A stretch of DNA of 64,000 nucleotides from Catellatospora vulcania. Its GTDB lineage: Bacteria > Actinomycetota > Actinomycetes > Mycobacteriales > Micromonosporaceae. The position numbers and the translations under genes are program-made. Below the pieces are notes generated by a model. It was not told the origin of the DNA, searched no databases, and saw nothing but the letters and a program-made list of their open reading frames with translations. The stretch's first letter is position 1, and each line of letters begins with the position of its first letter. Shown here one piece after another: positions 1 to 64,000 of the stretch. Location: contig NZ_ML769306.1 in assembly GCF_009720385.1 (NCBI RefSeq), forward strand, positions 1 to 64,000, in the 5' to 3' direction.

Positions 1-51
1 GCCCGACGGGGACACCCCCGCCGGGCACTGACACGAGCCCGGCTGGGGCCT

Positions 52-121
52 CGGTCAACAACTAACCAAGGTCACCGGTCAAGTAGCTACTGGGACGGAT
101 CGGTCAAGCAGGAACTGGGAC
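52..121. repeat. Three CGGTCAA-type direct repeats
   Basis: CGGTCAA begins at 52, 76 and 101, giving a period of 24-25 bp. The last two copies also share the tail CTGGGAC. A partial match (GTCAAGCA core) lies at 2649-2670 beyond the two defence genes. Regularly spaced short direct repeats are typical of transposase-binding ends or of iterons. No replication or transposase gene is visible within the window beside them, so the role is unknown. Confidence 0.45.
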
Positions 122-133
122 TAGACAAAAAGC

Positions 134-1441
134 TCAGATCGCCTTCAAGCTCAGGTGCAAGTGCTTGAACTCCGCACTCGCCTCGATTGCGTCGAAGACG
201 TTGCCACCGTAGTTACATTCACGAAACACGCACATGATGAAGAGCCAGTAAGCACTATCGGCCAAGAAGTGGTGCGTGGCCCCAGTGGTCTGTACGGCAT
301 TGCGCAAGTGGTGCGCATGATCGTTGCGGCCCCTTGTAACTTTTCGAACCCACTCGTCCACATCCTCAACGAGGTGCGCAAATGGATCACCGGCAGTCGT
401 AGCAAGGTCCTGCAGTCGTTCGGCGAATGTAGGTTTTCCTCCATTAGCGCCGCGTCGACGCGGGTACAAGTGACGATGCAGACCTTCTAGTGCGGCAGCT
501 CGGTTGAAGAATCGGTCGTCTGCGTACATAGTTTTGTTGTAACGCGTTGCCATCACCCGCGATACCAAATCCCTGAACGGGGCGATCTTGCGGAGCCAGA
601 CTGCGACACCGTCCAGTCCCCCGATATCCTCAAATGGAACGAGTACCCTCAGTGGTTTGTCCGATTCCTCTCGGGCAATCCACTCGACATGCAGGTGCAA
701 GTACTCACGAATCCCCGATGCGTTTTGAGCACTCTTGTTCCTTACAAACTCCGGGTTGGAGACGCGGAACGAATCGAACTCTGCTATCCGATTAGTCGCC
801 ATACTTACCAGATCCTGAATTGAGGCAGCATAGGCAGTAATAGTTGCAAGCTCTTGCGGAGAGTCCAGCTCAAGATGCATGAACCCCCTTTGAGACAGGG
901 TGCGCGCGTACTTGCCCCCCTCAATTCGAGGGGAATGCCGAAGACTCATGCGCACTCCGGACTCGATCTCGACTGAAACGTCCGGCAGAACTTCAACCGA
1001 CGTAGTCCATCCTGCAGTCTTATTATCAGGGGACCGAATCTCTACCTCATTTAGGTTATGTCGCCCGGACCAAGCCAGCAAATGACGCATCTCAACTAAC
1101 AACTGGTCTAGTAGGATCTCCTCTTCTTCTTCAAAGCGGAAGGCACCTTCGAACATCATGCCGAAGCGATAAGTTTCCTCGTTGAGCCCGGAACCCACCC
1201 TCCGGCTGGTTCGATAGCAGTTTTCTAGAGTCAGTCCGTTATCGCCCTCCCCTACAATCCTGGGGACCACCTCACCTGCCCCGAAGCTAATTCCACCAGG
1301 TGCGTCGAGATGGCCTATGAGGTGAAGAGTCCCGCCCGATCCCGAGGTGAAATCAATCCATCCCGGCACCCGCCGTTCCGGTAAACCGGGGTGCCAAAAA
1401 TAGCCTTTTGTACTTAGGTCTTTCACGCGGACACCCTTCAC
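134..1441 (-). CDS. ApeA-like HEPN anti-phage protein
   Basis: Probable defence protein of the ApeA type, in which an N-terminal beta-rich domain precedes a C-terminal HEPN ribonuclease-like domain. The N-terminus (KGYFWHPG near residues 12-19, followed by a LIGHL strand) matches the ApeA N-terminal domain pattern. The HEPN signature R-x4-H is RNDHAH at about residues 372-377. The length of 435 aa fits the family. The first possible start is GTG at 1441. A second GTG at 1426 has GAAGGG seven bases upstream and may be the true start. It lies 71 bases downstream of an HNH/nuclease-like gene on the same strand, so the two may be co-transcribed. In characterised ApeA the HEPN motif is required for abortive defence (family knowledge). 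Activity here is inferred. Confidence 0.72.
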   Translation of the reverse strand: MKGVRVKDLSTKGYFWHPGLPERRVPGWIDFTSGSGGTLHLIGHLDAPGGISFGAGEVVPRIVGEGDNGLTLENCYRTSRRVGSGLNEETYRFGMMFEGAFRFEEEEEILLDQLLVEMRHLLAWSGRHNLNEVEIRSPDNKTAGWTTSVEVLPDVSVEIESGVRMSLRHSPRIEGGKYARTLSQRGFMHLELDSPQELATITAYAASIQDLVSMATNRIAEFDSFRVSNPEFVRNKSAQNASGIREYLHLHVEWIAREESDKPLRVLVPFEDIGGLDGVAVWLRKIAPFRDLVSRVMATRYNKTMYADDRFFNRAAALEGLHRHLYPRRRGANGGKPTFAERLQDLATTAGDPFAHLVEDVDEWVRKVTRGRNDHAHHLRNAVQTTGATHHFLADSAYWLFIMCVFRECNYGGNVFDAIEASAEFKHLHLSLKAI

Positions 1442-1512
1442 AAACCCAGATCTGCAGAGTCAAGCACGTAGATATGATCGCGGATATCCATCGTTCGATG
1501 ACCGCATCCTGG

Positions 1513-2430
1513 TCAAGCCGATTGGCGGTAGGAGTCAATCAGTTCGGCAGCCAAACGAGTCGAGGACATTATGGGCACAAACACGTCTCTGACTTTCGAA
1601 TAGCGATCGAGCATTCGCAATAGATCGGCCTCGTCCCAGATTAGCCACCCCTTGAACAGGCCGTTGGAAATACGTCGCACGAATTCTTCAATCTCATCTC
1701 TTCCGCCGAGACCAAACGCAGCCGGGATCGAAGTATTGGTAGCTAGGATGAGGTATTCTGGGACCTCCAGTCCCCCATCACCGCCGGTCTCGCTTGACCA
1801 CCTTTTTACTTCATGCCATATCTTTTGCCGTAGCATATCGCGTCCTACAGGCGCGTTGGCGCTGTGGTTAAACCATGCCTGCATTGCCACATAACCGCTC
1901 CAAGGGTTATTGGTGCTCGGGAACGAGGTGAGTCGACCCCTAAAAGCGGCATCCTCTCGATGGCGCGGATTGCAACCACCACGGATTTCCGTGCCAGGAC
2001 CAAGAACTTCGGCAGTCAGTGCCTGGCAAAGCATCTCGAAGGTGGAAGGCTCAAGACTATTCAAGTCGTAGTGCTGAACGATCTTAGTTATTTGGCGATC
2101 AGTCAACTGAGAGGTGGAAACAGAAATCTGGTGATGCTTCCACTCCAAAAGCTCGTCGACTGCGTATATTGAGGTATGATCGTCGACTGGCTTGTGATGC
2201 ACTCCACAGAGAAGAATGAGATTCTCCTCCTGGTCAACGAGTTCTTCCGGATATTTAGGATCATAGCGAGGGCCAGCAGGAGATCCCGATCGAATGTGCG
2301 CTATCTGAGCGCTTACGGTTAGCGCGCCTCGATCCTCAAAGATCAGCGCGTTTGAGCAATCGGGATATCCACACCGGTTCGCTCTGCCGAAGAGCAATTT
2401 GACCGTCTTTTCGGCGTAGCTTCGACCCAT
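1513..2430 (-). CDS. HNH endonuclease fused to a restriction-endonuclease-like domain
   Basis: Residues about 17-90 form an HNH/zinc-finger nuclease: CGYPDC, an AHI motif and LLCGVHHKPVDDH. The C-terminal half (about 140-300) resembles the restriction-endonuclease-like domain often found at the N-terminus of STAND NTPases, with EDAAFRGR, WSGYVAMQAWF and a later LATNTSIPAAF strand. The lysine expected in the Q-x-K position of such domains appears to be tryptophan (QAW), so this second domain may be inactive or used for binding. The start ATG at 2430 has GAGGAC upstream. It sits directly upstream of the ApeA-like gene on the same strand. Nuclease assignment of the HNH half is firm; that of the C-terminal half is inference. 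Confidence 0.7.
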   Translation of the reverse strand: MGRSYAEKTVKLLFGRANRCGYPDCSNALIFEDRGALTVSAQIAHIRSGSPAGPRYDPKYPEELVDQEENLILLCGVHHKPVDDHTSIYAVDELLEWKHHQISVSTSQLTDRQITKIVQHYDLNSLEPSTFEMLCQALTAEVLGPGTEIRGGCNPRHREDAAFRGRLTSFPSTNNPWSGYVAMQAWFNHSANAPVGRDMLRQKIWHEVKRWSSETGGDGGLEVPEYLILATNTSIPAAFGLGGRDEIEEFVRRISNGLFKGWLIWDEADLLRMLDRYSKVRDVFVPIMSSTRLAAELIDSYRQSA

Positions 2431-2690
2431 ATAACTGTGTCCTCGCTAAGTTCTTCTTTAATGGCGTCATTGTAGAAGTGGCAGGTACTCGACCCGCTTA
2501 CGATGCTAGTCAGCCGATAGTCGGCGTGTCGCAATGACGACGGCCGGGGCAGCATCTTGTGTAACCATCGGGACATCCAGAGTGCTAGATCACCATTGCA
2601 CGCGCAATCCTCCACCTGTAGATCATCTGTTCAGCAACTAGGCGCGCCGATCAGTCAAGCACAAAGTGAGCTAGGCAAACACCTGTCGTG
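2431..2690. other. Intergenic region, upstream of HNH gene
   Basis: About 260 bases between the HNH gene start and the broken HTH gene. It should hold the promoter of the leftward HNH-ApeA pair, but no confident -35/-10 pair stands out. A weak copy of the left-edge repeat (GATCAGTCAAGCA) begins at 2649. Confidence 0.3.
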
Positions 2691-2734
2691 CCCGCCCTGC
2701 TTGTAGTGCAGAATGATGTCCGACGAGTACGCCT

Positions 2735-2976
2735 GACCTTGGACGCTGAGTGGTGGACGACCTCCGAGGTGGCTGCGTCCTTGGCGTTCAGGTGGCCACG
2801 GTCATTAACTACCGGAAGCGGGAGCAGATGCCACCGCCAGAACGGACATCGGGCGTACTCACGTCTGCCGGCCTCAGCAGATCATCGAGTGGCACAGCAA
2901 GCGACCCCGACCGGGTGTCGGTGGCCGGCCAATGGCAGCAGGTGACTCCGGCCCTACCCCTGCCGAAGGGAGTTGA
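2735..2976 (+). pseudogene. Broken helix-turn-helix (excisionase/MerR-like) gene
   Basis: Three successive reading frames join into one recognisable small HTH protein. WWTTSEVAA (about 2750-2776) is followed, after a one-base deletion, by LGVQVATVINYRKREQMPPP (about 2780-2838). After a second one-base deletion near 2850 comes RPQQIIEWHSKRPRPGVGGRP, ending at a TGA at 2974-2976. The TSEVAxxLGV-x-xATVxNYRxR pattern is typical of small actinobacterial DNA-binding proteins used as element regulators or excisionases. Two frameshifts in under 250 bases make it a pseudogene. Its 3' end overlaps the converging TPR fragment. Confidence 0.7.
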
Positions 2977-3490
2977 TCTCGTCGAGGAATGACGTCGTCT
3001 CCGGCGCGCCGCCGTACTGCGTCCGAAGGAGGTCCGTCAGCTCCGACGACACCATGAGCAGCGATGGCAACGACTTCCGATCACCGTTCAGAGCACGTCG
3101 CCTGTAGGTGATCGCCCCGTCGAGGTCACCGGCCCGGCCTGCCAGCACGCCGAGAGTGATCCTCGCCTCTGCGATTCTCATCGGCTTCCGCTCCGTGCCG
3201 TCAGGGTCCGTGGATGAACGGATCACCTCGCGGGCGTAGATTCCCGCTCGCTGATCTTCGCCCACGATGCGGTAGCCATCCATCGCATAGAAGTCGAACT
3301 TCGCCGGGTCCACGACGAAGTGGTTATCCAGGTCATCCGGGTACGGCAGGCCTTCCAGCAGTACCCGCCCTTGCTCCAGGGCCAGCTCCACTTGCCGCCG
3401 GTCGCCGATTCGAGCCCAAGCCTTCGCACGTTGTGCTGCAAACTGGACAGCCACACTTTGACCTGCTGCGGCAGCCTCCCCGACTCAGCC
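2954..3490 (-). pseudogene. Truncated TPR-containing regulator (C-terminal part)
   Basis: The open frame encodes a tetratricopeptide-like C-terminal region, running from FAAQRAKAWARIGDRRQVEL through YAREVIRSSTD to DGAITYRRRALNGD. This type of region follows an XRE helix-turn-helix domain in actinobacterial regulators of about 400 aa. An in-frame TGA near 3490 closes the frame and no HTH is present, so only the last third remains. The first ATG is at 3454, but it is unlikely to be a genuine start. The broken end lies just left of the stranded tRNA terminator and the attachment site, consistent with truncation by repeated integration at this locus. Confidence 0.6.
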
Positions 3491-3507
3491 GCGGCAATGC
3501 AGCAAAA

Positions 3508-3540
3508 AGAGGGCATATCCTTCGATGGGATATGCCCTCT
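3508..3540 (-). terminator. Intrinsic terminator, probably the original tRNA-Pro terminator
   Basis: A perfect 13-bp stem (3508-3520 with 3528-3540) and 7-base loop are followed, reading leftward, by a run of five T. The hairpin points the same way as the tRNA and sits just beyond the 3'-tRNA fragment. It is most simply the terminator that served the proline tRNA before the island separated them. Confidence 0.75.
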
Positions 3541-3546
3541 GAGCTG

Positions 3547-3590
3547 GTCGGGCTGGCCGGATTCGAACCGACGACCCCTTGACCCCCAGT
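3547..3590 (-). repeat. Attachment site: 44-bp copy of tRNA-Pro 3' end
   Basis: These 44 bases are identical to 26724-26767, the 3' half of the intact proline tRNA: anticodon-arm 3' side, variable loop, T arm and acceptor 3' strand. Identity stops at 3591. Together the two copies mark the ends of the integrated island. Confidence 0.88.
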
Positions 3591-3755
3591 TGTTGTGAGG
3601 GTCAGCGGTGTACTAGGCAACGTTTGCCGAGGTCGCCAGAAGTATAAAGTGCCCCAGTCAAGAGGTCTGTGATTGCACCACTTCTGCACTGCGTTTGCCC
3701 ATCATAACCGCATGCCCGACCGCGACTCCAAGCCGAAGCCCGCCCAAATCGGAAT

Positions 3756-4961
3756 TCATCCGACAGGACTACCGGACCGGCCACGGGCCCGCCGCGCCTG
3801 CTGCGGGATGGTCGGCACCGACGGGCCGACCGCGCCCGTGAACGGCAGCTGACCCGTGACAAGTGCCGCGGCGTGGTCGGCGGCCTGGCGTCGGCGGACC
3901 GCGTTGACGCGGGTGTAGTAGCGCATGAGCGTCGCCGGGTCGTGGCCCAGACGTTCGGCGACCTCGTGCACGCCATAGCCGGAGTCGAGCAGGCTAGACA
4001 CCAGCATGTGCCGGATCTGGTGCGGCCCGATCTGCCGCACACCCGCGGCCGCCGACAGCTTGTTGAACCGGTCGGTGATGTTGTCCGGCCGCAACGGCAT
4101 GTTCGTCCGACCCGTGAACATGTAGGCGCTGCCGCCCACCCGCCGCAGCCGGCCGAGCATCGCCGCAGTCTCCCTGTCGAGCATGACCGAACGGATACTG
4201 TTCGGCGACTTGGGCCGCTTCTCCCGCACCGCACTATCGTCGCCTTCGACCACCCGCTGACGGACAACCCGGATCGTCCCGGTCATCGGATCGAAGTCGT
4301 CCCACTTGAGGCCGGCGAGCTCACCGCGACGCAGGCCCGTCACGACCAGCAGCCGCCACAACGCGTACAGCCGGTCCTCACGGACGTAGGCCAGGAAGGT
4401 GTTCGCTTCCTCGAGGGTCCATACCGGGCGCAGCCGGTCGGTCAGCCGCGGTTTGCGGGCGCCGAGCTTGATGCCGCCCTCCTCGAGCAGCGCCTTGGCG
4501 AACACCCGGCCCATGGTCCGCACCGTCGTGCGCGAGTAGCCCTCGCGCTCCAGGTCGCGGTACATGCGCTCCACCATCTGGCGCGACAGCCGGGTCACCC
4601 GCGTGTCGCCTACGTGCCGGCACGCCAGCCCCAGCGCGTAGCTGTAGTTGTAGAAGGTGTTCGGCTCCAATTGCTGGACACGCGCCCGCAACCAGCTGTC
4701 GCACAACGCCCGCACCGTACCCGTCAGCCGAGCCTGTATCCGGCCAGCATCCCGCTGAGCACGCAGCCGCTTGTACACCTCCGCCGCCGACTCGTAGTCC
4801 GGGAAACCGGCTCGATTCGCCTGGACCCGCTTGTCGTCCCGGCTGCGGCCCATCTCCAGCCGGAAGCTGAACAGACCCGTGTCCGGGTCCTCCTTGATCG
4901 CCTCAATCCGCGGCTCTCCACCATCCGGCCGCGCCCCCACCATCGGCCGGCACTTCCTCAT
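3756..4961 (-). CDS. int: Tyrosine-type site-specific integrase
   Basis: A 401-aa phage-type integrase that would catalyse insertion and excision of the island at tRNA-Pro. Visible features are an arm/SAM-like N-terminal region (to about residue 170), then the catalytic domain with the first arginine in TGLRRGEL, a basic segment KRPKSPNSIRS, the HxxR box as HQIRH, LGH, and the nucleophile tyrosine in MRYYTRV. All core residues are present, so it may be active. It lies 165 bases from the attachment-site copy and reads toward it. No intact excisionase gene is seen next to it. Its own start at 4961 (ATG) gives the usual N-terminus with a GLFSFRLEMG strand. Confidence 0.93.
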   Translation of the reverse strand: MRKCRPMVGARPDGGEPRIEAIKEDPDTGLFSFRLEMGRSRDDKRVQANRAGFPDYESAAEVYKRLRAQRDAGRIQARLTGTVRALCDSWLRARVQQLEPNTFYNYSYALGLACRHVGDTRVTRLSRQMVERMYRDLEREGYSRTTVRTMGRVFAKALLEEGGIKLGARKPRLTDRLRPVWTLEEANTFLAYVREDRLYALWRLLVVTGLRRGELAGLKWDDFDPMTGTIRVVRQRVVEGDDSAVREKRPKSPNSIRSVMLDRETAAMLGRLRRVGGSAYMFTGRTNMPLRPDNITDRFNKLSAAAGVRQIGPHQIRHMLVSSLLDSGYGVHEVAERLGHDPATLMRYYTRVNAVRRRQAADHAAALVTGQLPFTGAVGPSVPTIPQQARRARGRSGSPVG

Positions 4962-5320
4962 CCACAGAATCTCCCGGTCCGATCACAGCTCAAACGCCAG
5001 CAGCCTCTCCAACGCAGACCTGGCTGCACGGCTATGGACGGCCGCCCGACACCACTCGACGGCGGTACCATCCGACACTTACGGATGACCCAAGGTCGGT
5101 CGGCCGACGATGAACTGGACCAGTCTGCGAACAGCGGGCGTGACACACAGACGACGGTCCTCACGCTCGATGCTGCGGGCAGCACACCTTCGGCCAAGAT
5201 GACGTCGCGCGATGTGATGGAGCAGGATATCGGCGGATAGCGACCTCGCGACCCTAAACGCTGCGGCATCGTCGACGGCTCGCTCCCCGAACGAACTCAT
5301 CCTCATGTCGTTACCAGTCG
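4962..5320. other. Intergenic region between integrase and HEPN gene
   Basis: About 360 bases separating the divergent integrase and HEPN genes. It presumably holds both promoters. I see no small excisionase gene and no convincing repeat. Confidence 0.3.
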
Positions 5321-7252
5321 ATGCTGTACCGAGGTCGTAGTATCGGCGGGTCCGTCAGAGGTCGGAGAGCCGTGTACCTTCCTGCACGATCAAGCATGCC
5401 GGATTCGTTTCTGAGGCTGCTGCAGTTGCTTGAGCAGCCCGAACGGAACAAGTCCATGCAGCCGCTGACCTTGGCAACAGCGCTGACCGAGATGAGCGGC
5501 TGGGTAAACGACGGCCGCGGCTACGAGCATCACAACCATGCCTCAGCGTGGGACGGCTGTTTCGCAGCCCTCCAGTCGGCCTACAGCAATTCGGGGCAGC
5601 GGTTGGCGACGTGCTGTTCACAGGCGTACCAGGCGATGCATAAGAGCTTTCCTCCCGACGAGGCCAGCAGGAGTGACTTACGCAAGCGCACGGCTTTCGC
5701 ATCCGCCCTTAAGACACTGCGTGAGCTGCTTCAGACCGGCGATGCCCGCGCTGCGGCGTTCCAGGACCTGGCCGCCGCAGCAAACAGGGCCAGCTCGGCC
5801 CGCGCGATGTTCCATACCCGCGACACGTTCCTTGACCTGTTGGATCTGGCCCACTGGTCGCGGCGGGAAACCGCCGCCCGGCTGGCAGGAATTCTCGGTG
5901 ACCACTCCTGGCATGTGAACCTGGCCTTAGAACTCTCGCAGCGCGAGCCACTCAGGACCGTTGACGAGCCGGGGTCGCGCACAGCGGGTCTCACGCCGCC
6001 CGAATCTCTTCAGCTTGTCGCGGACTTTCTGAGAAGTGAGCAACCAACAGGGATTAACCTGGTCTGGCTCGCCTACGACCACGCCGTAGTTCGAGGCGGC
6101 TGGGCTCCGATTCCTGAGGTACAGCTGTTCCCGGCCGACTGGCTGGTTCCCAACCTCGACACGGCTGCGGTTCACCATGCGGCAGTCCCGGCCGAAATGC
6201 GTCTGAGTGACAGCCGCAGCTTCCTCAGCGAGGAGTTGCCCACCGGCCAAGGCGTCATCTACGTGCGGCTTGACCTCGGCCGTGGGCCAGCGGCCACCGC
6301 CGTCCAGCGAGCCGAACAGGCAATGGACGGAATCATCGGTCTGGCCAGGCCCGAGGGCTTCTTCGGATGGCGGCAGCTGAAGGGATACTTACACTTCTTC
6401 GACGGCCACCTGGTCTCCAGGGGCGAGTTCCTCCAAGCAATCGACGTGGCTGAGATCTCTTGGCGGCATGAGGAGAACGGCGATGCCATCATCGACCAGA
6501 TCGCGCAACATGGCGGCAGCATTCTGCGCAAGGGGCTGCCGCCTGGAGGGCTGGACGCTGTCCAGTGGCTCCGCGCATGTCACGACGTCCAGGGAACGCC
6601 CAGCCTACTCATGGCGGGTCGAGTGGTGGAGTTCGTAGCCAGCAGGGCGAGTATGACGTGGGACAAGCACCTCGTGGCACATTTCGCAGACCGATGGATC
6701 CTGGAACAAGTTGTATTAACCACCTTTGGGTGGGTAAGACAGGCGCTGTCTGATCTCGGGCATTTGGGCGAAACCGACCCTGGTCGTGCAGCGTTCCTCC
6801 GTCTCGACAACCGTCGTCCCGGCACTGCGCTACACGAACTGAACTTGGCCGCCAGCATCATGTCGACCGGCCGCGGCTCTGTACTCGCCTTTCTCCTCGG
6901 AGAATGGATAAGACAACTCGCCTCCGCCGCGGCATTCACAGCGTCGGTCAAGAACCTGCGCAACGACTACACCGCGCACGTCAACGTCTTCATCCGCTAC
7001 CGTAATGCGATCGCACACGGCGGGCCCCTGCCCGATCTCCACACACTGCACCTCAGGCGGTTCTGCCTGTCGATGGCAGAACGTTCGTACCGGGAGTTCC
7101 TCCAAGCTCACGAGTCAGACCAAGATTTGACCGCTCGGCTACGCACGCGTGCCGACCGAGCCGCAACCATCCTGGCGGCCGTGTGCTCAGCCGCCGCTCC
7201 GCTTGAGGAACTCACAAGGCTTCTCCTATGCGACGGCCGTTGGGAGTCGTGA
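5321..7252 (+). CDS. Large HEPN-domain protein
   Basis: 643 aa when read from ATG 5321; ATG 5396 (MPDSFLRLLQ) is a more conservative start and neither has a strong ribosome site. The last quarter is a HEPN-like helical domain with the motif RNAIAHGG, R-x4-H at about residues 561-566. Its pattern is typical of RNases or nucleic-acid effectors in toxin and abortive-infection systems. The N-terminal 450 residues are mostly helical with no motif I can name. The stop overlaps the ATG of the next gene by one base (TGATG), which implies translational coupling with an ApeA-like gene. A role in phage defence is inferred from the motif and from island context. Confidence 0.6.
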   Translation: MLYRGRSIGGSVRGRRAVYLPARSSMPDSFLRLLQLLEQPERNKSMQPLTLATALTEMSGWVNDGRGYEHHNHASAWDGCFAALQSAYSNSGQRLATCCSQAYQAMHKSFPPDEASRSDLRKRTAFASALKTLRELLQTGDARAAAFQDLAAAANRASSARAMFHTRDTFLDLLDLAHWSRRETAARLAGILGDHSWHVNLALELSQREPLRTVDEPGSRTAGLTPPESLQLVADFLRSEQPTGINLVWLAYDHAVVRGGWAPIPEVQLFPADWLVPNLDTAAVHHAAVPAEMRLSDSRSFLSEELPTGQGVIYVRLDLGRGPAATAVQRAEQAMDGIIGLARPEGFFGWRQLKGYLHFFDGHLVSRGEFLQAIDVAEISWRHEENGDAIIDQIAQHGGSILRKGLPPGGLDAVQWLRACHDVQGTPSLLMAGRVVEFVASRASMTWDKHLVAHFADRWILEQVVLTTFGWVRQALSDLGHLGETDPGRAAFLRLDNRRPGTALHELNLAASIMSTGRGSVLAFLLGEWIRQLASAAAFTASVKNLRNDYTAHVNVFIRYRNAIAHGGPLPDLHTLHLRRFCLSMAERSYREFLQAHESDQDLTARLRTRADRAATILAAVCSAAAPLEELTRLLLCDGRWES

Positions 7253-8422
7253 TGGCCTCTGCATCACAGGTGTCGCGAGGTGTCTGGTGGCTGCCCGGTA
7301 ACCGCGGCTACGACTTCATCGGGACGTTGGCAGCCGGAGACGACGGCGAGTGCACCTTGGAGTCTGACTCGGTGGTTGCCGAGGGCTGGTTCGGCAGCGG
7401 TCTGACAGTCGATGAAAATGGTCTGGCCAGGATCGCCGCGATCCATGGGATGGTCGACGACGAGCGCATCACGATACTTGACTGCGTTACGTTCGCCTAC
7501 GTCCCAGGCCTGTCGAAGGTGTCCATCAGCGGCCACGGAGTGGTGGAGCGGACTTGGGTGGCCGGCATCGATGACAAGGTGTTCGATGAGCTGCTGCTCG
7601 ACATCGACAACCTCGGGCACTTCACCGACAGTCGTACGCAGCTGACGCTTGGAGATTATCCCGATCCGGTCGGGCCGCGTCGGCCCGTGTTGTTCTACGA
7701 GCCGGTCGAGGCCGTGGTGGGCGACTTTCGGGTGTCGCTGCAGTGGCGGCGTGGCGCAGGGGTCGAACACGGCACCGGTTCGAAACGGGTGTACTTCGAG
7801 GAGTTCGTCAACCTTCGGATCCGAACAGACAAACCTACTCGGGCAGCTGTTCATGCCAGGACAGTATGTCGATATCCGAGCGTTGCACCTGGTCACGGCA
7901 ATCGAGCAGACGTACCGAGCATTGAACTTTCCCGAGCATGAGATGTCCGATGGCGCCCACCGGCGGCTGCGGCGAATCATCCGGGACGCGGTGAACGCCG
8001 TTCCTGAGTTTTCTGGGCACGCCGAGCGGGCCGCAGAACAGGTCGGGCGCAGTGTCGCGCTCGACAAGCGGATACGGGCGGTGCTGAGTCATCTCGGTTC
8101 GACGGTGCAGGACATCTTCGGCAGCGACGAAGCCGTAGAACGGTGGGTGGCCGCGGCCAGGCGCAGTCGCAACGAGCTCGCTCACCAGAGCCACAGCCGG
8201 TACGACTCGCCTGCGTTGGGTGCCGTGGCTCGCGGCGCGCATGCAGTGCTGTGTGCGGTGCTGCTCGCTGAGCTTGGCATCGACAGCACTGGCCGACGAC
8301 GGGTGGTCCGGCAGCGGCACCACGATGTCATCGTGTACGTCCATGAGCATTTGCCTGCGACGGGGGTTCCGCAGCCACGTGCGACGACCGAAGATGAGGA
8401 CCCTTCTGTTCGGCCGGTGTAG
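7252..8422 (+). pseudogene. ApeA-like HEPN gene with frameshift
   Basis: The first frame (from ATG 7252) begins with SRGVWWLPGNRGYDFIGTL, the ApeA N-terminal domain signature, and continues to LRIRTDKP at about 7836. A different frame then continues LLGQLFMPGQYVDIRALHL through a helical domain ending in RNELAH, the HEPN R-x4-H motif, and stops at 8422. The linker between the two domains is shorter than in the ApeA-like protein at 134-1441. A deletion therefore probably accompanied the frameshift near 7830. The start overlaps the stop of the upstream HEPN gene. A sequencing error would remove only the frameshift, not the apparent internal loss. Confidence 0.65.
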
Positions 8423-8524
8423 AACACCGTACTGAACCCTTCTCGCCTTGCGGGCATCGCCAGCACGATGATCTGCTACAAGGACCTCACCAAATGAGGT
8501 GGGACCTGAACGTCGTGACCCGAC

Positions 8525-9541
8525 TTGCCCAGAACCGAATTGCCTTGCCTCCGATGCCATGCTTGTAGCGTGAGCGCACCGCTACCACTGAGTGCCAATC
8601 TTGCCGCTCGTCGCCTACGATCTTTGCGGGCCGAGGCCGCTGACGACACGCGACCCCACATAGAGCAGCAGCACATCGTCTCCAAGGTCATTCTGAAGCA
8701 ATTCGCTGGCCCCAACCGACTGCTTCACGCGGTGAGCGTTCGCCACCGAGACGCAGCTGTCGTGGCCCGGGGACCCGCCGGCATGGGAAAGATCACGAAC
8801 TTCGTCTCGCAGGCGTCGGGCTCCGCCGAGAGACTATGGAGCGAGGTCGAAACCAGGATTCCGCAAGCGATCAAGCTCTGCGAAAGCGACATGCTGCACG
8901 CCTACTCCGGCGACATCGGTGTTGTACGAGACACGGTCGCCCTGCACTACATCAGGAACAGGGCACTGCTCAAGATCCACCGCGACAGCTACGCCCTTGC
9001 GAGGCAGGCACGACGCGCCAACGCCCACCAGCTTCCCGGATACGCGCAGGACTTCGAACGCAGGTTTGGACGGCCTCCAGTAAGTGCCGAGGACCACGCT
9101 TTCTTTTTCGAAATGGTGCTTGGACGGCAGTTCGATGAAGACTTCCAAAGCGGCCTGCTTTTCCGCCACAGCGTGGAAAGGCAGTTCCTGCGCAGCAAGG
9201 AATGGCTCGCCCGACACCAGGTGCAGATCCTGCACCCTGCGTCCGGATCTTTTCTTGTCGGCGACGCTCCGGTGATCACAATTTCGAAAGATGGCCGAAT
9301 GGGTCCCTCGGAGGGTGTCGCGCTGGACGGGGCGTCTCAGGTCATCATGCCGCTCTCACCGAAAATCGTGATCGCGTTCGGGCCTCAGGCCGTCGGACAG
9401 GTCCCGCTAGAGACGGTCGAAGAACTCAACAGGTATCAGGTACGCGCCGCTAACGAGTTCGTGTACGTGACGCCCGGCAGTGGCCTCGAGGATTTCGTAC
9501 GCCTGACTCGCTTCACACCCACCGTGACACGTAGATCTTGA
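8525..9541 (+). CDS. DUF4238 family protein
   Basis: 338 aa from ATG 8525; a GTG at 8569 is an alternative start. The region HIEQQHIVSKVILKQFAGPN (about residues 45-64) is the opening motif of DUF4238 proteins, and FLVGDAPVITIS (about 246-257) is their second conserved block. The function of the family is unknown, but members occur often in defence islands and beside nucleases. It lies alone on the plus strand between two probable abortive-infection genes, with about 100-135 bases either side, so it may have its own promoter. Confidence 0.7.
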   Translation: MPRTELPCLRCHACSVSAPLPLSANLAARRLRSLRAEAADDTRPHIEQQHIVSKVILKQFAGPNRLLHAVSVRHRDAAVVARGPAGMGKITNFVSQASGSAERLWSEVETRIPQAIKLCESDMLHAYSGDIGVVRDTVALHYIRNRALLKIHRDSYALARQARRANAHQLPGYAQDFERRFGRPPVSAEDHAFFFEMVLGRQFDEDFQSGLLFRHSVERQFLRSKEWLARHQVQILHPASGSFLVGDAPVITISKDGRMGPSEGVALDGASQVIMPLSPKIVIAFGPQAVGQVPLETVEELNRYQVRAANEFVYVTPGSGLEDFVRLTRFTPTVTRRS

Positions 9542-9676
9542 ACTACTCCCGCCCCACCTGGAACTGGCACGGGCCGAACGCAAGACCGGCACGTTTGCCG
9601 AGCTCGGCGGGACGAGGGCTTGCCGTCAGGCGGCCCTCGGTCCGCAAGGTCATACCTGGCTGGCACGCTACTCGGC

Positions 9677-10480
9677 ATGAGTCGTCTACTGAGCGAGTCA
9701 ACGATTGATGCCATCGCAATTCTCGGAACGAAGGTGAAGTACCAAGATGACGTTGTTCCGGCGCTGCGAGCTGCAGGCCTGCCCGCTGCCAGGCGTCAGT
9801 CGTCAGCCGGCTACATTCCGGGAACGCAGTCACACATCCACGCCAGCCTTTCTCAGTTGGACCTCACCGACCCGGACGTGGTGTCGCAAGTTCTGAGGTT
9901 CACCGCACGCATCGCCGAGATTTACGCCGCGACGCCCGAGGCCGATCGGAGTCGATTGGTTCGGCTGCGCAACGCCTTGTCCGACGACGGGTACAGCGTA
10001 GAGCCAACCGGCGACCCAGTCGCGATGATCACCGGTTTGTGGGCGAAAGCCTCGGCACTGACCGACACCGCCGCAGTCCGCGCTGAGCTGTTACGGCTGG
10101 AGCGGGCACTACCGACTGATCCAGCAGTGGCGATCGGGCGGGCCAAGAACCTGGTCGAGGCGACCGCTAAGGCAGTGCTGCGCAGATATGGACAACCGGT
10201 GACCGATAGCGAGAACATGCCGGCCCTCGTGCATCGGGCCAGCATGGCGCTGGGCGTCGTGCCCAACCAGGTGCCAGCAGGCCCGCACCGTGAGGAGATC
10301 GTGCGGCTACTGGGACAAGTCAAGGCGATCACCCAAAGCCTGGCCGAGTTGCGCAACGACGTCGGCGACGGACACGGCGCGTCGCAGGTGCCGACGGACA
10401 TCACGCCCGCCCACGGGCGCCTCGCGGCGCGTGCCGCGCTGACGTGGTCCGCCTTCGCCCTCGACTTGACCGCGGTATAA
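9677..10480 (+). CDS. Abortive infection family protein (Abi_C)
   Basis: 267 aa from ATG 9677 (MSRLLSES); an upstream in-frame ATG at 9620 gives an unlikely basic leader. The C-terminal half carries the Abi_C pattern: AIGRAKNLVEATAKAVL (about 154-170), then LAELRNDVGDGHG (about 227-239), whose RN-x3-G-x-GHG block is the hallmark. Such proteins are annotated as abortive-infection effectors, where infected cells stop growing before phage release (family knowledge). The molecular activity is not established. The neighbouring DUF4238 and HNH genes support a defence setting. Confidence 0.8.
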   Translation: MSRLLSESTIDAIAILGTKVKYQDDVVPALRAAGLPAARRQSSAGYIPGTQSHIHASLSQLDLTDPDVVSQVLRFTARIAEIYAATPEADRSRLVRLRNALSDDGYSVEPTGDPVAMITGLWAKASALTDTAAVRAELLRLERALPTDPAVAIGRAKNLVEATAKAVLRRYGQPVTDSENMPALVHRASMALGVVPNQVPAGPHREEIVRLLGQVKAITQSLAELRNDVGDGHGASQVPTDITPAHGRLAARAALTWSAFALDLTAV

Positions 10481-10564
10481 ACGTGTAGGCCCGTTCGATA
10501 TTCAGCGCGGTGCCGGAGAGGCGGCTTGTAGCCTTGCTGAATGCGTCCACGGCCACCGGCTTCG

Positions 10565-11665
10565 ATGTCGATCTCCCTGCCCGACGGCAGGGTCCTGGAC
10601 ATGAGTGTGGACAAGCCCACCTCCAGCACACAGGCAACCGTGACGGTGCTTGATGTGCTGGAACCACGGATGTTCGATCGGTGTCCCATCTGCGGTGACC
10701 CGGCGACATCAGATGAGCACGTGCCCGCGCAGAGCCTGCACGGGCACGTAATGACCCGGACCTGCGAACCGTGCAATAACGGGCTCGGCAGCCGCGTCGA
10801 ACCGGCGCTGCTCGACTGGTACGACAACGCCATCAGCCTCTCGAAACTCAGCGGCGGCAGCGTGCCCGGCCAACGCCATGCAGGCAGGCTACTGCTGCGC
10901 TACCTCCCCGACGGCGAGTACGTGCTGCTGCAGGACGGCCCATACGATCCTGCAATCGCCGAGATCCTGCGCAGTGGTGAAGTCGACCTCAAGGGAGCGC
11001 TCCCCAACGATGACCACGTCCGGTTGGCCCTGCTGAAAAACGCCTACCTTGCCGCCTGCCTGACGTTCGGAATCTGGGAGGGCGAGTACGCCGACGAGAT
11101 CCGCGCCGACCTGAAGGCCGCTCGCGATGCCGGAAGCCGACAGGAGATTCCACGGAGCAGGTTGGCCCGTGGACTGACCTTCTTTCGGCTATGCGGACCA
11201 CCGCCCGTCAATGCGCCCGCCGTCGCGGTCGCTCGAGCCGACGATCCGGCCGGGCCAATCCCCGGAGTTGTGCTGGCTGGGCGCATCTTCGTGTCTTGGA
11301 CGTCCGACCTCGGGGCTACGGCTTCCGCTGCTGCAGATGACCGCCTTGCCACACCGCTGGTCGTAGGCCCGGCAGTCACGGGACCGTTACTTCGGTGGAC
11401 GCCACCTGAGGCCTCACGCCTGACCGCCTCAGACAGTAAGGCGGCCGACGGTGCCGATTCCGGTCGACCAAGCTGTCCACCTCGGGCATCGGCGATGGGG
11501 CGTCGTCGTCCTCGCCACAAGTATTCCGTAAGTGCGACGCACGGATCGTCGCTGACCTCGCCGGTTGGGCTCGTTACCTCAGACGGTCCGCTATATCGCA
11601 ACGCGGCCCAGAGACAAGTTGGCACCGACGACAGGCGCCGCTCACGATCAGTAGCGCCTTGGTGA
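10565..11665 (+). CDS. HNH-like zinc-finger protein
   Basis: 366 aa from ATG 10565 (MSISLPDG); ATG 10541 is also in frame. The N-terminal third holds CPICGDPATSDEHVPAQSL followed by TCEPCNNGLGSRVE (about residues 40-85). This is a Cys4 plus His arrangement like HNH endonucleases that nick or cut DNA. The middle (about 105-230) is a helical region of unknown type. The last 90 residues are rich in Arg, Ser and Pro and look unlike a folded domain, so the true end may be earlier and this tail may be frameshifted. Nuclease activity is inferred from the motif only. Confidence 0.6.
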   Translation: MSISLPDGRVLDMSVDKPTSSTQATVTVLDVLEPRMFDRCPICGDPATSDEHVPAQSLHGHVMTRTCEPCNNGLGSRVEPALLDWYDNAISLSKLSGGSVPGQRHAGRLLLRYLPDGEYVLLQDGPYDPAIAEILRSGEVDLKGALPNDDHVRLALLKNAYLAACLTFGIWEGEYADEIRADLKAARDAGSRQEIPRSRLARGLTFFRLCGPPPVNAPAVAVARADDPAGPIPGVVLAGRIFVSWTSDLGATASAAADDRLATPLVVGPAVTGPLLRWTPPEASRLTASDSKAADGADSGRPSCPPRASAMGRRRPRHKYSVSATHGSSLTSPVGLVTSDGPLYRNAAQRQVGTDDRRRSRSVAPW

Positions 11666-11714
11666 CGCACATGAGACCATCGATGGACTGCCCACGGCGT
11701 CCCCTGGAGGCTTC

Positions 11715-12554
11715 ATGTCCCAGAGCCTGTTCAGCGCCTTCCACAGTCCCGCGCCCGATCCGAAGCCGCCTGGCGACCGGCCCGTCAAGATGCAGGTGCT
11801 CGTCACCGTGAAGGCCGCGCCCAACCCCTCAGAGACCTACGGCGAGACGGTCTGCGTGGCGGGCGTACGGGCCGACATGACCCATCCGGGCTTCGTCCGC
11901 CTCTACCCGATTAATTTCCGGGACCTGGACTCCGACGACAAGTTCGGCAAGTACCAGATCATCACCCTAGAGGCGACACCCGCCCGCCAGGACCAGCGCC
12001 GCGAGAGCTGGCGACCTGTGCTGTCGTCGATCGAACCGGGCGAGTTGCTCAGGCCGTGGAAGCCGCGCCAGGTGTGGCTCGACGACTATGTCGAGACCTC
12101 GATGTGCCGGGTCAACGCTGACGCCCGCGAGCGTCATGATGCCAAGTCCCTGGCCCTGATCCGGCCCAAGGAGATCACGGATCTGGTGTTCGAGAAGCAT
12201 CCGGGCTGGACACCGGACGAGCAACGCAAGATCGACAAGTATGTCGCGCAACCTGAGCTGTACAACCCACGGGAGAAGACCCCGCTGCAGCCGCCGCGGT
12301 TCAAGGGCCGCTACCGCTACCGCTGCTTCGAGGCGACCTGCCGCGGACACGAGCAGGGCGTGCTGGACTGGGAGTTCGTGATGCTGCAGCGCCAGCTGGC
12401 CGGCCACTCCGACGAGCACACGTACGCGCAGCTGCGACACAAGTTCGTGGGCATGATGTGCGCCCCTGACCGTAACACGGCGTTCTTCGTCGGCAACCAG
12501 GCCAAGCGGGTGCGGGTGTTCAGCGTGCTGGGCGTCTACTACCCTCGCCGCTGA
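11715..12554 (+). CDS. DUF488-partner protein, possible dual-OB domain
   Basis: 279 aa, with ATG at 11715 preceded by CTGGAGG. The N-terminal pattern VLVTVKAAPNPSETYGETVCVAGV, FVRLYPINFRDLD and YQIITLEATP suggests a beta-rich nucleic-acid-binding fold. It resembles proteins I know as dual-OB (DuOB) domain proteins, although I cannot confirm this by search. A second conserved part (about 175-275) includes LQPPRFKGRYRYRC and NTAFFVGNQAKR. It converges with a DUF488 gene, and their 3' ends overlap by 16 bases. That association recurs in such proteins to my knowledge. No catalytic residues can be assigned. Confidence 0.5.
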   Translation: MSQSLFSAFHSPAPDPKPPGDRPVKMQVLVTVKAAPNPSETYGETVCVAGVRADMTHPGFVRLYPINFRDLDSDDKFGKYQIITLEATPARQDQRRESWRPVLSSIEPGELLRPWKPRQVWLDDYVETSMCRVNADARERHDAKSLALIRPKEITDLVFEKHPGWTPDEQRKIDKYVAQPELYNPREKTPLQPPRFKGRYRYRCFEATCRGHEQGVLDWEFVMLQRQLAGHSDEHTYAQLRHKFVGMMCAPDRNTAFFVGNQAKRVRVFSVLGVYYPRR

Positions 12555-12994
12555 CCTTCACGCTCGCGGACCTGGGCCAGGACGATGTCGCGGTGGCAGC
12601 GTGCCTGGTCTGCTTCGAAGCACAGCACCGCCACCCGCTGCGACGTGGCCGCGTCGGCGAGCGCGTCCAGGGCCTGCTGGGCCGAAGGTCGGCTGATCCA
12701 GTCGCTGAACACGCGGCGGGCGTCTGCCAGCGCGTCGGCCTCGCCGGAGAACCCGGCGCGGTTGGGCTTGGGGTTGCCGAGTTCGGGGCGGTGTTCGTAG
12801 ACGATGCCGGCCGCGGTCAGCGCCGCGGTCAGGGCGGTCTTGCTGAAGCCGGGTTTGCGGGAGATCGGGTTGAGGCGTACGTCGACCAGACGGGTCACGC
12901 CGTCGGCGACCAGGGCGTCGACGAATGTGGTGATGGCCTGGCCTTCGTAGCCGACGCCGATCAGTCCGTTGGTCGCGACACTGGCCAAGGTCAT
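12539..12994 (-). CDS. DUF488 family protein
   Basis: 151 aa with the DUF488 core: an early GVGYEG strand, RLVDVRLNPISRKPGFSKTAL (about 35-55), YEHRPELGNPK (about 66-76) and a terminal VLCFEADQARCHRDIV, where the CxE/CHR block is characteristic. The family has an unknown, possibly DNA-linked role and is common in islands. It converges on the upstream dual-OB-like gene with overlapping ends. The ATG at 12994 has GGGTGT upstream, a weak ribosome site. Confidence 0.8.
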   Translation of the reverse strand: MTLASVATNGLIGVGYEGQAITTFVDALVADGVTRLVDVRLNPISRKPGFSKTALTAALTAAGIVYEHRPELGNPKPNRAGFSGEADALADARRVFSDWISRPSAQQALDALADAATSQRVAVLCFEADQARCHRDIVLAQVREREGQRRG

Positions 12995-13132
12995 CGATAC
13001 ACCCTTTCATGCCTACCGGCGGCCCGGCCATAGGCCTGCAGCTTGGTTCCCCAGACGACATCTGTTTCGGATAGTTTATGGGTTTTCACCCTCCCCTCGC
13101 CCGTGTCGTGGCGGTCGGGTGCCCGACCACGG

Positions 13133-13490
13133 TCAGCGGTTGGGCAGCAGGTCCTCGACGAGGGCTTGGACGCGGTCGCGGATCTCGTCGCGGATCGGGC
13201 GTACGGCGTCGATGCCTTGGCCTGCCGGGTCGTCGAGCTTCCAGTCCTCGTGGCGCTGCCCGGGGAAGTACGGGCAGACGTCGCCGCAGCCCATGGTGAT
13301 GACCACGCTGGACGCTTCGGAGTCCTGGGGGGTGAGCATCTTCAGGGTCTGGCCGGTGATGTCGACGCCGACCTCGGCCATCGCGGCGACCGCGACGGGG
13401 TTGATCTCGTCGGCGGGGGCGGAGCCGGCGGAGCGGACCTCGACGGCGTCGTCGGCGAGATGGCGCAGCTAGCCGGCCGGAACTGCTTAG
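13133..13490 (-). pseudogene. arsC: Arsenate reductase (low-molecular-weight type) remnant
   Basis: The frame reads LRHLADDAVEVRSAGSAPADEINPVAVAAMAEVGVDI, then VVITMGCGDVCPYFPG and DWKLDDPAGQGIDAVRPIRDEI. This matches the C-terminal two thirds of actinobacterial ArsC. The codon before LRHLA is TAG where ArsC normally has an aromatic residue (GYLRHLA). The catalytic N-terminal C-x5-R loop (VCVHNAGRSQ in the family) is missing. ATG 13381 would give only 82 aa and no active site. The gene is therefore dead, and no arsR or arsB partner is seen. Confidence 0.8.
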
Positions 13491-13791
13491 AGGCGCAACG
13501 ACCTCTCCGATGATCACGTTCCTGGGCGACAAGCAGGTCCACCACCCCGCACCCCGAGCAGACGCCGTACCGACCCGGGCACGGACGCCCACCGACAGCA
13601 CGGAAGCAAGCCCTTGACCGGCAGGGACGTGCTGATATCCCCTCAGCCACACGCCAACCGCAGCCCGCGTCGAACTCGCCTGGCTGAAGGCGCATACGCC
13701 GCAGGGCGCCGGACAGGCGCACCTTCGGAACCCGGATGCGCTATGTCAGAAAACCGTGCATCATCGATCTACATCATCGATCGAGGAGACC
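13491..13791. other. Gap with no recognisable gene
   Basis: About 300 bases upstream of the arsC remnant and the next plus-strand gene. Frames here look like shadows; the missing arsC 5' end is not found. It should hold the promoter for 13792. Confidence 0.3.
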
Positions 13792-14766
13792 ATGACCCAT
13801 ACGCGTGGAGGCGTTGTCGCAGCCGCTCGTGCTGCGCTGCTCGACGAGACGCGGGAGTTCAACTCAGCGCTCAACGAACTGCTGGAGAAGCACATTCCCA
13901 GCTGTCCCTACGCCGACGACCTTGCGTTCATCAGCCAGCAGCCTGCCCATCGTCGGGAGCCTTTGACCAATCTGTTTCGCCATGTCTCCCTCGCCGGCCA
14001 CTCGATCACGATGAACATCGCCGATCATCTGCGGGCGTTGACAAACCTGCTGAACGCCGACGAGCTTCCCGTGACCGCGCACTGGCCACTGGTCCGGGGA
14101 GCGTTGGAGGGAGCGGCACGGCTTCGTCACCTGCTCGACGAGCGAGCGGATAGCGCGACCAGGCTCCTTCGCGGCGCGGCCATGCTGACCCACAGCGCGG
14201 ATGAGAAGCTGGTTCTGATGGACGACGTCATACAACAACTTCCGGTGCAGGCTGGGCGAAAGGCTGCACTCCAGTTCCAGCAGGACCTGGCGAACCTTCT
14301 CAAACAGTCGGGGATCCGCCCCGTGGTCAACCCGAACAATGGGCGGGTGAGTGGCCTGAAGTGGGGTGAGAACGGGAAAGTCACCACAACCGGCCCGAAC
14401 GTCATGCAACTGATCAACGAGCGCTTCACCAACCACCCGGCGGTCTATCGGTTCACGTCCGCGCCGACTCACAGTGTCGCCTGGTCGTTGCGCGACGACG
14501 CCTTGATGTCTGCTGACGGCAGCAGAATGGCGTGGCGGCCAGACGCCATGTCCCTTGGCTCGGCAGCCACCACCGCGCTCACAGCATGGGAGGCCGTGCT
14601 GGCCGGATACGCCTGGTACCACGGCCACGCGGAAATACCGGCCACGCAGGCGACGCGAGACCGCCGTCAGCAGGTCGAGAAGGCCATGAAACGCCTCGTG
14701 GACAACGCGCTGACAGTGCCAGACGGCCGCGGCGGCCCAGCGTCGAGGTCGCCAAGAACTTCGTAA
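13792..14766 (+). CDS. Conserved helical protein of unknown function
   Basis: 324 aa from ATG 13792, which has GAGGAG four bases upstream; the earlier in-frame ATG 13756 has no such site. The sequence is largely alpha-helical, with LRALTNLLNADELPVTAHWPLVRGALEGAARLRHLLDE (about 77-115) resembling helical bundles of DUF5677-like proteins, and a C-terminal AAWEAVLAGYAWYHGHAE-like helix. No catalytic motif, signal peptide or membrane segment is visible. It lies in the defence island between the arsC remnant and the helicase gene. I do not assign a function. Confidence 0.55.
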   Translation: MTHTRGGVVAAARAALLDETREFNSALNELLEKHIPSCPYADDLAFISQQPAHRREPLTNLFRHVSLAGHSITMNIADHLRALTNLLNADELPVTAHWPLVRGALEGAARLRHLLDERADSATRLLRGAAMLTHSADEKLVLMDDVIQQLPVQAGRKAALQFQQDLANLLKQSGIRPVVNPNNGRVSGLKWGENGKVTTTGPNVMQLINERFTNHPAVYRFTSAPTHSVAWSLRDDALMSADGSRMAWRPDAMSLGSAATTALTAWEAVLAGYAWYHGHAEIPATQATRDRRQQVEKAMKRLVDNALTVPDGRGGPASRSPRTS

Positions 14767-15201
14767 GCCATACCACCTGCGACATTGACCAAACTTCACC
14801 TATGCGCGGACCTAGCCGTCTTCCGTAGCCCACCACCTCAAGATCCTTCAGCAGTAGGGGACCCGCCGGGAAGCCGAAGGCTGTCGGGCTGTCGCCGTCA
14901 GCCGGGTGCCACCGGCGAAGGCGGAGTACCAGATGTCGCTAGCGTGGATGGTGCCGTTGGATGGGACGTTAGCCGCCGGACAGCCGGTCCGCGCCGAGAC
15001 CTGCGCACGCCACCGATGGCCGCCGGAAAGGCACGACCGAACGTCAACGACCTCCGCGGCAACATCGGCCAGCTCCGGCGTTGAAGATGCCAACCGCCTG
15101 GTCGAACGGCGTAGCGGCTGGTAGGCCGACCCGCCTGGCGCCGACGGCGCCGTCCGGCTTCATCCGATCGGGCATCTACCAACGGCCGGCACTGTCAGCC
15201 G
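14767..15201. other. Gap with no recognisable gene
   Basis: About 430 bases between the unknown protein and the helicase gene. I see no ORF with plausible composition, no strong hairpin and no repeat. It presumably carries the helicase promoter. Confidence 0.3.
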
Positions 15202-18200
15202 ATGCGAACTCACGCCGAACGTGATAGATCAGTAGCCGTGAGCAGTATCCAGCACCTGTCAATGAGAGTCCCGTGGCGGGACCGCGCGTGGGACCAGTTC
15301 ATCTGCGACGACCCGCTAGGCAATTCATCGTGCACTCTGCTCACCAACATCGGGCCCCGGCGCGTGGATGCATTCGAGGCTGCAAACGCCTCGGCGGCCA
15401 TCGACACCGTCGACCAAGACCGCCTACCGTGCCTTAGCGAGCGGGCGACATTCATGTCACCGGTCGGTTACACGATCAACAAGACTCATCCCTATTCCTG
15501 GCACCATGCCCTCAAGGACCGTATCCATCCCACCGCCGTTTCACTGCCCGGATTCGCCTTTGAAGCTGTGCCCTTCCGCTGGCTGAACCGGGCCACCCTC
15601 GCCGAAGACGTCACGCTAAACCGCGTCCCCAAGTACGACGCTTCCGCTGAGGACCGCGTTGACGCCATCCTCGGATTCGACAACCTGGCCTGGGTGATGG
15701 ACGGGCGCAACCAGCGCGCGGTCATCGACGCGTTCTTCGAGCCAGTCGTCGCCGACGAATCGCTGGTGTTCGTCTACCTCAAGCACTCTCCGCTACAGGA
15801 ACAGCGTAATGACCGGCTCCTTGTTGGCGCGGCGATGATCACGAAGGTGACGCTGCCGGCGGTGTGGAACGAGACCGGCAGTCCGCCGTTCTCGTCGTCC
15901 ATGTGGGAGACGGTGGTCGAGCACAGCCTACGCCCCGACATGAACAACGGCATCCTGCTGCCTTATCAGCAACTTGTCCCGCTGCTGGACAAAGGCGTGG
16001 ACATCGACGCCGCGCTCGCCTGGGCGCCCGAAGGCCGCCGTGTGGAGTTCTCCTACGTCACCGAGCATCTGTCGGACGACGCGGCGATCGAGGCGCTCGC
16101 CGCACTGGAACGCGCCGCCCTCGGCATGCGCCGGATAGGTGTTGAGATCCCTGACGCCGCTCTGCACTGGCTGGCCATGCAGACCGAGCGCCTCTGGCAG
16201 GTGCGCGGTTCCGCGCCGGGCCTGGCGGCGGTGCTGGCCACCGTCGGCGTGACCCAGCCACACGTCGCGGCACGCGCTGTCACGGAGCAGGTCGGGCAGG
16301 AAGACCCCTGGCCGTCGTTAGAAAGGTGGCTCGCGGACCCGAACGCTGCTCCGGTACCGCTACGGCAGCACTTATCACGGCTGGTTGGCCGCGTGTGGAG
16401 CAAGCTGCCCGCCGAGTGGCAGCGGGCGTTGCGGCTGCTGTCCGGGTTCGACGTGACGACCGAACAGGTCAAGATGCTCACGGCGGGCCAAACCGACGTC
16501 GAGCTGTCGGTGACGGAGCTGCTGGAGAATCCATACTTCGCTGCAACCTGCACCTACGGCATGCTCCAGCATGTGCCGTTCGCCACCGTCGACCGCGCGT
16601 TCTTTCCGCCCACGCACGTCGTCTGGAAGGCTCCGGCAGTGGACGGCGTCGCGCTGGAGGAACACCTGGACCGGCGCCGGATCGAAGCGCTCCTCACTGA
16701 TGTGCTGGAGCGTCAGGGCGCGCAGGGCGACACCGTCGTCCCGCAGGCCGAGGCGATCGACCTTGCCAACGCACGGAACCTCAGCCAGCCGCCAGCGCTC
16801 ACCGAGATCCTCCTTACCGGTCTGGATCTGGATCACGACTCCGTCATCGACTGGCCGGACTGGTCACCGCTGACCAGCGTCCTGCTTGCCGACGAGTCTC
16901 CAGCGTACAAACTCACCCGATTCGAGGAGACATCGCGAGTCATCCGTGACTGGATCGGCGCCCAGGAGAAGCGAGCTGGACTGGGTGCGCTAACCGACGC
17001 CCGATCCGCGCTCGACGCGGCGCTGGACCGCGATCAGGACGCCGTCACAGAGACCGCAGACGAGCTGGAGGAGCGCGCCCGCACGGAGAAAGCCGCTGGG
17101 CTGTCGGCCCTGCATGACGCCGCGCTGTCGGTACTTATCGGCCCCGCCGGCACAGGCAAGACGACCCTGCTCAGAGCCTTGGTGGACTACCCGGACGTCG
17201 CCGACGGAGGGGTGCTGCTGCTCGCGCCGACGGGCAAGGCCAGGGTGCAGTTGGAGACCAAGGTGGGTCGGCCGGCCAAGACGCTGGCGAGCTTCCTGGC
17301 AAGCTCGAGCCGATACGACGGCGAGACCGGCCGCTACCTCGTCCAAGGCGAGAGCAAGCCCCGCCGAGGCTTCGGCCTCGTGGTGATCGACGAGGCATCA
17401 ATGCTCACCGAGGAGATGCTCGCCGCGACCTTCGACGCGTTCACCGGGGTCAAGCGCATGATCCTCGTCGGCGATCCGCGCCAACTACCGCCCATCGGTG
17501 CCGGACGCCCTTTCGTCGATCTGGTCAACAAGCTGCGGCCTGAAACCTTCATCAGCTGGCACCGGGTCGGCGCTGGCTACGTCGAGCTGCAGGTCCCACG
17601 ACGCCAGCTGCCCGACGGCAGCCGCGACACCCGCCACGACCTGGAGCTTGCGTCGTGGTTCGGCGACGGTGGGCGAGGGGCGGGTGACGACGCCATTTGG
17701 GACGAGCTCGCTGCTGAGCCGAACCGCCCGACGGTCCGGTACGTGCCTTGGGGCGGCCGGACCGCGGTCCAAGCGCTGACTGACGTCATGCAGGAGGAAC
17801 TGGGCCTCGATGCTCGCCATCCTAATGCCGAATGGGCGTTCGCCCTCACTTACGGCGCGACCGTCAACGGCGAGTACCTCAACTGGGAGCTGGGGGCAGG
17901 ACCGAGGGCCGAGAAGTGGCAGATCCTTGCACCGACCCGGTCGCGGGCGTTCGGGACGGTCGAGCTCAACCGGCACGTCAAACGCACCTACCGGGCCTCG
18001 GACACCCGTTTCGCGCAGCGGTCGCTAGGCGCCAACATCCCGAAGCCGATCGGGCCAGAACTGATCGTGCGCGGCGACAAAGTCATGCAGACCGTTAACC
18101 GCCGCCAAAAGGCGTACCCACAGGTCGGTGGGCTCGACTACGTCGCCAACGGTGAGATCGGCGTCGGCATCGGGCGCGTGATCCCCACACAGAAGCTCCC

Positions 18201-19020
18201 TAAGTCCGCGCTCAACCTCGATGTCGAATTCTCCTCACAGCCCGGTTTCCAGTACGGATACCGGCCCACGTCCCGTGAGGACGTTGCTCTCGAACTAGCC
18301 TGGGCGGTGACAGTCCACAAGTCCCAGGGGTCAGAATTCGGTACGACGTTCCTGGTACTGCCCGCCCGCGCCGCTGTCTCCCGGGAACTCATGTACACAG
18401 CGCTGACCCGGCAGCGCGACCGGGTTGTCATCCTCCACGAAGGCACCCTCGCAGACTTGCGAGAACTGGCACAGCCGTGGCGCTCGGAGACTTCACGCCG
18501 CCTTACCGACCTGTTCACCGCACCGCAACCCGTATCCCTGACACAGCGTGGCCAGACCCGCCGCTACGACCACAAGCTGATGCACATGTCCGCTAGCGGC
18601 ATCCCTATGGCCTCCAAGAACGAGGTCATCATCGCCGGGATCCTGGACAAGCTCGCTCCGGGACGGTGGGAGTACGAGAGGCCCTACACCGGCGATGACG
18701 GCCGCGAGGTGCTGCCCGATTTCACCGTCTCGACCGCCGATGGCCGTACCGTGATCTGGGAGCACGCCGGAATGCTCGGCCTGCCGGACTATGCCCGGAA
18801 ATGGGAGCTGAAACAGGCGTGGTACGCCAACAACGGTTTCCTCCCGCATACAGCGGGCGGCGGTCGCAACGGTGTGCTCATGTGGACCGAGGACCTGAGA
18901 GGCGCCGACGCACAGCATTGGTCGAGACTCGCTGCCGAGGTCCTCGGGGTCGCCGACACCGAGTCAACCCTCGGCGCGGGTCGTCGGCCCGTGAAAAAGG
19001 CCGCACTGCCGCGCCGGTAA
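15202..19020 (+). CDS. RecD-like SF1 helicase with C-terminal nuclease-like domain
   Basis: 1272 aa if read from ATG 15202; GTG 15238 and ATG 15262 (MRVPWRDRAWD) are credible later starts. The N-terminal domain opens with VPWRDRAW and two cysteines, followed by about 550 residues of unknown fold. The helicase core has Walker A GPAGTGKTT (about 648-656), Walker B VVIDEAS (about 727-733), VGDPRQLPPI (about 755-764), a VHKSQGSE box (about 1037-1044) and TALTRQRDR (about 1063-1071). The tail carries VLPDFTV (about 1170) and IWEHAGM (about 1184), matching the D...E-x pattern of PD-(D/E)XK-like nucleases seen behind such helicases. A role in cutting or unwinding invading DNA is inferred. Confidence 0.8.
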   Translation: MRTHAERDRSVAVSSIQHLSMRVPWRDRAWDQFICDDPLGNSSCTLLTNIGPRRVDAFEAANASAAIDTVDQDRLPCLSERATFMSPVGYTINKTHPYSWHHALKDRIHPTAVSLPGFAFEAVPFRWLNRATLAEDVTLNRVPKYDASAEDRVDAILGFDNLAWVMDGRNQRAVIDAFFEPVVADESLVFVYLKHSPLQEQRNDRLLVGAAMITKVTLPAVWNETGSPPFSSSMWETVVEHSLRPDMNNGILLPYQQLVPLLDKGVDIDAALAWAPEGRRVEFSYVTEHLSDDAAIEALAALERAALGMRRIGVEIPDAALHWLAMQTERLWQVRGSAPGLAAVLATVGVTQPHVAARAVTEQVGQEDPWPSLERWLADPNAAPVPLRQHLSRLVGRVWSKLPAEWQRALRLLSGFDVTTEQVKMLTAGQTDVELSVTELLENPYFAATCTYGMLQHVPFATVDRAFFPPTHVVWKAPAVDGVALEEHLDRRRIEALLTDVLERQGAQGDTVVPQAEAIDLANARNLSQPPALTEILLTGLDLDHDSVIDWPDWSPLTSVLLADESPAYKLTRFEETSRVIRDWIGAQEKRAGLGALTDARSALDAALDRDQDAVTETADELEERARTEKAAGLSALHDAALSVLIGPAGTGKTTLLRALVDYPDVADGGVLLLAPTGKARVQLETKVGRPAKTLASFLASSSRYDGETGRYLVQGESKPRRGFGLVVIDEASMLTEEMLAATFDAFTGVKRMILVGDPRQLPPIGAGRPFVDLVNKLRPETFISWHRVGAGYVELQVPRRQLPDGSRDTRHDLELASWFGDGGRGAGDDAIWDELAAEPNRPTVRYVPWGGRTAVQALTDVMQEELGLDARHPNAEWAFALTYGATVNGEYLNWELGAGPRAEKWQILAPTRSRAFGTVELNRHVKRTYRASDTRFAQRSLGANIPKPIGPELIVRGDKVMQTVNRRQKAYPQVGGLDYVANGEIGVGIGRVIPTQKLPKSALNLDVEFSSQPGFQYGYRPTSREDVALELAWAVTVHKSQGSEFGTTFLVLPARAAVSRELMYTALTRQRDRVVILHEGTLADLRELAQPWRSETSRRLTDLFTAPQPVSLTQRGQTRRYDHKLMHMSASGIPMASKNEVIIAGILDKLAPGRWEYERPYTGDDGREVLPDFTVSTADGRTVIWEHAGMLGLPDYARKWELKQAWYANNGFLPHTAGGGRNGVLMWTEDLRGADAQHWSRLAAEVLGVADTESTLGAGRRPVKKAALPRR

Positions 19021-19108
19021 CGCACAGCCCTCACGTCCAGGCACGCAGCGCTACCAGGTCGCATCGTCGCACGCCAGGCTCCCTGGCGTTGGGCCAGCGG
19101 ATCAGACG

Positions 19109-20787
19109 CTAGCCTCGCTCTTTCACGAGCGTCGGGCTACATAGTAGATCTTGAAAGCGACAACGTCTCTCATCTGGAACGATAGGACTTGTCTAGGGTC
19201 CAGAACCACTGCAGGAGAGACACTCTCCGTGTGCAGACTACCTTGTCGGTTCCGAAGCTCGTCGTCACGGGCGACGGCCGCGGTGTGGTCGGGCGGGCCG
19301 GGACCCGGCTGCTGGCCGACCTCGCCGACGCCACGGCCTGACCAGCGGCTTCGGCGTCCCCCTCGCGGTCGCGGGACAGCGTTCGGGAGGTCACGACGCG
19401 GGCCGGGTCGCCCTCAACCTGGCGCTGTCGGTCGCCGACGGAGGCAGAGCGATCATCGACCTGGGCGTGCTGCGCCCAGCCCGAACTGTTCGGGCCGGTC
19501 GCCTCGGACCCGACGGCATAGCGGGTCCTGGAGATGATCGACATCGCGGCGCTGAGCAGGCTGCGGGCGGCGCGCCGCCGCCCGCGAGGTCGCCTGGGCG
19601 CAGCTGCGCGAGACCCACGGAGCCCTCCCGGCTTCCACCGCCGCTGGCGGCGACGTGCCCGGTCTGGTCCTGGACATCGACGCCACGATCGTGATCGCCC
19701 ACTCGGAGAAGGAACAAGCCACCGCGAAGTGGAAGAAGACCTTCGGCTACTACCCGCTGCTGTGCCTCCTGGACAACACCCGCGAGGCCCTGGCCGGGCT
19801 GCTGCGTCCCGGCCGGGGCCGGGTCCAACACTGCCGCCGACCACATCGCTGTCCCGAACATGGCCTTGGCGCAGATCCCCGACCCGCACCGCCACGGCAC
19901 CGACATCCTCGTGCGCACCGACGCCGCAGGCCACACCACCGGATTCCTGCACCACATCCACGACCTGCGCCAACACGATCTGTCGACCTACTTCTCGGTG
20001 GGCGTGCCCGTCACCGCGCCGATCCGCGACGCCCTCGTCCACGCCAGCGCCTGGATCGACGCCCTGGACACCGACGGCGAGCTGCGCGACGGCGCGCAGG
20101 TCGTCGAGCTCACCCACCTCGTCGCCGCCGAGGTCCTGGCCGTCTACCCAGCCGGGACCCGGCTGATCGCCCGGCGCGAACGCCCGCACCCCGGCGCGCA
20201 GCTCGACCTGTTCGGCACCGTCGAAGGATGGCGCCACCAGGTCATCGCCACCGACACCCCCGTCAGCGCGGGCTCGATCCAGTACCTGGAGGTCCGCCAC
20301 CGCGGCCACGCCCGCGTCGAGGACCGGATCCGCTGCGGCAAGACCACCGGGCTGGGCCGGTTCCCATCCCGCGTGTTCTCGATCAACGCCGCCTGGCTCG
20401 AACTCGCCCTGACCAGCCAGGATCTGCCCACCTGGGCCCAGCAACTGCTGCTGGAAGGCGAACTCGCCCGCGCCGAACCACGACAACTGCGCTACCAGTT
20501 GCTGCACGTCGCAGCCCGCATCACCCGCGACGCGCGACGGGCCCGCCTGCGCATCCCGCGATCTGGCCCTGGGCATCCGAGCTGGCCACCGCGTTCGCCC
20601 GCCTGGCCGTACTCCCCAGACCAGCGACCTGACCCAGCCATTCATCCAGTGATTCCGCGACCAGGACACGGGAAACCCCGGTACCAAGCCGGGCCATCGA
20701 CGTGCCCGCCACCAGCACGAATCGATCACCATCGTCATGCAACGGGGCTCAAGGCAAGATCCATCGCTCGCGAAAGACCGAGGCTAA
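19109..20787. mobile_element. IS1380-family insertion sequence (defective)
   Basis: Ends are defined by 22-bp imperfect inverted repeats, 19109-19130 (CTAGCCTCGCTCTTTCACG...) and 20766-20787, with 19 of 22 matching. A GACG target duplication flanks it at 19105-19108 and 20788-20791. The 4-bp duplication and the 1.68-kb size fit IS1380. The transposase inside is frameshifted. Confidence 0.88.
19231..20632 (+). pseudogene. IS1380-family transposase, frameshifted
   Basis: Joined frames give a DDE transposase. LSVPKLVVTGDGRGVVGRAG starts near 19231 (GTG), then VLDIDATIVIAHSEKEQATAKW (about 19660) carries the first catalytic Asp. TDILVRTDAAGH and YFSVGVPV follow in another frame from about 19860, then RVFSINAAWLELALT. 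The last residues (WPWASELATAFARLAVLPRP) return to the earlier frame and stop at 20632. At least three or four frameshifts break the gene, so the copy cannot transpose unaided. Confidence 0.85.
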
Positions 20788-20845
20788 GACGGTTATCCGT
20801 CCATAGAATTAGGACGATGACAGCCGTTCGCCCCAGCCATCAACA

Positions 20846-23800
20846 TCAATGCGATACTGCTGTGTCCGTGCAGGACAGCAATTGCTCGATGACGTCTCGG
20901 CCCGAGTAGTCTCGAGCATTTGGATACATCAGCCAATGGTCAGCAATTTCCTTCAATTCGGTATGGTCCGCCGTGGAACCCCAAAGCCATGCCCACACAT
21001 GGTGCCAACGCTTATGATCAGGACGATTCCGAAGCAAATTGATGGCCATGCCCCACAGGCCATCGAGTTCGTACCCTTCGTCCCACAACGTCTTCCACAT
21101 TCTAAGCCATTGACTCTTAAACTGGTTCCTCGACAGCCATCCATAACCGCTGCGGCTGAGGTCGATTCCCTCCGCTCCAGATTGCTTAGCCAACAGCCAG
21201 ACTTGCGCCCACAGCACGGTGTCCGGTGACAGTTCGGCGAGTCGGGCCGCGATGATATGCCCGAGTTTGCTCGAAGCACCGTGTCGCAAAACAGTTTCGG
21301 CTACCGCACACCAGTTTTTGTTGACTTTGGCACACGAGAGCCACTCCCCCGCCAGAGCCGACAGGCGCTCCCTTCCCGTGAAACTGCGCTCCCACGAATC
21401 TCTCCACACACGGGACCAACGCGCCATGATCGAATTGTCTTGAGATCGCACATAGGCGTGCAACTGATCCTGGGCTACCACGAGCAGCCGTTCGACCATT
21501 TGCGGCTGGCCGAGGCACTGCGACCAGACAAAATGCCAGCCATGCCGCCCCAGCGTGTTGCCCTCAAGCCACACCAAAGCCATTTCTCTAATACGCGAGA
21601 GCTCGACGTCACCCTCCCGCAGCGCTTCCCAGACATGCGGCCACCGATATTCTGTCGGACTATCTTGGAGCCAGCACAAACCGATTGGTGCGAGTGCCCC
21701 TCTGTCTGAACCAGCTTCCCAGAGTGGTTCCCAAACAGAGGGCAGTGCATGAGAGCCGAATCCACGCAGGAGCCAGTTTTGACCCACCGCAGCAAGCCGG
21801 CGCGCGTCGCATCGGGCATCCCACAATACTCTCCACGCCTTCGTCCACATGGCATGCTCCGGACAGCTTTCGAGCCAAGCAAGACCTATCTCCGTCAGGT
21901 CGTCCGCCCGGCCCTGTGCCTCCCAGGTCGCCTGCCAAATATTCGGCCACTGCTGATGTTCTTCAGAATTTCGAAGAAGCCATGAGACTCCCACATCGGC
22001 CCGCCCGTAGCGTGATGCCAATAGCCTTACCACGTGACTCCGGTCCGACGAGTCAGACGCCAACCATTCCGACGCCCACTTCGCGAGCTCCGGGTCATGT
22101 GGTGCATATTTCAATAGCCGCTCGAGCAGGACCACGATTTCGCGGTGTGCCCGATTGCCCTCCAGCCAAGCGAGTACCGAACGCAGGTAGCGAGCAGTAT
22201 CGCGTTCAAGTAGAAGGATCGCCACCTCGCACCACGAGGTCGTCAGCGGCGCATTCTGCAAGAGAGCAGCGGACCGGTCGAGAAGGCGCGAACTCCCGCC
22301 GACCTTTCCCACCGCGCCGGCTAGCACGTCGCCGATCATCAGCTTCCCAGACCTGGTAACGCTGAGCCAGTGTTCAATTACGGCACCCAGCCGCGGATCC
22401 CTTAGCTTTTTCGAGGCATCGATCACAAGTGGCCGGAATTCGTGCCAGGCAAGACTTCTGCCGAGCAGATCGACAATGCCATCGGCAACGCCCGTCAGGC
22501 TAGCCCAATGCTGAAGCAGCTTATGACAGGTCAGCCGGATCCCAGGCAAGGTCACGTCAGCATCGCGGAGGCAGTTAACGGCTTGAGTAGCCGGATGCGG
22601 CGTCCACTCGATCGACGGCAGATTTGCAGCGATCTCAAGCCATACCGGCAAGTCGCCGAGCGGCAGTCCTCTATCTCTGACTCGCTTCTGGAATATGGTA
22701 TAGAGCAAATCACCTACGTTATCCTCAGCAATCCTGGAGCTCAGGTCGCCCGTTCTGTCAACGAGAGCCCTGGACAGCGCCCACAAAGGCGCAGCGGCTC
22801 CGGCCGGACCCTCTCCGTAAGCATCACAGTCCGCGATGGCGCTTAAGAGGTGGCCGCGCCGGACGTTGGTTTCTACTCCAGGCGGAAACCACACGTCGTA
22901 CATCAAATTTGCGATCTGAGGGTGAGATATCCAGGTATCCTGCCGAGAGCCAGCACCCCGATTCTCCAGGTGCTCGTCGGCTTGAAGGGCTGCCATCGCG
23001 TCACGCTGCCGTGGCGTCAGCACCGCCTCGAAAGCGCGAGCTGGATAGCCGACATAAAGCCTATTCAGCGCCATTACTCTCGCGACAACCTCGAACACCT
23101 GGCCATCCGAGTCCATCGAGCGAATCCGCGCTCGGAACCGGGCAGCGAACTCCTTGAGCGACGATCCGTGATGCTTCTCGAAGAACAATTGAACAAGAAG
23201 CATATTCGGAGAATGTGCGCGACTAAGTTCAAGGCCGGTTCGGCGGACGAACCACTCTCTCAACTGGTCATAATCTTCCGCCGCCTCATTCGCCACCAGA
23301 CTTTGCCTGACGATTAGTGCATCTACGAAGTCGTTGCTCAAATTAAGAGCCTGCTCAGTAGGCCCACAGCAGACAATGAGAGGAAGGCTCTCACCTTCGC
23401 CCCGCTGTCGCAGGTCGTCGACGCGAGCGAGAGCATCGTGCCAATGAGCTGACGCTTCCACAGAGGAGACTTGGTAGGGATCGTCGATGGCGATCACCGA
23501 CAACAAATCCGAGTCAGGGTCACACTCCTCGGCGCGCTGAACCCACTCTATCGCTCGGCCCAGAAGCCCAGAATTGCTACCAAGCCAAATCACGCGCACG
23601 ATTCCACGGTCATGCAAGTCCGCCAGAAGCTGCAAGAGAAGTACGCTCTTCCCCACGCCCGAACGGCCTGCCAGCCAGAAAACCGGCAGTTTTACGGTGT
23701 TGTCCACGAAGGCCGGTCGCGATTCCTGCCACTCCCAGAACTCCCGCCGGACGCGGTCAAGCACTGCGGGGCGAGGCGCGAAATAACCGTCACGAAGGTG

Positions 23801-24682
23801 ATAGATCATCGGCCGTTGGCCAGTAAGATAGGCTCCGGGCTCAGTCTGCGGTGGAGGAGAAAACTCGTCGCGCCACAGTTGAATGTCGCCGGATCTCCTT
23901 TTGTTGTTGTCGAGACCTACGAGGTCATTCCAGATGTCTCTCGCAACACTTGCGAAACCGTGCTCGTTCTCACTCGCCTCTATCAGACGGGCCAGCCACG
24001 TGCGGGCAAGTCCGACGGGATCCGGCGCCCTTAACCTCTCGTGCAATAGCGCGTGTAGTTCCCTAGCGGGATCTACGATCTTGTTGATTGAGACGGCCGC
24101 TATGAAGTCCTCGACCTCCTGCGTCGAAATATTCTCGATAACACGTCGAGCGAGCCACTTGCCCACCTGCGCCTCGACGACCTTGGTGTCCGACTCCGCC
24201 GCCTGAAGTTGGAACCGCAAGCGTGGCCGAAGCTCCGCGAAGTCCTCGGCAAGGCGGTAGATGTCCCACAACTCGTCGAGGGCCGCACCAACGGATTGAC
24301 TCGTGAGTCGGCGCTTGATCTGCGTGACGATCACGGTCTGGTTTCCGATTACGCGTACATCCGAGAGGGATTCGGCTACTACGGAATACGAACCGGCCGC
24401 ATTGTTCTCGAGAAACCGGACCACGGTACTCAGCAAGGTAGCCTGGAATTGATAATGGAACCCGGCTACTGCGTTCCTGCCGCCGTCTGCATGACGTGGT
24501 CTAAGTTGTCTCCATCTCTGTTCGAGTCGCCGAACGTCAGCCAGCATCTCGTGAGCTCTCAACGCATGCGGAGATGGTCTTGCCCGACTCCTGAGTGGCG
24601 ATAGCGATGCGCTGGTACCTAGAACGTGGACGCGGGCACATCCTGCCATTCTGACCACTGTGTTTGCACCGCGCAAGAGCAT
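20846..24682 (-). CDS. STAND NTPase with DUF4297 nuclease domain and Trp-rich repeats
   Basis: 1278 aa from the first start; ATG at 24547 (residue 46) is preferable because the conserved part starts at GGRNAVAGFHYQFQ (about 67). That region with VVAESLSDV and VTQIKRR (about 101-124) is a DUF4297-type PD-(D/E)XK nuclease domain with E, D and QxK present. The NTPase core has Walker A LAGRSGVGKS (about 337-346) and Walker B LLSVIAIDD (about 393-401). The C-terminal 450 residues hold about nine repeats of 33-38 residues of the form W-x2-VW-x2-LW...L..IGL.WL, a likely ligand sensor. The layout matches Avs-type immune NTPases: nuclease, STAND, sensor. It is flanked by inverted IS1380 remnants. The trigger is unknown. 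Confidence 0.8.
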   Translation of the reverse strand: MLLRGANTVVRMAGCARVHVLGTSASLSPLRSRARPSPHALRAHEMLADVRRLEQRWRQLRPRHADGGRNAVAGFHYQFQATLLSTVVRFLENNAAGSYSVVAESLSDVRVIGNQTVIVTQIKRRLTSQSVGAALDELWDIYRLAEDFAELRPRLRFQLQAAESDTKVVEAQVGKWLARRVIENISTQEVEDFIAAVSINKIVDPARELHALLHERLRAPDPVGLARTWLARLIEASENEHGFASVARDIWNDLVGLDNNKRRSGDIQLWRDEFSPPPQTEPGAYLTGQRPMIYHLRDGYFAPRPAVLDRVRREFWEWQESRPAFVDNTVKLPVFWLAGRSGVGKSVLLLQLLADLHDRGIVRVIWLGSNSGLLGRAIEWVQRAEECDPDSDLLSVIAIDDPYQVSSVEASAHWHDALARVDDLRQRGEGESLPLIVCCGPTEQALNLSNDFVDALIVRQSLVANEAAEDYDQLREWFVRRTGLELSRAHSPNMLLVQLFFEKHHGSSLKEFAARFRARIRSMDSDGQVFEVVARVMALNRLYVGYPARAFEAVLTPRQRDAMAALQADEHLENRGAGSRQDTWISHPQIANLMYDVWFPPGVETNVRRGHLLSAIADCDAYGEGPAGAAAPLWALSRALVDRTGDLSSRIAEDNVGDLLYTIFQKRVRDRGLPLGDLPVWLEIAANLPSIEWTPHPATQAVNCLRDADVTLPGIRLTCHKLLQHWASLTGVADGIVDLLGRSLAWHEFRPLVIDASKKLRDPRLGAVIEHWLSVTRSGKLMIGDVLAGAVGKVGGSSRLLDRSAALLQNAPLTTSWCEVAILLLERDTARYLRSVLAWLEGNRAHREIVVLLERLLKYAPHDPELAKWASEWLASDSSDRSHVVRLLASRYGRADVGVSWLLRNSEEHQQWPNIWQATWEAQGRADDLTEIGLAWLESCPEHAMWTKAWRVLWDARCDARRLAAVGQNWLLRGFGSHALPSVWEPLWEAGSDRGALAPIGLCWLQDSPTEYRWPHVWEALREGDVELSRIREMALVWLEGNTLGRHGWHFVWSQCLGQPQMVERLLVVAQDQLHAYVRSQDNSIMARWSRVWRDSWERSFTGRERLSALAGEWLSCAKVNKNWCAVAETVLRHGASSKLGHIIAARLAELSPDTVLWAQVWLLAKQSGAEGIDLSRSGYGWLSRNQFKSQWLRMWKTLWDEGYELDGLWGMAINLLRNRPDHKRWHHVWAWLWGSTADHTELKEIADHWLMYPNARDYSGRDVIEQLLSCTDTAVSH

Positions 24683-24908
24683 CTCTCACCCAAGCAGCAC
24701 CAGCCGCTCGTTGTACAGAATGTCATGCGCCGCACTGCGAAGACCGATTACATCTCATGATCGTGCCAAAGCCGTCGAATGTCCGCGCTGCACCGACCCG
24801 TTGCTCCGCCAAGCCAGGAGTTGACAGGCCTAAGGACGTTGAGCAACACCCGAGCCACCGCCTGATGATGACGTCGCAGCGTGAGGACGCCGCGCCAAGC
24901 GCATCCCG

Positions 24909-25382
24909 TTAGCCTCGGTCATTCATGAAGTTTCGGATCTTGGTCCGAGTTGGCCAACCTGCTGGTGTCTGTCGATTGAGCCTGGTGGCGGGCATGCTTA
25001 TGGCCCGGCATCGGCCGGGTTTCTCCGTGGCCTGGTCGCGGGGACGCTGAATGAATGGGCTTGATCAGGTCGGTCAGTGGTCTGGGAAGCGCGGCGAGGC
25101 GGACGAATGCGGTGGCCAGTTAGGCGGCCCAGGGCCAGGTCGCGTGGATGCGCCGGTGGACCCGTCGCGCGCCGCGGGTGATGCGGCCGGCGACGTGTAG
25201 CAACTGAAAGCACGGCCGTCGTGGTTTGGCTCGGGCGAGTTCGCCTTTAAGGAGCAGGCGCTGGGCCCAGGTGAGCAGGTTTTGGCCGGTGAGGGCGAGT
25301 TCCAGCCAGACGGCGTTGATCGCGAACACACGGGACGGCAGGCGGCCGAGGCCGGTGGTCTTGGCGCAGCGGATGCGGTCCC
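24909..25382 (-). mobile_element. Truncated second IS1380-family element (3' end)
   Basis: An inverted-repeat end at 24909-24930 (TTAGCCTCGGTCATTC...) matches the right end of the element at 20766-20787. Reading leftward from 25382, a transposase C-terminus follows (DRIRCAKTTGLGR, VFAINAVWLELALTGQ, LLHVAGRITRGARR). Homology stops abruptly at about 25382. The copy lies in opposite orientation to the first, with the STAND gene between them. Confidence 0.8.
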
Positions 25383-26640
25383 CAAGGAGGAAATCGGCCA
25401 AGGTCATCGACCGTCAGGGCCGAAGGTCCCTACCCCCGGTGTGATCAGAGCAGTTCGACGGCAGGCGCCCAGACAGCGGACGTGAGACTGCGCGACGGCG
25501 GTATTGTCGCGAACACTCTTCTGCCCAATCCGGCATCCACCCAGCCGACGATCTTCGGGCCACGCCACCGCAGGCGGCTGGGCCGGAGTGCGACTCGGCC
25601 CGGGGCTGGACCTGGTCCGGCTCACCGCCAGCCTGGCCGAGACGGCGCGGCTGTCATCCCGCTCATCCGCGCTGCCGGTGTACCACTACCGCTGGGTGCC
25701 CAGCGTCCGGTTCCTGTACGCTGCCGTACCCGGCCAGATCGTTCCGATCCGGCTGTGCAGACCGTCGCCGTGGTCGGCTATGCCGCCGTCGGACTCGCTC
25801 GCGACGTCTTCGCCGCCCGTGGCCCAGTGGGTCAAGGTGTCCACGAGCGGTGTACTCAACCACGGCCAGCGATCAATCCACGACGAACGTGCGGAAGCGG
25901 GGTGTCGAGCTGCTCAGTCAGCGGGGCGCGCGGTGCCCTGCACGTAGTTCGTGAACCTGGTCTCTTGCCCAGACCGCGTTCAAGCTGGGCGCTGTCCCAC
26001 CCCCAGGCGCGGCTATCTCCCGCTCCTGCGCACTACCGGTGGACCACTACCGCCGGGTGACCGGCGTCCGGTTCCCGTACATAGTCCCGCCCGGCCAGAT
26101 CGTTCCGGCCCGGTCGCGCAGACATCGCCGTGGTCGGCCATGCCGACGTTGGCCTCGCTCGCGGCGTCTTCGCCGCCCTGGGCGCGGGTGGGTCAAGGTG
26201 TCCACGAGCAGTGGACTCGACCTCGGCCGGCGGTCCAGCGCACATCACGGGTTCCCGAGGTGTTGACACCCAGGGAGGACGAGCTGTCTCACCAGATGCC
26301 TGGGCCACAACGCCTAACATCCCAGAAACCTCGGTCAAGGCCAGTGGCACATCTCTTCCAAGCCTGTGCGGCGTCGAAGACCTGCGGTTACGGCGTGAGC
26401 ACGTGCCTCGAGCGTGTCACCACAGTCCACAAACGACCGAGATTCTGATCGCCGCCGGACCGGGCCGACGGCACGTCCCGCGCGCATGATCATGAAGACT
26501 TCCGTGGCCATTTCCTCTGCCCACCAGGGTATCTGAGAGTAGTACCCAAGATCCGTCAGGCCACACCAAGATCAAAGAAGCCTTGGCCAGCTCGGACCAC
26601 CAAGTTCCGTGGGCGGGGTTCGTCAAAACCGTACGCTCGT
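25383..26640. other. 1.25-kb region without an intact gene
   Basis: Between the truncated IS and the island end no frame keeps a plausible protein. Two diverged direct copies of a 200-bp segment fill much of it (next entry). The rest holds nothing I recognise. Confidence 0.4.
25655..26240. repeat. Two diverged direct repeats of about 200 bp, offset 360
   Basis: About 25655-25870 and 26010-26235 align in the same orientation. Shared blocks include CCACTACCGC, CGTCCGGTTCC, CCGGCCAGATCGTTCC, CATCGCCGTGGTCGGC-like, and GGGTCAAGGTGTCCACGAGC. Similarity extends upstream to GGCGCGGCT. Neither copy has an open frame on either strand that I can name. They look like a duplicated, decayed gene segment. 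Confidence 0.6.
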
Positions 26641-26670
26641 ACGTGTAAAAAACCGTGTCTCGAAGAACAT

Positions 26671-26706
26671 CGGGGGCGGCTTCCGCTCTCGCAGAAACCG
26701 CCCCCG
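26671..26706 (-). terminator. Hairpin behind tRNA-Pro, supplied by the island
   Basis: A 9-bp GC stem, CGGGGGCGG (26671-26679) with CCGCCCCCG (26698-26706), lies 18 bases beyond the tRNA 3' end on its transcribed side. A T-rich stretch (reading leftward) follows about 20 bases later. It is inside the island and probably replaces the terminator now at 3508-3540. Confidence 0.6.
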
Positions 26707-26723
26707 AGCTGCTATTTCGTTCT

Positions 26724-26798
<75 letters not shown>

Positions 26799-26799
26799 T

Positions 26800-27654
26800 T
26801 GCCGTGTTGATCTCTCACCGCGGCAGCCCGTACAGCGTAGCGCACGCTGACAGAGGTAGCACACACGGCCCCCGTGTCCGTTTCATGCGGCTTTTGCTGG
26901 GTGATTCAGCCTGCATTGTCTAGAGCATCCTAGGAACCTACCTAACCGACGTGCCATCAAGAGGCCACCGACTCCGGCCAGGGGGCGGAAGCGCCCGTTT
27001 AGGGTCGTAAAGGCCGACAGGCCACACACGAGATGATCAGCGCCGTTCGGCATCTGCCCAGAGACCGCCTCTGCTTCCGCTCGCGATCCCCGCTTCCCCC
27101 GGCACGCCGTAGACACGGACGGCCGCGGGGCGGGGGCGCAGATCGGCCGAATGGCCTGGACGTGAAGGTCGTGGTGGCCACCCCAGTGCGTGGCGGTGAT
27201 GTCGCGCTACTTCCGCACCATGCCGACCTCCTGCATCAAAAGACCTGTGAAGCGGGCTCGCCTCCACGGCGCGCACAGCGGGGTACACCGTCGTTCTGTC
27301 GAACTACCCGGAACGCCTGCATGGTGGCCCTGGAAGCCGACGATGCGTCTGTCCTCTGGTCGTCACCGATCAGCCCCGAAGATCCGGCAAGCCTCCCCCA
27401 GCGTCACATCGCTGGCCTGCACGACGTCGGCAGCTATCGGGACCAGATAGCTGCAGCGTCGCGTGGCTGCCCGACGTCAGCCGACAACATACGCGTCATC
27501 GACTGCACCTGGCGCAACGCCGCCCGCCGGTACGCTGGTCTCGACCCGTCCACGCGCCGCCAGGGAAGCGGCAGCATCCTCGGCCGGCAAACCAAGCTGC
27601 GAGGCGACACTCTGCACTCTGCACGCAACCAACCCGCCGGCAGCAAGACGCTGC
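26800..27654. other. Long region upstream of kinase without a clear gene
   Basis: About 850 bases follow the tRNA 5' side. A continuous frame runs from 27033 into the kinase, but its first 210 codons have no recognisable domain and an odd composition. I treat it as non-coding. No repeat or hairpin of note is seen. Confidence 0.35.
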
Positions 27655-27671
27655 CGCAGCGGCTGGCGCAC

Positions 27672-28283
27672 GTGTACTGGATAGGTGGCGGCAGCGGCTC
27701 GGGCAAGTCGACTGTTGCCCGGCGACTGGCCGACCAGTACGGCCTGAGCGTCTACGACACCGACGCGGCCATGCCTGAACACGCCCGCCGCATGCCGGCC
27801 GAGACCGCCCCGTACCTGCGTAAGTTCGCCGACATGGACATGAACGACCGGTGGGTCAACCGCGCCCCGGCCGATATGCTCGAAACCTTCCACTGGTACC
27901 ACGGCGAAGGCTTCGATCAGATCATCTCCGACCTGCTGAACCTCTCGACCGCCCAGCCGGTGGTCGCAGAAGGATTCAGGCTCCTGCCTGACTTCGTACA
28001 GCCGCTGCTCGCCGAACGGCGCCGCGCCGTGTGGCTGCTGCCGTCCCCGCAGTTCCGGCGGGACGTCTTCGACTCCCGCGGCGGCACGACATGGGGCTTC
28101 ATCGCCAAGACCAGTGACCCGCAACGCGCACTGCACAACCTGCTCGAACGCGACGCCATGTTCACCGACCGGCTTGCCCGGCAGACCACCCAGCTCGCCC
28201 TGACCGCACTGGCAGCAGATGTCGGGACCGGTGAAGACGACTTCGTCCAGCAGGTCGCCAGGGCGTTCGGTCTCGATGGCTAA
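27672..28283 (+). CDS. P-loop kinase-like protein
   Basis: 203 aa from GTG 27672 (VYWIGGGSGSGKST); an upstream start is possible because the frame stays open. Walker A is GGGSGSGKST at the N-terminus, as in uridine-kinase/shikimate-kinase-like folds. DTDAAM (about 26-31) is a probable substrate-binding Asp segment. VVAEGFRLLPDFVQPLL (about 98-114) resembles the Walker B strand with Glu of small-molecule kinases. A basic LERDAMFTDRLARQ lid-like helix follows. The substrate is unknown. It is the first intact gene on the chromosomal side of the tRNA, followed by a converging HAD pseudogene. Confidence 0.65.
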   Translation: MYWIGGGSGSGKSTVARRLADQYGLSVYDTDAAMPEHARRMPAETAPYLRKFADMDMNDRWVNRAPADMLETFHWYHGEGFDQIISDLLNLSTAQPVVAEGFRLLPDFVQPLLAERRRAVWLLPSPQFRRDVFDSRGGTTWGFIAKTSDPQRALHNLLERDAMFTDRLARQTTQLALTALAADVGTGEDDFVQQVARAFGLDG

Positions 28284-28339
28284 CCCGCCGCCGCAGAGCC
28301 GCTCGCGCCACGGCCGGCGGCGTTCGCAGCCGAGGGCAG

Positions 28340-28850
28340 GCACCCGCTTGCCGACGTCGGCCGCGTCAGGGCGGCTGACAGCAGCCGTTCGAGATACAAC
28401 GCCGTGCCATCCTCGACGTCGGGCAAAGTGACTTTCTTGGCCACGGCGCGCACCACCGTATGGGCGTTGGCCACCGCAACCGACCGTCCCCCACCGCAAC
28501 ATCGACCCATCGTCGGGCAGGTCACCGAACACAGCAGCTCATGGCCCAGTCCGCCCGCGCCAACATTGAGCTCGGCGGCCGTCTCAGCCGGCGCGCTGGC
28601 CTTCGTCACGCGTTGCCGGGCCAGCTCGACCAAGCCCCGGCACCCGTGCCAGGTCACCTCCGCGAAGTCGCCTACCGCCTCGGACACCGGCTGGATGACA
28701 AATCGGGGTCCCTGCAGCATCCCTGCAGCAGCCGCCCGGGGCGAACCCTGGAGCGGCCCGGCGGTGGGCAACGCGCTGCGGTCGCCGACCGAGCGAGACG
28801 CGACACCGCCCGCCTGCGCGAGCTCACGGCGAGTCGGGCGGCTTGAGGTT
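28340..28850 (-). pseudogene. Cof-type HAD hydrolase remnant
   Basis: Reading leftward, one frame gives AEVTWHGCRGLVEL, VTKASAPAETAAELNVGA, then later SVAVANAHTVVRAVAKKVTLP and VEDGTALYLERLL. The frame between them is displaced: the HAD motif IV GDLPDDGSMLRW occurs in a neighbouring frame at about 28490-28530. Together these match the C-terminal half of HAD-IIB (Cof) phosphatases, whose motif is GD-x3-D-x2-ML. At least two frameshifts are needed and the N-terminal DxDGT is not found. Confidence 0.7.
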
Positions 28851-29282
28851 TTGAAGGGTGCTGCGACTGACCGACCCGCGCCCAACCGTCACTGCGGCGG
28901 TGGCCGTGGCCACCGCGCATCTGGCAGACCGACCATCTCATGCAGGGTGCGGTACCGACCCGGCGGATCTTCATGTGGCGGCCGTCGGCTGTCGATCAGA
29001 CGGGCGACGGCGCGGGTGAAGACCATACTCGTTGCAGCCGTCGACCGCGGGCAGTCCGTTCACCAGTACAGGTACGGAAGGCGGACGACCCACCGGCTCG
29101 CTCACCGAAGTCACGACCCGATGGCCGGCCTGCGCACGCCACGCTTGGCCCGAGCTCGGCGTCCTCACACGTCACGGCCCTAGCCGTGAGCATTCACTCA
29201 TGACCGGCCACCTCGGGATGAATAGCCTCACCTCGCGCAAATGGTACATATATCTGGGTGTGGCTCGTCCCGGAGCCGGTCC
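28851..29282. other. Gap with no recognisable gene
   Basis: About 430 bases, presumably containing decayed HAD N-terminal sequence and the promoter for 29298. No motif is recognisable. Confidence 0.3.
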
Positions 29283-29297
29283 AGAGAGGAATATCCC

Positions 29298-30266
29298 TTG
29301 ACCAAGCGAAGCAGCGTTCAAATCGCCACCTGCGTGGTGCCGAACTCGACCGAGCAGCCGGTGCTGACCGTCTCCGGTTCGGGCACCTCTCTCACCACTG
29401 TGGTCTGCAAGCCCGCGGCCAGCCACCACGACCGCCAGGTGTGGACGATGGAGGAGACGACCGAGACCCGAGGCGACGAAGCGACCGGCTTGCGGCTGGT
29501 CACCTACCGGACGTTCACCATGACGATCGGCAAGCAGGTGATGGCGCTGACGCGCCCTTCAGCCAAGCAGCCGCTCGTGGTCAAGCCTTATGTCTCCGGC
29601 GGCGCGGCCCAGATCTGGTATGACGTGCTGAACCGATCGTCCACGAACTTCACCCTGGGCTCGGCCGACAGCACCCCGATCTGCATCGACCTGCAGGACA
29701 GCAAGACCAAAGACGGCTCACCGGTATGCGCCTACCCGCTGAACAACCCGTTCACCGCCAACCAGGCCTGGCAGTTGAAGTGGCTGAACGACCTGCCGGG
29801 CTCGCACATCCCGCAGCAGTACGACATCGCCAACCTGCTGCTCTCCGAGGCGACCAAGAATCCGCAGTTCCGGGCCATGCTGATCGCCGATCCCGCACGT
29901 ACGTTCACCGATGCCGGGTACCCGCTGCACATCGAGGACTACACCGGTTTCAACAACTTTTTCCGGTCCCACAAGCCGCTGATGCAGGCGCTGGCCGGCG
30001 GCGCCGAAGCGACCGTAACAGCTGACTGGCGGTGCATCGTCTGCCAGATCGGCCTCTACTCCGCCGCGGCCATCCTGGTCGGTATCGGCGCTGTCGGGCT
30101 GGCGCTGCTGACCCCGACCACCCCGATCGTGGTCTCCATCGCGGCGACCGGGGTGGTCACCGCGCCTCAGGCGCTGGCCTTCATCGTCGGCCTCGGCGCC
30201 CTGGCCGACTTCTCGGTCGCCTCGGTGCTGACTGCCCTCTGCGAGTGGCTCAACATCTGCGACTGA
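29298..30266 (+). CDS. Unusual protein: beta-trefoil-like head, leader-like helix, hydrophobic Cys-flanked tail
   Basis: 322 aa from TTG 29298, which has AGAGAGGA seven bases upstream. Residues 1 to about 165 are beta-rich with paired cysteines and an ANQAWQLKWL segment, reminiscent of ricin-type lectin repeats. Residues about 175-225 (YDIANLLLSEA...FRAMLIADPARTFTDAGYPL) resemble the nitrile-hydratase-like leader seen in peptide natural-product precursors. The last 75 residues start at CIVCQ, run through two long hydrophobic stretches with Gly, Ala and Pro, and end in CEWLNIC. No signal peptide is seen. No modifying enzymes lie adjacent. A membrane-active or precursor role is only a hypothesis. 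A strong hairpin follows. Confidence 0.55.
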   Translation: MTKRSSVQIATCVVPNSTEQPVLTVSGSGTSLTTVVCKPAASHHDRQVWTMEETTETRGDEATGLRLVTYRTFTMTIGKQVMALTRPSAKQPLVVKPYVSGGAAQIWYDVLNRSSTNFTLGSADSTPICIDLQDSKTKDGSPVCAYPLNNPFTANQAWQLKWLNDLPGSHIPQQYDIANLLLSEATKNPQFRAMLIADPARTFTDAGYPLHIEDYTGFNNFFRSHKPLMQALAGGAEATVTADWRCIVCQIGLYSAAAILVGIGAVGLALLTPTTPIVVSIAATGVVTAPQALAFIVGLGALADFSVASVLTALCEWLNICD

Positions 30267-30276
30267 CCGCGTCACC

Positions 30277-30320
30277 ACATGCTGCAGCCCTTGCCGCACA
30301 GGTCAGGGGCTGCAGCATGT
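30277..30320 (+). terminator. Terminator hairpin
   Basis: A perfect 14-bp stem, ACATGCTGCAGCCC (30277-30290) with its complement at 30307-30320, begins 10 bases after the stop of the preceding gene. There is no pronounced T run. Confidence 0.7.
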
Positions 30321-30579
30321 TCTCCGCCACGGCCATCTCCACCCGGGAGGTGCAGGTCGGCCAGGCCCCGGCGGGCCCACGTGTGCTGTTGGCGTCCCCG
30401 GTCTGATATCCATGGCCGACCTGTCCCGGGGACGCCGAGAGCGACATTCCATCGACGATCACGACTGGCGCTTCACGGAATCAAGGATTTGCGAATCCGC
30501 GGAGCAGAGCGAGGTCTGCTGGGAGGTGAGGCGAACGTCGCTTCGAACCGCGGACGTTCGCATTGGAGCATCCGATCTT

Positions 30580-30785
30580 TCACGGTGCGGTGAGTGCTTC
30601 GGTGGGTGAGAGGCGGGCCGCTCGCCAGGCCGGGTACACCCCGGCTCAGCCGCCGATGATCAGCGTGGTCGCCATGCCCCGAGGGTCGCCCATAGTGGTA
30701 CGACCGCAGGCCAGTCCTGGTAGGCGGCGTAGCCGGTGGTCACGGCGATACCGAGAAGAGCGCCGTCCAGGCCCTCCAGCGCTGA
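30580..30785 (-). pseudogene. FtsX/MacB-type ABC permease C-terminal fragment
   Basis: Reading leftward, LEGLDGALLGIAVTTGYAAYQDWPAVVPLW is followed in another frame by TTLIIGG, an in-frame TGA, and AGVYPAWRAARLSPTEALTAP ending at TGA 30580-30582. YPAWRAARLSPTEAL is the hallmark end of FtsX-like permeases of MacB-type exporters. Only about 65 codons remain, with a frameshift and a stop, so it is dead. Its upstream end abuts a transposase fragment that may have disrupted it. Confidence 0.75.
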
Positions 30786-30799
30786 CCAGCGACTCGGCG

Positions 30800-31250
30800 C
30801 GGCTCGTTCGGTGGTGGCAGCGACGGTCAGGACCGCGAGGGCGATCATCGCCAGGAGCGTGAAACCGGTGCCAGGCGGTCCAGCCGCGGCACTGCTAACT
30901 GGTCGAGCCCGACCTGCCTTTTCGCGGTCTGGAACGCCTCCTCCACTGACCATCTGCTGCCGGCGACGGTGACCAGGCGCAGCAGTGGCACCGGTGCCGG
31001 GCTACAGCACAGGTGACAGGCCAGCTGTCCGACGCTGCCGCAGCGCGCGAACAGACTGTGGCAGCCTTCTCCCTCGTCGAGGACGGTGGCCCAGGCCCAG
31101 TCGTAGAAGCGGTTGGACCTGCTCGGGCTGTCGCTGCTGCGGCCCAGGCCGCACAGCGAAACCTTCTGGGAGCAGTTCGCGCACCTGCTCGCCCGCCCGT
31201 ATACGGAACCGTCCACCATCGCTTCGGATGGCACCGCGACAACGAGCATC
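30800..31250 (-). pseudogene. Transposase fragment (IS701/IS4-like)
   Basis: Reading leftward, MLVVAVPSEAMVDGSVYGR, RFYDWAWATVLDEGEG, LLRLVTVAGSRWSVEEAFQTAKRQVGLDQ and, in another frame, FTLLAMIALAVLTVAA match the C-terminal half of DDE transposases of IS701-like actinobacterial elements. The W-x-VEE-x-FQ block holds the catalytic Glu. Frameshifts separate the pieces and no N-terminal half or terminal repeat was found. Confidence 0.7.
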
Positions 31251-31612
31251 GGGTATCACCTGTTCCACGGACGACGAACATTCTGCCGAGGACGGTCGAA
31301 ACGACGACGGCGCCTTGGATCGCGCCACGGCCTGAGGGCACAGCGCGGCTGGTCGGCCAGCGGTAGTGGCCGATTCGTGAACGTCCTGTGCGCGTTCATC
31401 GGCAGACCGTCGCCGGGCGACCCGATGCGTTAACGTCGGTGCCCAAGCCACCCATGGTGTGCCGGACCCGAGCCCGCACGAGCCTGCCCGATCTGGGCGG
31501 CCAAGCGGTCGGCGGGGCCAGGCAGACCATGCGGGGCGCGTCACCTGCGACCCCCGTTCAGCATGCTCGAGGTACCGCCGAGTCTGTTCGTGGACTCCGG
31601 GTGGCCTACACG
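31251..31612. other. Gap, probable further transposase decay
   Basis: About 360 bases between the transposase fragment and the lipoprotein gene. Short frames run both ways but none is convincing. Confidence 0.3.
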
Positions 31613-32668
31613 ATGCTGGAACCGGCTGAAGGACCGTTGGTGGCGAGAAGGCGACTGCTCATGACGGTGTGTGCCGTCATGGCGATGTATGCGATGACGG
31701 CGTGTACGGGCGGGATCTGGCAGTTCCTGGCTCCCGCCACCCCGTCGGGATCCCCGATCGACGCCCCGCAGGGTGCGCTGAGCAGCCCGGTCTGGCTCGC
31801 CGACGGCTGGATCTACGTACTGCGCGACGATCCGACGTTGGGTCCGCGCGAGGAGGTCTGGCGTACCAGGCAGGCGGGCAAGGCCGAGCGGCTCAACCTG
31901 CCTGACCAGCCCGGTTGCCGGGTCACCGGCTACCAGCGTCTGCAGGCGCTGCCGGACGGCCGCCTGGGGATCGAGCGACTGTGCCTCATGGAGGATCCGC
32001 GGCAGGACTACTTCGATCTGGTGGCGTACGAGCCGTCGACGGCGAAGGTCGAGCCGCTCGTGAGGCTCAGTAACATGGCGAACCAGGTCACCTGGGCACC
32101 GGGGCTGCAGGAGGGATACGTCTCGCACAGCGACGCGATCTGCGTCGGCATCGCGCGGTTCACCCGCAACGGCGCCGAGCGGATCCCGGATCCGGTGACC
32201 TTCGACGGTCACCGCTGGGTGATCGACTCTGCCTGGTTCAGTGAGGCGGCGGCCGATTGCACGGCAGACGGCCAGGCCAACCTCCCGGTCCTGCGTAAGG
32301 ACGGCAAAAGTCTGCTGATTTTCGCCTCCCCCACCTCGCAGGGCGAGTCGGGCGGCTCCCGGACCCGTCATCCGTGGAACCTCTACCGGTGGACGCCCGG
32401 CGTCGACCAGCCGAGGTCGGTGGTGAAGGGCTTCGGCCCGCCCTTGGCCGCGGTGATCACACCGGACGACCGGAGCCTGCTGGTGGCCACGCAGTGGAAG
32501 TCGCAGGACGGCATCTGGCGGGTGGACCTGCAGTCAGGCGAGGTGACTTCGGTATCGGCCGGGAAAGGGCTGGGGGTGACCGTCTCCCCGGACGGCAAGA
32601 AGATCGCCGCGGTATTCGAGTCGGGCGACACCGAACACACCCGACTGAGAGTGATCGACGCCGCCTGA
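31613..32668 (+). CDS. Lipoprotein with beta-propeller-like repeats
   Basis: 351 aa from ATG 31613; GTG 31640 is an alternative. A basic ARRRLLMTVCAVMAMYAMTAC segment is a lipoprotein signal with Cys at about residue 31. The mature part holds repeated SPVWLADGWIYVLRDD, LAAVITPDDRSLLVATQ and LGVTVSPDGKKIAAVFE motifs. These are typical WD40/TolB-like or LpqB-like blades with S/TPDG turns. It would be anchored on the outer face of the membrane; the ligand is unknown. It is monocistronic on the plus strand, preceded by decayed mobile DNA. Confidence 0.7.
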   Translation: MLEPAEGPLVARRRLLMTVCAVMAMYAMTACTGGIWQFLAPATPSGSPIDAPQGALSSPVWLADGWIYVLRDDPTLGPREEVWRTRQAGKAERLNLPDQPGCRVTGYQRLQALPDGRLGIERLCLMEDPRQDYFDLVAYEPSTAKVEPLVRLSNMANQVTWAPGLQEGYVSHSDAICVGIARFTRNGAERIPDPVTFDGHRWVIDSAWFSEAAADCTADGQANLPVLRKDGKSLLIFASPTSQGESGGSRTRHPWNLYRWTPGVDQPRSVVKGFGPPLAAVITPDDRSLLVATQWKSQDGIWRVDLQSGEVTSVSAGKGLGVTVSPDGKKIAAVFESGDTEHTRLRVIDAA

Positions 32669-32854
32669 CCGCCGAGGCGTCCCCGAACCAGAACATCGAC
32701 CTGGCCGCGTGCGCGAAGTACGGCCGTGCACGCTCGGTGTGCGTCCGGCGGCGGCAAGGCGCAGACATGAGCCGTCACCGCTGACGCCGAGCAGTGGGCT
32801 GGCCGGGTGCGCCCCCATGCCTGAGTGCGCAGGCAGGGGGGCACCACCCGGGGG

Positions 32855-34003
32855 TCAGCAGATGCGGGAGATCAGACCCGCCAGCAGCGCGACGCGGGGC
32901 GCGACCGAGTTGAGGTCGAGCCACTCCTCGGGACCGTGGTCGCCGCCGCCCACCGGGCCCAGACCGTCGAGAACCGGTACGCCTGATTCGGCCAGCAGGT
33001 TCGCGTCGGCGCATCCACCGGTCGCCGCGTGCGTGACCGTGATACCGAGCTGCCTGCCGACGTCCTCGGCAGCACGCAGCAGCTGGGCCGTGCCGGGGCC
33101 ACCGGCCCATGGCGGCGTCGGCGCCACCACCCGCATGGTGGCGGTGACCCCGTCGACGACCGTGTCGCCGACCAGCCGGGCGATGTCGGACAGGGCCGCC
33201 CGGTAGGCGGCGGGCTCGGTGGCGCGCACGTCGGCGACGAGGCGGGCGTGGTCGGCCACGACGTTGGGCCGGGTGCCGGCCCGCAGGATGCCGACGTTGA
33301 CGCCGTCGAGGTTCTGCAGCGCGACGGTGAGGTGTGCCGCGGCGAGGGCCGCGTTGGCGCCGCGTTCGGGTTCGATGCCCGCGTGCGCGGCCCGGCCGTG
33401 CAGGTCGATCTCGACGTCGGCGACGCCTTTGCGGGCCGAGACGAGGTCGCCGTTGTCTCGGGCGCATTCCAGGCACAGGATCGCGTCGGCTTGCGCGGCG
33501 AGCTCGGCCAGCAGTGTGCGGCTGCCGATGGAGCCGATCTCCTCGTCCGGCGTGGCGACCACGACGAGTTCGCCGAAGCTGCGGTCGCCGAGCCGGATCA
33601 GGGTCTCGATCGCGGCGAGGCCGGCCAGCAGGCCGGCCTTGTCGTCGCAGACACCGGGCCCGTATGCCCGGCCGGTGGCGCCGTCGACGGTGAGCGGGCG
33701 GGCCGCGGCTGTGCCCGGTGGGAATACCGTGTCCAGGTGTGCGGCGAGCAGGATGCGCCGGGTGCCTCGGCCGGGCAGCCGGGCCACCACGGCGTCGCCG
33801 AGCGGGACCGTGGTCTCGTCGCAGATCGGCACGAGGGTGACGTCGAGTCCTGCTTCCGCTGCGTAGCCGGCGAACCGGGAAGCGACCTTGCGCAGGCCCG
33901 CGACCTGCCGGGAGCCACAGTCGATCTCGACGAGTTCGGCGAGCCTGGCGAGAAATGCCGGGTAGCGCTCGGCGGCCGTCTCGCGCAGCTTGCGGGCGTT
34001 CAC
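32855..34003 (-). CDS. M20 family metallopeptidase (glutamate carboxypeptidase-like)
   Basis: 382 aa from GTG 34003, overlapping the stop of the ABC ATPase gene by three bases, so the two are translationally coupled. Zinc-site motifs of the family are all present: [10 protein letters not shown] (His-Asp), [10 protein letters not shown] (Asp), ATPDEEIGS (catalytic Glu and Glu), LCLECA (Glu) and [10 protein letters not shown] (last His). The dimerisation lid region with HGRAAHAG lies between. It has no signal peptide and so is cytoplasmic. Located last in an amino-acid importer operon, it probably hydrolyses an imported dipeptide or N-acyl amino acid. The substrate is discussed in the cyanophycin finding. 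Confidence 0.88.
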
Positions 34004-34761
34004 AGGACCTTGGCCAGGAACGCGCGGGTCCGGTCGTGCTGCGGGTCGCCGAGCACCTGGTCGGGTGTGCCGGATTCGACGACGACGCCGGCGTCCATGA
34101 ACACGACGGTGTCGGCGACTTCGCGGGCGAAGCCCATCTCGTGGGTGACGACCATCATGGTCATGCCGTCTTCGGCCAGGCCGCGCATCACGTCGAGGAC
34201 TTCGCCGACGAGTTCGGGGTCCAGGGCGGAGGTGGGTTCGTCGAACAGCATGAGTTTGGGCCGCATGGCCAGGGCGCGGGCGATGGCGACGCGTTGCTGC
34301 TGGCCGCCGGAGAGCATGGCCGGGTAGGCGTCGGCCTTGTCGGCCAGGCCCACCCGTTCGAGCAGTTGCATGGCTCGTTCCCGGGCGGCGGCGCGGGGCT
34401 CTTTGAGCACGTTGACCGGTGCTTCGGTGATGTTGCCGAGGGCGGTCAGGTGCGGGAAGAGGTTGAAGCGCTGGAAGACCATGCCGATGTCGCGGCGGCG
34501 GTGTGCGATCTCGCGTTCGCGTAGTTCGAACAGGCGGTCGCCGCGCCGGCGGTAGCCGACGAGTTCGCCGTCGACCCACAGCTGCCCGGCGGTGACGGAT
34601 TCGAGGTGGTTGACGCAGCGCAGGAAGGTGGACTTGCCGGAGCCGGACGGGCCGAGCAGGCAGCTGACCTCGCCGGGGGCGACCTGCAGGTCGATGCCGC
34701 GTAGTACTTCGAGGTTGCCGAAGCTCTTGCGGACGTTCTCCGCTTTGATCATGGCGGTCAT
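34000..34761 (-). CDS. Polar amino-acid ABC transporter ATP-binding protein
   Basis: 253 aa from ATG 34761 ([10 protein letters not shown]), overlapping the permease stop (ATGA). Walker A is GPSGSGKST, the Q loop is [12 protein letters not shown], the signature is LSGGQQQR, Walker B is [12 protein letters not shown] and the switch His is in VVTHEMGF. These match the GlnQ/HisP group, which energises uptake of polar or basic amino acids. It is second in the SBP-permease-ATPase-M20 operon. Confidence 0.93.
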
Positions 34762-35627
34762 CGGAACATGCCTCCCCGCTGTGTTGCCTGGTGTCCGCGG
34801 CCGAAGCGGCGCTCGACGAAGTACTGGGCCAGCGACAGGACGCTGACCATGGCCAGGTACCAGATCGCGGCGACGGCCAGGAGCGGGATCACCTTGTAGT
34901 TCTGGGCGTAGACGGTCTGCACGGCGGTCATCAGGTCGCGTCCGGCGATGACCGACACCAGGGCGGTGGACTTGAGCATGGTGATGACCTCGTTGCCCAT
35001 GGGCGGTGCGATCACCCGCATCGCCTGCGGCAGGATGATGCGTCGCATGGTCAGTGCGGGTTTCATGCCCAGGGCGTGTGCGGCCTCGGTCTGGCCGCTG
35101 TCGACGGCGAGGATGCCGCCGCGGACGATCTCGGCGGCGTACGCCATCTCGTTGAGCGACAGCGCCAGTACCGCGGGCACGATGCCGACCATGACGGCGT
35201 TGGTGGGCTGGTCGAAGATCGCGATGTCGGTGAACGGCACGGTGATCGTCAGGCGCGGCAGCAGGGCGCCGAGGAAGCCGAAGAACACGATCTGCACCAG
35301 CAGTGGTGTGCCGCGGAAGAACCATACGAATGCGGCGGCGGTGAACCGCAGGACCGGGTTCGCCGACAGGCGCATGACGGCCAGCAGGACGCCGCCGGCG
35401 GTGCCGAGCACCATGGCGATGGCGGTCAGCAGCAGTGTGGTGCGCACGCCTTCGAGGACGAAGTCTTTGAACAGGTAGTCGGCGATGATGTCGGGTTCGA
35501 GGTTGGGGCTGCGCACCAGCGCGGAGAAGATCTGGTAGGCCAGCAGGGCCACGGCCAGTGCGGCCAGCCAGCGTCCGTAGTGGCGGACGGGAACGGCTTT
35601 GATCGGGGGATGGGTGTCTTGCGTCAT
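34758..35627 (-). CDS. Polar amino-acid ABC transporter permease
   Basis: 289 aa with about five membrane segments. The EAA loop is [24 protein letters not shown], typical of the HisM/GlnP family. [17 protein letters not shown] and [14 protein letters not shown] mark the conserved early helices. The start ATG 35627 has a GAGGGAC site. A single permease implies a homodimeric channel. It is coupled to the ATPase gene by ATGA overlap and lies 71 bases downstream of the binding-protein gene. Confidence 0.92.
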
Positions 35628-35698
35628 GGGGTGGGGTCCCTCGTGTCAGTGGCACGTGACGGGCGCTGGGCGCGCCCGTCACGTGCCGGTGGGCGCGG

Positions 35699-36646
35699 TC
35701 AGTCGATGGCCTGGTCGATGGTCGCCGTGGCCAGGCCGATCTCCTTCTGCCCGTACTGGTCGAGGATCTTGGCGTAGGTGCCGTCGTCGATCAGGGACTG
35801 CACCGCGGCCTGGAACGCCTGCGCCAGGTCTGCGCGCGACTTGAGGAAGCCGAAGCCGTTGGGGCTGGCCAGCCAGCCGTTGGGGTTCTGCGGGTCGGCG
35901 GCCAGCTGCACCTTGTCCTTGAGCTGCGCCTCGGTGTCGGCGAGGTTGACCCGGGTCGCGGCGACCGCTTCGACGGCGCCGGCGAGCAGGGCCTGCACGG
36001 CCTGCGGGTTCTCCGGGTACTCCTTGATGGTGATCGCCTTGCCGGCGCAGCTGTCCTTGCTGTAGGCGGTCAGGTGCTTGGCCTGGTTGCTGGCCTTCTG
36101 CACCCCGACCGTGCGCCCGCACAGGCCGGTCACGTCGTTGATCGCCAGGGGGTTGCCCTTGAGGACGAGGAACCCGGTGCCGGACGCGGAGTAGTCGACG
36201 AAGGTGGCGACCTGCTGGCGCTCCTTCTTGTCGGTGATGCCACCGGCGATGGCGTCGTACTTGCCTGCCTGCAGGCCGGGCACGAGGCCGTCGAAGGGCT
36301 GCTGGCTCCACTGCGCCTTCAGGCCCAGGCGGGCCGCGGCGGCGGTGAGCACGTCGTGGTCCAGGCCCTTGAACTCGGTGGTGTTGCCTTCGGTCTTGAA
36401 GTCGATGAACGGCTCGTACGGGGCGTTGGTGGCGATGGTGACGGCGGCCTTGCCGCGGAAGTCGGCGGGCAGCTTGGCGGCGACTTTGGCGTCGGTGGTG
36501 ACGTCGCCGACGCCGGTGATGGCGACGGTGACGGTCGCGGCCGCCGGGGAGTCACCGGTGGCGGGGGTGTCGGTGGCGCAGGCGGCCGCGGTGAGCGCGA
36601 CGGCCGCGAGCGCGGCGCTGGACAGGGCGAAACGGCGCGAACGCAT
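35699..36646 (-). CDS. Amino-acid ABC transporter substrate-binding lipoprotein
   Basis: 315 aa, with a lipoprotein signal ending LTAAAC at about residue 23 and a low-complexity Thr/Ala/Pro linker. The SBP_bac_3 fold shows as [54 protein letters not shown] and the C-terminal [13 protein letters not shown]. It is a cluster 3 polar amino-acid binder. GGAGG precedes ATG 36646. It heads the importer operon, and its promoter carries the TGTAAT-N4-GTTACA operator at 36684-36699. Confidence 0.92.
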
Positions 36647-36683
36647 GAAGTCCTCCCGGTTACTGAAACTCAGTACCCGGGAC

Positions 36684-36699
36684 TGTAATAGGCGTTACA
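36684..36699. promoter_or_regulatory. Putative RpiR operator upstream of importer operon
   Basis: TGTAAT-AGGC-GTTACA is a 6-4-6 dyad lying 38 bases upstream of the binding-protein ATG. It shares spacing and half-sites with 39191-39206. Further GTTAC and GTAAC half-sites occur at 36711-36715 and 36724-36728. Confidence 0.6.
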
Positions 36700-36732
36700 G
36701 AGATTGTGAAGTTACGTTTTGATGTAACAAGA

Positions 36733-37593
36733 TCATTCGAGGAGGCCGTACCGCTGCGCCGCCGCCTCGATTGAGCTCAACTGCTCGCCCGCGGCCGGGC
36801 CCAGCCGGGCGATCACGCCGTCGATCAGGGTCTCCAGAACCGCCACGGTGGGCACGAAGCTGTCGTAGGCCGACGGCGAGTCGACCCGGCTGGGCAGCAC
36901 GACGTCGGCGACGCCCGCGACCGGCGACAGCCACCGGTCGGTGAACAGGATGATCTTCGCCTCGTGTTCCTTGGCCGCCTGCGCCAGCCGCAGCGTGGGC
37001 TGCTCGTAGCGGCGGTAGTCGAACAGCACCAGCAGGTCCTTGCGGCCCAGGCCGGCCAGCAGCCCGGCCCGCTCGACCTGGCCGGCAGGCAGCAGGCGGC
37101 TGTTGCCGCGGATCTGCACCAGGTGCATCACGAGGTAGTGGGCCAGCAGCGCCGAGAAGCGGCCGCCGTGGCCGGTGACCCGCAACTGCGGATCCGACAG
37201 CAGCCGCACCGCCGCCTCGACCTCGGCCTCGGGCAGCTCGGCCAGGGTGGCCTCCACGGCCTGGGGCAGCACCCGCCGGGCGCGCTGGAGCGCCCCGCCG
37301 GGGGCAGCGGGCGGTTCCGCGGTGTATGCGGCCAGCGGCGAGGTGTCGCGCTCAGCGAGCTCGTCCCGTACGGCCTTCTGGAACTCGGGGTGGCCCCGAA
37401 AGCCGAGCCGGTTGACGAAGCGCAGCACCGTCGGCCCGCTCACCCCGGCCCGCTCGGCCAGCACCGCCACCGTCTCCAGCGCCGCCGAGGGGTAGGCCGC
37501 CAGCAGCACCCGGGCCACCCGGCGCTCGGCCGGGCTGCATTCGCCCAGCCGGGCGTGGATCATCCCGGCGACGCCTTGCTCGACTGCGGTCAT
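36733..37593 (-). CDS. RpiR/MurR family transcriptional regulator
   Basis: 286 aa. The N-terminal HTH_6 domain shows AERRVARVLLAAYPSAALETVAVLAERAGVSGPTVLRFVNRLGF (about 21-65). The C-terminal SIS domain (about 125-250) includes VTGHGGRFSALLAHYL, DLLVLFDYRRYEQPTLRLAQAAKEH and IILFTDRWLSP. SIS domains bind phosphosugars or related ligands. It ends 33 bases upstream of the operator at 36684, so it reads toward the importer operon and probably controls that operon and the flanking S51 genes. Confidence 0.88.
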   Translation of the reverse strand: MTAVEQGVAGMIHARLGECSPAERRVARVLLAAYPSAALETVAVLAERAGVSGPTVLRFVNRLGFRGHPEFQKAVRDELAERDTSPLAAYTAEPPAAPGGALQRARRVLPQAVEATLAELPEAEVEAAVRLLSDPQLRVTGHGGRFSALLAHYLVMHLVQIRGNSRLLPAGQVERAGLLAGLGRKDLLVLFDYRRYEQPTLRLAQAAKEHEAKIILFTDRWLSPVAGVADVVLPSRVDSPSAYDSFVPTVAVLETLIDGVIARLGPAAGEQLSSIEAAAQRYGLLE

Positions 37594-37632
37594 CTGCCAC
37601 CTCCGCGGACAGCCTAGCCACGCGCGGGCGAG

Positions 37633-37664
37633 GGCTCCCGCCCGGCGCGCGCCGGGCGGGAGCC
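37633..37664. terminator. Terminator hairpin after S51 gene
   Basis: A 14-bp perfect stem (37633-37646 with 37651-37664) and 4-base loop lie just beyond the stop at 37670 on the minus strand, before the rpiR-type gene begins. Confidence 0.7.
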
Positions 37665-37669
37665 GCCGG

Positions 37670-39094
37670 TCACTTGGCCACGGTGCAGGAGTATGCCGCC
37701 GAGCCGGCGCCGGAGTAGGCCTCCAGCTCGATGTAGACGGTGGCGCTGCCCGAGGCGGTGCGGGTGTAGGTGAGCGATTCGTCGGCGCCCGCGCCGTCGT
37801 TGACCGAGCGCACCAGCGTGCTGCCGGAGGAGCTGAGCAGGTACAGGTCGGCGTCGTAGGCCGACGGGATCGCGCAGTTGACGGTGATGGTCTGACCCGA
37901 GGCCAGGGTGGTGGCGAAGTAGTCGCGGTCGGAGCTGCTGCCCATGTTCCCGGTGACGGTGGCGGGGTAGGTCAGCGATGCGATGCTGTCGGCGGCCGTG
38001 CGGGAGTCGTTGGGCTCGGTTTCGGCGTGGGTGGAGCCGCCCCCGCCCCCGCCGCCGGGCGGCGGGCAGGAGGTCAGCGGGGTGCCGCTGTACAGGTTGG
38101 CGTCGGCGACGCCGTTGGTGACGCTGCGCAGGTAGTAGCCGCACGTGGGCCGGTTGGCGAAGTCGTAGGTCTGGCCGGCGGTCAGTTTCCAGATCTTGAA
38201 CCCGGAGAAGCTGAGCGACTGCCCGGCCACGGCCCGCTCGGGCTGGTGGTCGCCGAGCACCACGTACGCGCTCGGCCCGGTGAGGGTGGCTTTGCCCGCG
38301 GCGTCGATGAACAGCGAAGCGCCCTCCTCCACGCCGACACCCCAGGCCGCGCCGCCGCTGGTCAGCCCGTCCTTGACGGACCGGGCCACGAAGGCCATGA
38401 GGCGTCCCATGCGGTCGCGGGCGACGAAGTGGGAGTCGTTGATCGTGTTGGCGTAGTTCGGCCACTCGAACATGGCGGTGGTGAAGCTGATGTAGCTGTC
38501 GTAGGGGTCGGCCAGCGCCTCGCTGGACAGCACGCTGCCGGTGCAGGCGTCGTACACGACGTCGCTGTTGATGTGGTGCCCGGCGCTGCCCCCGCCGACG
38601 CCGCCGCCCTTGGCGACCACCGACTGGACCGAGGCACGCAGCGCGGTGCCCTTCCAGTTGGCGTAGCGGCACTGGTCGCCGCCGGCGAAGTAGACGAACT
38701 CGGCGTTGCGGATGTCGGTGTTGACCTGGCTGTTGTTGCCGTCATTGGTGGCGGTCAGGGTCAGCGTGGTGCAGGAGTTGACGTTGGCCAGGCCGACGAT
38801 GGTGTCGCACTCGGGGGTCTTGCTGCCCGAGCTCGGCGCGGATCCGGCCACGACGGTGACGTCGATGCTGCCGCTGCCGCCGCGGATGGCGTCCACGGCC
38901 TTGCTCATCGTGGCGGCGACGACGGCACCGGAGCCGTTCATCGTGTACGCGGGCCCGGACCAGGTGGTGCGGTTGACATCGGTGGCGCTGCCCTGGCGGA
39001 CCCGGGTCACGGAGGCGTGCGCCGGGGTGCCGATAAGGGTGCCTGCCAGCACGGCGACGGTGGTCGCTGCGGCCAGGCGGGAGATGGGGGGCAT
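37670..39094 (-). CDS. Secreted cyanophycinase-like peptidase (S51) with PPC domain
   Basis: 474 aa from ATG 39094, which has GAGGAGG upstream; a longer frame starts at 39178. A signal peptide ends near THASV-like TPAHAS (about residue 27). The S51 core contains VYFAGGDQCRYANW and GGGVGGGSAGHHI, whose Ser is the predicted nucleophile, then VGVEEGASL. After a CPPPGGGGGGGSTH linker, the last 95 residues form a bacterial pre-peptidase C-terminal (PPC) domain (ETEPNDSRTAADSI, RDYFATTLASGQTITV), common on secreted hydrolases. It would cleave cyanophycin or beta-aspartyl peptides outside the cell. It is divergent from a second S51 gene. Confidence 0.83.
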   Translation of the reverse strand: MPPISRLAAATTVAVLAGTLIGTPAHASVTRVRQGSATDVNRTTWSGPAYTMNGSGAVVAATMSKAVDAIRGGSGSIDVTVVAGSAPSSGSKTPECDTIVGLANVNSCTTLTLTATNDGNNSQVNTDIRNAEFVYFAGGDQCRYANWKGTALRASVQSVVAKGGGVGGGSAGHHINSDVVYDACTGSVLSSEALADPYDSYISFTTAMFEWPNYANTINDSHFVARDRMGRLMAFVARSVKDGLTSGGAAWGVGVEEGASLFIDAAGKATLTGPSAYVVLGDHQPERAVAGQSLSFSGFKIWKLTAGQTYDFANRPTCGYYLRSVTNGVADANLYSGTPLTSCPPPGGGGGGGSTHAETEPNDSRTAADSIASLTYPATVTGNMGSSSDRDYFATTLASGQTITVNCAIPSAYDADLYLLSSSGSTLVRSVNDGAGADESLTYTRTASGSATVYIELEAYSGAGSAAYSCTVAK

Positions 39095-39190
39095 AGATCC
39101 TCCTCGACGGATCCCACCACGCTGGGATGTATCGCACCGTACAGTCGAGGCTGATTCTTGTACATCTGTAGTTTCCATTACTTACACGGC

Positions 39191-39206
39191 CGTAACGTTC
39201 GTTACA
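39191..39206. promoter_or_regulatory. Putative RpiR operator between divergent S51 genes
   Basis: CGTAAC-GTTC-GTTACA has the same 6-4-6 dyad as 36684-36699. Another TTGTAACG half-site lies at 39229-39236. It sits between the divergent starts at 39094 and 39351. Confidence 0.6.
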
Positions 39207-39350
39207 TCTAGACGTACAGTACGCGAGCTTGTAACGTGCTGTCGCGTCGCCCGCACCGCGCCGACACCCAGTCCGGCTCCGTCCGCCGCTTGGAACCCCA
39301 ATCCCACCGCGCGGCGGCGGGCGGAGCCTCCCACCCCCGGGAGGCACCCC

Positions 39351-40553
39351 ATGACCCGACGACGCACCCTGCTCGCCGGCGCCCTCGGCGCAGCCGCGCT
39401 CACCACCTTCGGCCCCGCCGCACCCGCCACCGCCGCGGGCCCCCGCCGCGGCCCGCTCATCCTGGTCGGCGGCTCCCTCGCCGACGACAACACCGAGATC
39501 TACGGCGAGATCGTCCGCCGCGCCGGCGGCCCCGCGGCCCGCATCGGCGTGCTCACCGCCGCATCCATCCCACCCAGCCAGGACCCCGACGCCGGGACTC
39601 CCGACGCGATCAACAGCCAGACCAACGGGCAGTACTACGCCGACCTGCTGCGCTCCCACGGCGCCGGCGACGCCGTATGGATCCCCGTCGACCTCGACCG
39701 CATCACCGCCGCCGACGACCCCGCCGTAGCCGCCCTCGCCGCCGGCTGCACCGGCTTCTTCTTCGGCGGCGGCGACCAGTTCCGCTACGTCACCACCCTG
39801 CTGCACGGCGACGCCCACACCGACACCCTCGTGCTCGCCGCCATCCGACGCCGCCACCGCGCCGGAGCGGTCATCGCCGGCAGCAGCGCCGGAGCCCAGA
39901 TCCAGCAGGCCGCCGACATGGTCACCGGCGGCGAGAGCTACGAAGCCCTGCGCGACGGCGCCCAGCCCGGCTACTTCGACGACCCGAACACCAGCGGCTA
40001 CTGGCCCGCCGGCGGGTTCGGACTGCTCACCTCCGGGCTCATCGACACCCACTTCTCCGCCTACGGCCGCCTCGGCCGCGCCGTCCGACTCGCCGAAGAC
40101 ACCGGCCACGACCGGGTCTACGGCCTCGACCCGAACACGGCGCTGCTGGTCACCGACCCGGGCAGCAGCGACGAGCGCAGCCGCGTCCTGGGCGCCGGCG
40201 GCGTCAACCTGCTCGACCTGCGCGACGGCGTCCGCTGGAGCCACCTCACCGCCGGCTTCGCCTACCACCCCGCCACCCGCCGTGTCCGCGTCCCGCACAC
40301 CCTGCGGCAGCTGCGGCCCGGCGGCGCACGCACCATCGCCGACAGCAGCGACGTCTTCGGCGACGACGTGGCCACCGCCCTGGCCCTGGAACTGGCCGGC
40401 TCCCGCGACGGCACGGTGGTGGGCCACACGCGCCAGCAGGACCCGCGCTTCGCGGTGACGCTGGCCAAACGTCCCGGGTTCACGGCCTACACCGCCGACG
40501 GCCACACCGCGGCCGCGTTCTGCGATCTCGCCGTCCACATCCGGCAGGTCTGA
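39351..40553 (+). CDS. Secreted cyanophycinase-like peptidase (S51)
   Basis: 400 aa from ATG 39351 with GGGAGG seven bases upstream. The twin-arginine-like signal MTRRRTLLAGALGAAAL leads to cleavage near PATAAG. S51 motifs are LILVGGSLADDN, FFFGGGDQFRYVTTLL and VIAGSSAGAQI, with predicted nucleophile Ser at about residue 179, followed by LIDTHFSAYGRLGR, whose DTHF block is typical of cyanophycinase. The family hydrolyses multi-arginyl-poly-aspartate to beta-Asp-Arg dipeptides. The substrate here is inferred. It is followed by a 16-bp hairpin. Confidence 0.85.
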   Translation: MTRRRTLLAGALGAAALTTFGPAAPATAAGPRRGPLILVGGSLADDNTEIYGEIVRRAGGPAARIGVLTAASIPPSQDPDAGTPDAINSQTNGQYYADLLRSHGAGDAVWIPVDLDRITAADDPAVAALAAGCTGFFFGGGDQFRYVTTLLHGDAHTDTLVLAAIRRRHRAGAVIAGSSAGAQIQQAADMVTGGESYEALRDGAQPGYFDDPNTSGYWPAGGFGLLTSGLIDTHFSAYGRLGRAVRLAEDTGHDRVYGLDPNTALLVTDPGSSDERSRVLGAGGVNLLDLRDGVRWSHLTAGFAYHPATRRVRVPHTLRQLRPGGARTIADSSDVFGDDVATALALELAGSRDGTVVGHTRQQDPRFAVTLAKRPGFTAYTADGHTAAAFCDLAVHIRQV

Positions 40554-40556
40554 CGG

Positions 40557-40602
40557 GAGCGGGCGGGTCCGGCGCGCGACCGCCCGCCGGACCCGCCCGC
40601 TC
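40557..40602 (+). terminator. Terminator hairpin after S51 gene
   Basis: A perfect 16-bp GC-rich stem (40557-40572 with 40587-40602) begins three bases after the stop at 40553. Confidence 0.72.
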
Positions 40603-40659
40603 ACCGGCCGGGCGTACCCGGACCGCCCGCGGCCGGCGCCTCACCCGACCATGCGGCAA

Positions 40660-40693
40660 GGCCGGCGCCGGGTACGCGGACCCGGCGCCGGCC
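40660..40693 (-). terminator. Terminator hairpin after sortase gene
   Basis: A 14-bp perfect stem (40660-40673 with 40680-40693) with a 6-base loop lies just beyond the sortase stop at 40698, reading leftward. Confidence 0.68.
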
Positions 40694-40697
40694 GCGG

Positions 40698-41390
40698 TCA
40701 CACCGCCCTGGCGGTGACGACGATGTTGTCCCGGTAGTGCCGGCTCGCCTCGTCGAACGGGCCGCCGCACGTGATCAGGCTCAGCCGCAGCGCCCCGTCG
40801 CGGGCGAAGTAGCGCGCCAAAGGGATCTTCGTCTTGCGGAACTGCTCGACGGCGACGACCTGGAACCGCACCACACGGGCGGCCCGGTCGCCAACCTCGA
40901 CCTGGTCGCCCGCGTCCAGCTCACGCAGGCCGAAGAAGGCGCCCTTGCCCTGCGCCGCGCTGTCGACGTGCCCGGCGATGACGATGGACCCGCCGGTGGC
41001 CTCGAGACCTGGTCCGAACCGGTACCAGCCGACGCTGTCGACGCTGGGCGGCACGGCGAAGTCGCCCGTGCGCGGGTCGATGCCGACCGCCTGGACCCGG
41101 GCGTCGAGTCCCATGGCGGAGATCCGCAGCCGCACCGGCGCGACGACCTTGCCGGCCTGCGGCAGCGCGCCCGGCTGGACCGGCACCGCAGTTGCCTGCG
41201 CTGTTGGCGCCGGCGACGGGCTCGCCAGTGCCTCGACGTCGGCGGAGGGTTCGTCGGCCCGGGGGCCCGTACAGCCGGTGGCCAGCAGCGCTGCCGCCCC
41301 CAGGGATCCGGTGAGCAGGTTCCGGCGGGACATGACGGGACGGCGCGCCCCGTGGTGACGGGGCGCGCCGGCGAAGTACGACCTCATCAC
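40698..41390 (-). CDS. Class F sortase
   Basis: 230 aa from GTG 41390; ATG 41387 overlaps the stop of the upstream DUF4397 gene. The SRRNLLTGSLGAAALLATGC segment is a signal, possibly a lipoprotein one. After a Pro/Ala linker comes the sortase barrel: LRISAMGLDARV, VGWYRFGPG, IVIAGHVDS (catalytic His), LSLITCGG (catalytic Cys) and HYRDNIVV (catalytic Arg). Class F enzymes of actinobacteria pair with secreted partner proteins. It is translationally coupled to the DUF4397 gene. Confidence 0.9.
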   Translation of the reverse strand: MMRSYFAGAPRHHGARRPVMSRRNLLTGSLGAAALLATGCTGPRADEPSADVEALASPSPAPTAQATAVPVQPGALPQAGKVVAPVRLRISAMGLDARVQAVGIDPRTGDFAVPPSVDSVGWYRFGPGLEATGGSIVIAGHVDSAAQGKGAFFGLRELDAGDQVEVGDRAARVVRFQVVAVEQFRKTKIPLARYFARDGALRLSLITCGGPFDEASRHYRDNIVVTARAV

Positions 41391-42217
41391 CTGGTGGTGC
41401 GCCGGGTCGCCAGCCGGACACTACCGGCGGTGAGCAGCAGCAGGACCGCGACGCCCGCGGCCAGCCACCACACGTTCACGCCCGGCTCGTCGGCCAGACC
41501 GCCGTCGCCGCTGGGCACGCCACCGGGAGCGGAGTGCAGGCCGCTGATGACCTGCGCCACCACCCCCAGGGTCTTGTCCTGCGCCGAGCCGGTGGCGTAG
41601 ACGATGGTGGCGGTGCCCTCCTTGAGGTCGACGTCGGTGGCGGGGATCGCCACTGTCGTCGTGCCGGCCAGCACCACATCGGCGCTCACGGTGCCGGCAG
41701 CGAGGTCCGCCTTGGCCTCGTTCGGGTTGGTCAGGTTCTTGAACACCGGGGTTCCACCGGCGCGCACGTCGACCGCGGGCGCGGCCGCGGTGTGCCGCAC
41801 GATCAGGCGCGCCTTGCCTGCGCCGACCTTGCTGACGTCGTTGACGAACGGGGTGATCTTCGGCTTCCCGGCCTCGTCGAGGTGCGCGACGAGGCTGATG
41901 TTCGCGCCGCCGGGAACCGCGGCGCCGTCGACCGACAGGATCGCCTTGTCGATCGGCTCACCGGGCTTGGTCAGGTCGATGTCGTAGGAGCCCTCCGCCA
42001 GGTCCAGCGGTCCGGCGACATCGCCTGGCTTGAAGTTCTTCAGGGTGGCCTTGCCGTTGACGTAGACGTCGACCGGCGTGGCGGGAATGCCGTGCACCAC
42101 AGAGACCTTCGACGTGGCAGCGTGCGCGGGCATCGCCGTGGCCAGGCCGCCGGCGGCGGTCACGGCCGCCGTGACTGCGCCCAGCGCCAGCAGGCGGCGC
42201 ACGATCGAGGTAGGCAT
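41387..42217 (-). CDS. Secreted DUF4397 protein with C-terminal membrane anchor
   Basis: 276 aa from ATG 42217 with an AGAGAAG site. A signal peptide ends MPAHAA (about 31-32). Two DUF4397 repeats follow: VSVVHGIPATPVDVYVNG (about 38) and ARLIVRHTAAAPAVDVRAGG (about 140). A TATIVYATGS strand, a Gly/Pro linker, one membrane helix and an RLATRRTTR tail complete it. Proteins of this type anchor at the cell surface. It forms an operon with the class F sortase and is divergent from an ECF sigma gene that probably controls it. Confidence 0.9.
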   Translation of the reverse strand: MPTSIVRRLLALGAVTAAVTAAGGLATAMPAHAATSKVSVVHGIPATPVDVYVNGKATLKNFKPGDVAGPLDLAEGSYDIDLTKPGEPIDKAILSVDGAAVPGGANISLVAHLDEAGKPKITPFVNDVSKVGAGKARLIVRHTAAAPAVDVRAGGTPVFKNLTNPNEAKADLAAGTVSADVVLAGTTTVAIPATDVDLKEGTATIVYATGSAQDKTLGVVAQVISGLHSAPGGVPSGDGGLADEPGVNVWWLAAGVAVLLLLTAGSVRLATRRTTR

Positions 42218-42273
42218 CAGCTTCTCTTCTCTTGTCGTCTGGTCCAGACGGTCGTCTGCGCCGTCATGGGGGG

Positions 42274-42301
42274 CTACGACACCCGCGCCGCCCGTGGATG
42301 C
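42274..42301 (-). promoter_or_regulatory. ECF-type promoter for DUF4397-sortase operon
   Basis: Reading leftward: GCATCC (42301-42296), 17 bases, then CGTAG (42278-42274). It lies 57 bases from the ATG at 42217 and is the mirror image of the promoter at 42325-42352. Confidence 0.68.
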
Positions 42302-42324
42302 GGACAGAGAAGTACGTCTCCTTC

Positions 42325-42352
42325 GCATCCACGGGCGCGGTCGCGGTCGTAT
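42325..42352 (+). promoter_or_regulatory. ECF-type promoter for sigma gene (autoregulation)
   Basis: GCATCC (42325-42330), 17 bases, CGTAT (42348-42352). The spacer opening ACGGGCG is shared with the divergent promoter. The start codon follows about 40 bases on. The sequence resembles the CCATCC-N17 type of SigK-group promoters (family knowledge). Confidence 0.68.
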
Positions 42353-42392
42353 GCATCCGTGAAGGGGCTTCTGCGCCGCGAAGGGAGGCGGT

Positions 42393-43013
42393 GTGAGTGC
42401 AGCGGCTACAGTCCTGTCGACTCCACGGAAGGCGATCCCTCTGGTGACCGAGCAACGCGAGGAAACCGCCGTGATCGACGCCGACGCTCTTGCCGAGAGG
42501 TTCACGGCCGGCGACGAGGCGGCACTGCGTGAAACGTATGACCGCCACGGCGCAGCCGTGTACCACCTGGCATCACGGTCACTGCGCAACCGCGGTGACG
42601 CCGAGGACATCACCCAGGCGGTGTTCGTGTCGGCGTGGCTGAGCCGAGCCACGTTCGACCCAGCACGCGGCAGCCTCCTGGGATGGCTGCTGGCCATCAC
42701 CCGCCGCAAGATCATAGATCTGGTACGGGTGCGCCAACGCGCCGAGCGGGTCGAAGAGGTGATCCGCCGCCAGCCCGAGCCTGCGCCCGAGGCCTCCGCC
42801 GAACAGGTCGTCGACCAGCTCGTCGTCGCCGACGAGCTGGCCAGGCTGCCCGCCGACCAGCGGACCGTGCTCGAGCTGGCCTTCTACGATGACCTGACAC
42901 ATCAGCAGATATCAGAGCGGACGGGCTTGGCCCTCGGCACCGTCAAGAGCCACATTCGGCGTGGCATGGGTGCCATCAAGCGGCGCTGGGAGGTGGACAG
43001 TGAAGCATATTGA
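42393..43013 (+). CDS. ECF RNA polymerase sigma factor (SigK-like)
   Basis: 206 aa from GTG 42393 with GGGAGG just upstream. Region 2 is LRETYDRHGAAVYHLASRSLRNRGDAEDITQAVFVSAW; region 4 is LPADQRTVLELAFYDDLTHQQISERTGLALGTVKSHIRRGM. This is an extracytoplasmic-function sigma factor that would recognise the two matching promoters in the upstream intergenic region, one being its own. Its 3' end overlaps the anti-sigma gene by 14 bases, tying their synthesis. Group assignment to the SigK/RskA type rests on the partner. Confidence 0.9.
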   Translation: MSAAATVLSTPRKAIPLVTEQREETAVIDADALAERFTAGDEAALRETYDRHGAAVYHLASRSLRNRGDAEDITQAVFVSAWLSRATFDPARGSLLGWLLAITRRKIIDLVRVRQRAERVEEVIRRQPEPAPEASAEQVVDQLVVADELARLPADQRTVLELAFYDDLTHQQISERTGLALGTVKSHIRRGMGAIKRRWEVDSEAY

Positions 43014-43785
43014 GCAAGACGAGCTGATCCTGCTGGCTTTCGCCGATCTCTCCGAAAAGCCCGAGGCCGTCAAGCACCTGGCCGTCTGCGGCGCATGCCG
43101 CCAGGAGGTGGCCGCGATGCAGCAGCTCGCCGGCATCGTGTCACAGGCCCGCGAGATGCGCGCACTGCCCGCTCCCCCGCCTGGCGTGTGGGCGGCGATC
43201 GCGGCGCAGACCGGAGCCGTTCGCCGTTCGCCGCAGTCGGCAGGCAGCGGTCCGGCGGCTCCACCGCCGATCAGCGGCGCCACCGCAGCAGCCCGTCCCG
43301 CCGACGGCCGTCCGCGCGGCGCCACCGGACCGACACGTCCCGGCGGCCGGCGCAGGTGGCTGCGGTTGGCGATGACCGCGGCCGTCGTGGTGACCGCGGT
43401 CGCCGTGGGCGCGGTCGGGGGCGTCTGGTGGAGCAGGCCCCAGGCGCCGGCACAGCCGGCGGTGCTGGCCGCCGCCGACCTGGCGGCCTTCGGCGACACC
43501 CCCGCCTCGGCACTCGGACGTGCCCAGGTCGTGCAAGGTCACCGGCTGCGATTGCAGGTGAACGGCCTGCCCGCGGTCGACGGCTACTACGAGGTGTGGC
43601 TCATCGACCCCGACACCCTGCGGATGTTCTCCATCGGCACGCTCGGGGCCGGCGCCGACAGCGAGTTCACGTTGCCGCCCGATGCCGATCTGAGCACCTA
43701 CCGCCTGGTCGACGTCTCGGCCGAGCACTTCGACAACAACACCGCCCACTCCGGTGACAGCCTGCTGCGCGGGCTGCTGGCCTGA
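43000..43785 (+). CDS. Membrane anti-sigma factor (RskA-like)
   Basis: 261 aa from GTG 43000 with GGGAGG upstream, overlapping the sigma gene. The N-terminal zinc-binding anti-sigma segment has HLAVCGAC (H-x3-C-x2-C). A basic Pro-rich linker precedes one membrane helix (LRLAMTAAVVVTAVAVGAVGGVW). The extracytoplasmic RskA domain contains YYEVWLIDPDTLRMFSIGTL. It would hold the sigma factor inactive until the outer domain is cleaved. The signal is unknown. Confidence 0.9.
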   Translation: MKHIEQDELILLAFADLSEKPEAVKHLAVCGACRQEVAAMQQLAGIVSQAREMRALPAPPPGVWAAIAAQTGAVRRSPQSAGSGPAAPPPISGATAAARPADGRPRGATGPTRPGGRRRWLRLAMTAAVVVTAVAVGAVGGVWWSRPQAPAQPAVLAAADLAAFGDTPASALGRAQVVQGHRLRLQVNGLPAVDGYYEVWLIDPDTLRMFSIGTLGAGADSEFTLPPDADLSTYRLVDVSAEHFDNNTAHSGDSLLRGLLA

Positions 43786-43887
43786 GCCCGCTGGCAGGCG
43801 CACGACAGGAGGCGTACACGATGATCTGCACATGCGGCCGGTGGCCGCGGCGAGACGGTTCGGCCTGCGGTGCGGGGCGGTGACCGG

Positions 43888-44253
43888 ATGGCCGCGGTCT
43901 CGATCGACCTTCCCGGAGGCCTGAGCAGCACGGCGGTGGCGCGCGAGTTCGCGGGGCTGCTGGTGCGGTCGTGGCGGATCGGCCACTGCCGTGCCGACAT
44001 CCTGATGCTGGCTTCGGAGCTGGTCAGCAACGCCGTGCTGCACGGCGGCGGCGCGGTGACGATGAGCCTGGAGCGCACCGGTGAGTTCCTGCGCATCGAA
44101 GTCGCCGACCGCAGCCCGCAACCGCCGGTGCCCCGCCAGCCCGATGTCGAGGGCGGGTTCGGGATGGGCATCGTCCATCGGCTCTCGCCCCGGTGGGGTG
44201 TGCGCAGCGTGCTGGGCGGGAAGGTGGTCTGGGCCGACTACCGCCTGCCGTGA
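43888..44253 (+). CDS. ATP-binding protein, anti-sigma kinase-like (HATPase)
   Basis: 121 aa from ATG 43888; GTG 43870 adds six residues. It has the GHKL ATPase fold of RsbW/SpoIIAB-like proteins: ILMLASELVSNAVLHGGG (N box), LRIEVADRSPQPP (G1 box D) and GGFGMGIVHRLSPRWGV (G2 box). Small actinobacterial members regulate sigma factors or anti-anti-sigma proteins by phosphorylation or binding. It lies about 100 bases after the anti-sigma gene on the same strand, possibly with its own promoter. The partner is unknown. Confidence 0.8.
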   Translation: MAAVSIDLPGGLSSTAVAREFAGLLVRSWRIGHCRADILMLASELVSNAVLHGGGAVTMSLERTGEFLRIEVADRSPQPPVPRQPDVEGGFGMGIVHRLSPRWGVRSVLGGKVVWADYRLP

Positions 44254-44339
44254 CCAGTCCTGCGGCCGGGCCGGCCAGGATCGTTGCGCCATACGGCGTG
44301 GCTGTTCCGGCCGTGGGTCCTGCCCGGGCGGGTGCGTGC

Positions 44340-45359
44340 TCAGGCCGAGTGCCGCCAGACGACCGGCGACGGCAGCAGCATGCTCTGTGGCACGTCGCCC
44401 TGGCCGAGGATCTGGCGGTGCACGATCTCCGCCGCGTTCTGGCCGATCTCGCGGGCCGGCTGATGGACGGTCGACAGCGGCGGCTGGGTGCGGGCCGCCC
44501 ATGCGCTGTCGTCGAACCCCACCACTCCGACGTCTGCCGGGACCTCGCGGCCGGCTTCGCGCAGGACCTGCATCGCCCCGGCCGCGACGGCGTCGGATGC
44601 GGCGAAGACGCCGTCGACGGCGGGTTCGCGGTGCAGCAGTTCCCGCATGCCGTTGACGCCGCCGGCGTAGTCGTAGTGCGGCACCTCGGCCACCAGGTCG
44701 GGGTCGAACAGGTCGCCGAGCGCTTCGCGGAAGCCGGTGAGGCGGTCGACGCCGGAGTCGCGGTTGAGCGCCGGTGCGATCATGGCGATGCGGCGGCGGC
44801 CGGTCGCCATGAGCCGCCGGGTGATCTCCTTGGCCGAGCCGGCGTTGTCGATGCCCACGAACGGTATGGCGTGGTTGAGGTCGGGTGGATGTCCCACGTA
44901 GACCGCGGGCAAGCCGATCTGGCCGATGAGTTTGGTGATCGGGTCGTAGGCGCGTGCGGACACGATGATCGCGCCGTCGACGAATCCGCCGCTGAGGTAG
45001 CGCGCGACGCGCTCGGTGTCGCGGTCGGAGTCGACGACGAGGCTGACCATCTGGTAGCCGGCCAGGGACAGCACCGCGTTGGCGCCGAGCATGATGGCCC
45101 CGATGTTGGGGTCCTCCAGCAGCACGGTGTGGGGTTCGAGGGCGAGGAATCCGACGGCTTCGGAGCGGCGGCGTTTGAGGTTGCGGGCCGCGGTGTTGGG
45201 GACGTAGCCGACCTCGGCGATGGCCGCCTCGATGGCGGTGCGGGCTTCCGGTGACACGTAGCCGCCGTTGAGCACGCGGTTGACCGTCCCGCGGGACACT
45301 CCCGCCGCGGCGGCGATGTCCTTCACGGTGGCTCGCCGGGGTGCACCGGAGGTCGTCAC
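44340..45359 (-). CDS. LacI family transcriptional regulator
   Basis: 339 aa from GTG 45359; longer in-frame starts run into the operator region. The HTH ATVKDIAAAAGVSRGTVNRVLNG and hinge VPNTAARNLKRRRS are followed by a periplasmic-binding-like ligand domain ending GVVGFDDSAWAARTQPPLSTVHQP. It is divergent from the GH42-ABC operon and very probably its repressor, with galactoside-type sugar as inducer (inference). Two 18-bp dyads in the intergenic region are candidate operators. Confidence 0.92.
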   Translation of the reverse strand: MTTSGAPRRATVKDIAAAAGVSRGTVNRVLNGGYVSPEARTAIEAAIAEVGYVPNTAARNLKRRRSEAVGFLALEPHTVLLEDPNIGAIMLGANAVLSLAGYQMVSLVVDSDRDTERVARYLSGGFVDGAIIVSARAYDPITKLIGQIGLPAVYVGHPPDLNHAIPFVGIDNAGSAKEITRRLMATGRRRIAMIAPALNRDSGVDRLTGFREALGDLFDPDLVAEVPHYDYAGGVNGMRELLHREPAVDGVFAASDAVAAGAMQVLREAGREVPADVGVVGFDDSAWAARTQPPLSTVHQPAREIGQNAAEIVHRQILGQGDVPQSMLLPSPVVWRHSA

Positions 45360-45409
45360 GCGGTCACTGTAAACGACGGTATTGACGCCGCCCAGCCCCA
45401 TGGCTAGCG

Positions 45410-45427
45410 TGTGTGCTCGTTCACACA
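45410..45427. promoter_or_regulatory. LacI-family operator 1
   Basis: TGTGTG-CTCGTT-CACACA, a perfect 6-bp dyad with a 6-base centre, lies in the lacI-type/GH42 intergenic region. Confidence 0.75.
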
Positions 45428-45456
45428 TTCGCCATACGGATGTCATCCCGGTCGAA

Positions 45457-45474
45457 TGTGTGCTCGTGCACACA
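45457..45474. promoter_or_regulatory. LacI-family operator 2
   Basis: TGTGTG-CTCGTG-CACACA differs from operator 1 by one central base. The centres are 47 bp apart. It ends 42 bases before the GH42 start codon. Confidence 0.75.
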
Positions 45475-45515
45475 CGCTCTACCTGGGCAAACGCCTGAGC
45501 ACAGAGGAAAGGTCC

Positions 45516-47540
45516 ATGCCGAACCAGACCCCCGGGCACAGCCACCCCGCGATGCCGTCACCCGGCATCACGCTGGGCTGCGACTACAACTACGAACAAT
45601 GGCCCGAAGCCGTCTGGCACGAAGACATGGCCCTCATGCGCGCCGCGGGCATCGACCTAGTCGCCGTCAACATCTTCGGCTGGTCCAGCATCGAACCGCA
45701 GCCCGGCCGCTACGACTTCGCCGCCCTCGACCAGATCATGGACCTGCTGCACGCCAACGGCATCCGCGTCAACCTCGGCACCGGCACCGCGTCACCGCCA
45801 CCCTGGCTGACCCACCGCCACCCCGAGGTCCTGCCCGTCACCGCAGACGGCACCACCCGCTTCCCCGGCGGACGCCAGGCCTGGTGCCCCAGCTCGCCGA
45901 TCTTCCGCGAGCACGCCCTCGCCCTGGTCGAGCAGGTCGCCCACCGCTACGGCGACCACCCGGCGCTGGCCATGTGGCACGTGTCCAACGAACTCGGCTG
46001 CCACAACGCCCTGTGCTACGACGACGCCAGCGCCCAGGCCTTCCGCGAATGGCTCACCCGCCGCTACGGCGACCTCGACACCCTCAACCGGGCCTGGGGC
46101 ACCGCCTTCTGGAGCCAGCGCTACGCCGACTGGGCCGAGATCGCCCCGCCCCGGCTCGCGCTGTCCGTGCGCAACCCCGCCCAGCTCGTCGACTTCCACC
46201 GGTTCAGCTCGGAGGCGCTGCTGGAGCACTACCTGTGCGAGGCCGACATCCTGCGCGGCCACTCCAGCGCGCCGGTCACCACGAACTTCATGGTCACCGC
46301 CCACATCCGCAACCTCGACTACTGGAAGTGGGCCCCGGCGATGGACGTCATCGCCAACGACCACTACCTCGACCACCGGCTGCAAGACCCGGTCGCGGAA
46401 CTGTCCTTCGCCGCCGACCTCACCCGCGGCCTGGCCGGCGGCCGTCCCTGGATGCTCATGGAACAGGCCACCGGGGCGGTCAACTGGCAGCCCTACAACC
46501 TGACCAAGGCACCCGGCCAGCTGCAGCGCAACTCCCTGACCCACGTCGCGCGCGGCGCCGACGCCCTGTGCTTCTTCCAGTGGCGCGCCTCGGCACAGGG
46601 CGCCGAGAAGTTCCACTCGGCCATCGTCCCGCACGCCGGCACCCAGACTGCCGTATGGCGCGAGGTCCTGGAACTGTCGGCGACCCTCGACCGGCTCGCC
46701 GAAGTCGGCGGCAGCACCGTCGAGGCCGACACCGCGATCCTGTTCGACTGGGAATCCTGGTGGGCCACCGACACCGAGGCCCGACCCTCGCAGGGCGTGC
46801 GCTACCTCGACCAGGTCCACGCCGCCTACCGCGCGCTACGGGAACTGGGCGTCACCACCGACCTCGTCTCACCCGCGGCCGACCTGAGCCGGTACCGCGC
46901 CGTGGTCGTGCCCTGCCTGCACATGGTCCGCGACCGCGACGCCACGGCACTGTCGGACTTCGTGCACGCCGGCGGCCACGCCCTGGTCACCTTCTACAGC
47001 GGCATCGTCGACGAGCACGACCGCATCCGGCTCGGCGGCTACCCCGGCGCGTTCCGCGACCTGCTCGGCGTGACCGTCGAGGAGTTCGTGCCGCTGCCAC
47101 CCGGCGCCGAGACCACCCTGGACAGCGGCGCACGCGCCACCGCCTGGACCGAACTGCTGCACACCACCACCGCCGAAACCGTCGACCGGTACACCGACGG
47201 CCCCCTGCCCGGCGTGGCGGCCGTGACCCGCAACCGCCACGGAGCAGGCCAGGCCTGGTACGTCGCGACCGCGCTGGACCCCGCGGACCTGCGCGACGTG
47301 CTGCGCCGAGCCATCCGCGACGCGGGCGTCACCGCCTGCGGGCCAGAAAGCGACGGCACCGTCGAGGTCGTGCGTAGGCGCGGCCACGACCACCGCTACA
47401 CCTTCGTGATCAACCACGGTGACAAGGACATCGAACACCACATCAGCGGCCACGAACTGGTTGCCGACGAACCCGCCGGGCCCGTGCTGCGGGTACCCGC
47501 GGGCACGGTGCGCGTGGTCAGACAGGAGCAGCCCCGATGA
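45516..47540 (+). CDS. GH42 beta-galactosidase
   Basis: 674 aa from ATG 45516 with GAGGAAAGG upstream. The catalytic TIM barrel begins GCDYNYEQWPEAVWHEDMALMRAAG. The acid/base Glu lies in HVSNELGCHN (about residue 159) and the nucleophile Glu in WMLMEQATG (about 316). The A/T-like trimerisation domain and the C-terminal beta domain follow, so length and layout are complete. There is no signal peptide. It would act in the cytoplasm on beta-galactosides imported by the adjacent transporter. Its stop overlaps the next start (ATGA). Confidence 0.93.
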   Translation: MPNQTPGHSHPAMPSPGITLGCDYNYEQWPEAVWHEDMALMRAAGIDLVAVNIFGWSSIEPQPGRYDFAALDQIMDLLHANGIRVNLGTGTASPPPWLTHRHPEVLPVTADGTTRFPGGRQAWCPSSPIFREHALALVEQVAHRYGDHPALAMWHVSNELGCHNALCYDDASAQAFREWLTRRYGDLDTLNRAWGTAFWSQRYADWAEIAPPRLALSVRNPAQLVDFHRFSSEALLEHYLCEADILRGHSSAPVTTNFMVTAHIRNLDYWKWAPAMDVIANDHYLDHRLQDPVAELSFAADLTRGLAGGRPWMLMEQATGAVNWQPYNLTKAPGQLQRNSLTHVARGADALCFFQWRASAQGAEKFHSAIVPHAGTQTAVWREVLELSATLDRLAEVGGSTVEADTAILFDWESWWATDTEARPSQGVRYLDQVHAAYRALRELGVTTDLVSPAADLSRYRAVVVPCLHMVRDRDATALSDFVHAGGHALVTFYSGIVDEHDRIRLGGYPGAFRDLLGVTVEEFVPLPPGAETTLDSGARATAWTELLHTTTAETVDRYTDGPLPGVAAVTRNRHGAGQAWYVATALDPADLRDVLRRAIRDAGVTACGPESDGTVEVVRRRGHDHRYTFVINHGDKDIEHHISGHELVADEPAGPVLRVPAGTVRVVRQEQPR

Positions 47541-48478
47541 CGCAGCTCGCCACCACCGACCCCACCCGGACCGAACAGCCGCCCCCGACCGGACCTGCGA
47601 TCCGCCGACCCGGCAGGCACCGCTATGCCCGAGCCGTCGCCGTGTTCGTGGCGCCCTTCGGCATTCTGTTCGCGCTGTTCTACCTCGCCCCGATCGGCTA
47701 CTCGATCGTGCAGTCGCTGTACGTCGTCAAACGCACCGGAACATACGGCCCCGCCCAGGAAGTCTTCGGCGGACTGGCCCAGTACCGGCTCGTCTTCAGC
47801 GACGGACCGTTCTGGACGTCAGTGGCCCGCATGGTGGCCTTCGGCGCCGTCCAAGTCCCGATCATGCTCGGCCTCGCCCTGGCCCTCGCGCTGCTGCTCG
47901 ACTCGGGCCTGATCACCGGCCGGCGGTTCTTCCGCCTGGCGTTCTTCGTCCCCTACGCCGTGCCCGGCGTCGTCGCCGCGATCATGTGGGGCTTCCTCTA
48001 CTCGCCCCAGCTGTCGCCGCTCAAACCGATCACCAGCACCGTCGACCTGCTGTCCGCCGACACCGTGCTGTGGTCCATCGCCAACGTCGTCACCTGGGTC
48101 TACGTCGGCTACAACATGCTGATCATCTACTCGGCGCTGATGTCGATCCCCACCGAGATGTACGAAGCCGCCCGCCTCGACGGCGCCGGCCGCATGCGCA
48201 TCGCCTGGTCCATCAAGATCCCCCTGGTGATGCCCGCAATCGTGCTCACCACCGTCTTCTCGATCATCGGCACGCTGCAGCTGCTGTCCGAACCACAGGT
48301 CTTCCGCAGCTTCAGCTCCGCCGTGTCGAGCACCTACACCCCGAACATGACCGTGTTCTCCCTGTCCGCCATCCCCAACTTCAACCTGGCAGCGGCCTTC
48401 TCCGTGGTGCTGGCCCTGACCACTTTCGTCCTCTCCTTCGCCTTCCTCAAGGCCACCCAGCGCAGGGGCATGCCGTGA
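47537..48478 (+). CDS. Sugar ABC transporter permease (MalF-type)
   Basis: 313 aa with six membrane helices. The EAA loop reads YEAARLDGAGRMRIAWSIKIPLVMPA. An N-terminal Pro-rich cytoplasmic tail precedes AVFVAPFGILFALFYLAPIGYSIVQSL. It overlaps the beta-galactosidase gene by four bases and the next permease by four bases. It is a CUT1 family transporter subunit for an oligosaccharide. Confidence 0.92.
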   Translation: MTQLATTDPTRTEQPPPTGPAIRRPGRHRYARAVAVFVAPFGILFALFYLAPIGYSIVQSLYVVKRTGTYGPAQEVFGGLAQYRLVFSDGPFWTSVARMVAFGAVQVPIMLGLALALALLLDSGLITGRRFFRLAFFVPYAVPGVVAAIMWGFLYSPQLSPLKPITSTVDLLSADTVLWSIANVVTWVYVGYNMLIIYSALMSIPTEMYEAARLDGAGRMRIAWSIKIPLVMPAIVLTTVFSIIGTLQLLSEPQVFRSFSSAVSSTYTPNMTVFSLSAIPNFNLAAAFSVVLALTTFVLSFAFLKATQRRGMP

Positions 48479-49356
48479 CGACCCACCCGACCACACCCGC
48501 CGAAACCGTCCGCCGCCGCGACCACAGCATCCTGCCCCGCTCCGCGGCCATGCTCATCATGGGCGTCTGCACCGTCTACTTCCTGCTGCCGCTGTGGTGG
48601 CTGTTCGTCGGCTCCACCAAGAACCGCGAGCAGTTCACCGGCACCGACCCGCTGTGGTTCGCCGACTTCCACCTGCTCGACAACATCGGCGACCTGCTCG
48701 CCTACCGCGACGGGATCTTCCTGCGGTGGACGCTCAACAGCGTCGCCTACACCGGCGGCGCCGCGCTGCTGGGCACCCTGCTCGCCGCCATGTGCGGCTA
48801 CGCGCTGGCCAAGTACCGCTTCCCCGGCCGCGAACTGATCTTCAACGTGGTGCTCAGCGGCGTGCTCGTGCCCGCCACCGCGCTGGCCCTGCCGCTGTTT
48901 CTCATCTTCGGTCAGTTCCAGGCCACCAACACGTTCTGGGCGGTGTTCCTGCCCAGCCTCGTCAACCCGTTCGGGGTCTACCTGGCCCGGGTCTACGCCA
49001 CCGCGGGCGTGCCCGACGGGCTGCTGGAGGCCGCCCGCATCGACGGGGCCGGCGAGCTGCGCACGTTCTTCACCATCTCCGCCCGGCTCATGTCCCCGGC
49101 CCTGGTGACGATCTTCCTGTTCCACTTCGTCGCCGTCTGGAACAACTTCCTGCTGCCGCTGGTCATGCTCAGCGACGAGCGGCTGTTCCCGGTCACCCTC
49201 GGCCTCTACTCCTGGAACACGCAGATCACCCAGGTCCCCGAGCTGCGCGGCCTGGTCATCGTCGGCTCCCTGATCTCCATCGCACCGCTCGCTGTCGCGT
49301 TCCTGCTGCTCCAGCGGTTCTGGCGCACCGGGATCAGCACCGGAGCGGTCAAGTAA
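48475..49356 (+). CDS. Sugar ABC transporter permease (MalG-type)
   Basis: 293 aa from GTG 48475, overlapping the first permease stop. The EAA loop is LEAARIDGAGELRTFFTISARLMSPA and there are six helices starting near VYFLLPLWWLFVGSTK. It completes the CUT1 channel. No ATPase gene is present in the operon; such actinobacterial transporters commonly borrow a shared MsiK-type ATPase encoded elsewhere (family knowledge). Confidence 0.92.
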   Translation: MTTHPTTPAETVRRRDHSILPRSAAMLIMGVCTVYFLLPLWWLFVGSTKNREQFTGTDPLWFADFHLLDNIGDLLAYRDGIFLRWTLNSVAYTGGAALLGTLLAAMCGYALAKYRFPGRELIFNVVLSGVLVPATALALPLFLIFGQFQATNTFWAVFLPSLVNPFGVYLARVYATAGVPDGLLEAARIDGAGELRTFFTISARLMSPALVTIFLFHFVAVWNNFLLPLVMLSDERLFPVTLGLYSWNTQITQVPELRGLVIVGSLISIAPLAVAFLLLQRFWRTGISTGAVK

Positions 49357-49399
49357 CACCCTTCCCCCGCAACACCTCCCTCACCGAAAGGCAACCCTG

Positions 49400-50725
49400 A
49401 TGAGCGCGCTCCTGCGCACCATAAGCGTCCTGCTGACCTCAGCAGTCGCCGTCACCGCCTGCTCGTCGCCCGACGCGTCCCCGGGCGGCAGCACCGCCTC
49501 GGCGTGCGCCCCGTCGGGCGGCGGGCCGGTCACGCTGACGTTCACGTCCTGGATCCCCAACATCGAGCAGGTCGTGCAGGCCTGGAACGCCAAGAACCCC
49601 GACATCCAGGTCAAGGTCCAGACCGGTCCGAACGGCAACGGCGGCACGTACCAGAACTTCTTCAACCAGCTGAAGGCGGGCAACGCTCCCGACCTCGGCC
49701 AGATCGAGTACGACGCCCTGCCCGGGTTCCGGGTCCAGGACGGCCTGTTCGACCTGGGCGCCTGCGACATCGTCGCCAAGGCCAAGGACCAGTTCGTGCC
49801 GTGGACCTGGAACCAGGTCAGCCTCGGCGACCCGGCCGCCGCCTTCGGGGTCCCCCAGGACACCGGCCCGATGGCGCTGTTCTACCGCGCCGACCTGTTC
49901 GACAAGGCCGGTATCGCCGTGCCGGCCACCTGGCAGGAGTACGCGGCGGCAGCGGAGAAGGTCAAGGCTGCGGGCGGCTACATCACCAACTTCTCCCAGA
50001 GCGACATCAACCAGTTCGCAGGGCTGGCCTGGCAGGCCGGAGGCAACTGGTTCGGCAACGACGGGCAGAAGTGGACCGTCAACCTGACCGATGACAAGAC
50101 CACGAAGGTCGCGAAGTACTGGCAGGACCTGATCGACCGCAAGCTCGTGTCCTCGGTGCCGCCGTGGACCACCGAGTGGGACAACGCCTACAACACCGAC
50201 CAGGCATGGACCTGGGTCTCGGCGGTGTGGGGCGCCAACTCGATCGCGACCGGGGCGCCCAAGACCGCGGGCAAGTGGCGGGTAGCGCCGATGCCGCAGT
50301 GGAGCAGCGGCGAGGCCAGCGCGGGCAACTGGGGCGGATCGTCCACGGCCGTGTTCAAGTCTTCCAAGCACCCGTACGAGGCCGCCAAGTTCGCCCTGTG
50401 GCTGAACACCAGCGATGAGGCGCTGACCCTGCTCAACCAGAAGGCCAACCTGTACCCGGCGACCAAGGCCGGGGCGAACCTGCCCGCCCTGACCGGCGGC
50501 GTGGCGTTCTACGGCGACCAGAAGATCTACGAGGTGTTCGCCGCCGCGTCGGCGCAGGTCCCGGCCGGGTTCACGTGGGGGCCCAGCATGACGGCTACCT
50601 ACGCCAACGCCTCCGACGGGTTCAAGGCGGCGGTCTCGGGCAAGGGCACCCTCGTCGACGCCCTCACCGGAGCTCAGGCCTACACCGTGCAGACCCTCAA
50701 GAACCAGGCGATCCCGGTCGCCTGA
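49400..50725 (+). CDS. Sugar ABC transporter substrate-binding lipoprotein
   Basis: 441 aa with a lipoprotein signal ending AVAVTAC (Cys at about 21). The extracellular-binding-protein family 1 fold shows as LTFTSWIPNIEQVVQAWNAKNPDIQVKV, GQIEYDALPGF, GPMALFYRADLFDKAGI and W-lined later segments (GNWGGSSTAVFKSSKHPYEAAKF). It is the last gene of the GH42 operon. The ligand is probably a beta-galactoside or galacto-oligosaccharide. A hairpin follows the stop. Confidence 0.92.
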   Translation: MSALLRTISVLLTSAVAVTACSSPDASPGGSTASACAPSGGGPVTLTFTSWIPNIEQVVQAWNAKNPDIQVKVQTGPNGNGGTYQNFFNQLKAGNAPDLGQIEYDALPGFRVQDGLFDLGACDIVAKAKDQFVPWTWNQVSLGDPAAAFGVPQDTGPMALFYRADLFDKAGIAVPATWQEYAAAAEKVKAAGGYITNFSQSDINQFAGLAWQAGGNWFGNDGQKWTVNLTDDKTTKVAKYWQDLIDRKLVSSVPPWTTEWDNAYNTDQAWTWVSAVWGANSIATGAPKTAGKWRVAPMPQWSSGEASAGNWGGSSTAVFKSSKHPYEAAKFALWLNTSDEALTLLNQKANLYPATKAGANLPALTGGVAFYGDQKIYEVFAAASAQVPAGFTWGPSMTATYANASDGFKAAVSGKGTLVDALTGAQAYTVQTLKNQAIPVA

Positions 50726-50744
50726 GCACGTCGTACGTCATGCT

Positions 50745-50776
50745 GCGGGCCGGGCTCCGGAAGGAGTCCGGCCCGC
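50745..50776 (+). terminator. Terminator of GH42-ABC operon
   Basis: A 14-bp stem (50745-50758 with 50763-50776, one G-U pair) and 4-base loop lie 19 bases after the binding-protein stop. Confidence 0.72.
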
Positions 50777-50949
50777 GAGCACATGACTGCCGATGCCTGG
50801 TGTCCCGCCGCCATGGCCGAGCCGCCGGCCCAGTGGATCCTGCACCACCCGGCCCACCGTGATCGAGCTCGTGCACACCACGACGTCAGGGTCCTCGATC
50901 GTCACGTCGAGCTCGTTGCCCTCACCTTGCAGCTTCAGGAGGTGGGCCG

Positions 50950-51627
50950 TTACAGGCGGCCCTTCAGAACCGTGAAAGGCCCGTTGTCAAGGATGGGGTA
51001 CTCGGATTCGCCTGCTTCCAGACAGGCCGCGGCCAGACCCGGGGAGGGCGCGCGGCCGGTGCAGACCCTTTCCTTCATGGTCACGAACAGGGTGCTGGTG
51101 TGCGTGCCCGGGCGAAGCGGATGAAAGACGGGAGACACGGGTGCGACATAGGGCAGCCCTCGGGTTTCCGGCGGCTGCACGTCGCCGGGCACCGTCCCGG
51201 ACCGCAGGATTTCGGGACCCACCGTGACGGACCACTCCCGGGTGGTCCCGGCGTCGATCACATAACGGGCGCTCTCGAAGTTGTCGATGAAGGCCGCCTG
51301 TTCAGTCGCGGTCGCCGTGAGCCAGGGAGGGACGGCGCGGACCCAGCGCTCCCCGGTCAGCGCCGTGCGGCAGCCGGGGTTGGGCACGTCCGGGGGCTCG
51401 GGAATGTCGTCGGTCGCCGGCGCCGGCGGGCCGATGATCCGTTCGCGGACGTCGTAGCGCTGGTTGAGATCCCTCCACTGCTCGCTCCCTCCGAAGAAGA
51501 TGGGGCTGATGCATTGGTGGGTGCGCGGCGGCCGTGCCTCCGCGGCGCCGGCCATGAGGCCCACGCCTATCCCCAGCGCCGTCAGAATTGCCCCCGCTTT
51601 CGCGGCTCGCAAGACAGCAGTCGTCAT
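50950..51627 (-). CDS. Secreted protein of unknown function
   Basis: 225 aa from ATG 51627. The signal peptide ALGIGVGLMAGAAEARP is cleaved near residue 28. The mature part is Pro-rich with four cysteines (HQCISPIFFGG, PGCRTAL, RVCTGRAP, AACLEAG), which may form two disulfides. It also has Trp-rich strands (ERWVRAVPPWLTATATEQAAFIDNFESARYVIDAG). I do not recognise the family. It reads toward the GH42 operon end and is likely monocistronic. Confidence 0.6.
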   Translation of the reverse strand: MTTAVLRAAKAGAILTALGIGVGLMAGAAEARPPRTHQCISPIFFGGSEQWRDLNQRYDVRERIIGPPAPATDDIPEPPDVPNPGCRTALTGERWVRAVPPWLTATATEQAAFIDNFESARYVIDAGTTREWSVTVGPEILRSGTVPGDVQPPETRGLPYVAPVSPVFHPLRPGTHTSTLFVTMKERVCTGRAPSPGLAAACLEAGESEYPILDNGPFTVLKGRL

Positions 51628-51965
51628 AGTTAGACCCCCGTAGCTCGTACGTCTGTCCTCGCACGTTGTAGCGCCAGTCGCCTGGCCCAGTGCGAATCGT
51701 AGGCGGGGTGGTAGCGATGTCGGTCGTCTGACACGCCGCATTTGTGCTGGTCAGAGCCCTGTGAGCCGATCCGGCCACCTCGGCGCCGACGTGGCCGAGA
51801 TGCTTCGTCAATCGTGGGGCGCCGATCCGCCCCGGGCAGATGCCGCCAAGATCGCCCTGTCGCACCGGCGCCGTCCGCAGCTGTAGCCGGAATGTACACG
51901 GCCTGTAAGTCGTCTTCGTAGATTCGCCTCACCGTGCACAACAGCTCCACCCCGGGAGGCAAACC

Positions 51966-52808
51966 ATGTCAGGGAGAGTCGGACGCGCGCTACGCGCCTT
52001 TGGCGTGTCCATCGCCATCGTGGTGTCCGGAGTCGGCATCGCCGCGACACCGGCCCAGGCGGCGTCACGCGACGGCGTCTGCGACAGCGGCGAGTTCTGC
52101 TACTACTACAACAGCGACTTCGCCGGGTCGATCTCCGACCACGTCTCGTCGCAGGCCGACTACGGGGCCACCCAGCCGACGTGCTACGAGTTCAAGAGTG
52201 CCGGCAGCGGCCAGGGACAGTGCGTCAAGAACAACGCGGCGTCGGTATGGAACCGCACCGGCAGCACGATCCGCGTCTACTACAACAGCGACTTCGGTGG
52301 CACGTCACAGGACGTCGCGTCCGGCGCGAAGGTCAACCTGAACGCCTCGCTGAAGAACAACAACGCCTCGCACCAGCCGGTCTCCGCAGGTGGCGGCGGC
52401 AGCTACCCCGCCAAGGACGACTATCCCTACCGTGGGCAGACGACCGGGGTCGACCCGTGGAACTTCTACAAGGGCCAGTGCACGAGCTTCGCGGCATGGG
52501 CGGTGCGAAGCCGCCTGGGCGTCGACTTCCACAACTACTACGACGGCGTCCACTGGGGCAATGCCAACAACTGGGCCAACGCCGCCCGCAGCGCCGGCAT
52601 CCCGGTGTACGGCAGCCCGAAGGCCGGTGACGTGGCCGTCCGCCTCGGCGGCACCTGGGGCCACGTCGCATTCGTGACCAGGGTGAACTCCAACGGCACG
52701 TTCGAGGTCGACGAGTACAACTACAACGGCGGATCGGCCTACAGTCACCGCACCGTGTCCGTGGGCACCGCCAACAGCCAGTTCTCCCAGTTCGTACGCT
52801 TCAAGTGA
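51966..52808 (+). CDS. Secreted I36-inhibitor-like and CHAP domain protein
   Basis: 280 aa from ATG 51966 with GGGAGG eight bases upstream. The signal peptide ends TPAQAAS. Residues about 38-125 are a peptidase-inhibitor I36-like beta-gamma-crystallin region (CDSGEFCYYYNSDFAGS... and the repeat YYNSDFGGTSQDV). Residues about 150-280 are a CHAP amidase domain: GQCTSFAAWAV (catalytic Cys) and WGHVAFV (catalytic His). It would act on peptidoglycan outside the cell, with the crystallin part binding or regulating. Confidence 0.85.
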   Translation: MSGRVGRALRAFGVSIAIVVSGVGIAATPAQAASRDGVCDSGEFCYYYNSDFAGSISDHVSSQADYGATQPTCYEFKSAGSGQGQCVKNNAASVWNRTGSTIRVYYNSDFGGTSQDVASGAKVNLNASLKNNNASHQPVSAGGGGSYPAKDDYPYRGQTTGVDPWNFYKGQCTSFAAWAVRSRLGVDFHNYYDGVHWGNANNWANAARSAGIPVYGSPKAGDVAVRLGGTWGHVAFVTRVNSNGTFEVDEYNYNGGSAYSHRTVSVGTANSQFSQFVRFK

Positions 52809-52959
52809 TTCGCGCGGCTCGCCGGTCGCCACTCACCGGCTTCCCGGCACCTGTCACGCACGCTGACCGGCGCGGTCGAATTCGTGCGGCAGCTCGCCAG
52901 CCGGCGACATGTGCCACCGCGACAGCCTGACAAGCCCAGCGCCTCAGGACTGATCTACG

Positions 52960-53003
52960 GGCCGCCAGGATCCGCCGGCGTACACCGGCGGATCCTGGCG
53001 GCC
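52960..53003. terminator. Long hairpin downstream of CHAP gene
   Basis: A perfect 19-bp stem (52960-52978 with 52985-53003) with a 6-base loop lies 152 bases after the CHAP stop. Its length and GC content favour a terminator or RNA-stability element. No T tract follows. Confidence 0.6.
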
Positions 53004-53445
53004 TTGACACTGTGCCATTCCGCTGGCCAACGCTCGGGCGGCCCAGTGAGCATGGCACGCACGTGCCACGGATCGGGGCCGTCCTTGTCGTCAGCGCGGC
53101 TGACAAGACGCGAAGCGGGTCCCCCACCGTTCGCCCCACCGCCGGCGTACGGCTTGTCGGCGCGCTGGCGGGCGCTGCAGGGTTCCGCGGCTGATCGGGT
53201 CGCGTTCGGCCTTGCAAGGTTGGGCCTGACCGAGCACCCCGGCCAGCGACTGTGCCTTGCCGTCCAGCTCGTCCCACCACCGACCGACTGACCACGCCAC
53301 AGCTCAAGGGCACCGAACGCGTCAGGCCGACCACTGTGATGATCTCGGTTACCCCGCTCCGCGAGCGGGTATGTCGCACCGATCCAGCAGACTGGGCGTC
53401 ATCGCTCGGTCGGTTCTTGCTCATGGGAGTGTGGCGGTGCCCGGG
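53004..53445. other. Intergenic region before GTPase operon
   Basis: About 440 bases with no plausible gene. It should carry the promoter of the two-gene GTPase operon; no clear -35/-10 pair stands out. Confidence 0.3.
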
Positions 53446-56400
53446 ATGACCGGACAGGACAGTGGCGCCGAGTTCCAGCGAGCCTGCGCTGCGGCGGTGG
53501 CCCAGAGCCGGCCGGTCGCCGCCGGTCTTCGGGAGATGGTGGAGCGGCTGTGGGTCGCGCTGCACGAGAGCCAGGGCGCCAACGCATCCGGCGAGCCGGT
53601 CACCGACGAAGTCGACCTGCTCACCGGGCGGACCAGCGCGACGCTCCGCAGCATGGTCACCGATCAGCTCGCCGAGATCGACACGTTCAACGTGGTCTTC
53701 TTCGGGCGCACCGGCGCCGGCAAGAGCACTCTCATCACCGCGCTGGGCCGGGGCGACGGGACCCTGATCTCGCCTGGGGACAACGACTTCACCACCGAGG
53801 TGGGCGCGTTGCTCTGGCAGGGCAGCAGGTTGGTGGACACACCGGGCACCGGCGGCTGGGGTCGCACTGTCGACGCCGCACAGCTGCACGAGCGTGCCCG
53901 CGCGGCGGTCCGCACGGCCGATCTCGTGCTGCTGTGCTTCGACGACACGGTCACCCAGATCACCGAGTTCGCGGAGATCTCCCGATGGGTTGCCGAGTAC
54001 GGCAAGCAGGCCATCGCGGTCCTCAACATCAAGAACGCGCTCTGGCGGCAGCCGCCCCGGGTGCCCGATCCGGCGTTTCGCCGCCAGCTGTCCGACGCCG
54101 TGGCGCAGTCGGCACTCTGGTTGCAGGGCCAGCTCAGCGAGATCGGCCTGCCGGAGGTGCCGATCGTCGCGGTCAACAGCAGGCGTGCCGCCTTCGCCCG
54201 GCTGCCGGAGACCTACGACGGCTACGACGCGGCGACGTTCCGCAAACATCGGCGCGACTACGGCGTCGAGAACCTGATGGCCTGGTCGCACGTGTCCACC
54301 CTGGAACGGCTGATGACCCGGGCGATCACGACCGACGCGGTGGGGCTGCGGCTGGGTTCGCTGAGCCGGCAGCTGGTGTCCGAAGCGTCGGCCGGCGCCC
54401 GCACGCTGACCGAGCTGGCCGAAGACCTGAGGTCCCGGGCGGTCGTCGTCGAGCAGGCCGTGGCGGAGGTGCTGTGGCTGTTCGGCGATTCCCGGCAGCT
54501 GTACCGGGCAGCCGGGCCCGAGGCCCTGTCACCGCAGGCCGTGACGGTGCTGAACGAGCTCGATGAGCTCCAGCGGCGCAGTGACCAGACGATCTTCTCC
54601 AGCCGCCCGGGTGTGGTGGTGGAATTCGTGACGAACCTGCAGATCTCCCAGTTCGGCCGGTTGGAACGCGACGCCCTGCGCCGGGCGGAGGTGCTGGTGG
54701 ACGACGCCTACGCGCGCAATCGCATGATCGACGCAGCGGAGTTCGCCGGCACGGTGTTCCGGCAGGCGGAGATGGAGCACGCGGTGGAGGCGGTCGCCGC
54801 GGCCTTCACCGCCCACCTGCGGCACCGCCTGGACGCCGCCGAGGCGAACCTCCAGGTCAACCTGGCGCCCACCGGCGCGTCCTTCGACGGCAGCGCGGGC
54901 AAGGGACTGCGGGTCAGCGGCAACGCCGTCCGGTATGGCTCGGCCATGGCCGCGGCCGGCACCATCGTCTTCCCACCGATGGCTCTGGTCGGCATCGTCG
55001 GAGACATCATCGGCCGCAGGTTCCGCAAGAAGGGACTGATCCGCCAGCGTGAATCGAGGGCGGTCGCGCTGGCCCAGGCAAGGACGACCGTGCACGCGAA
55101 CTTCCAGCAGCTGTCGCAGCAGGTGCGCGGCAGGCTGCTCAGGCTCGCCTTCGACCAGGTCGTGGTCTCGATCAGCGAGCTGGTGAGGGCCGGGCTGGCG
55201 CTGCGCGAGCAGCAGCATCGGGCGGTGTGCCAGGCCAGGCTGCTGACCGACTTCTGCGCCGCGGTCGGCCCGAGCGGCCTCGGTCAGCACGCGGTCGCCA
55301 CCGCGGTCGCCTCGATCGAAGCCGAGTACGCCGCGACCGGGCGTCCCGGGCGGCGGGTCTGGCTCGGCGACGACTGGGTTGACGAGGCCGTGGACGCCCA
55401 GGGCACGCCCACCGGTCACGACGGCGTGCGGCCGTTCCCGGCCGAGCACCGGGTCGTCGCCGCCCGGGTCGCGCAGACCCTTCGACGCTCCCGCCCGCCG
55501 GCTGCGGGGTCCGCCGAGCGGTGGCTTCGCGCGTGGTCGAGCGACCCCGACGACCCGGCCGCGGAGGCGGTGGTCGCGCAGCTTCGGCTGCTCCATGCCG
55601 AACAGGCCCCCCGGGTGGTGGTCATCGGCGATCGCGGCACCGGCAAGACCTCGCTGATCAGGCGGATGACGCAGCTCACCGGGGCCCGGGTGCACATCGA
55701 GCCGGGCCCGACCGGGCAGGTGCACACATACCCGTGGGAGGGCGTGACGCTCGTCGACACACCCCCGCTGGGCGCCGACGGGCAGGCCATGGACGCCACA
55801 CTCGACGCCGCCTTCATCTGGTATGTGCTGAGCCCCAACCTGACCGCCACCCCGTATCTGAGCACCGTCCTGGTCGGCGACCCGCAGCACGGCATCCTCC
55901 CCCTCGCGGACCGGGTGGTGTTCGTGCTCGGACACGCCGACGTCATGGGCGCGGACCCGGTCGACTCACCGGAGGAGTTCGTGCTCCGCTGCCGGCGCAA
56001 GGAGGCCGAACTGCTCGGCGAGCTGCATCGGCTGCAGGGTCGGCAGGACCGTCCGGTCAGCTCCGTTCAGGTGGTGTGCCTGGCGCCGGACCCGGTGACC
56101 GGATCCGGCACCCCGGCCGATTGGGACGGCACCGCCGACTTCGCCGACGGTTGGCGCTCGGCCCGGGCGTGGCTGATCCCCTCCGGTGTCGACGTGGGTG
56201 TGCTGCGAGGCGCCGTCGCACGGATGACCAGGCTCCGCACACAGGCCGCGGCGGCGCAGGCCGGCCTGGAGGAGGAGATGGCGGGCCTGGCGATGCTGCA
56301 GGCCGACCTGAAACTGCGGTTGGAGAATGCCATCGCGCTGCGTGCCGTGGCCGTCGACCGGCTCGACTGGATCATCACCGGGGCGATCCGCGCTCACCTG

Positions 56401-57069
56401 GACCAGTGGGACATGGCGCTGGACAAGGAGGTGCAGGCTGCCATCGCGCGGCAGATCCTCACCATCGGGGATCAGCCGGACCTGCAGGCCCACATCAACG
56501 AGTGGGCCGCGACCGCCCAGCGGCAGGTCGAGCATTGGGCGCAGGACATGCAGACCTACGATCCCGGCAGCACCGTGCCACACCAGCGGGACCCACGCCT
56601 GCGCCTGCAGGCCAGGTTCCTTCAGCGCGCCACCGACACGGCCCTGGTGGCCAAGGCGGGCAGCGCGGTCTCGGCGCTGGCCAGACTCAAGTCGGTCGGG
56701 CGGTTCGCAGCGCAGGGCAGCAAGGTCGCTTCGCGGTTCGTGCGGATCGCACCGTTCGTGCCGCTGCTTGCCACCACCGCGGAAGACCTGTTCAGCGCGC
56801 GTTCCCGCAAGCGCCGCGAGGGTGAACGCGAGCAGGGTGAGGCCAGGCTGTTCGAAGACGCCCGGCGGTGGGTAGCCCAACTTGTCGAGGCCCACGCGGG
56901 CCTGTCGTGGCTGTGGGCACAGGGTGGCCTGCTGGACCAGGCGATCAACGAGGTCTCGGCGGAGCTGCGGCAGGACACCGAACAGATCGAGCAGATCAAG
57001 GCAAGGTTGGGCCGCTACGACAGAGCGCGGCAGTCGGCGATCGGGCTACTTGAGGGAGATCACGCATGA
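53446..57069 (+). CDS. Large dynamin-like protein with two P-loop GTPase domains
   Basis: 1207 aa from ATG 53446; GTG 53431 is an alternative. The first GTPase domain has G1 GRTGAGKST (about 87-95), G3 DTPGTGGWG (about 130) and a weak G4 region (LNIKN). Helical arms follow, then a hydrophobic stretch AMAAAGTIVFPPMALVGIVGDII (about 500-522), like the membrane paddle of bacterial dynamins. A second P-loop domain has GDRGTGKTS (about 728-736) and DTPPLGADG. Long coiled helices and a second hydrophobic patch (FVRIAPFVPLLA) complete it. Its stop overlaps the start of a second GTPase gene (ATGA). Membrane remodelling or defence is inferred. Confidence 0.75.
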   Translation: MTGQDSGAEFQRACAAAVAQSRPVAAGLREMVERLWVALHESQGANASGEPVTDEVDLLTGRTSATLRSMVTDQLAEIDTFNVVFFGRTGAGKSTLITALGRGDGTLISPGDNDFTTEVGALLWQGSRLVDTPGTGGWGRTVDAAQLHERARAAVRTADLVLLCFDDTVTQITEFAEISRWVAEYGKQAIAVLNIKNALWRQPPRVPDPAFRRQLSDAVAQSALWLQGQLSEIGLPEVPIVAVNSRRAAFARLPETYDGYDAATFRKHRRDYGVENLMAWSHVSTLERLMTRAITTDAVGLRLGSLSRQLVSEASAGARTLTELAEDLRSRAVVVEQAVAEVLWLFGDSRQLYRAAGPEALSPQAVTVLNELDELQRRSDQTIFSSRPGVVVEFVTNLQISQFGRLERDALRRAEVLVDDAYARNRMIDAAEFAGTVFRQAEMEHAVEAVAAAFTAHLRHRLDAAEANLQVNLAPTGASFDGSAGKGLRVSGNAVRYGSAMAAAGTIVFPPMALVGIVGDIIGRRFRKKGLIRQRESRAVALAQARTTVHANFQQLSQQVRGRLLRLAFDQVVVSISELVRAGLALREQQHRAVCQARLLTDFCAAVGPSGLGQHAVATAVASIEAEYAATGRPGRRVWLGDDWVDEAVDAQGTPTGHDGVRPFPAEHRVVAARVAQTLRRSRPPAAGSAERWLRAWSSDPDDPAAEAVVAQLRLLHAEQAPRVVVIGDRGTGKTSLIRRMTQLTGARVHIEPGPTGQVHTYPWEGVTLVDTPPLGADGQAMDATLDAAFIWYVLSPNLTATPYLSTVLVGDPQHGILPLADRVVFVLGHADVMGADPVDSPEEFVLRCRRKEAELLGELHRLQGRQDRPVSSVQVVCLAPDPVTGSGTPADWDGTADFADGWRSARAWLIPSGVDVGVLRGAVARMTRLRTQAAAAQAGLEEEMAGLAMLQADLKLRLENAIALRAVAVDRLDWIITGAIRAHLDQWDMALDKEVQAAIARQILTIGDQPDLQAHINEWAATAQRQVEHWAQDMQTYDPGSTVPHQRDPRLRLQARFLQRATDTALVAKAGSAVSALARLKSVGRFAAQGSKVASRFVRIAPFVPLLATTAEDLFSARSRKRREGEREQGEARLFEDARRWVAQLVEAHAGLSWLWAQGGLLDQAINEVSAELRQDTEQIEQIKARLGRYDRARQSAIGLLEGDHA

Positions 57070-58910
57070 GTACGCACTGGGTGCACCGCCTGCGCGAGGC
57101 GATCGAAGCCGCCGCCGGGCCGCAGACCGCCGTCGCCGCCGACACCGCTTGGCGTCAGGTCGCCGATGCCGACACGCTGCGGGTCGTCGTCGTGGGTCCG
57201 TGGAGCGCCGGCAAGTCGAGCCTGATCAAGCGGTTGCTGGTGGAGGACGGCACGGCGGTCCCCGACTGGTTGACCATCAGCGCCTCCCGGGAGACCTACC
57301 AGATCCGCGAGGCACGCGCCACACGTGTCACCTACGTGGACACGCCCGGCCTCGGCAGTGACGAGCGCAAGCACGACCTCGTGGCGCTGTCCTCCGTAGC
57401 CGCGGCGGACCTGCTGGTGGTGGCGGTGACCCCGCAGCTGCTCGGCACCGACGTGGACCGGCTGGCGGCACTGGTGGACGGGACGGCGGTCTCCCCCCAC
57501 GGCGGCCGGTTCTTCCCACCGGGCGCGCTCGTCGTGGTCATCAGCAAGGCCGACCTGGCAGGCGTCGACCCGGTCGACGACCTCGACGGCTTCCGAGCCA
57601 TCGTCGAGCGCAAACGTGCCTCGGTGGCGACGGCGCTGGCACGCCACGTCCACGGCGAACTCCCGCCGATCATCGCGGTCGTGGCCGATCCGGGCGGGCA
57701 GCACTCGCGCAACCCCCGGCCGAACCCGGCTGCCTACGCCGAGGGCCGCGACTGGGACGGCGTGGCACAGCTGCGTGACCTGCTCGACAGCGCCGCCGGC
57801 CAAGTGCTGCGGTTGCGCGCCCTGGCGCAGGTGCGGCACTGGGCGAGGACCGGCGCGTCCGCGCTGGAGCAGGTGAGCGCGGCGTTGTCGGAGGCCGACG
57901 CGCAACTGCGCCAGGTTCACGCGGACCGGTCGCGGGTGCTGGTGCTGGAGGAGGAGCTCGCCGCGATCGACGCCTCAGCCGCCAGCCGGCTGCGCGATGA
58001 CATCCGCGACGAGATGCACAACGTGATCATGCAGGGCAAGGTGGAATCGACGGAGCAGCTGGCCGAGCAGATCAGCGAACGGCTCAACGCCTCCGTCGCG
58101 ACCTGGCACGCGGAGTCCACCGGCAAGCTGGTGGCACTGGCCAGACGCGCCCAGATCGAGCTGAACCCGCCGGCCCTCGGCCCCGGTGACACGGCCGGGC
58201 AGGTCGAGCAGTTCGTCAAGCACGCCGTGACCGCGGACTCCGGCTCCCCCGATGCCATGCTCGGCGACTTCGTGGCGAAGGGTCTGCTGCTCGCCGACAA
58301 GATGCAGGAGCTGCGTCTTGGCGTCAAGGCGGCCGACGTGCCGGCACACCTGAGCCAGTATCAGGCGCTGATCGACCGCCTCCACCCGGACGCCTACGCC
58401 AGAACGCTGACCCTGCTCAACGTCGAAGGCGTGCTGACCGACCCCGCCTACGCACAGGAGCTGGCGAACCTGCAGCGGCATGAGGGCGTCAGCGACCTGA
58501 TCAGCTACCTGCGCAAGCCCGGCGGCATCACCAGCCCTGGCCACGCGGAGAAACTGAAGAACACCACCAACACGCTGCGGATCGCCGCCGACGTCGCGCC
58601 GGTGCTGCTGGAGTTGCTGCGGACGCAGCAGCAGGAGAAGGCATCGCAGCTCCAGCGGGACAGGCGGGCACACCTGCAGGTGCAGGCCGACGGCGCCGCG
58701 AACCGGCAGGCTGAGCAGATCCTCGCCGGTGGTCCAGACGGTGCGGGCTGGCGGGGTCAGGTCGCCGAGCTGCGGGCCGCGCTGCGCTCCAGCGCTCCGG
58801 ACGACGACGCCGTGTCGCTGGCCGCCCAGCGGGGCCGGGACCTGACCGCCACGCGTGACCGCCTGGATGCGGTGCTCCGCGATCTGGCCACCTCCACGAT
58901 CGAGGGATGA
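57066..58910 (+). CDS. Dynamin-like GTPase, partner of upstream GTPase
   Basis: 614 aa, with ATG 57066 overlapping the upstream stop. The N-terminal GTPase has G1 GPWSAGKSS (about 44-52), a switch-region TISASRETYQI, G3 DTPGLGS (about 92-98) and G4 SKAD (about 160), so all key motifs are present. The rest is helical, with coiled-coil-like LEQVSAALSEADAQLRQVHADRSRVLVLEEELAAID and a long helical stalk. There is no signal peptide or obvious membrane helix, unlike its partner. Paired bacterial dynamins commonly form hetero-oligomers (family knowledge), which the four-base overlap supports here. Confidence 0.78.
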   Translation: MSTHWVHRLREAIEAAAGPQTAVAADTAWRQVADADTLRVVVVGPWSAGKSSLIKRLLVEDGTAVPDWLTISASRETYQIREARATRVTYVDTPGLGSDERKHDLVALSSVAAADLLVVAVTPQLLGTDVDRLAALVDGTAVSPHGGRFFPPGALVVVISKADLAGVDPVDDLDGFRAIVERKRASVATALARHVHGELPPIIAVVADPGGQHSRNPRPNPAAYAEGRDWDGVAQLRDLLDSAAGQVLRLRALAQVRHWARTGASALEQVSAALSEADAQLRQVHADRSRVLVLEEELAAIDASAASRLRDDIRDEMHNVIMQGKVESTEQLAEQISERLNASVATWHAESTGKLVALARRAQIELNPPALGPGDTAGQVEQFVKHAVTADSGSPDAMLGDFVAKGLLLADKMQELRLGVKAADVPAHLSQYQALIDRLHPDAYARTLTLLNVEGVLTDPAYAQELANLQRHEGVSDLISYLRKPGGITSPGHAEKLKNTTNTLRIAADVAPVLLELLRTQQQEKASQLQRDRRAHLQVQADGAANRQAEQILAGGPDGAGWRGQVAELRAALRSSAPDDDAVSLAAQRGRDLTATRDRLDAVLRDLATSTIEG

Positions 58911-59344
58911 CGTCACCGCTCGGCCGAACGCCGGCCTGCAGGCGAGCCCGTCGACGTCGGTGGTCTGGGCCCGGAATGGACAGCCGGGCCTCGGTCCACA
59001 TTGCTCGGCGTTCGGATCGGCACCCGGTTCCCACGTCTCTGATCTTCTGGGTATGTCTGGGTGTCTCAGCCTTCCGACCGGCGCGTGGCCGCGTCGTGGC
59101 AGGCACGAAGTCGCCAGGCACGGCGAAGACGGGGCGGCGCGGACGTGGTGCAGGCCGGTCCCGCCGGCCGGCATGCGCGGCGCGCCCAGATCCGGCCGCC
59201 CGCAGCCGCCACGCACCGCAGGCATCGACCGTTGTACGTACGTGGCACTCCGGCGGCCCCTCGCCGCCACCACCGACCGGCCCGAACGCCGTGGCGCGCC
59301 GACCTGCCGCTGCCGACGCCGCCGAGAAGGAGGCGCACTCCTCG
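58911..59344. other. Gap between GTPase operon and GGDEF gene
   Basis: About 430 bases. An open frame runs through but has shadow-like composition. I see no gene, and AAGGAGG at 59327-59333 belongs to the next start. Confidence 0.3.
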
Positions 59345-60112
59345 ATGTCGAACATCCTGACGACGCTGACGCTCGCGACGCTGGCCGCGGGAACCGCGCT
59401 GATCATCTGCCGGCTGACCGGCTCACGCCTGCGGCGGCGGCTGCTCGCCCGGCTGTGGCACGCGGTGCACGTCGACGCGCTCACCGGCCTGCCCAACCGC
59501 GCGGGCGCTTTGGACGAGCTGGGCCGCCGGTATGCCGACCACCGGCCGCTGAGCCTCGGCTTCGCCGACCTCGACCAGTTCAAGGCCCTCAACGACACCC
59601 ACGGCCACGAGGTCGGCGACCGGGCGCTGCAGCACATCGCGCTCGTGCTGCGCACGCACCTGCCGGACATGTTCGCCGCCCGCATCCACGGCGACGAGTT
59701 CGTGTTCGCCTGGCATGCGCTGCTGACCGACGCCCTGGCCCACGCCTGGCACGTACGGCACCTGGTCAGCGCGCACCCGCTGCGGCTGCCCGGTGGCGAC
59801 CTGATCGAGCTGCGCATGTCCGTCGGCGTCGCCGAGCGCAGCCTGACCGGCGACCTGCGGCTGCTGATGCACCACGCCGACCTGGCCATGCACGACGCGA
59901 AGACCAGCGACAGCGGCTGCGCCCCCTACAACCCGCACCATCACGCCACCGCGGTGGCGCCCCGGCCGGCACTACGCGTACGCGAACGCCGCCACACCGC
60001 ACCCCCGGCGCCCGCCGGCCCGCCCGTGACGCCTGCCGACGACACCGAAACGGACTCTCGACGGGCCGGGCGGGCCGGTTCGGCGGCCGGAGCCACGGAC
60101 CAGCGTGGATAG
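59345..60112 (+). CDS. GGDEF-domain protein with degenerate motif
   Basis: 255 aa from ATG 59345 with AAGGAGG eleven bases upstream. One N-terminal membrane helix (LTLATLAAGTALIICRL) precedes a GGDEF domain: DALTGLPNRAGALDELG, FADLDQFKALNDTHGHEVGDRAL, then RIHGDEFVF and MHHADLAMHDAK. The signature GGDEF is HGDEF; the first Gly is replaced, but the metal-binding Asp and the DEF residues remain. It may be a weak diguanylate cyclase or a nucleotide sensor. The C-terminal 70 residues are disordered, rich in Pro, Ala and Arg. Confidence 0.8.
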   Translation: MSNILTTLTLATLAAGTALIICRLTGSRLRRRLLARLWHAVHVDALTGLPNRAGALDELGRRYADHRPLSLGFADLDQFKALNDTHGHEVGDRALQHIALVLRTHLPDMFAARIHGDEFVFAWHALLTDALAHAWHVRHLVSAHPLRLPGGDLIELRMSVGVAERSLTGDLRLLMHHADLAMHDAKTSDSGCAPYNPHHHATAVAPRPALRVRERRHTAPPAPAGPPVTPADDTETDSRRAGRAGSAAGATDQRG

Positions 60113-60166
60113 GAATCGCGTCCAGCCCTCGGCACGGTGCATGGCACACCGCCGGGTGAGGCGCGG

Positions 60167-60883
60167 TCAGGCGGCCAGGAACCGGTGTGGTTGGAAGACG
60201 CAGATGTTGGCCTCGCCCTGGGCGTTGCCGTCGGTGATCTCGACGAACACCCCGTAGGTCTCCCCCGGGGTCAGCTCGACGGGCAGGTCGACGGACGCCT
60301 TGTTCAGCCCGGCCAGGGGCTCGATGCCGCGGGCACGCCGGATGTAGATGTTGTCCCACCACAGCAGCTTCTGCGTGTCGAACTCGCGCAGCGACGCGGC
60401 CTTGGCCAGCCGGTACACGTAGTAGGCGTCCGGGCCGCCGAACTCGGCCAGAGTCGACCAGCTGGTCAGGGTGTACGCGAGCCGGTCGCGGTTGGCGAGG
60501 TAGCTGTCGACGATCGCGCGCGACGGCGCGCAACGCTGCTCGCGCGTGCGGGTCAGCACCTCACCGTCCTTGGTCGTCACCTCGATCGTGTACGTGCCCT
60601 CGGCCAGGAACCCGGCCGGGACGTTGAGCATGTACCAGTGGTAGTCCAGCGACGGGTCGTAGATCCACCCGTCGCGGTTGGCGTTGGTGAACATCTGGTT
60701 CGTGAACGCGGCCTCGTAGCCGCCGGGGCCGCGAGCCACGATGCCGGCGATCTGGTCGGGCACCGGTGTGTCGGACGGGAAGAAGGAGACGAGGAACTTG
60801 TGCTGCTCCTTGGGCAGCCCCACGCTGTCCTCGAAGTCCCAGTACACGTCGCAGGCCATGATGTCGTAGATCCGCACCGTCAT
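60167..60883 (-). CDS. Uncharacterised beta-rich protein
   Basis: 238 aa from ATG 60883 (MTVRIYDIMACDVYWDFEDSVG); an upstream in-frame start at 60931 adds a less plausible leader. The sequence has several Tyr/Trp-rich strands (IYDPSLDYHWYMLNVPAGFLAEGTYTIEVTTKDGE) that look like an Ig-like or carbohydrate-binding beta sandwich. The C-terminal VELTPGETYGVFVEITDGNAQGEANICVFQPHRF is similar. There is no signal peptide or catalytic motif. I do not recognise the family. The gene appears monocistronic. Confidence 0.6.
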   Translation of the reverse strand: MTVRIYDIMACDVYWDFEDSVGLPKEQHKFLVSFFPSDTPVPDQIAGIVARGPGGYEAAFTNQMFTNANRDGWIYDPSLDYHWYMLNVPAGFLAEGTYTIEVTTKDGEVLTRTREQRCAPSRAIVDSYLANRDRLAYTLTSWSTLAEFGGPDAYYVYRLAKAASLREFDTQKLLWWDNIYIRRARGIEPLAGLNKASVDLPVELTPGETYGVFVEITDGNAQGEANICVFQPHRFLAA

Positions 60884-61001
60884 CAGCCGAGTATTCGACC
60901 TGGTGGACGCACCGCGCATCGGCGAAACCACCGGCCGCCGCCCCGCCGCCGCGTGGTCGCCGCCACGCCCACCGCGCTCTCCCGGCGCGGCATGCGGGTG
61001 C

Positions 61002-61215
61002 TCACCAGGGCAGCACGCCGTCGGCGGCGTCGCCGTGCGACATGCTCAGATCGCCCCACAGCACCCCGGTCGGCCCGTCCGGCGGCAGCGTCGCCAGGTG
61101 CACACTGACCAGCGCGCCCTGCTCCGGCGTACGCGGACCGCTGTTGCCGTTGAGGTCAGTGGCGCAGTAGCCGGGATTGGCCGCGACGCCGACCGCGTGG
61201 CCACCCAGAACTACC
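61002..61215 (-). pseudogene. Short-chain dehydrogenase C-terminal fragment
   Basis: Reading leftward, AVGVAANPGYCATDLNGNSGPRTPEQGALVSVHLATLPPDGPTGVLWGD ends at TGA 61002-61004. The NPGYCATDLN and TPEQGA blocks are the C-terminal signature of classical SDR enzymes. About 70 codons remain; the Rossmann N-terminus and the active-site YxxxK are absent. It is a truncated remnant between two intact genes. Confidence 0.75.
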
Positions 61216-61337
61216 TCAGGTCCAAGTACGCCCTGCCGTAACCGTCCTCGCCGGTCCCGCCCCCGACCGGGCGGGACCGGCGAGACGGCCTGGAACCATG
61301 AACAGCCCGGCGCGTTCAGGGCCCGGCCTCGTCGGAG

Positions 61338-61772
61338 TCAGGGGCCGATCCCGTACGAGCGGGTGATGAGATCAGCCATCGCCCGCTGGAAGTCGTCGCG
61401 CTGACGTCGACTCCACCCCGCAGTCAGCTCGCCGAAGACCTTTTCCTGCCACGCGTGCGCGTGTGCCAGTGCCTCGTGACCGGCGGCGGTGATGGAGACC
61501 TCGCGCCGACGCCCGTCCGACGCGCCCTTCGCCATCGTCAGACAACCCGCGTCGGCAGCACTTCTGATCAGCCGCGACGCTCCGCTCTGGTCGATGCCGA
61601 GCTCGTGCGCGACCGCGTTCACGGTTGCCGGCTCGTCGCGTTCGACCAGCGAGTTCACCGCCTCGGTCACCAGCACGATCCGCCCCTGCTCCGCGGTCGC
61701 GTCCTCGGCGGCGCGGCGCGACCAGTGCCGGACGAACCCGAACAGCAGCTGCCCCGGCCCCTGGACGCTCAT
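61338..61772 (-). CDS. MarR family transcriptional regulator
   Basis: 144 aa. The winged HTH is ATVNAVAHELGIDQSGASRLIRSAADAGCLTMAKGASDGRRREVSITAAGHEAL. Its start overlaps the stop of the preceding NTF2-like gene (ATGA), so both are made from one transcript. It probably binds the 37-bp palindrome at the head of the operon and represses itself (inference). Confidence 0.88.
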   Translation of the reverse strand: MSVQGPGQLLFGFVRHWSRRAAEDATAEQGRIVLVTEAVNSLVERDEPATVNAVAHELGIDQSGASRLIRSAADAGCLTMAKGASDGRRREVSITAAGHEALAHAHAWQEKVFGELTAGWSRRQRDDFQRAMADLITRSYGIGP

Positions 61773-62149
61773 TCGGACGCGGCCATCTCGCGGCAGAGGT
61801 AGGCCAGTTCGAGCGCGGATTTCAGATCGGGCAGGCGCAGCGCGGCCGTCACTTTGGCTCCCGCGACGCGGAACACCGTCGCCACCCGAGCGGGCGTCTG
61901 GTTGCCGGGCCAGGTGGCGTCCTGCTCGACCACCATGAGTCGCTCGCTGACCGGGTGCCAGGATCGCGGCACCAGCCGGATCTGCGAGCGCTCCACCCAG
62001 TCGGCGAACTGTTCAGGGGTGATCGGTCCCGCTCCTTTCGGGCCGAGGACGATCATCGGATCGCCGACCGCTTGCGCGGATCGCGCCAGGTCGCCGCCAT
62101 TCACACTCGCGTGCCACTCGTTGATCGCGTCTTCCAGGTTCGACTCCAT
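61769..62149 (-). CDS. SnoaL/DUF4440-like (NTF2 fold) protein
   Basis: 126 aa from ATG 62149. The N-terminus LEDAINEWHASVNGGDLARSAQAVGDPMIVLGPKG is the helix-helix-strand opening of SnoaL/NTF2-like proteins, followed by ITPEQFADWVERSQIRLVPRSWH. The fold binds small molecules or catalyses simple reactions. The start codon is one base from the operator palindrome, leaving no room for a normal ribosome site. It is the first gene of the NTF2-MarR operon. Confidence 0.72.
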   Translation of the reverse strand: MESNLEDAINEWHASVNGGDLARSAQAVGDPMIVLGPKGAGPITPEQFADWVERSQIRLVPRSWHPVSERLMVVEQDATWPGNQTPARVATVFRVAGAKVTAALRLPDLKSALELAYLCREMAASE

Positions 62150-62150
62150 G

Positions 62151-62187
62151 CCCGTAAACTATATGCGATCCGCATATAGTTTACGGG
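62151..62187. promoter_or_regulatory. 37-bp palindrome, probable MarR operator
   Basis: Two perfect 17-bp arms, CCCGTAAACTATATGCG and its complement, are separated by ATC. It abuts the ATG at 62149. The AT-rich core (TATATGCG...CGCATATA) stands out from the GC-rich surroundings and probably overlaps the promoter. Confidence 0.8.
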
Positions 62188-62343
62188 AGCGGCCTTGAGG
62201 TCCTCGCACCACCCATCACGAGGGCTGGGGCCTACCCGGGCCGGTCACCGAAGTGGCGGCGCAGTGTTCGGACGCGCACCTCACCGTCCCGGGTCCGGCC
62301 AACGACCAGGCCGGCGGGCCGGACCACCGCTACCGTAAGGATC

Positions 62344-63171
62344 ATGGCGCGATCCGCCCGGCTGACCGAACCGATCGTGGAACAGGTCGATGCGGGCACC
62401 GCCGCGCTGGTACCCGACGTGGGTCGCCGAGGCGGGTGGACCCTGTTCGTCGACGACACCGCCCAGTCCTACGTCCACCTCACCGACCCGACCCATCTGG
62501 AGTTCGGGTACGTACGCCGGATCGCGACGGTCATCGACGCGGCCGCACCGGCCGGGGCGCCGCTACGTGTCCTGCACCTGGGTGGCGGCGCGCTGACGCT
62601 GCCGCGTTACGTCGAGGCCACCCGCCCCGGCTCGACCCAGCGGGTGATCGAGTACGACCGCAAGCTCTACACGCTGGTCCGGCGGGTCCTCCCGCTGCCG
62701 CCGGGCGACCTGCGGGTGCGCATCGCCGACGCCTGCCACGCCGTGGCCGCGGTCAGGCCCGACACCTTCGACCTGGTCATCACCGATCTGTACCAGGGCG
62801 ACCAGATGCCGCACGGCGCGACGACCGCCGGCTTCGCCGGGGACGTGGCGCGAGCATTGCGGCCCGGCGGTCTCTACGCGGCGAACCTGCTCGACACGCC
62901 CGCCTACACCTTCACCGACACGCAGACGGCAACGGCGCGAGCCGAGTTCGCCGACGTCTGCCTGATCGCCGACGACGGCTTCGAGCGGCGTGCCGGACAG
63001 CACAACGTCGTGCTGGCCGCCGTCACCGCCCCCGGGCCGCTGCCCATGGCAGGTCTGGCGGGCCGCCTGAACGGGCCACCCCGGGGCCGCATCCTGCACG
63101 GAGCCGACCTCGCGCACCCCATCAGCGCAGCCCGCCCGCGAACAGGCGCTCCCCGCACGACACGCCACTGA
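62344..63171 (+). CDS. Spermidine synthase-like methyltransferase-fold protein
   Basis: 275 aa. The Rossmann core reads LRVLHLGGGALTLPRYVEATRPGSTQRVIEYDRKLYTLVRR (about 75-115), then DLVITDLYQGDQMPHGATTAGFAGDVARALRPGGLYAANLLD (about 142-183). This is the spermidine-synthase-like class, with an acidic Glu binding the nucleoside. YVHLTDPTHLEFGYVRRI upstream is the family's substrate-gate region. Actinobacterial members often have unknown substrates rather than true polyamine activity. It stands alone on the plus strand. Confidence 0.82.
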   Translation: MARSARLTEPIVEQVDAGTAALVPDVGRRGGWTLFVDDTAQSYVHLTDPTHLEFGYVRRIATVIDAAAPAGAPLRVLHLGGGALTLPRYVEATRPGSTQRVIEYDRKLYTLVRRVLPLPPGDLRVRIADACHAVAAVRPDTFDLVITDLYQGDQMPHGATTAGFAGDVARALRPGGLYAANLLDTPAYTFTDTQTATARAEFADVCLIADDGFERRAGQHNVVLAAVTAPGPLPMAGLAGRLNGPPRGRILHGADLAHPISAARPRTGAPRTTRH

Positions 63172-63227
63172 CCGCGGCCGGGCGGACGTCCGCGGCCTCG
63201 ACCGGGCGCGGTGCGGCGTCAGCCGGC

Positions 63228-63512
63228 TCATTCGAACGGACGCATCAGCGCGAACAGGACCACCGGCAGGCCCACCACCACGAACGTCAGCGGCAGCGGC
63301 CATCCGGACAGCTCCGACAGGCCGAACGCGCCGAGCACGCTCACCCCGAGCAGCGCCACGACGGGCAGGAGGTAGTCCAGCAGCGCGTCAGCGAAGTACC
63401 TGATCGCGGCGCCCAGGCAGATGAACGCGAGCCCGATGAGAAAGAGTTCCACCGCGCCCTCCGCGCCGCCGGACCGCCAGATCGAGATCAAGATAACGGC
63501 CGCTCGCGCCAT
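63228..63512 (-). CDS. Small membrane protein
   Basis: 94 aa with three probable membrane helices: AVELFLIGLAFICLGAAIRYF, LLPVVALLGVSVLGAFGL and PLPLTFVVVGLPVVLFALM. No family is recognised. It ends with a short acidic tail (RPFE). It converges with the spermidine-synthase-like gene. Confidence 0.6.
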   Translation of the reverse strand: MARAAVILISIWRSGGAEGAVELFLIGLAFICLGAAIRYFADALLDYLLPVVALLGVSVLGAFGLSELSGWPLPLTFVVVGLPVVLFALMRPFE

Positions 63513-63604
63513 GAGCCATGGTGTATCGCCTCACCGACATCTGCCTGAGCCTCGGCGAAGCCCCGAAGCCGGCCGCCCGCTGGCGCACCGGCCGCCGCGG
63601 CAGC

Positions 63605-63964
63605 TCAGCGGGCGCTCGGCCCGAGCGGAGCCGCGCCCGGGGCCGGGGCAGGCGACGGCTCCTTCAGCTCGACGAAGACCGCGTGCGTCTCGGTGGCGCC
63701 GATGTTCTCCCCGCTGTGCTCCTGGGCGCCGATCCACCGGGCGTGCGCCGCCGGCAGCTCGATGTCGGCGTGCCGGTCGCCGCTGGAGACCCGGCGCTGG
63801 AAGCCGCTGAGAGTGACCATCACGCTGTCCGGGTGTCGGTGCGGATGCGTCCGGTCGCCCGGTCGGTCGCGGTACTGCAACACCCGCACCCGCTCGTTCT
63901 CGAACAGGACACGGTAGAGGTCCGGGTCGGTGACGACGGGGTCCTGGGGATCCTGACCGGTCAT
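63605..63964 (-). CDS. Cupin-like protein
   Basis: 119 aa from ATG 63964. The cupin barrel is indicated by LFENERVRVLQYRDRPGDRTHPHRHPDSVMVTLSGFQRRV (G-x-HxH motif I with HPHRHP) and ARWIGAQEHSGENIGATETHAVFVELKE (motif II). Two or three His and a Glu could bind a metal. Enzymatic role unknown. A Pro/Ala-rich tail follows. Confidence 0.75.
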   Translation of the reverse strand: MTGQDPQDPVVTDPDLYRVLFENERVRVLQYRDRPGDRTHPHRHPDSVMVTLSGFQRRVSSGDRHADIELPAAHARWIGAQEHSGENIGATETHAVFVELKEPSPAPAPGAAPLGPSAR

Positions 63965-64000
63965 GGCGCACCTGATTCCGTCCGGCCGGCGTCGCGCGAC

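Follow-up and report, generated by a model that had tools for sequence, protein, structure and literature searches.

Two overlapping genes in a window of 64,000 nucleotides (the whole stretch of Catellatospora vulcania DNA analyzed) encode large dynamin-like GTPases, and the question raised by the locus is what such a pair does in an actinomycete. The features discussed are collected in Table 1.

Table 1. Features of the leo locus, in positions of the window.
Feature	Position	Strand	Basis
Large-protein ORF, 1207 aa	53446..57069	+	open reading frame
leoA, 614 aa	57066..58910	+	open reading frame
ATGA stop/start overlap, large-protein gene / leoA	57066..57069	+	read from sequence
Variable segment of ~6.2 kb, containing the two leo genes only	52996..59176	.	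homology breakpoints
First G domain, residues 78-300	53677..54345	+	Pfam MMR_HSR1
Hydrophobic tip ('paddle') of first unit, residues 490-522	54913..55011	+	hydropathy; model
Second G domain, LeoA-like, residues 708-912	55567..56181	+	PADLOC match, motifs

Both frames of the pair are open, lie on the same strand and overlap by ATGA, in agreement with an earlier note on this DNA, which had described genes for proteins of 1207 and 614 aa. A TTG at 53257 would extend the large protein to 1270 aa; the gene caller also chooses 53446. A LeoA start candidate overlapping the upstream gene by 4 nt occurs in 35 of 60 other loci, the candidate closest to the upstream stop being the one counted. No sigma-70-type promoter was found upstream of the pair. 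The pair is flanked in the window by sugar-uptake genes and by genes for a CHAP and a GGDEF protein. ORF 58907-60112, for a diguanylate cyclase, also overlaps leoA by ATGA, but an operon of the pair with this gene was rejected; the gene caller puts the start of the ORF at 59345, and DNA homology to relatives in the region is found only from about 59177. In none of 12 other leo loci does this gene adjoin the pair; in one of them a 37% relative lies some 4 kb downstream.

Homology of the window to a related genome (L173) ends at 52995 and restarts at 59177, and restarts at 59181-59187 in three further loci. L173, the only locus with both flanks, carries a GGDEF-EAL gene in place of the leo segment, so that insertion and replacement look alike at this site; a clean empty site was not found. 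Insertion bounded by repeats was rejected, the repeats in 52850-59300 being short or imperfect.

The identity of the two proteins comes from comparison with PADLOC models, whose labels are annotation and not functional tests. The LeoBC model was matched by all 32 large proteins scanned and the LeoA model by all 29 partners scanned, the window being included in both sets. In the window, residues 10-576 of the large protein match LeoBC (5.7e-91), residues 705-1187 match LeoA (2.4e-38), and the partner matches LeoA (1.1e-69). Judged from sequence, the pair is a form of the listed anti-phage system LeoBC+LeoA, 'Dynamins' or 'Eleos'. The earlier note had guessed at a role at the membrane or against phages; the PADLOC matches, and the defence neighbours of relatives described below, favor the guess, while the known system had escaped recognition.

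The large protein is made up of a LeoBC-like dynamin unit (residues ~1-640) and a fused LeoA-like dynamin unit (residues ~700-1203). The first G domain features the G1 motif GRTGAGKST (residues 87-95), DTPG at G3, and at G4 a related LNIKN lacking the Asp. Over residues 70-300 the identity to four close relatives is 93-98%, and to the distant L037 47%, as against 73-87% for the whole large protein. The second G domain has an intact G1 (GDRGTGKT, residues 728-735), GHAD at G4, and DTPP instead of DxxG at G3. G1 is kept in all three G domains of the pair in 61 of 61 sequences; DxxG is found in 61/61 both in the first unit and in free LeoA, and in 56/61 in the middle domain, the five sequences lacking it being the window and Catellatospora L044-L047. 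DTPP is also present in L038, the copy found in another genus. The glycine of DxxG has been lost from the middle G domain in the clade of the window, where this domain probably serves for binding or structure and not as an active GTPase. The two separate P-loop GTPase domains reported in the earlier note are thus real, and match the two units of the AlphaFold2 model; its central hydrophobic paddle corresponds to the main hydrophobic stretch of the protein (~500-518, Kyte-Doolittle mean 1.91), which belongs to the first unit, and is modeled as a low-confidence tip between long helices. The hydrophobicity of the paddle is weak.

Free LeoA comprises a G domain (residues ~30-250), with the P-loop GPWSAGKS at 44-51, followed by a long stalk of helices. 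It has no clear membrane segment, the top two hydropathy peaks (1.99 and 1.46) falling inside the G domain. AlphaFold2 predicts two units for the large protein, each a G domain with long helices (pLDDT 77.5), and a single G domain plus helical unit for free LeoA (pLDDT 84.3). Both models have the layout of the dynamin superfamily, i.e. G domain, long helical stalk and tip. LeoA and BDLP occupy Foldseek ranks 1-3 for both proteins, LeoA 4aur being rank 1 for free LeoA; the predicted folds also resemble IniA, a bacterial dynamin pair (5owv/5oxf) and mitofusin. The rows obtained with VIA-align mix mitofusin/Fzo1 and generic G domains, and back a G domain with stalk, not a specific family. A library search with a LeoA profile retrieved 4aur only at 1.4e-4.

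The build, therefore, is one of three G domains on two chains, a LeoA paralogue standing behind LeoBC and a second LeoA being free. The pair is not a chance arrangement, as fused-plus-free loci make up 60 of the 69 related loci examined and are spread over four phyla, a Nostoc plasmid included. The nine loci without a full pair are two at contig ends (L084, L097), one with the first component only (h1-only, L089), one broken (L100), one with a split frame (L106), and four weak Planctomycete hits (L108-L111). The patterns of the genome scan were drawn from fused proteins, which biases the set towards fused relatives; one genome search matched 4 of 369 genomes, one of which (L120, a 595-aa frame) was left out of the classification. 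The three-unit architecture, which the earlier note had called unusual, is indeed uncommon, yet conserved across phyla. In a G-domain tree with 78 rows, the fused and the free LeoA copies group as sisters (98/94), separate from classical LeoA, and the first unit groups with classical LeoBC (100/98). The tree supports a single LeoA duplication, after which one copy would have been fused to the C-terminus of LeoBC and the other left free. No paper evidently about a LeoBC-LeoA fusion was found in the literature searched.

The pair is patchily distributed. It was found in 6 of 11 congeneric genomes and in 12 of 150 genomes of the family at E<1e-80, and conservation throughout the lineage, which the earlier note had named as an outcome contrary to its view, was accordingly not observed; nor do the P-loop motifs, kept in 61 of 61 sequences, point to the other such outcome, P-loops that do not bind GTP. 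In a sample of the phylum (n=346, three candidates scored per genome) a LeoBC match at E<=1e-30 was found only in the genome of the window. The pair resides at different genomic sites in relatives. The copy in another genus is 87% and 82% identical to the two proteins, the five congeneric copies 73-76%. RecN shows the opposite trend, being 81% identical in the other genus and 92-97% in four congeners (the 29% of one genome is a mis-extracted frame and was excluded). By these comparisons the pair has been exchanged between genera and is horizontally mobile, and one relative is carried by a mobilizable Nostoc plasmid. Carriage by phages was rejected, as neither protein matched in 50,697 phage records (E<=1e-5), and so was viral carriage: viral contigs gave 26 stretches as candidates for the large protein, and not one was confirmed.

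Neighbours of the pair in 44 loci matched 89 and 98 PADLOC families in two sets of 113 and 112 proteins, against 3 families for 113 control proteins (E<=1e-20 throughout), figures which count models and not proteins, the models overlapping strongly, with one PglW protein by itself matching 26 of them at 1e-10. BREX, Dpd, Shango and restriction families are among those matched. The test covered 225 of 227 listed proteins and 44 of 60 loci, with genes called by a simple script; left out were ten loci with a GC content <=60%, five Catellatospora loci and L072 (sole neighbour >1500 aa), as well as two proteins >1500 aa and single proteins of 1420 aa (L105) and 362 aa (L107). The control consisted of the first 113 of 117 proteins, all from Micromonosporaceae, and its matches were to mad3 (7 members), RTasPolA (1) and LmuB (1); mad3 was also matched by three proteins in the first of the two test sets. 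No defence model matched 5 of 9 hand-picked large neighbours, nor any of the seven neighbours scanned in the window.

Gene structure, homology, predicted folds, conservation, mobility and the neighbourhood in relatives together favor, with a probability of about 0.7, a mobile two-gene Leo/Eleos ('Dynamins') anti-phage module of a derived tandem form, acting at the membrane. Defence itself is inferred here, as are membrane docking, subunit roles and trigger. The LeoBC unit, bearer of the most constrained G domain, would dock on the cell membrane via its hydrophobic tip. The fused LeoA-like unit would be a permanent partner, fixing a 1:1 LeoBC:LeoA' core as the head-to-tail fusion of DynA does; as LeoBC has been tied to a LeoA copy by evolution, part of the subunit stoichiometry would be set. 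Infection would disturb the membrane, upon which free LeoA may bind the core via nucleotide-dependent G-domain contacts; the assembly would cluster, tether or remodel the membrane, and phage release or genome entry would be blocked. Leo/Eleos dynamins have been proposed to be linked to animal immune GTPases (GIMAPs). A tentative extension is that of a conserved immune dynamin with three distinct G domains, in which the duplicated LeoA would have turned into a covalent subunit of membrane-docked LeoBC, catalytically silent in some lineages, and free LeoA would be a nucleotide-gated trigger of assembly. If true, this would be an asymmetric three-part dynamin, with labour split among motor, scaffold and trigger.

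A general module for membrane repair or envelope stress, similar to DynA, any effect on phages being a by-product of the sealed membrane, is the alternative that survives best, though it is unlikely. Fold and tandem layout resemble those of DynA, to which membrane surveillance against antibiotics is attributed in PMC8844932, repair is the role speculated for Cj-DLP1/2 in PMC6104087, and the genes flanking the pair in the window are not defence genes. Yet the DynA NCBIfam model has no match at the locus, and patchy, mobile spread and defence neighbours in relatives are untypical of a maintenance gene. Release of vesicles, as suggested for ETEC LeoABC, is quite improbable. Homology to LeoA and LeoBC speaks for it, and in PMC4159319 the leo genes are tied to vesicle release and not to defence, their deletion cutting vesicle cargo by about half; but ETEC has an outer membrane and, by the same account, a periplasmic LeoA, while the present host is an actinomycete, and the mechanism is hence not directly transferable. 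The same account reports that ETEC LeoA alone binds neither nucleotide nor lipid, and that the amounts of LeoB and LeoC obtained were insufficient. The fused form could ease the biochemistry that failed in ETEC, and would allow the roles of the three G domains to be tested separately. Defence against, or competition with, plasmids or other mobile elements rather than phages has a similarly low probability: mobile distribution and the relative on the Nostoc plasmid fit it, whereas, among the neighbours of relatives, numerous families are listed as acting against phages. To our knowledge, no plasmid-related phenotype of Leo proteins has been described. Streptomyces DynA/DynB, named in PMC6104087, represent dynamins of cell division or sporulation; paired dynamin genes in actinobacteria recall them, but such a role was rejected and is very hard to maintain for a pair not conserved across the lineage, with no match in 5/11 congeneric and no clear match in 138/150 family genomes, and sites that differ among relatives.

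Among known systems, mycobacterial IniA shares the bacterial dynamin fold, and is not known as a LeoBC/LeoA pair. Campylobacter Cj-DLP1/2 are a heterotypic dynamin pair encoded by adjacent genes, as described in PMC6104087, and have a similar fold (5owv/5oxf), but form two units rather than three, and are unfused. Bacillus subtilis DynA, whose fusion is compared there with the Cj-DLP heterodimer, is a chain of ~1200 aa in which a pair of dynamin units follow each other head to tail, an analogy with the large protein and not membership; the window has an extra free LeoA next to the large protein. Membership was rejected: NF052648 (length 1187, cut-off 1600) has no match at the locus (E<=1), its best score elsewhere in the genome being 13.2 bits, and free LeoA reached a chance-level E=0.024 in another scan. 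DynA slows phage lysis, according to PMC8844932. Classical LeoBC+LeoA (L117, L119, L121, L122) and split LeoC+LeoB+LeoA (L118), both of the ETEC type, have homologous units in the same order; their LeoBC spans 698-842 aa (or is split), and goes with a single LeoA of 565-580 aa and no fused copy. The third, LeoA-derived unit thus keeps the window pair from being filed as classical two-unit LeoABC. Closest is Eleos/'Dynamins' (PADLOC PDLC03841, PDLC03839), as both models are matched by two adjacent, mobile genes, although LeoBC of the window bears the extra LeoA-derived dynamin unit, and three G domains are found instead of two. Scoring LeoBC and LeoA hits alone in annotation may mask a separate, phylum-crossing subtype. 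Eleos is reported in PMC10482375 to be extremely enriched in Rhodococcus, and all three Rhodococcus loci in the set examined (L058, L074, L098) have the tandem build.

The two genes, one for a large protein and one for its LeoA partner, form a real and well conserved pair. It is most likely an Eleos-type dynamin module against phages, built with three G domains, its mechanism and phage phenotype being presumptive. The open frames are those described in the earlier note, 1207 and 614 aa overlapping at an ATGA. Both proteins gave mostly generic P-loop GTPase matches in general libraries, Dynamin_N and LeoA-family hits being weak. The PADLOC LeoBC model matches residues 10-576 of the large protein (5.7e-91), the LeoA model residues 705-1187 of the same chain (2.4e-38) and the partner (1.1e-69). 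The large protein is thus LeoBC with a C-terminal LeoA-like unit, followed by a second LeoA, and by sequence both proteins can be firmly assigned to the LeoBC/LeoA family. A profile of 12 large proteins matched LeoA (4aur) at 4.4e-9 over positions 710-902; Der/EngA, two ribosome-associated GTPases, scored slightly better with the same profile via their G domains.

Features located in the window
Feature	Position	Strand	Remarks
Direct repeat, 44 nt, perfect, tRNA-Pro(ggg) 3' end	3547-3590 and 26724-26767		
Tyrosine-recombinase-like gene	3759-4961	-	XerA chain match 3e-9; adjoins left repeat copy
Helicase-like protein, 1272 aa	15202-19020	+	inside element; PADLOC defence candidate PDC-S68, 1419.8 bits
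Inverted repeat, 245 nt, 83% complementary	20312-20556 and 25146-25390		4.6 kb apart; flanks 1278-aa gene
1278-aa protein	20846-24682	-	inside element; weak nSTAND NTPase match just under Pfam cut-off
Large protein, 1207 aa	53446-57069	same as partner	ORF reading
Partner (LeoA), 614 aa	57066-58910	same as large protein	ORF reading
Small GGDEF protein	59345-60112	+	HGDEF motif, hydrophobic N-terminus

The structure prediction proposed in the earlier note supports a dynamin-like fold class for both proteins. The model of the large protein (residues 5-1204, 32 sequences, pLDDT 77.5) shows two units, in each of which a G domain leads into very long helices and the tip is poorly determined; the LeoA model (29 sequences) reached a pLDDT of 84.3. 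Foldseek places LeoA 4aur and BDLP, a bacterial dynamin, at the top for both models; further down the lists are IniA, the 5owv/5oxf pair of bacterial dynamins, mitofusins and MxA, and GIMAP2 stands at rank 42 for LeoA. The query-normalised TM-scores are low (0.11-0.34) and the rmsd often large, which is put down to hinge angles, so that the hits back the fold class only.

GxxxxGK[ST] fits all three G1 motifs in every sequence surveyed (61 large proteins, 61 LeoA). DxxG is present in unit 1, the LeoBC-like half, and in free LeoA (61/61 each), and is missing from five of 61 middle units, the fused LeoA-like halves; these belong to the window and to the Catellatospora loci L044-L047, and read DTPP (four) or DTPA (one). 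The second, diverged copy of C. sichuanensis retains the motif. At the G4 place unit 1 features LNx[RK]N in 52/61 proteins, the usual Asp being absent, the middle unit and free LeoA mostly [NS]RxD. Identity to four close relatives is 93-98% in the unit 1 G domain, 70-87% in the middle G domain and 66-80% in the last stalk (47, 38 and 27%, respectively, for the distant locus L037). GTPase activity of the middle domain may be lower.

A collection of species genomes, scanned with the alignment of 12 large proteins, yielded 68 loci, and a Nostoc plasmid one more. In 60 of the 69 a fused protein is followed by LeoA, with a LeoA start candidate -14 to +30 nt from the upstream stop in 58; hosts include many actinomycetes, Pseudomonas, Novosphingobium, and Spirochaetia and Verrucomicrobiaceae MAGs. 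The classical build, LeoBC of 698-842 aa and LeoA of 567-580 aa, was found in loci L117, L119, L121 and L122, and leoC, leoB and leoA are split genes in L118. L119, tabulated as a 1284 open frame, reads in the DNA as a 699-aa gene, then a 574-aa LeoA. LeoBC matches at 1e-25 occur in four of 369 genomes in the class of one pseudomonad: the pseudomonad itself (fused), L119 (classical), L118 (split) and, as a 595-aa frame, L120.

In a midpoint-rooted tree of 78 G domains from 23 fused and five classical loci, the unit 1, middle and free LeoA domains form one group each. Unit 1 groups with classical LeoBC (100/98); middle unit and free LeoA are sister groups (98/94), separate from classical LeoA. 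The bootstrap being not fully settled, the root midpoint and the classical LeoA of L118 a long branch, a single origin of the fused form is supported, short of proof. The simplest account would be that LeoA was duplicated once, fused once, and later spread between phyla.

The phylogenetic spread, a check named in the earlier note, proved patchy: the pair resides in 6/11 genomes of the genus and, as clear matches (E<1e-80), in 12/150 of the family (17/150 at a loose cut-off). In a phylum sample of 346, E<=1e-30 was passed by the window's own genome only, a lower bound with three candidates scored per genome. One genome of the genus has a second copy, of 35% identity; in the Catellatospora genome with two different copies of the pair (L033 and L037) the large proteins are 34% identical to each other. 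The copy closest to the window's sits in another genus (87% and 82% identity; 73-76% for five congeneric copies), whereas RecN is 81% identical in that genome and 92-97% in four congeners. By these identities the pair bears the signature of horizontal transfer.

Both genes are adjacent in all twelve relatives' loci compared (about 20 kb each, 11 genomes), and the only matches of their flanks to the window are of low identity (24-37%). Flanks are common to L032 and L034, both from Catellatospora, and a gene type to those of L036 and L038. The diverged pairs of L037, L039 and L040 have one or two upstream genes in common, about 4-6 kb off, and may thus lie in a common insertion neighbourhood. 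Left-side homology ends at 50,723-50,782 in four loci. One locus with the window's CHAP and GGDEF flanks, L173, is homologous up to 52,995 and again from 59,177, and has a GGDEF-EAL gene in place of the pair. A GGDEF frame reaching upstream into leoA in the window is a mechanical extension, probably false.

The 44-nt repeats enclose a lower-GC stretch of 23 kb (3547-26767) which resembles a mobile element integrated at a tRNA gene and does not include the leo pair. The 1278-aa protein of this stretch had no PADLOC match at 1e-5.

Island association, also raised in the earlier note, is likely for relatives, whose pairs adjoin defence families, and was not seen in the immediate flanks of the pair in the window, where the seven scanned neighbours had no PADLOC defence match. 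The nearest called genes (up to three per side) from 44/60 loci were scanned as two sets. At E<=1e-20 the first set (113 proteins) matched 89 PADLOC families and the second (112 proteins) 98. The 25 families listed per set include PglW, PglX, PglZ, BrxC, BrxD, BrxHI, BrxL, DpdE/F/J, SngB/C, DrmD, and type I, IIG and IV restriction proteins. A taxonomically narrower control of 113 proteins, drawn from 20 arbitrary stretches in four genomes of the family, gave matches to three families only: mad3 (seven members), RTasPolA (one) and LmuB (one). These counts are of families, not proteins, and their ratio exaggerates the difference, since models overlap (two PglW proteins each match 26 alone at 1e-10); five of nine hand-picked large neighbours matched no defence model. 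Still, several whole defence families adjoin the pair in relatives, and none of them is found in the control.

Millman et al. 2022 reportedly gave the first description of the system, and a link between Eleos and GIMAP was reportedly drawn by Cury et al. 2024. One genome paper names LeoA/LeoBC 'dynamins' with anti-viral function (PMC10999152); elsewhere, Eleos is a Dynamins-like system often co-occurring with Dynamins (PMC11811056) and extremely enriched in Rhodococcus (PMC10482375), a Pseudomonas island hotspot contains Dynamins (PMC12629846), and LeoABC resides in a defence island inside an integrative element (PMC13335696). Structure and vesicle data concern ETEC LeoABC (PMC4159319); DynA is connected to phage (PMC8844932) and, beside the Cj-DLP pair, presented as a head-to-tail fusion (PMC6104087). 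The fused LeoBC-LeoA form is not evidently described in the literature searched, mostly judged by listings and with few subscription papers covered, and the three-G-domain form seems undescribed in these texts. The classical Leo build has one LeoA, unfused; the window, in contrast, has a LeoA-like unit on LeoBC plus a free LeoA.
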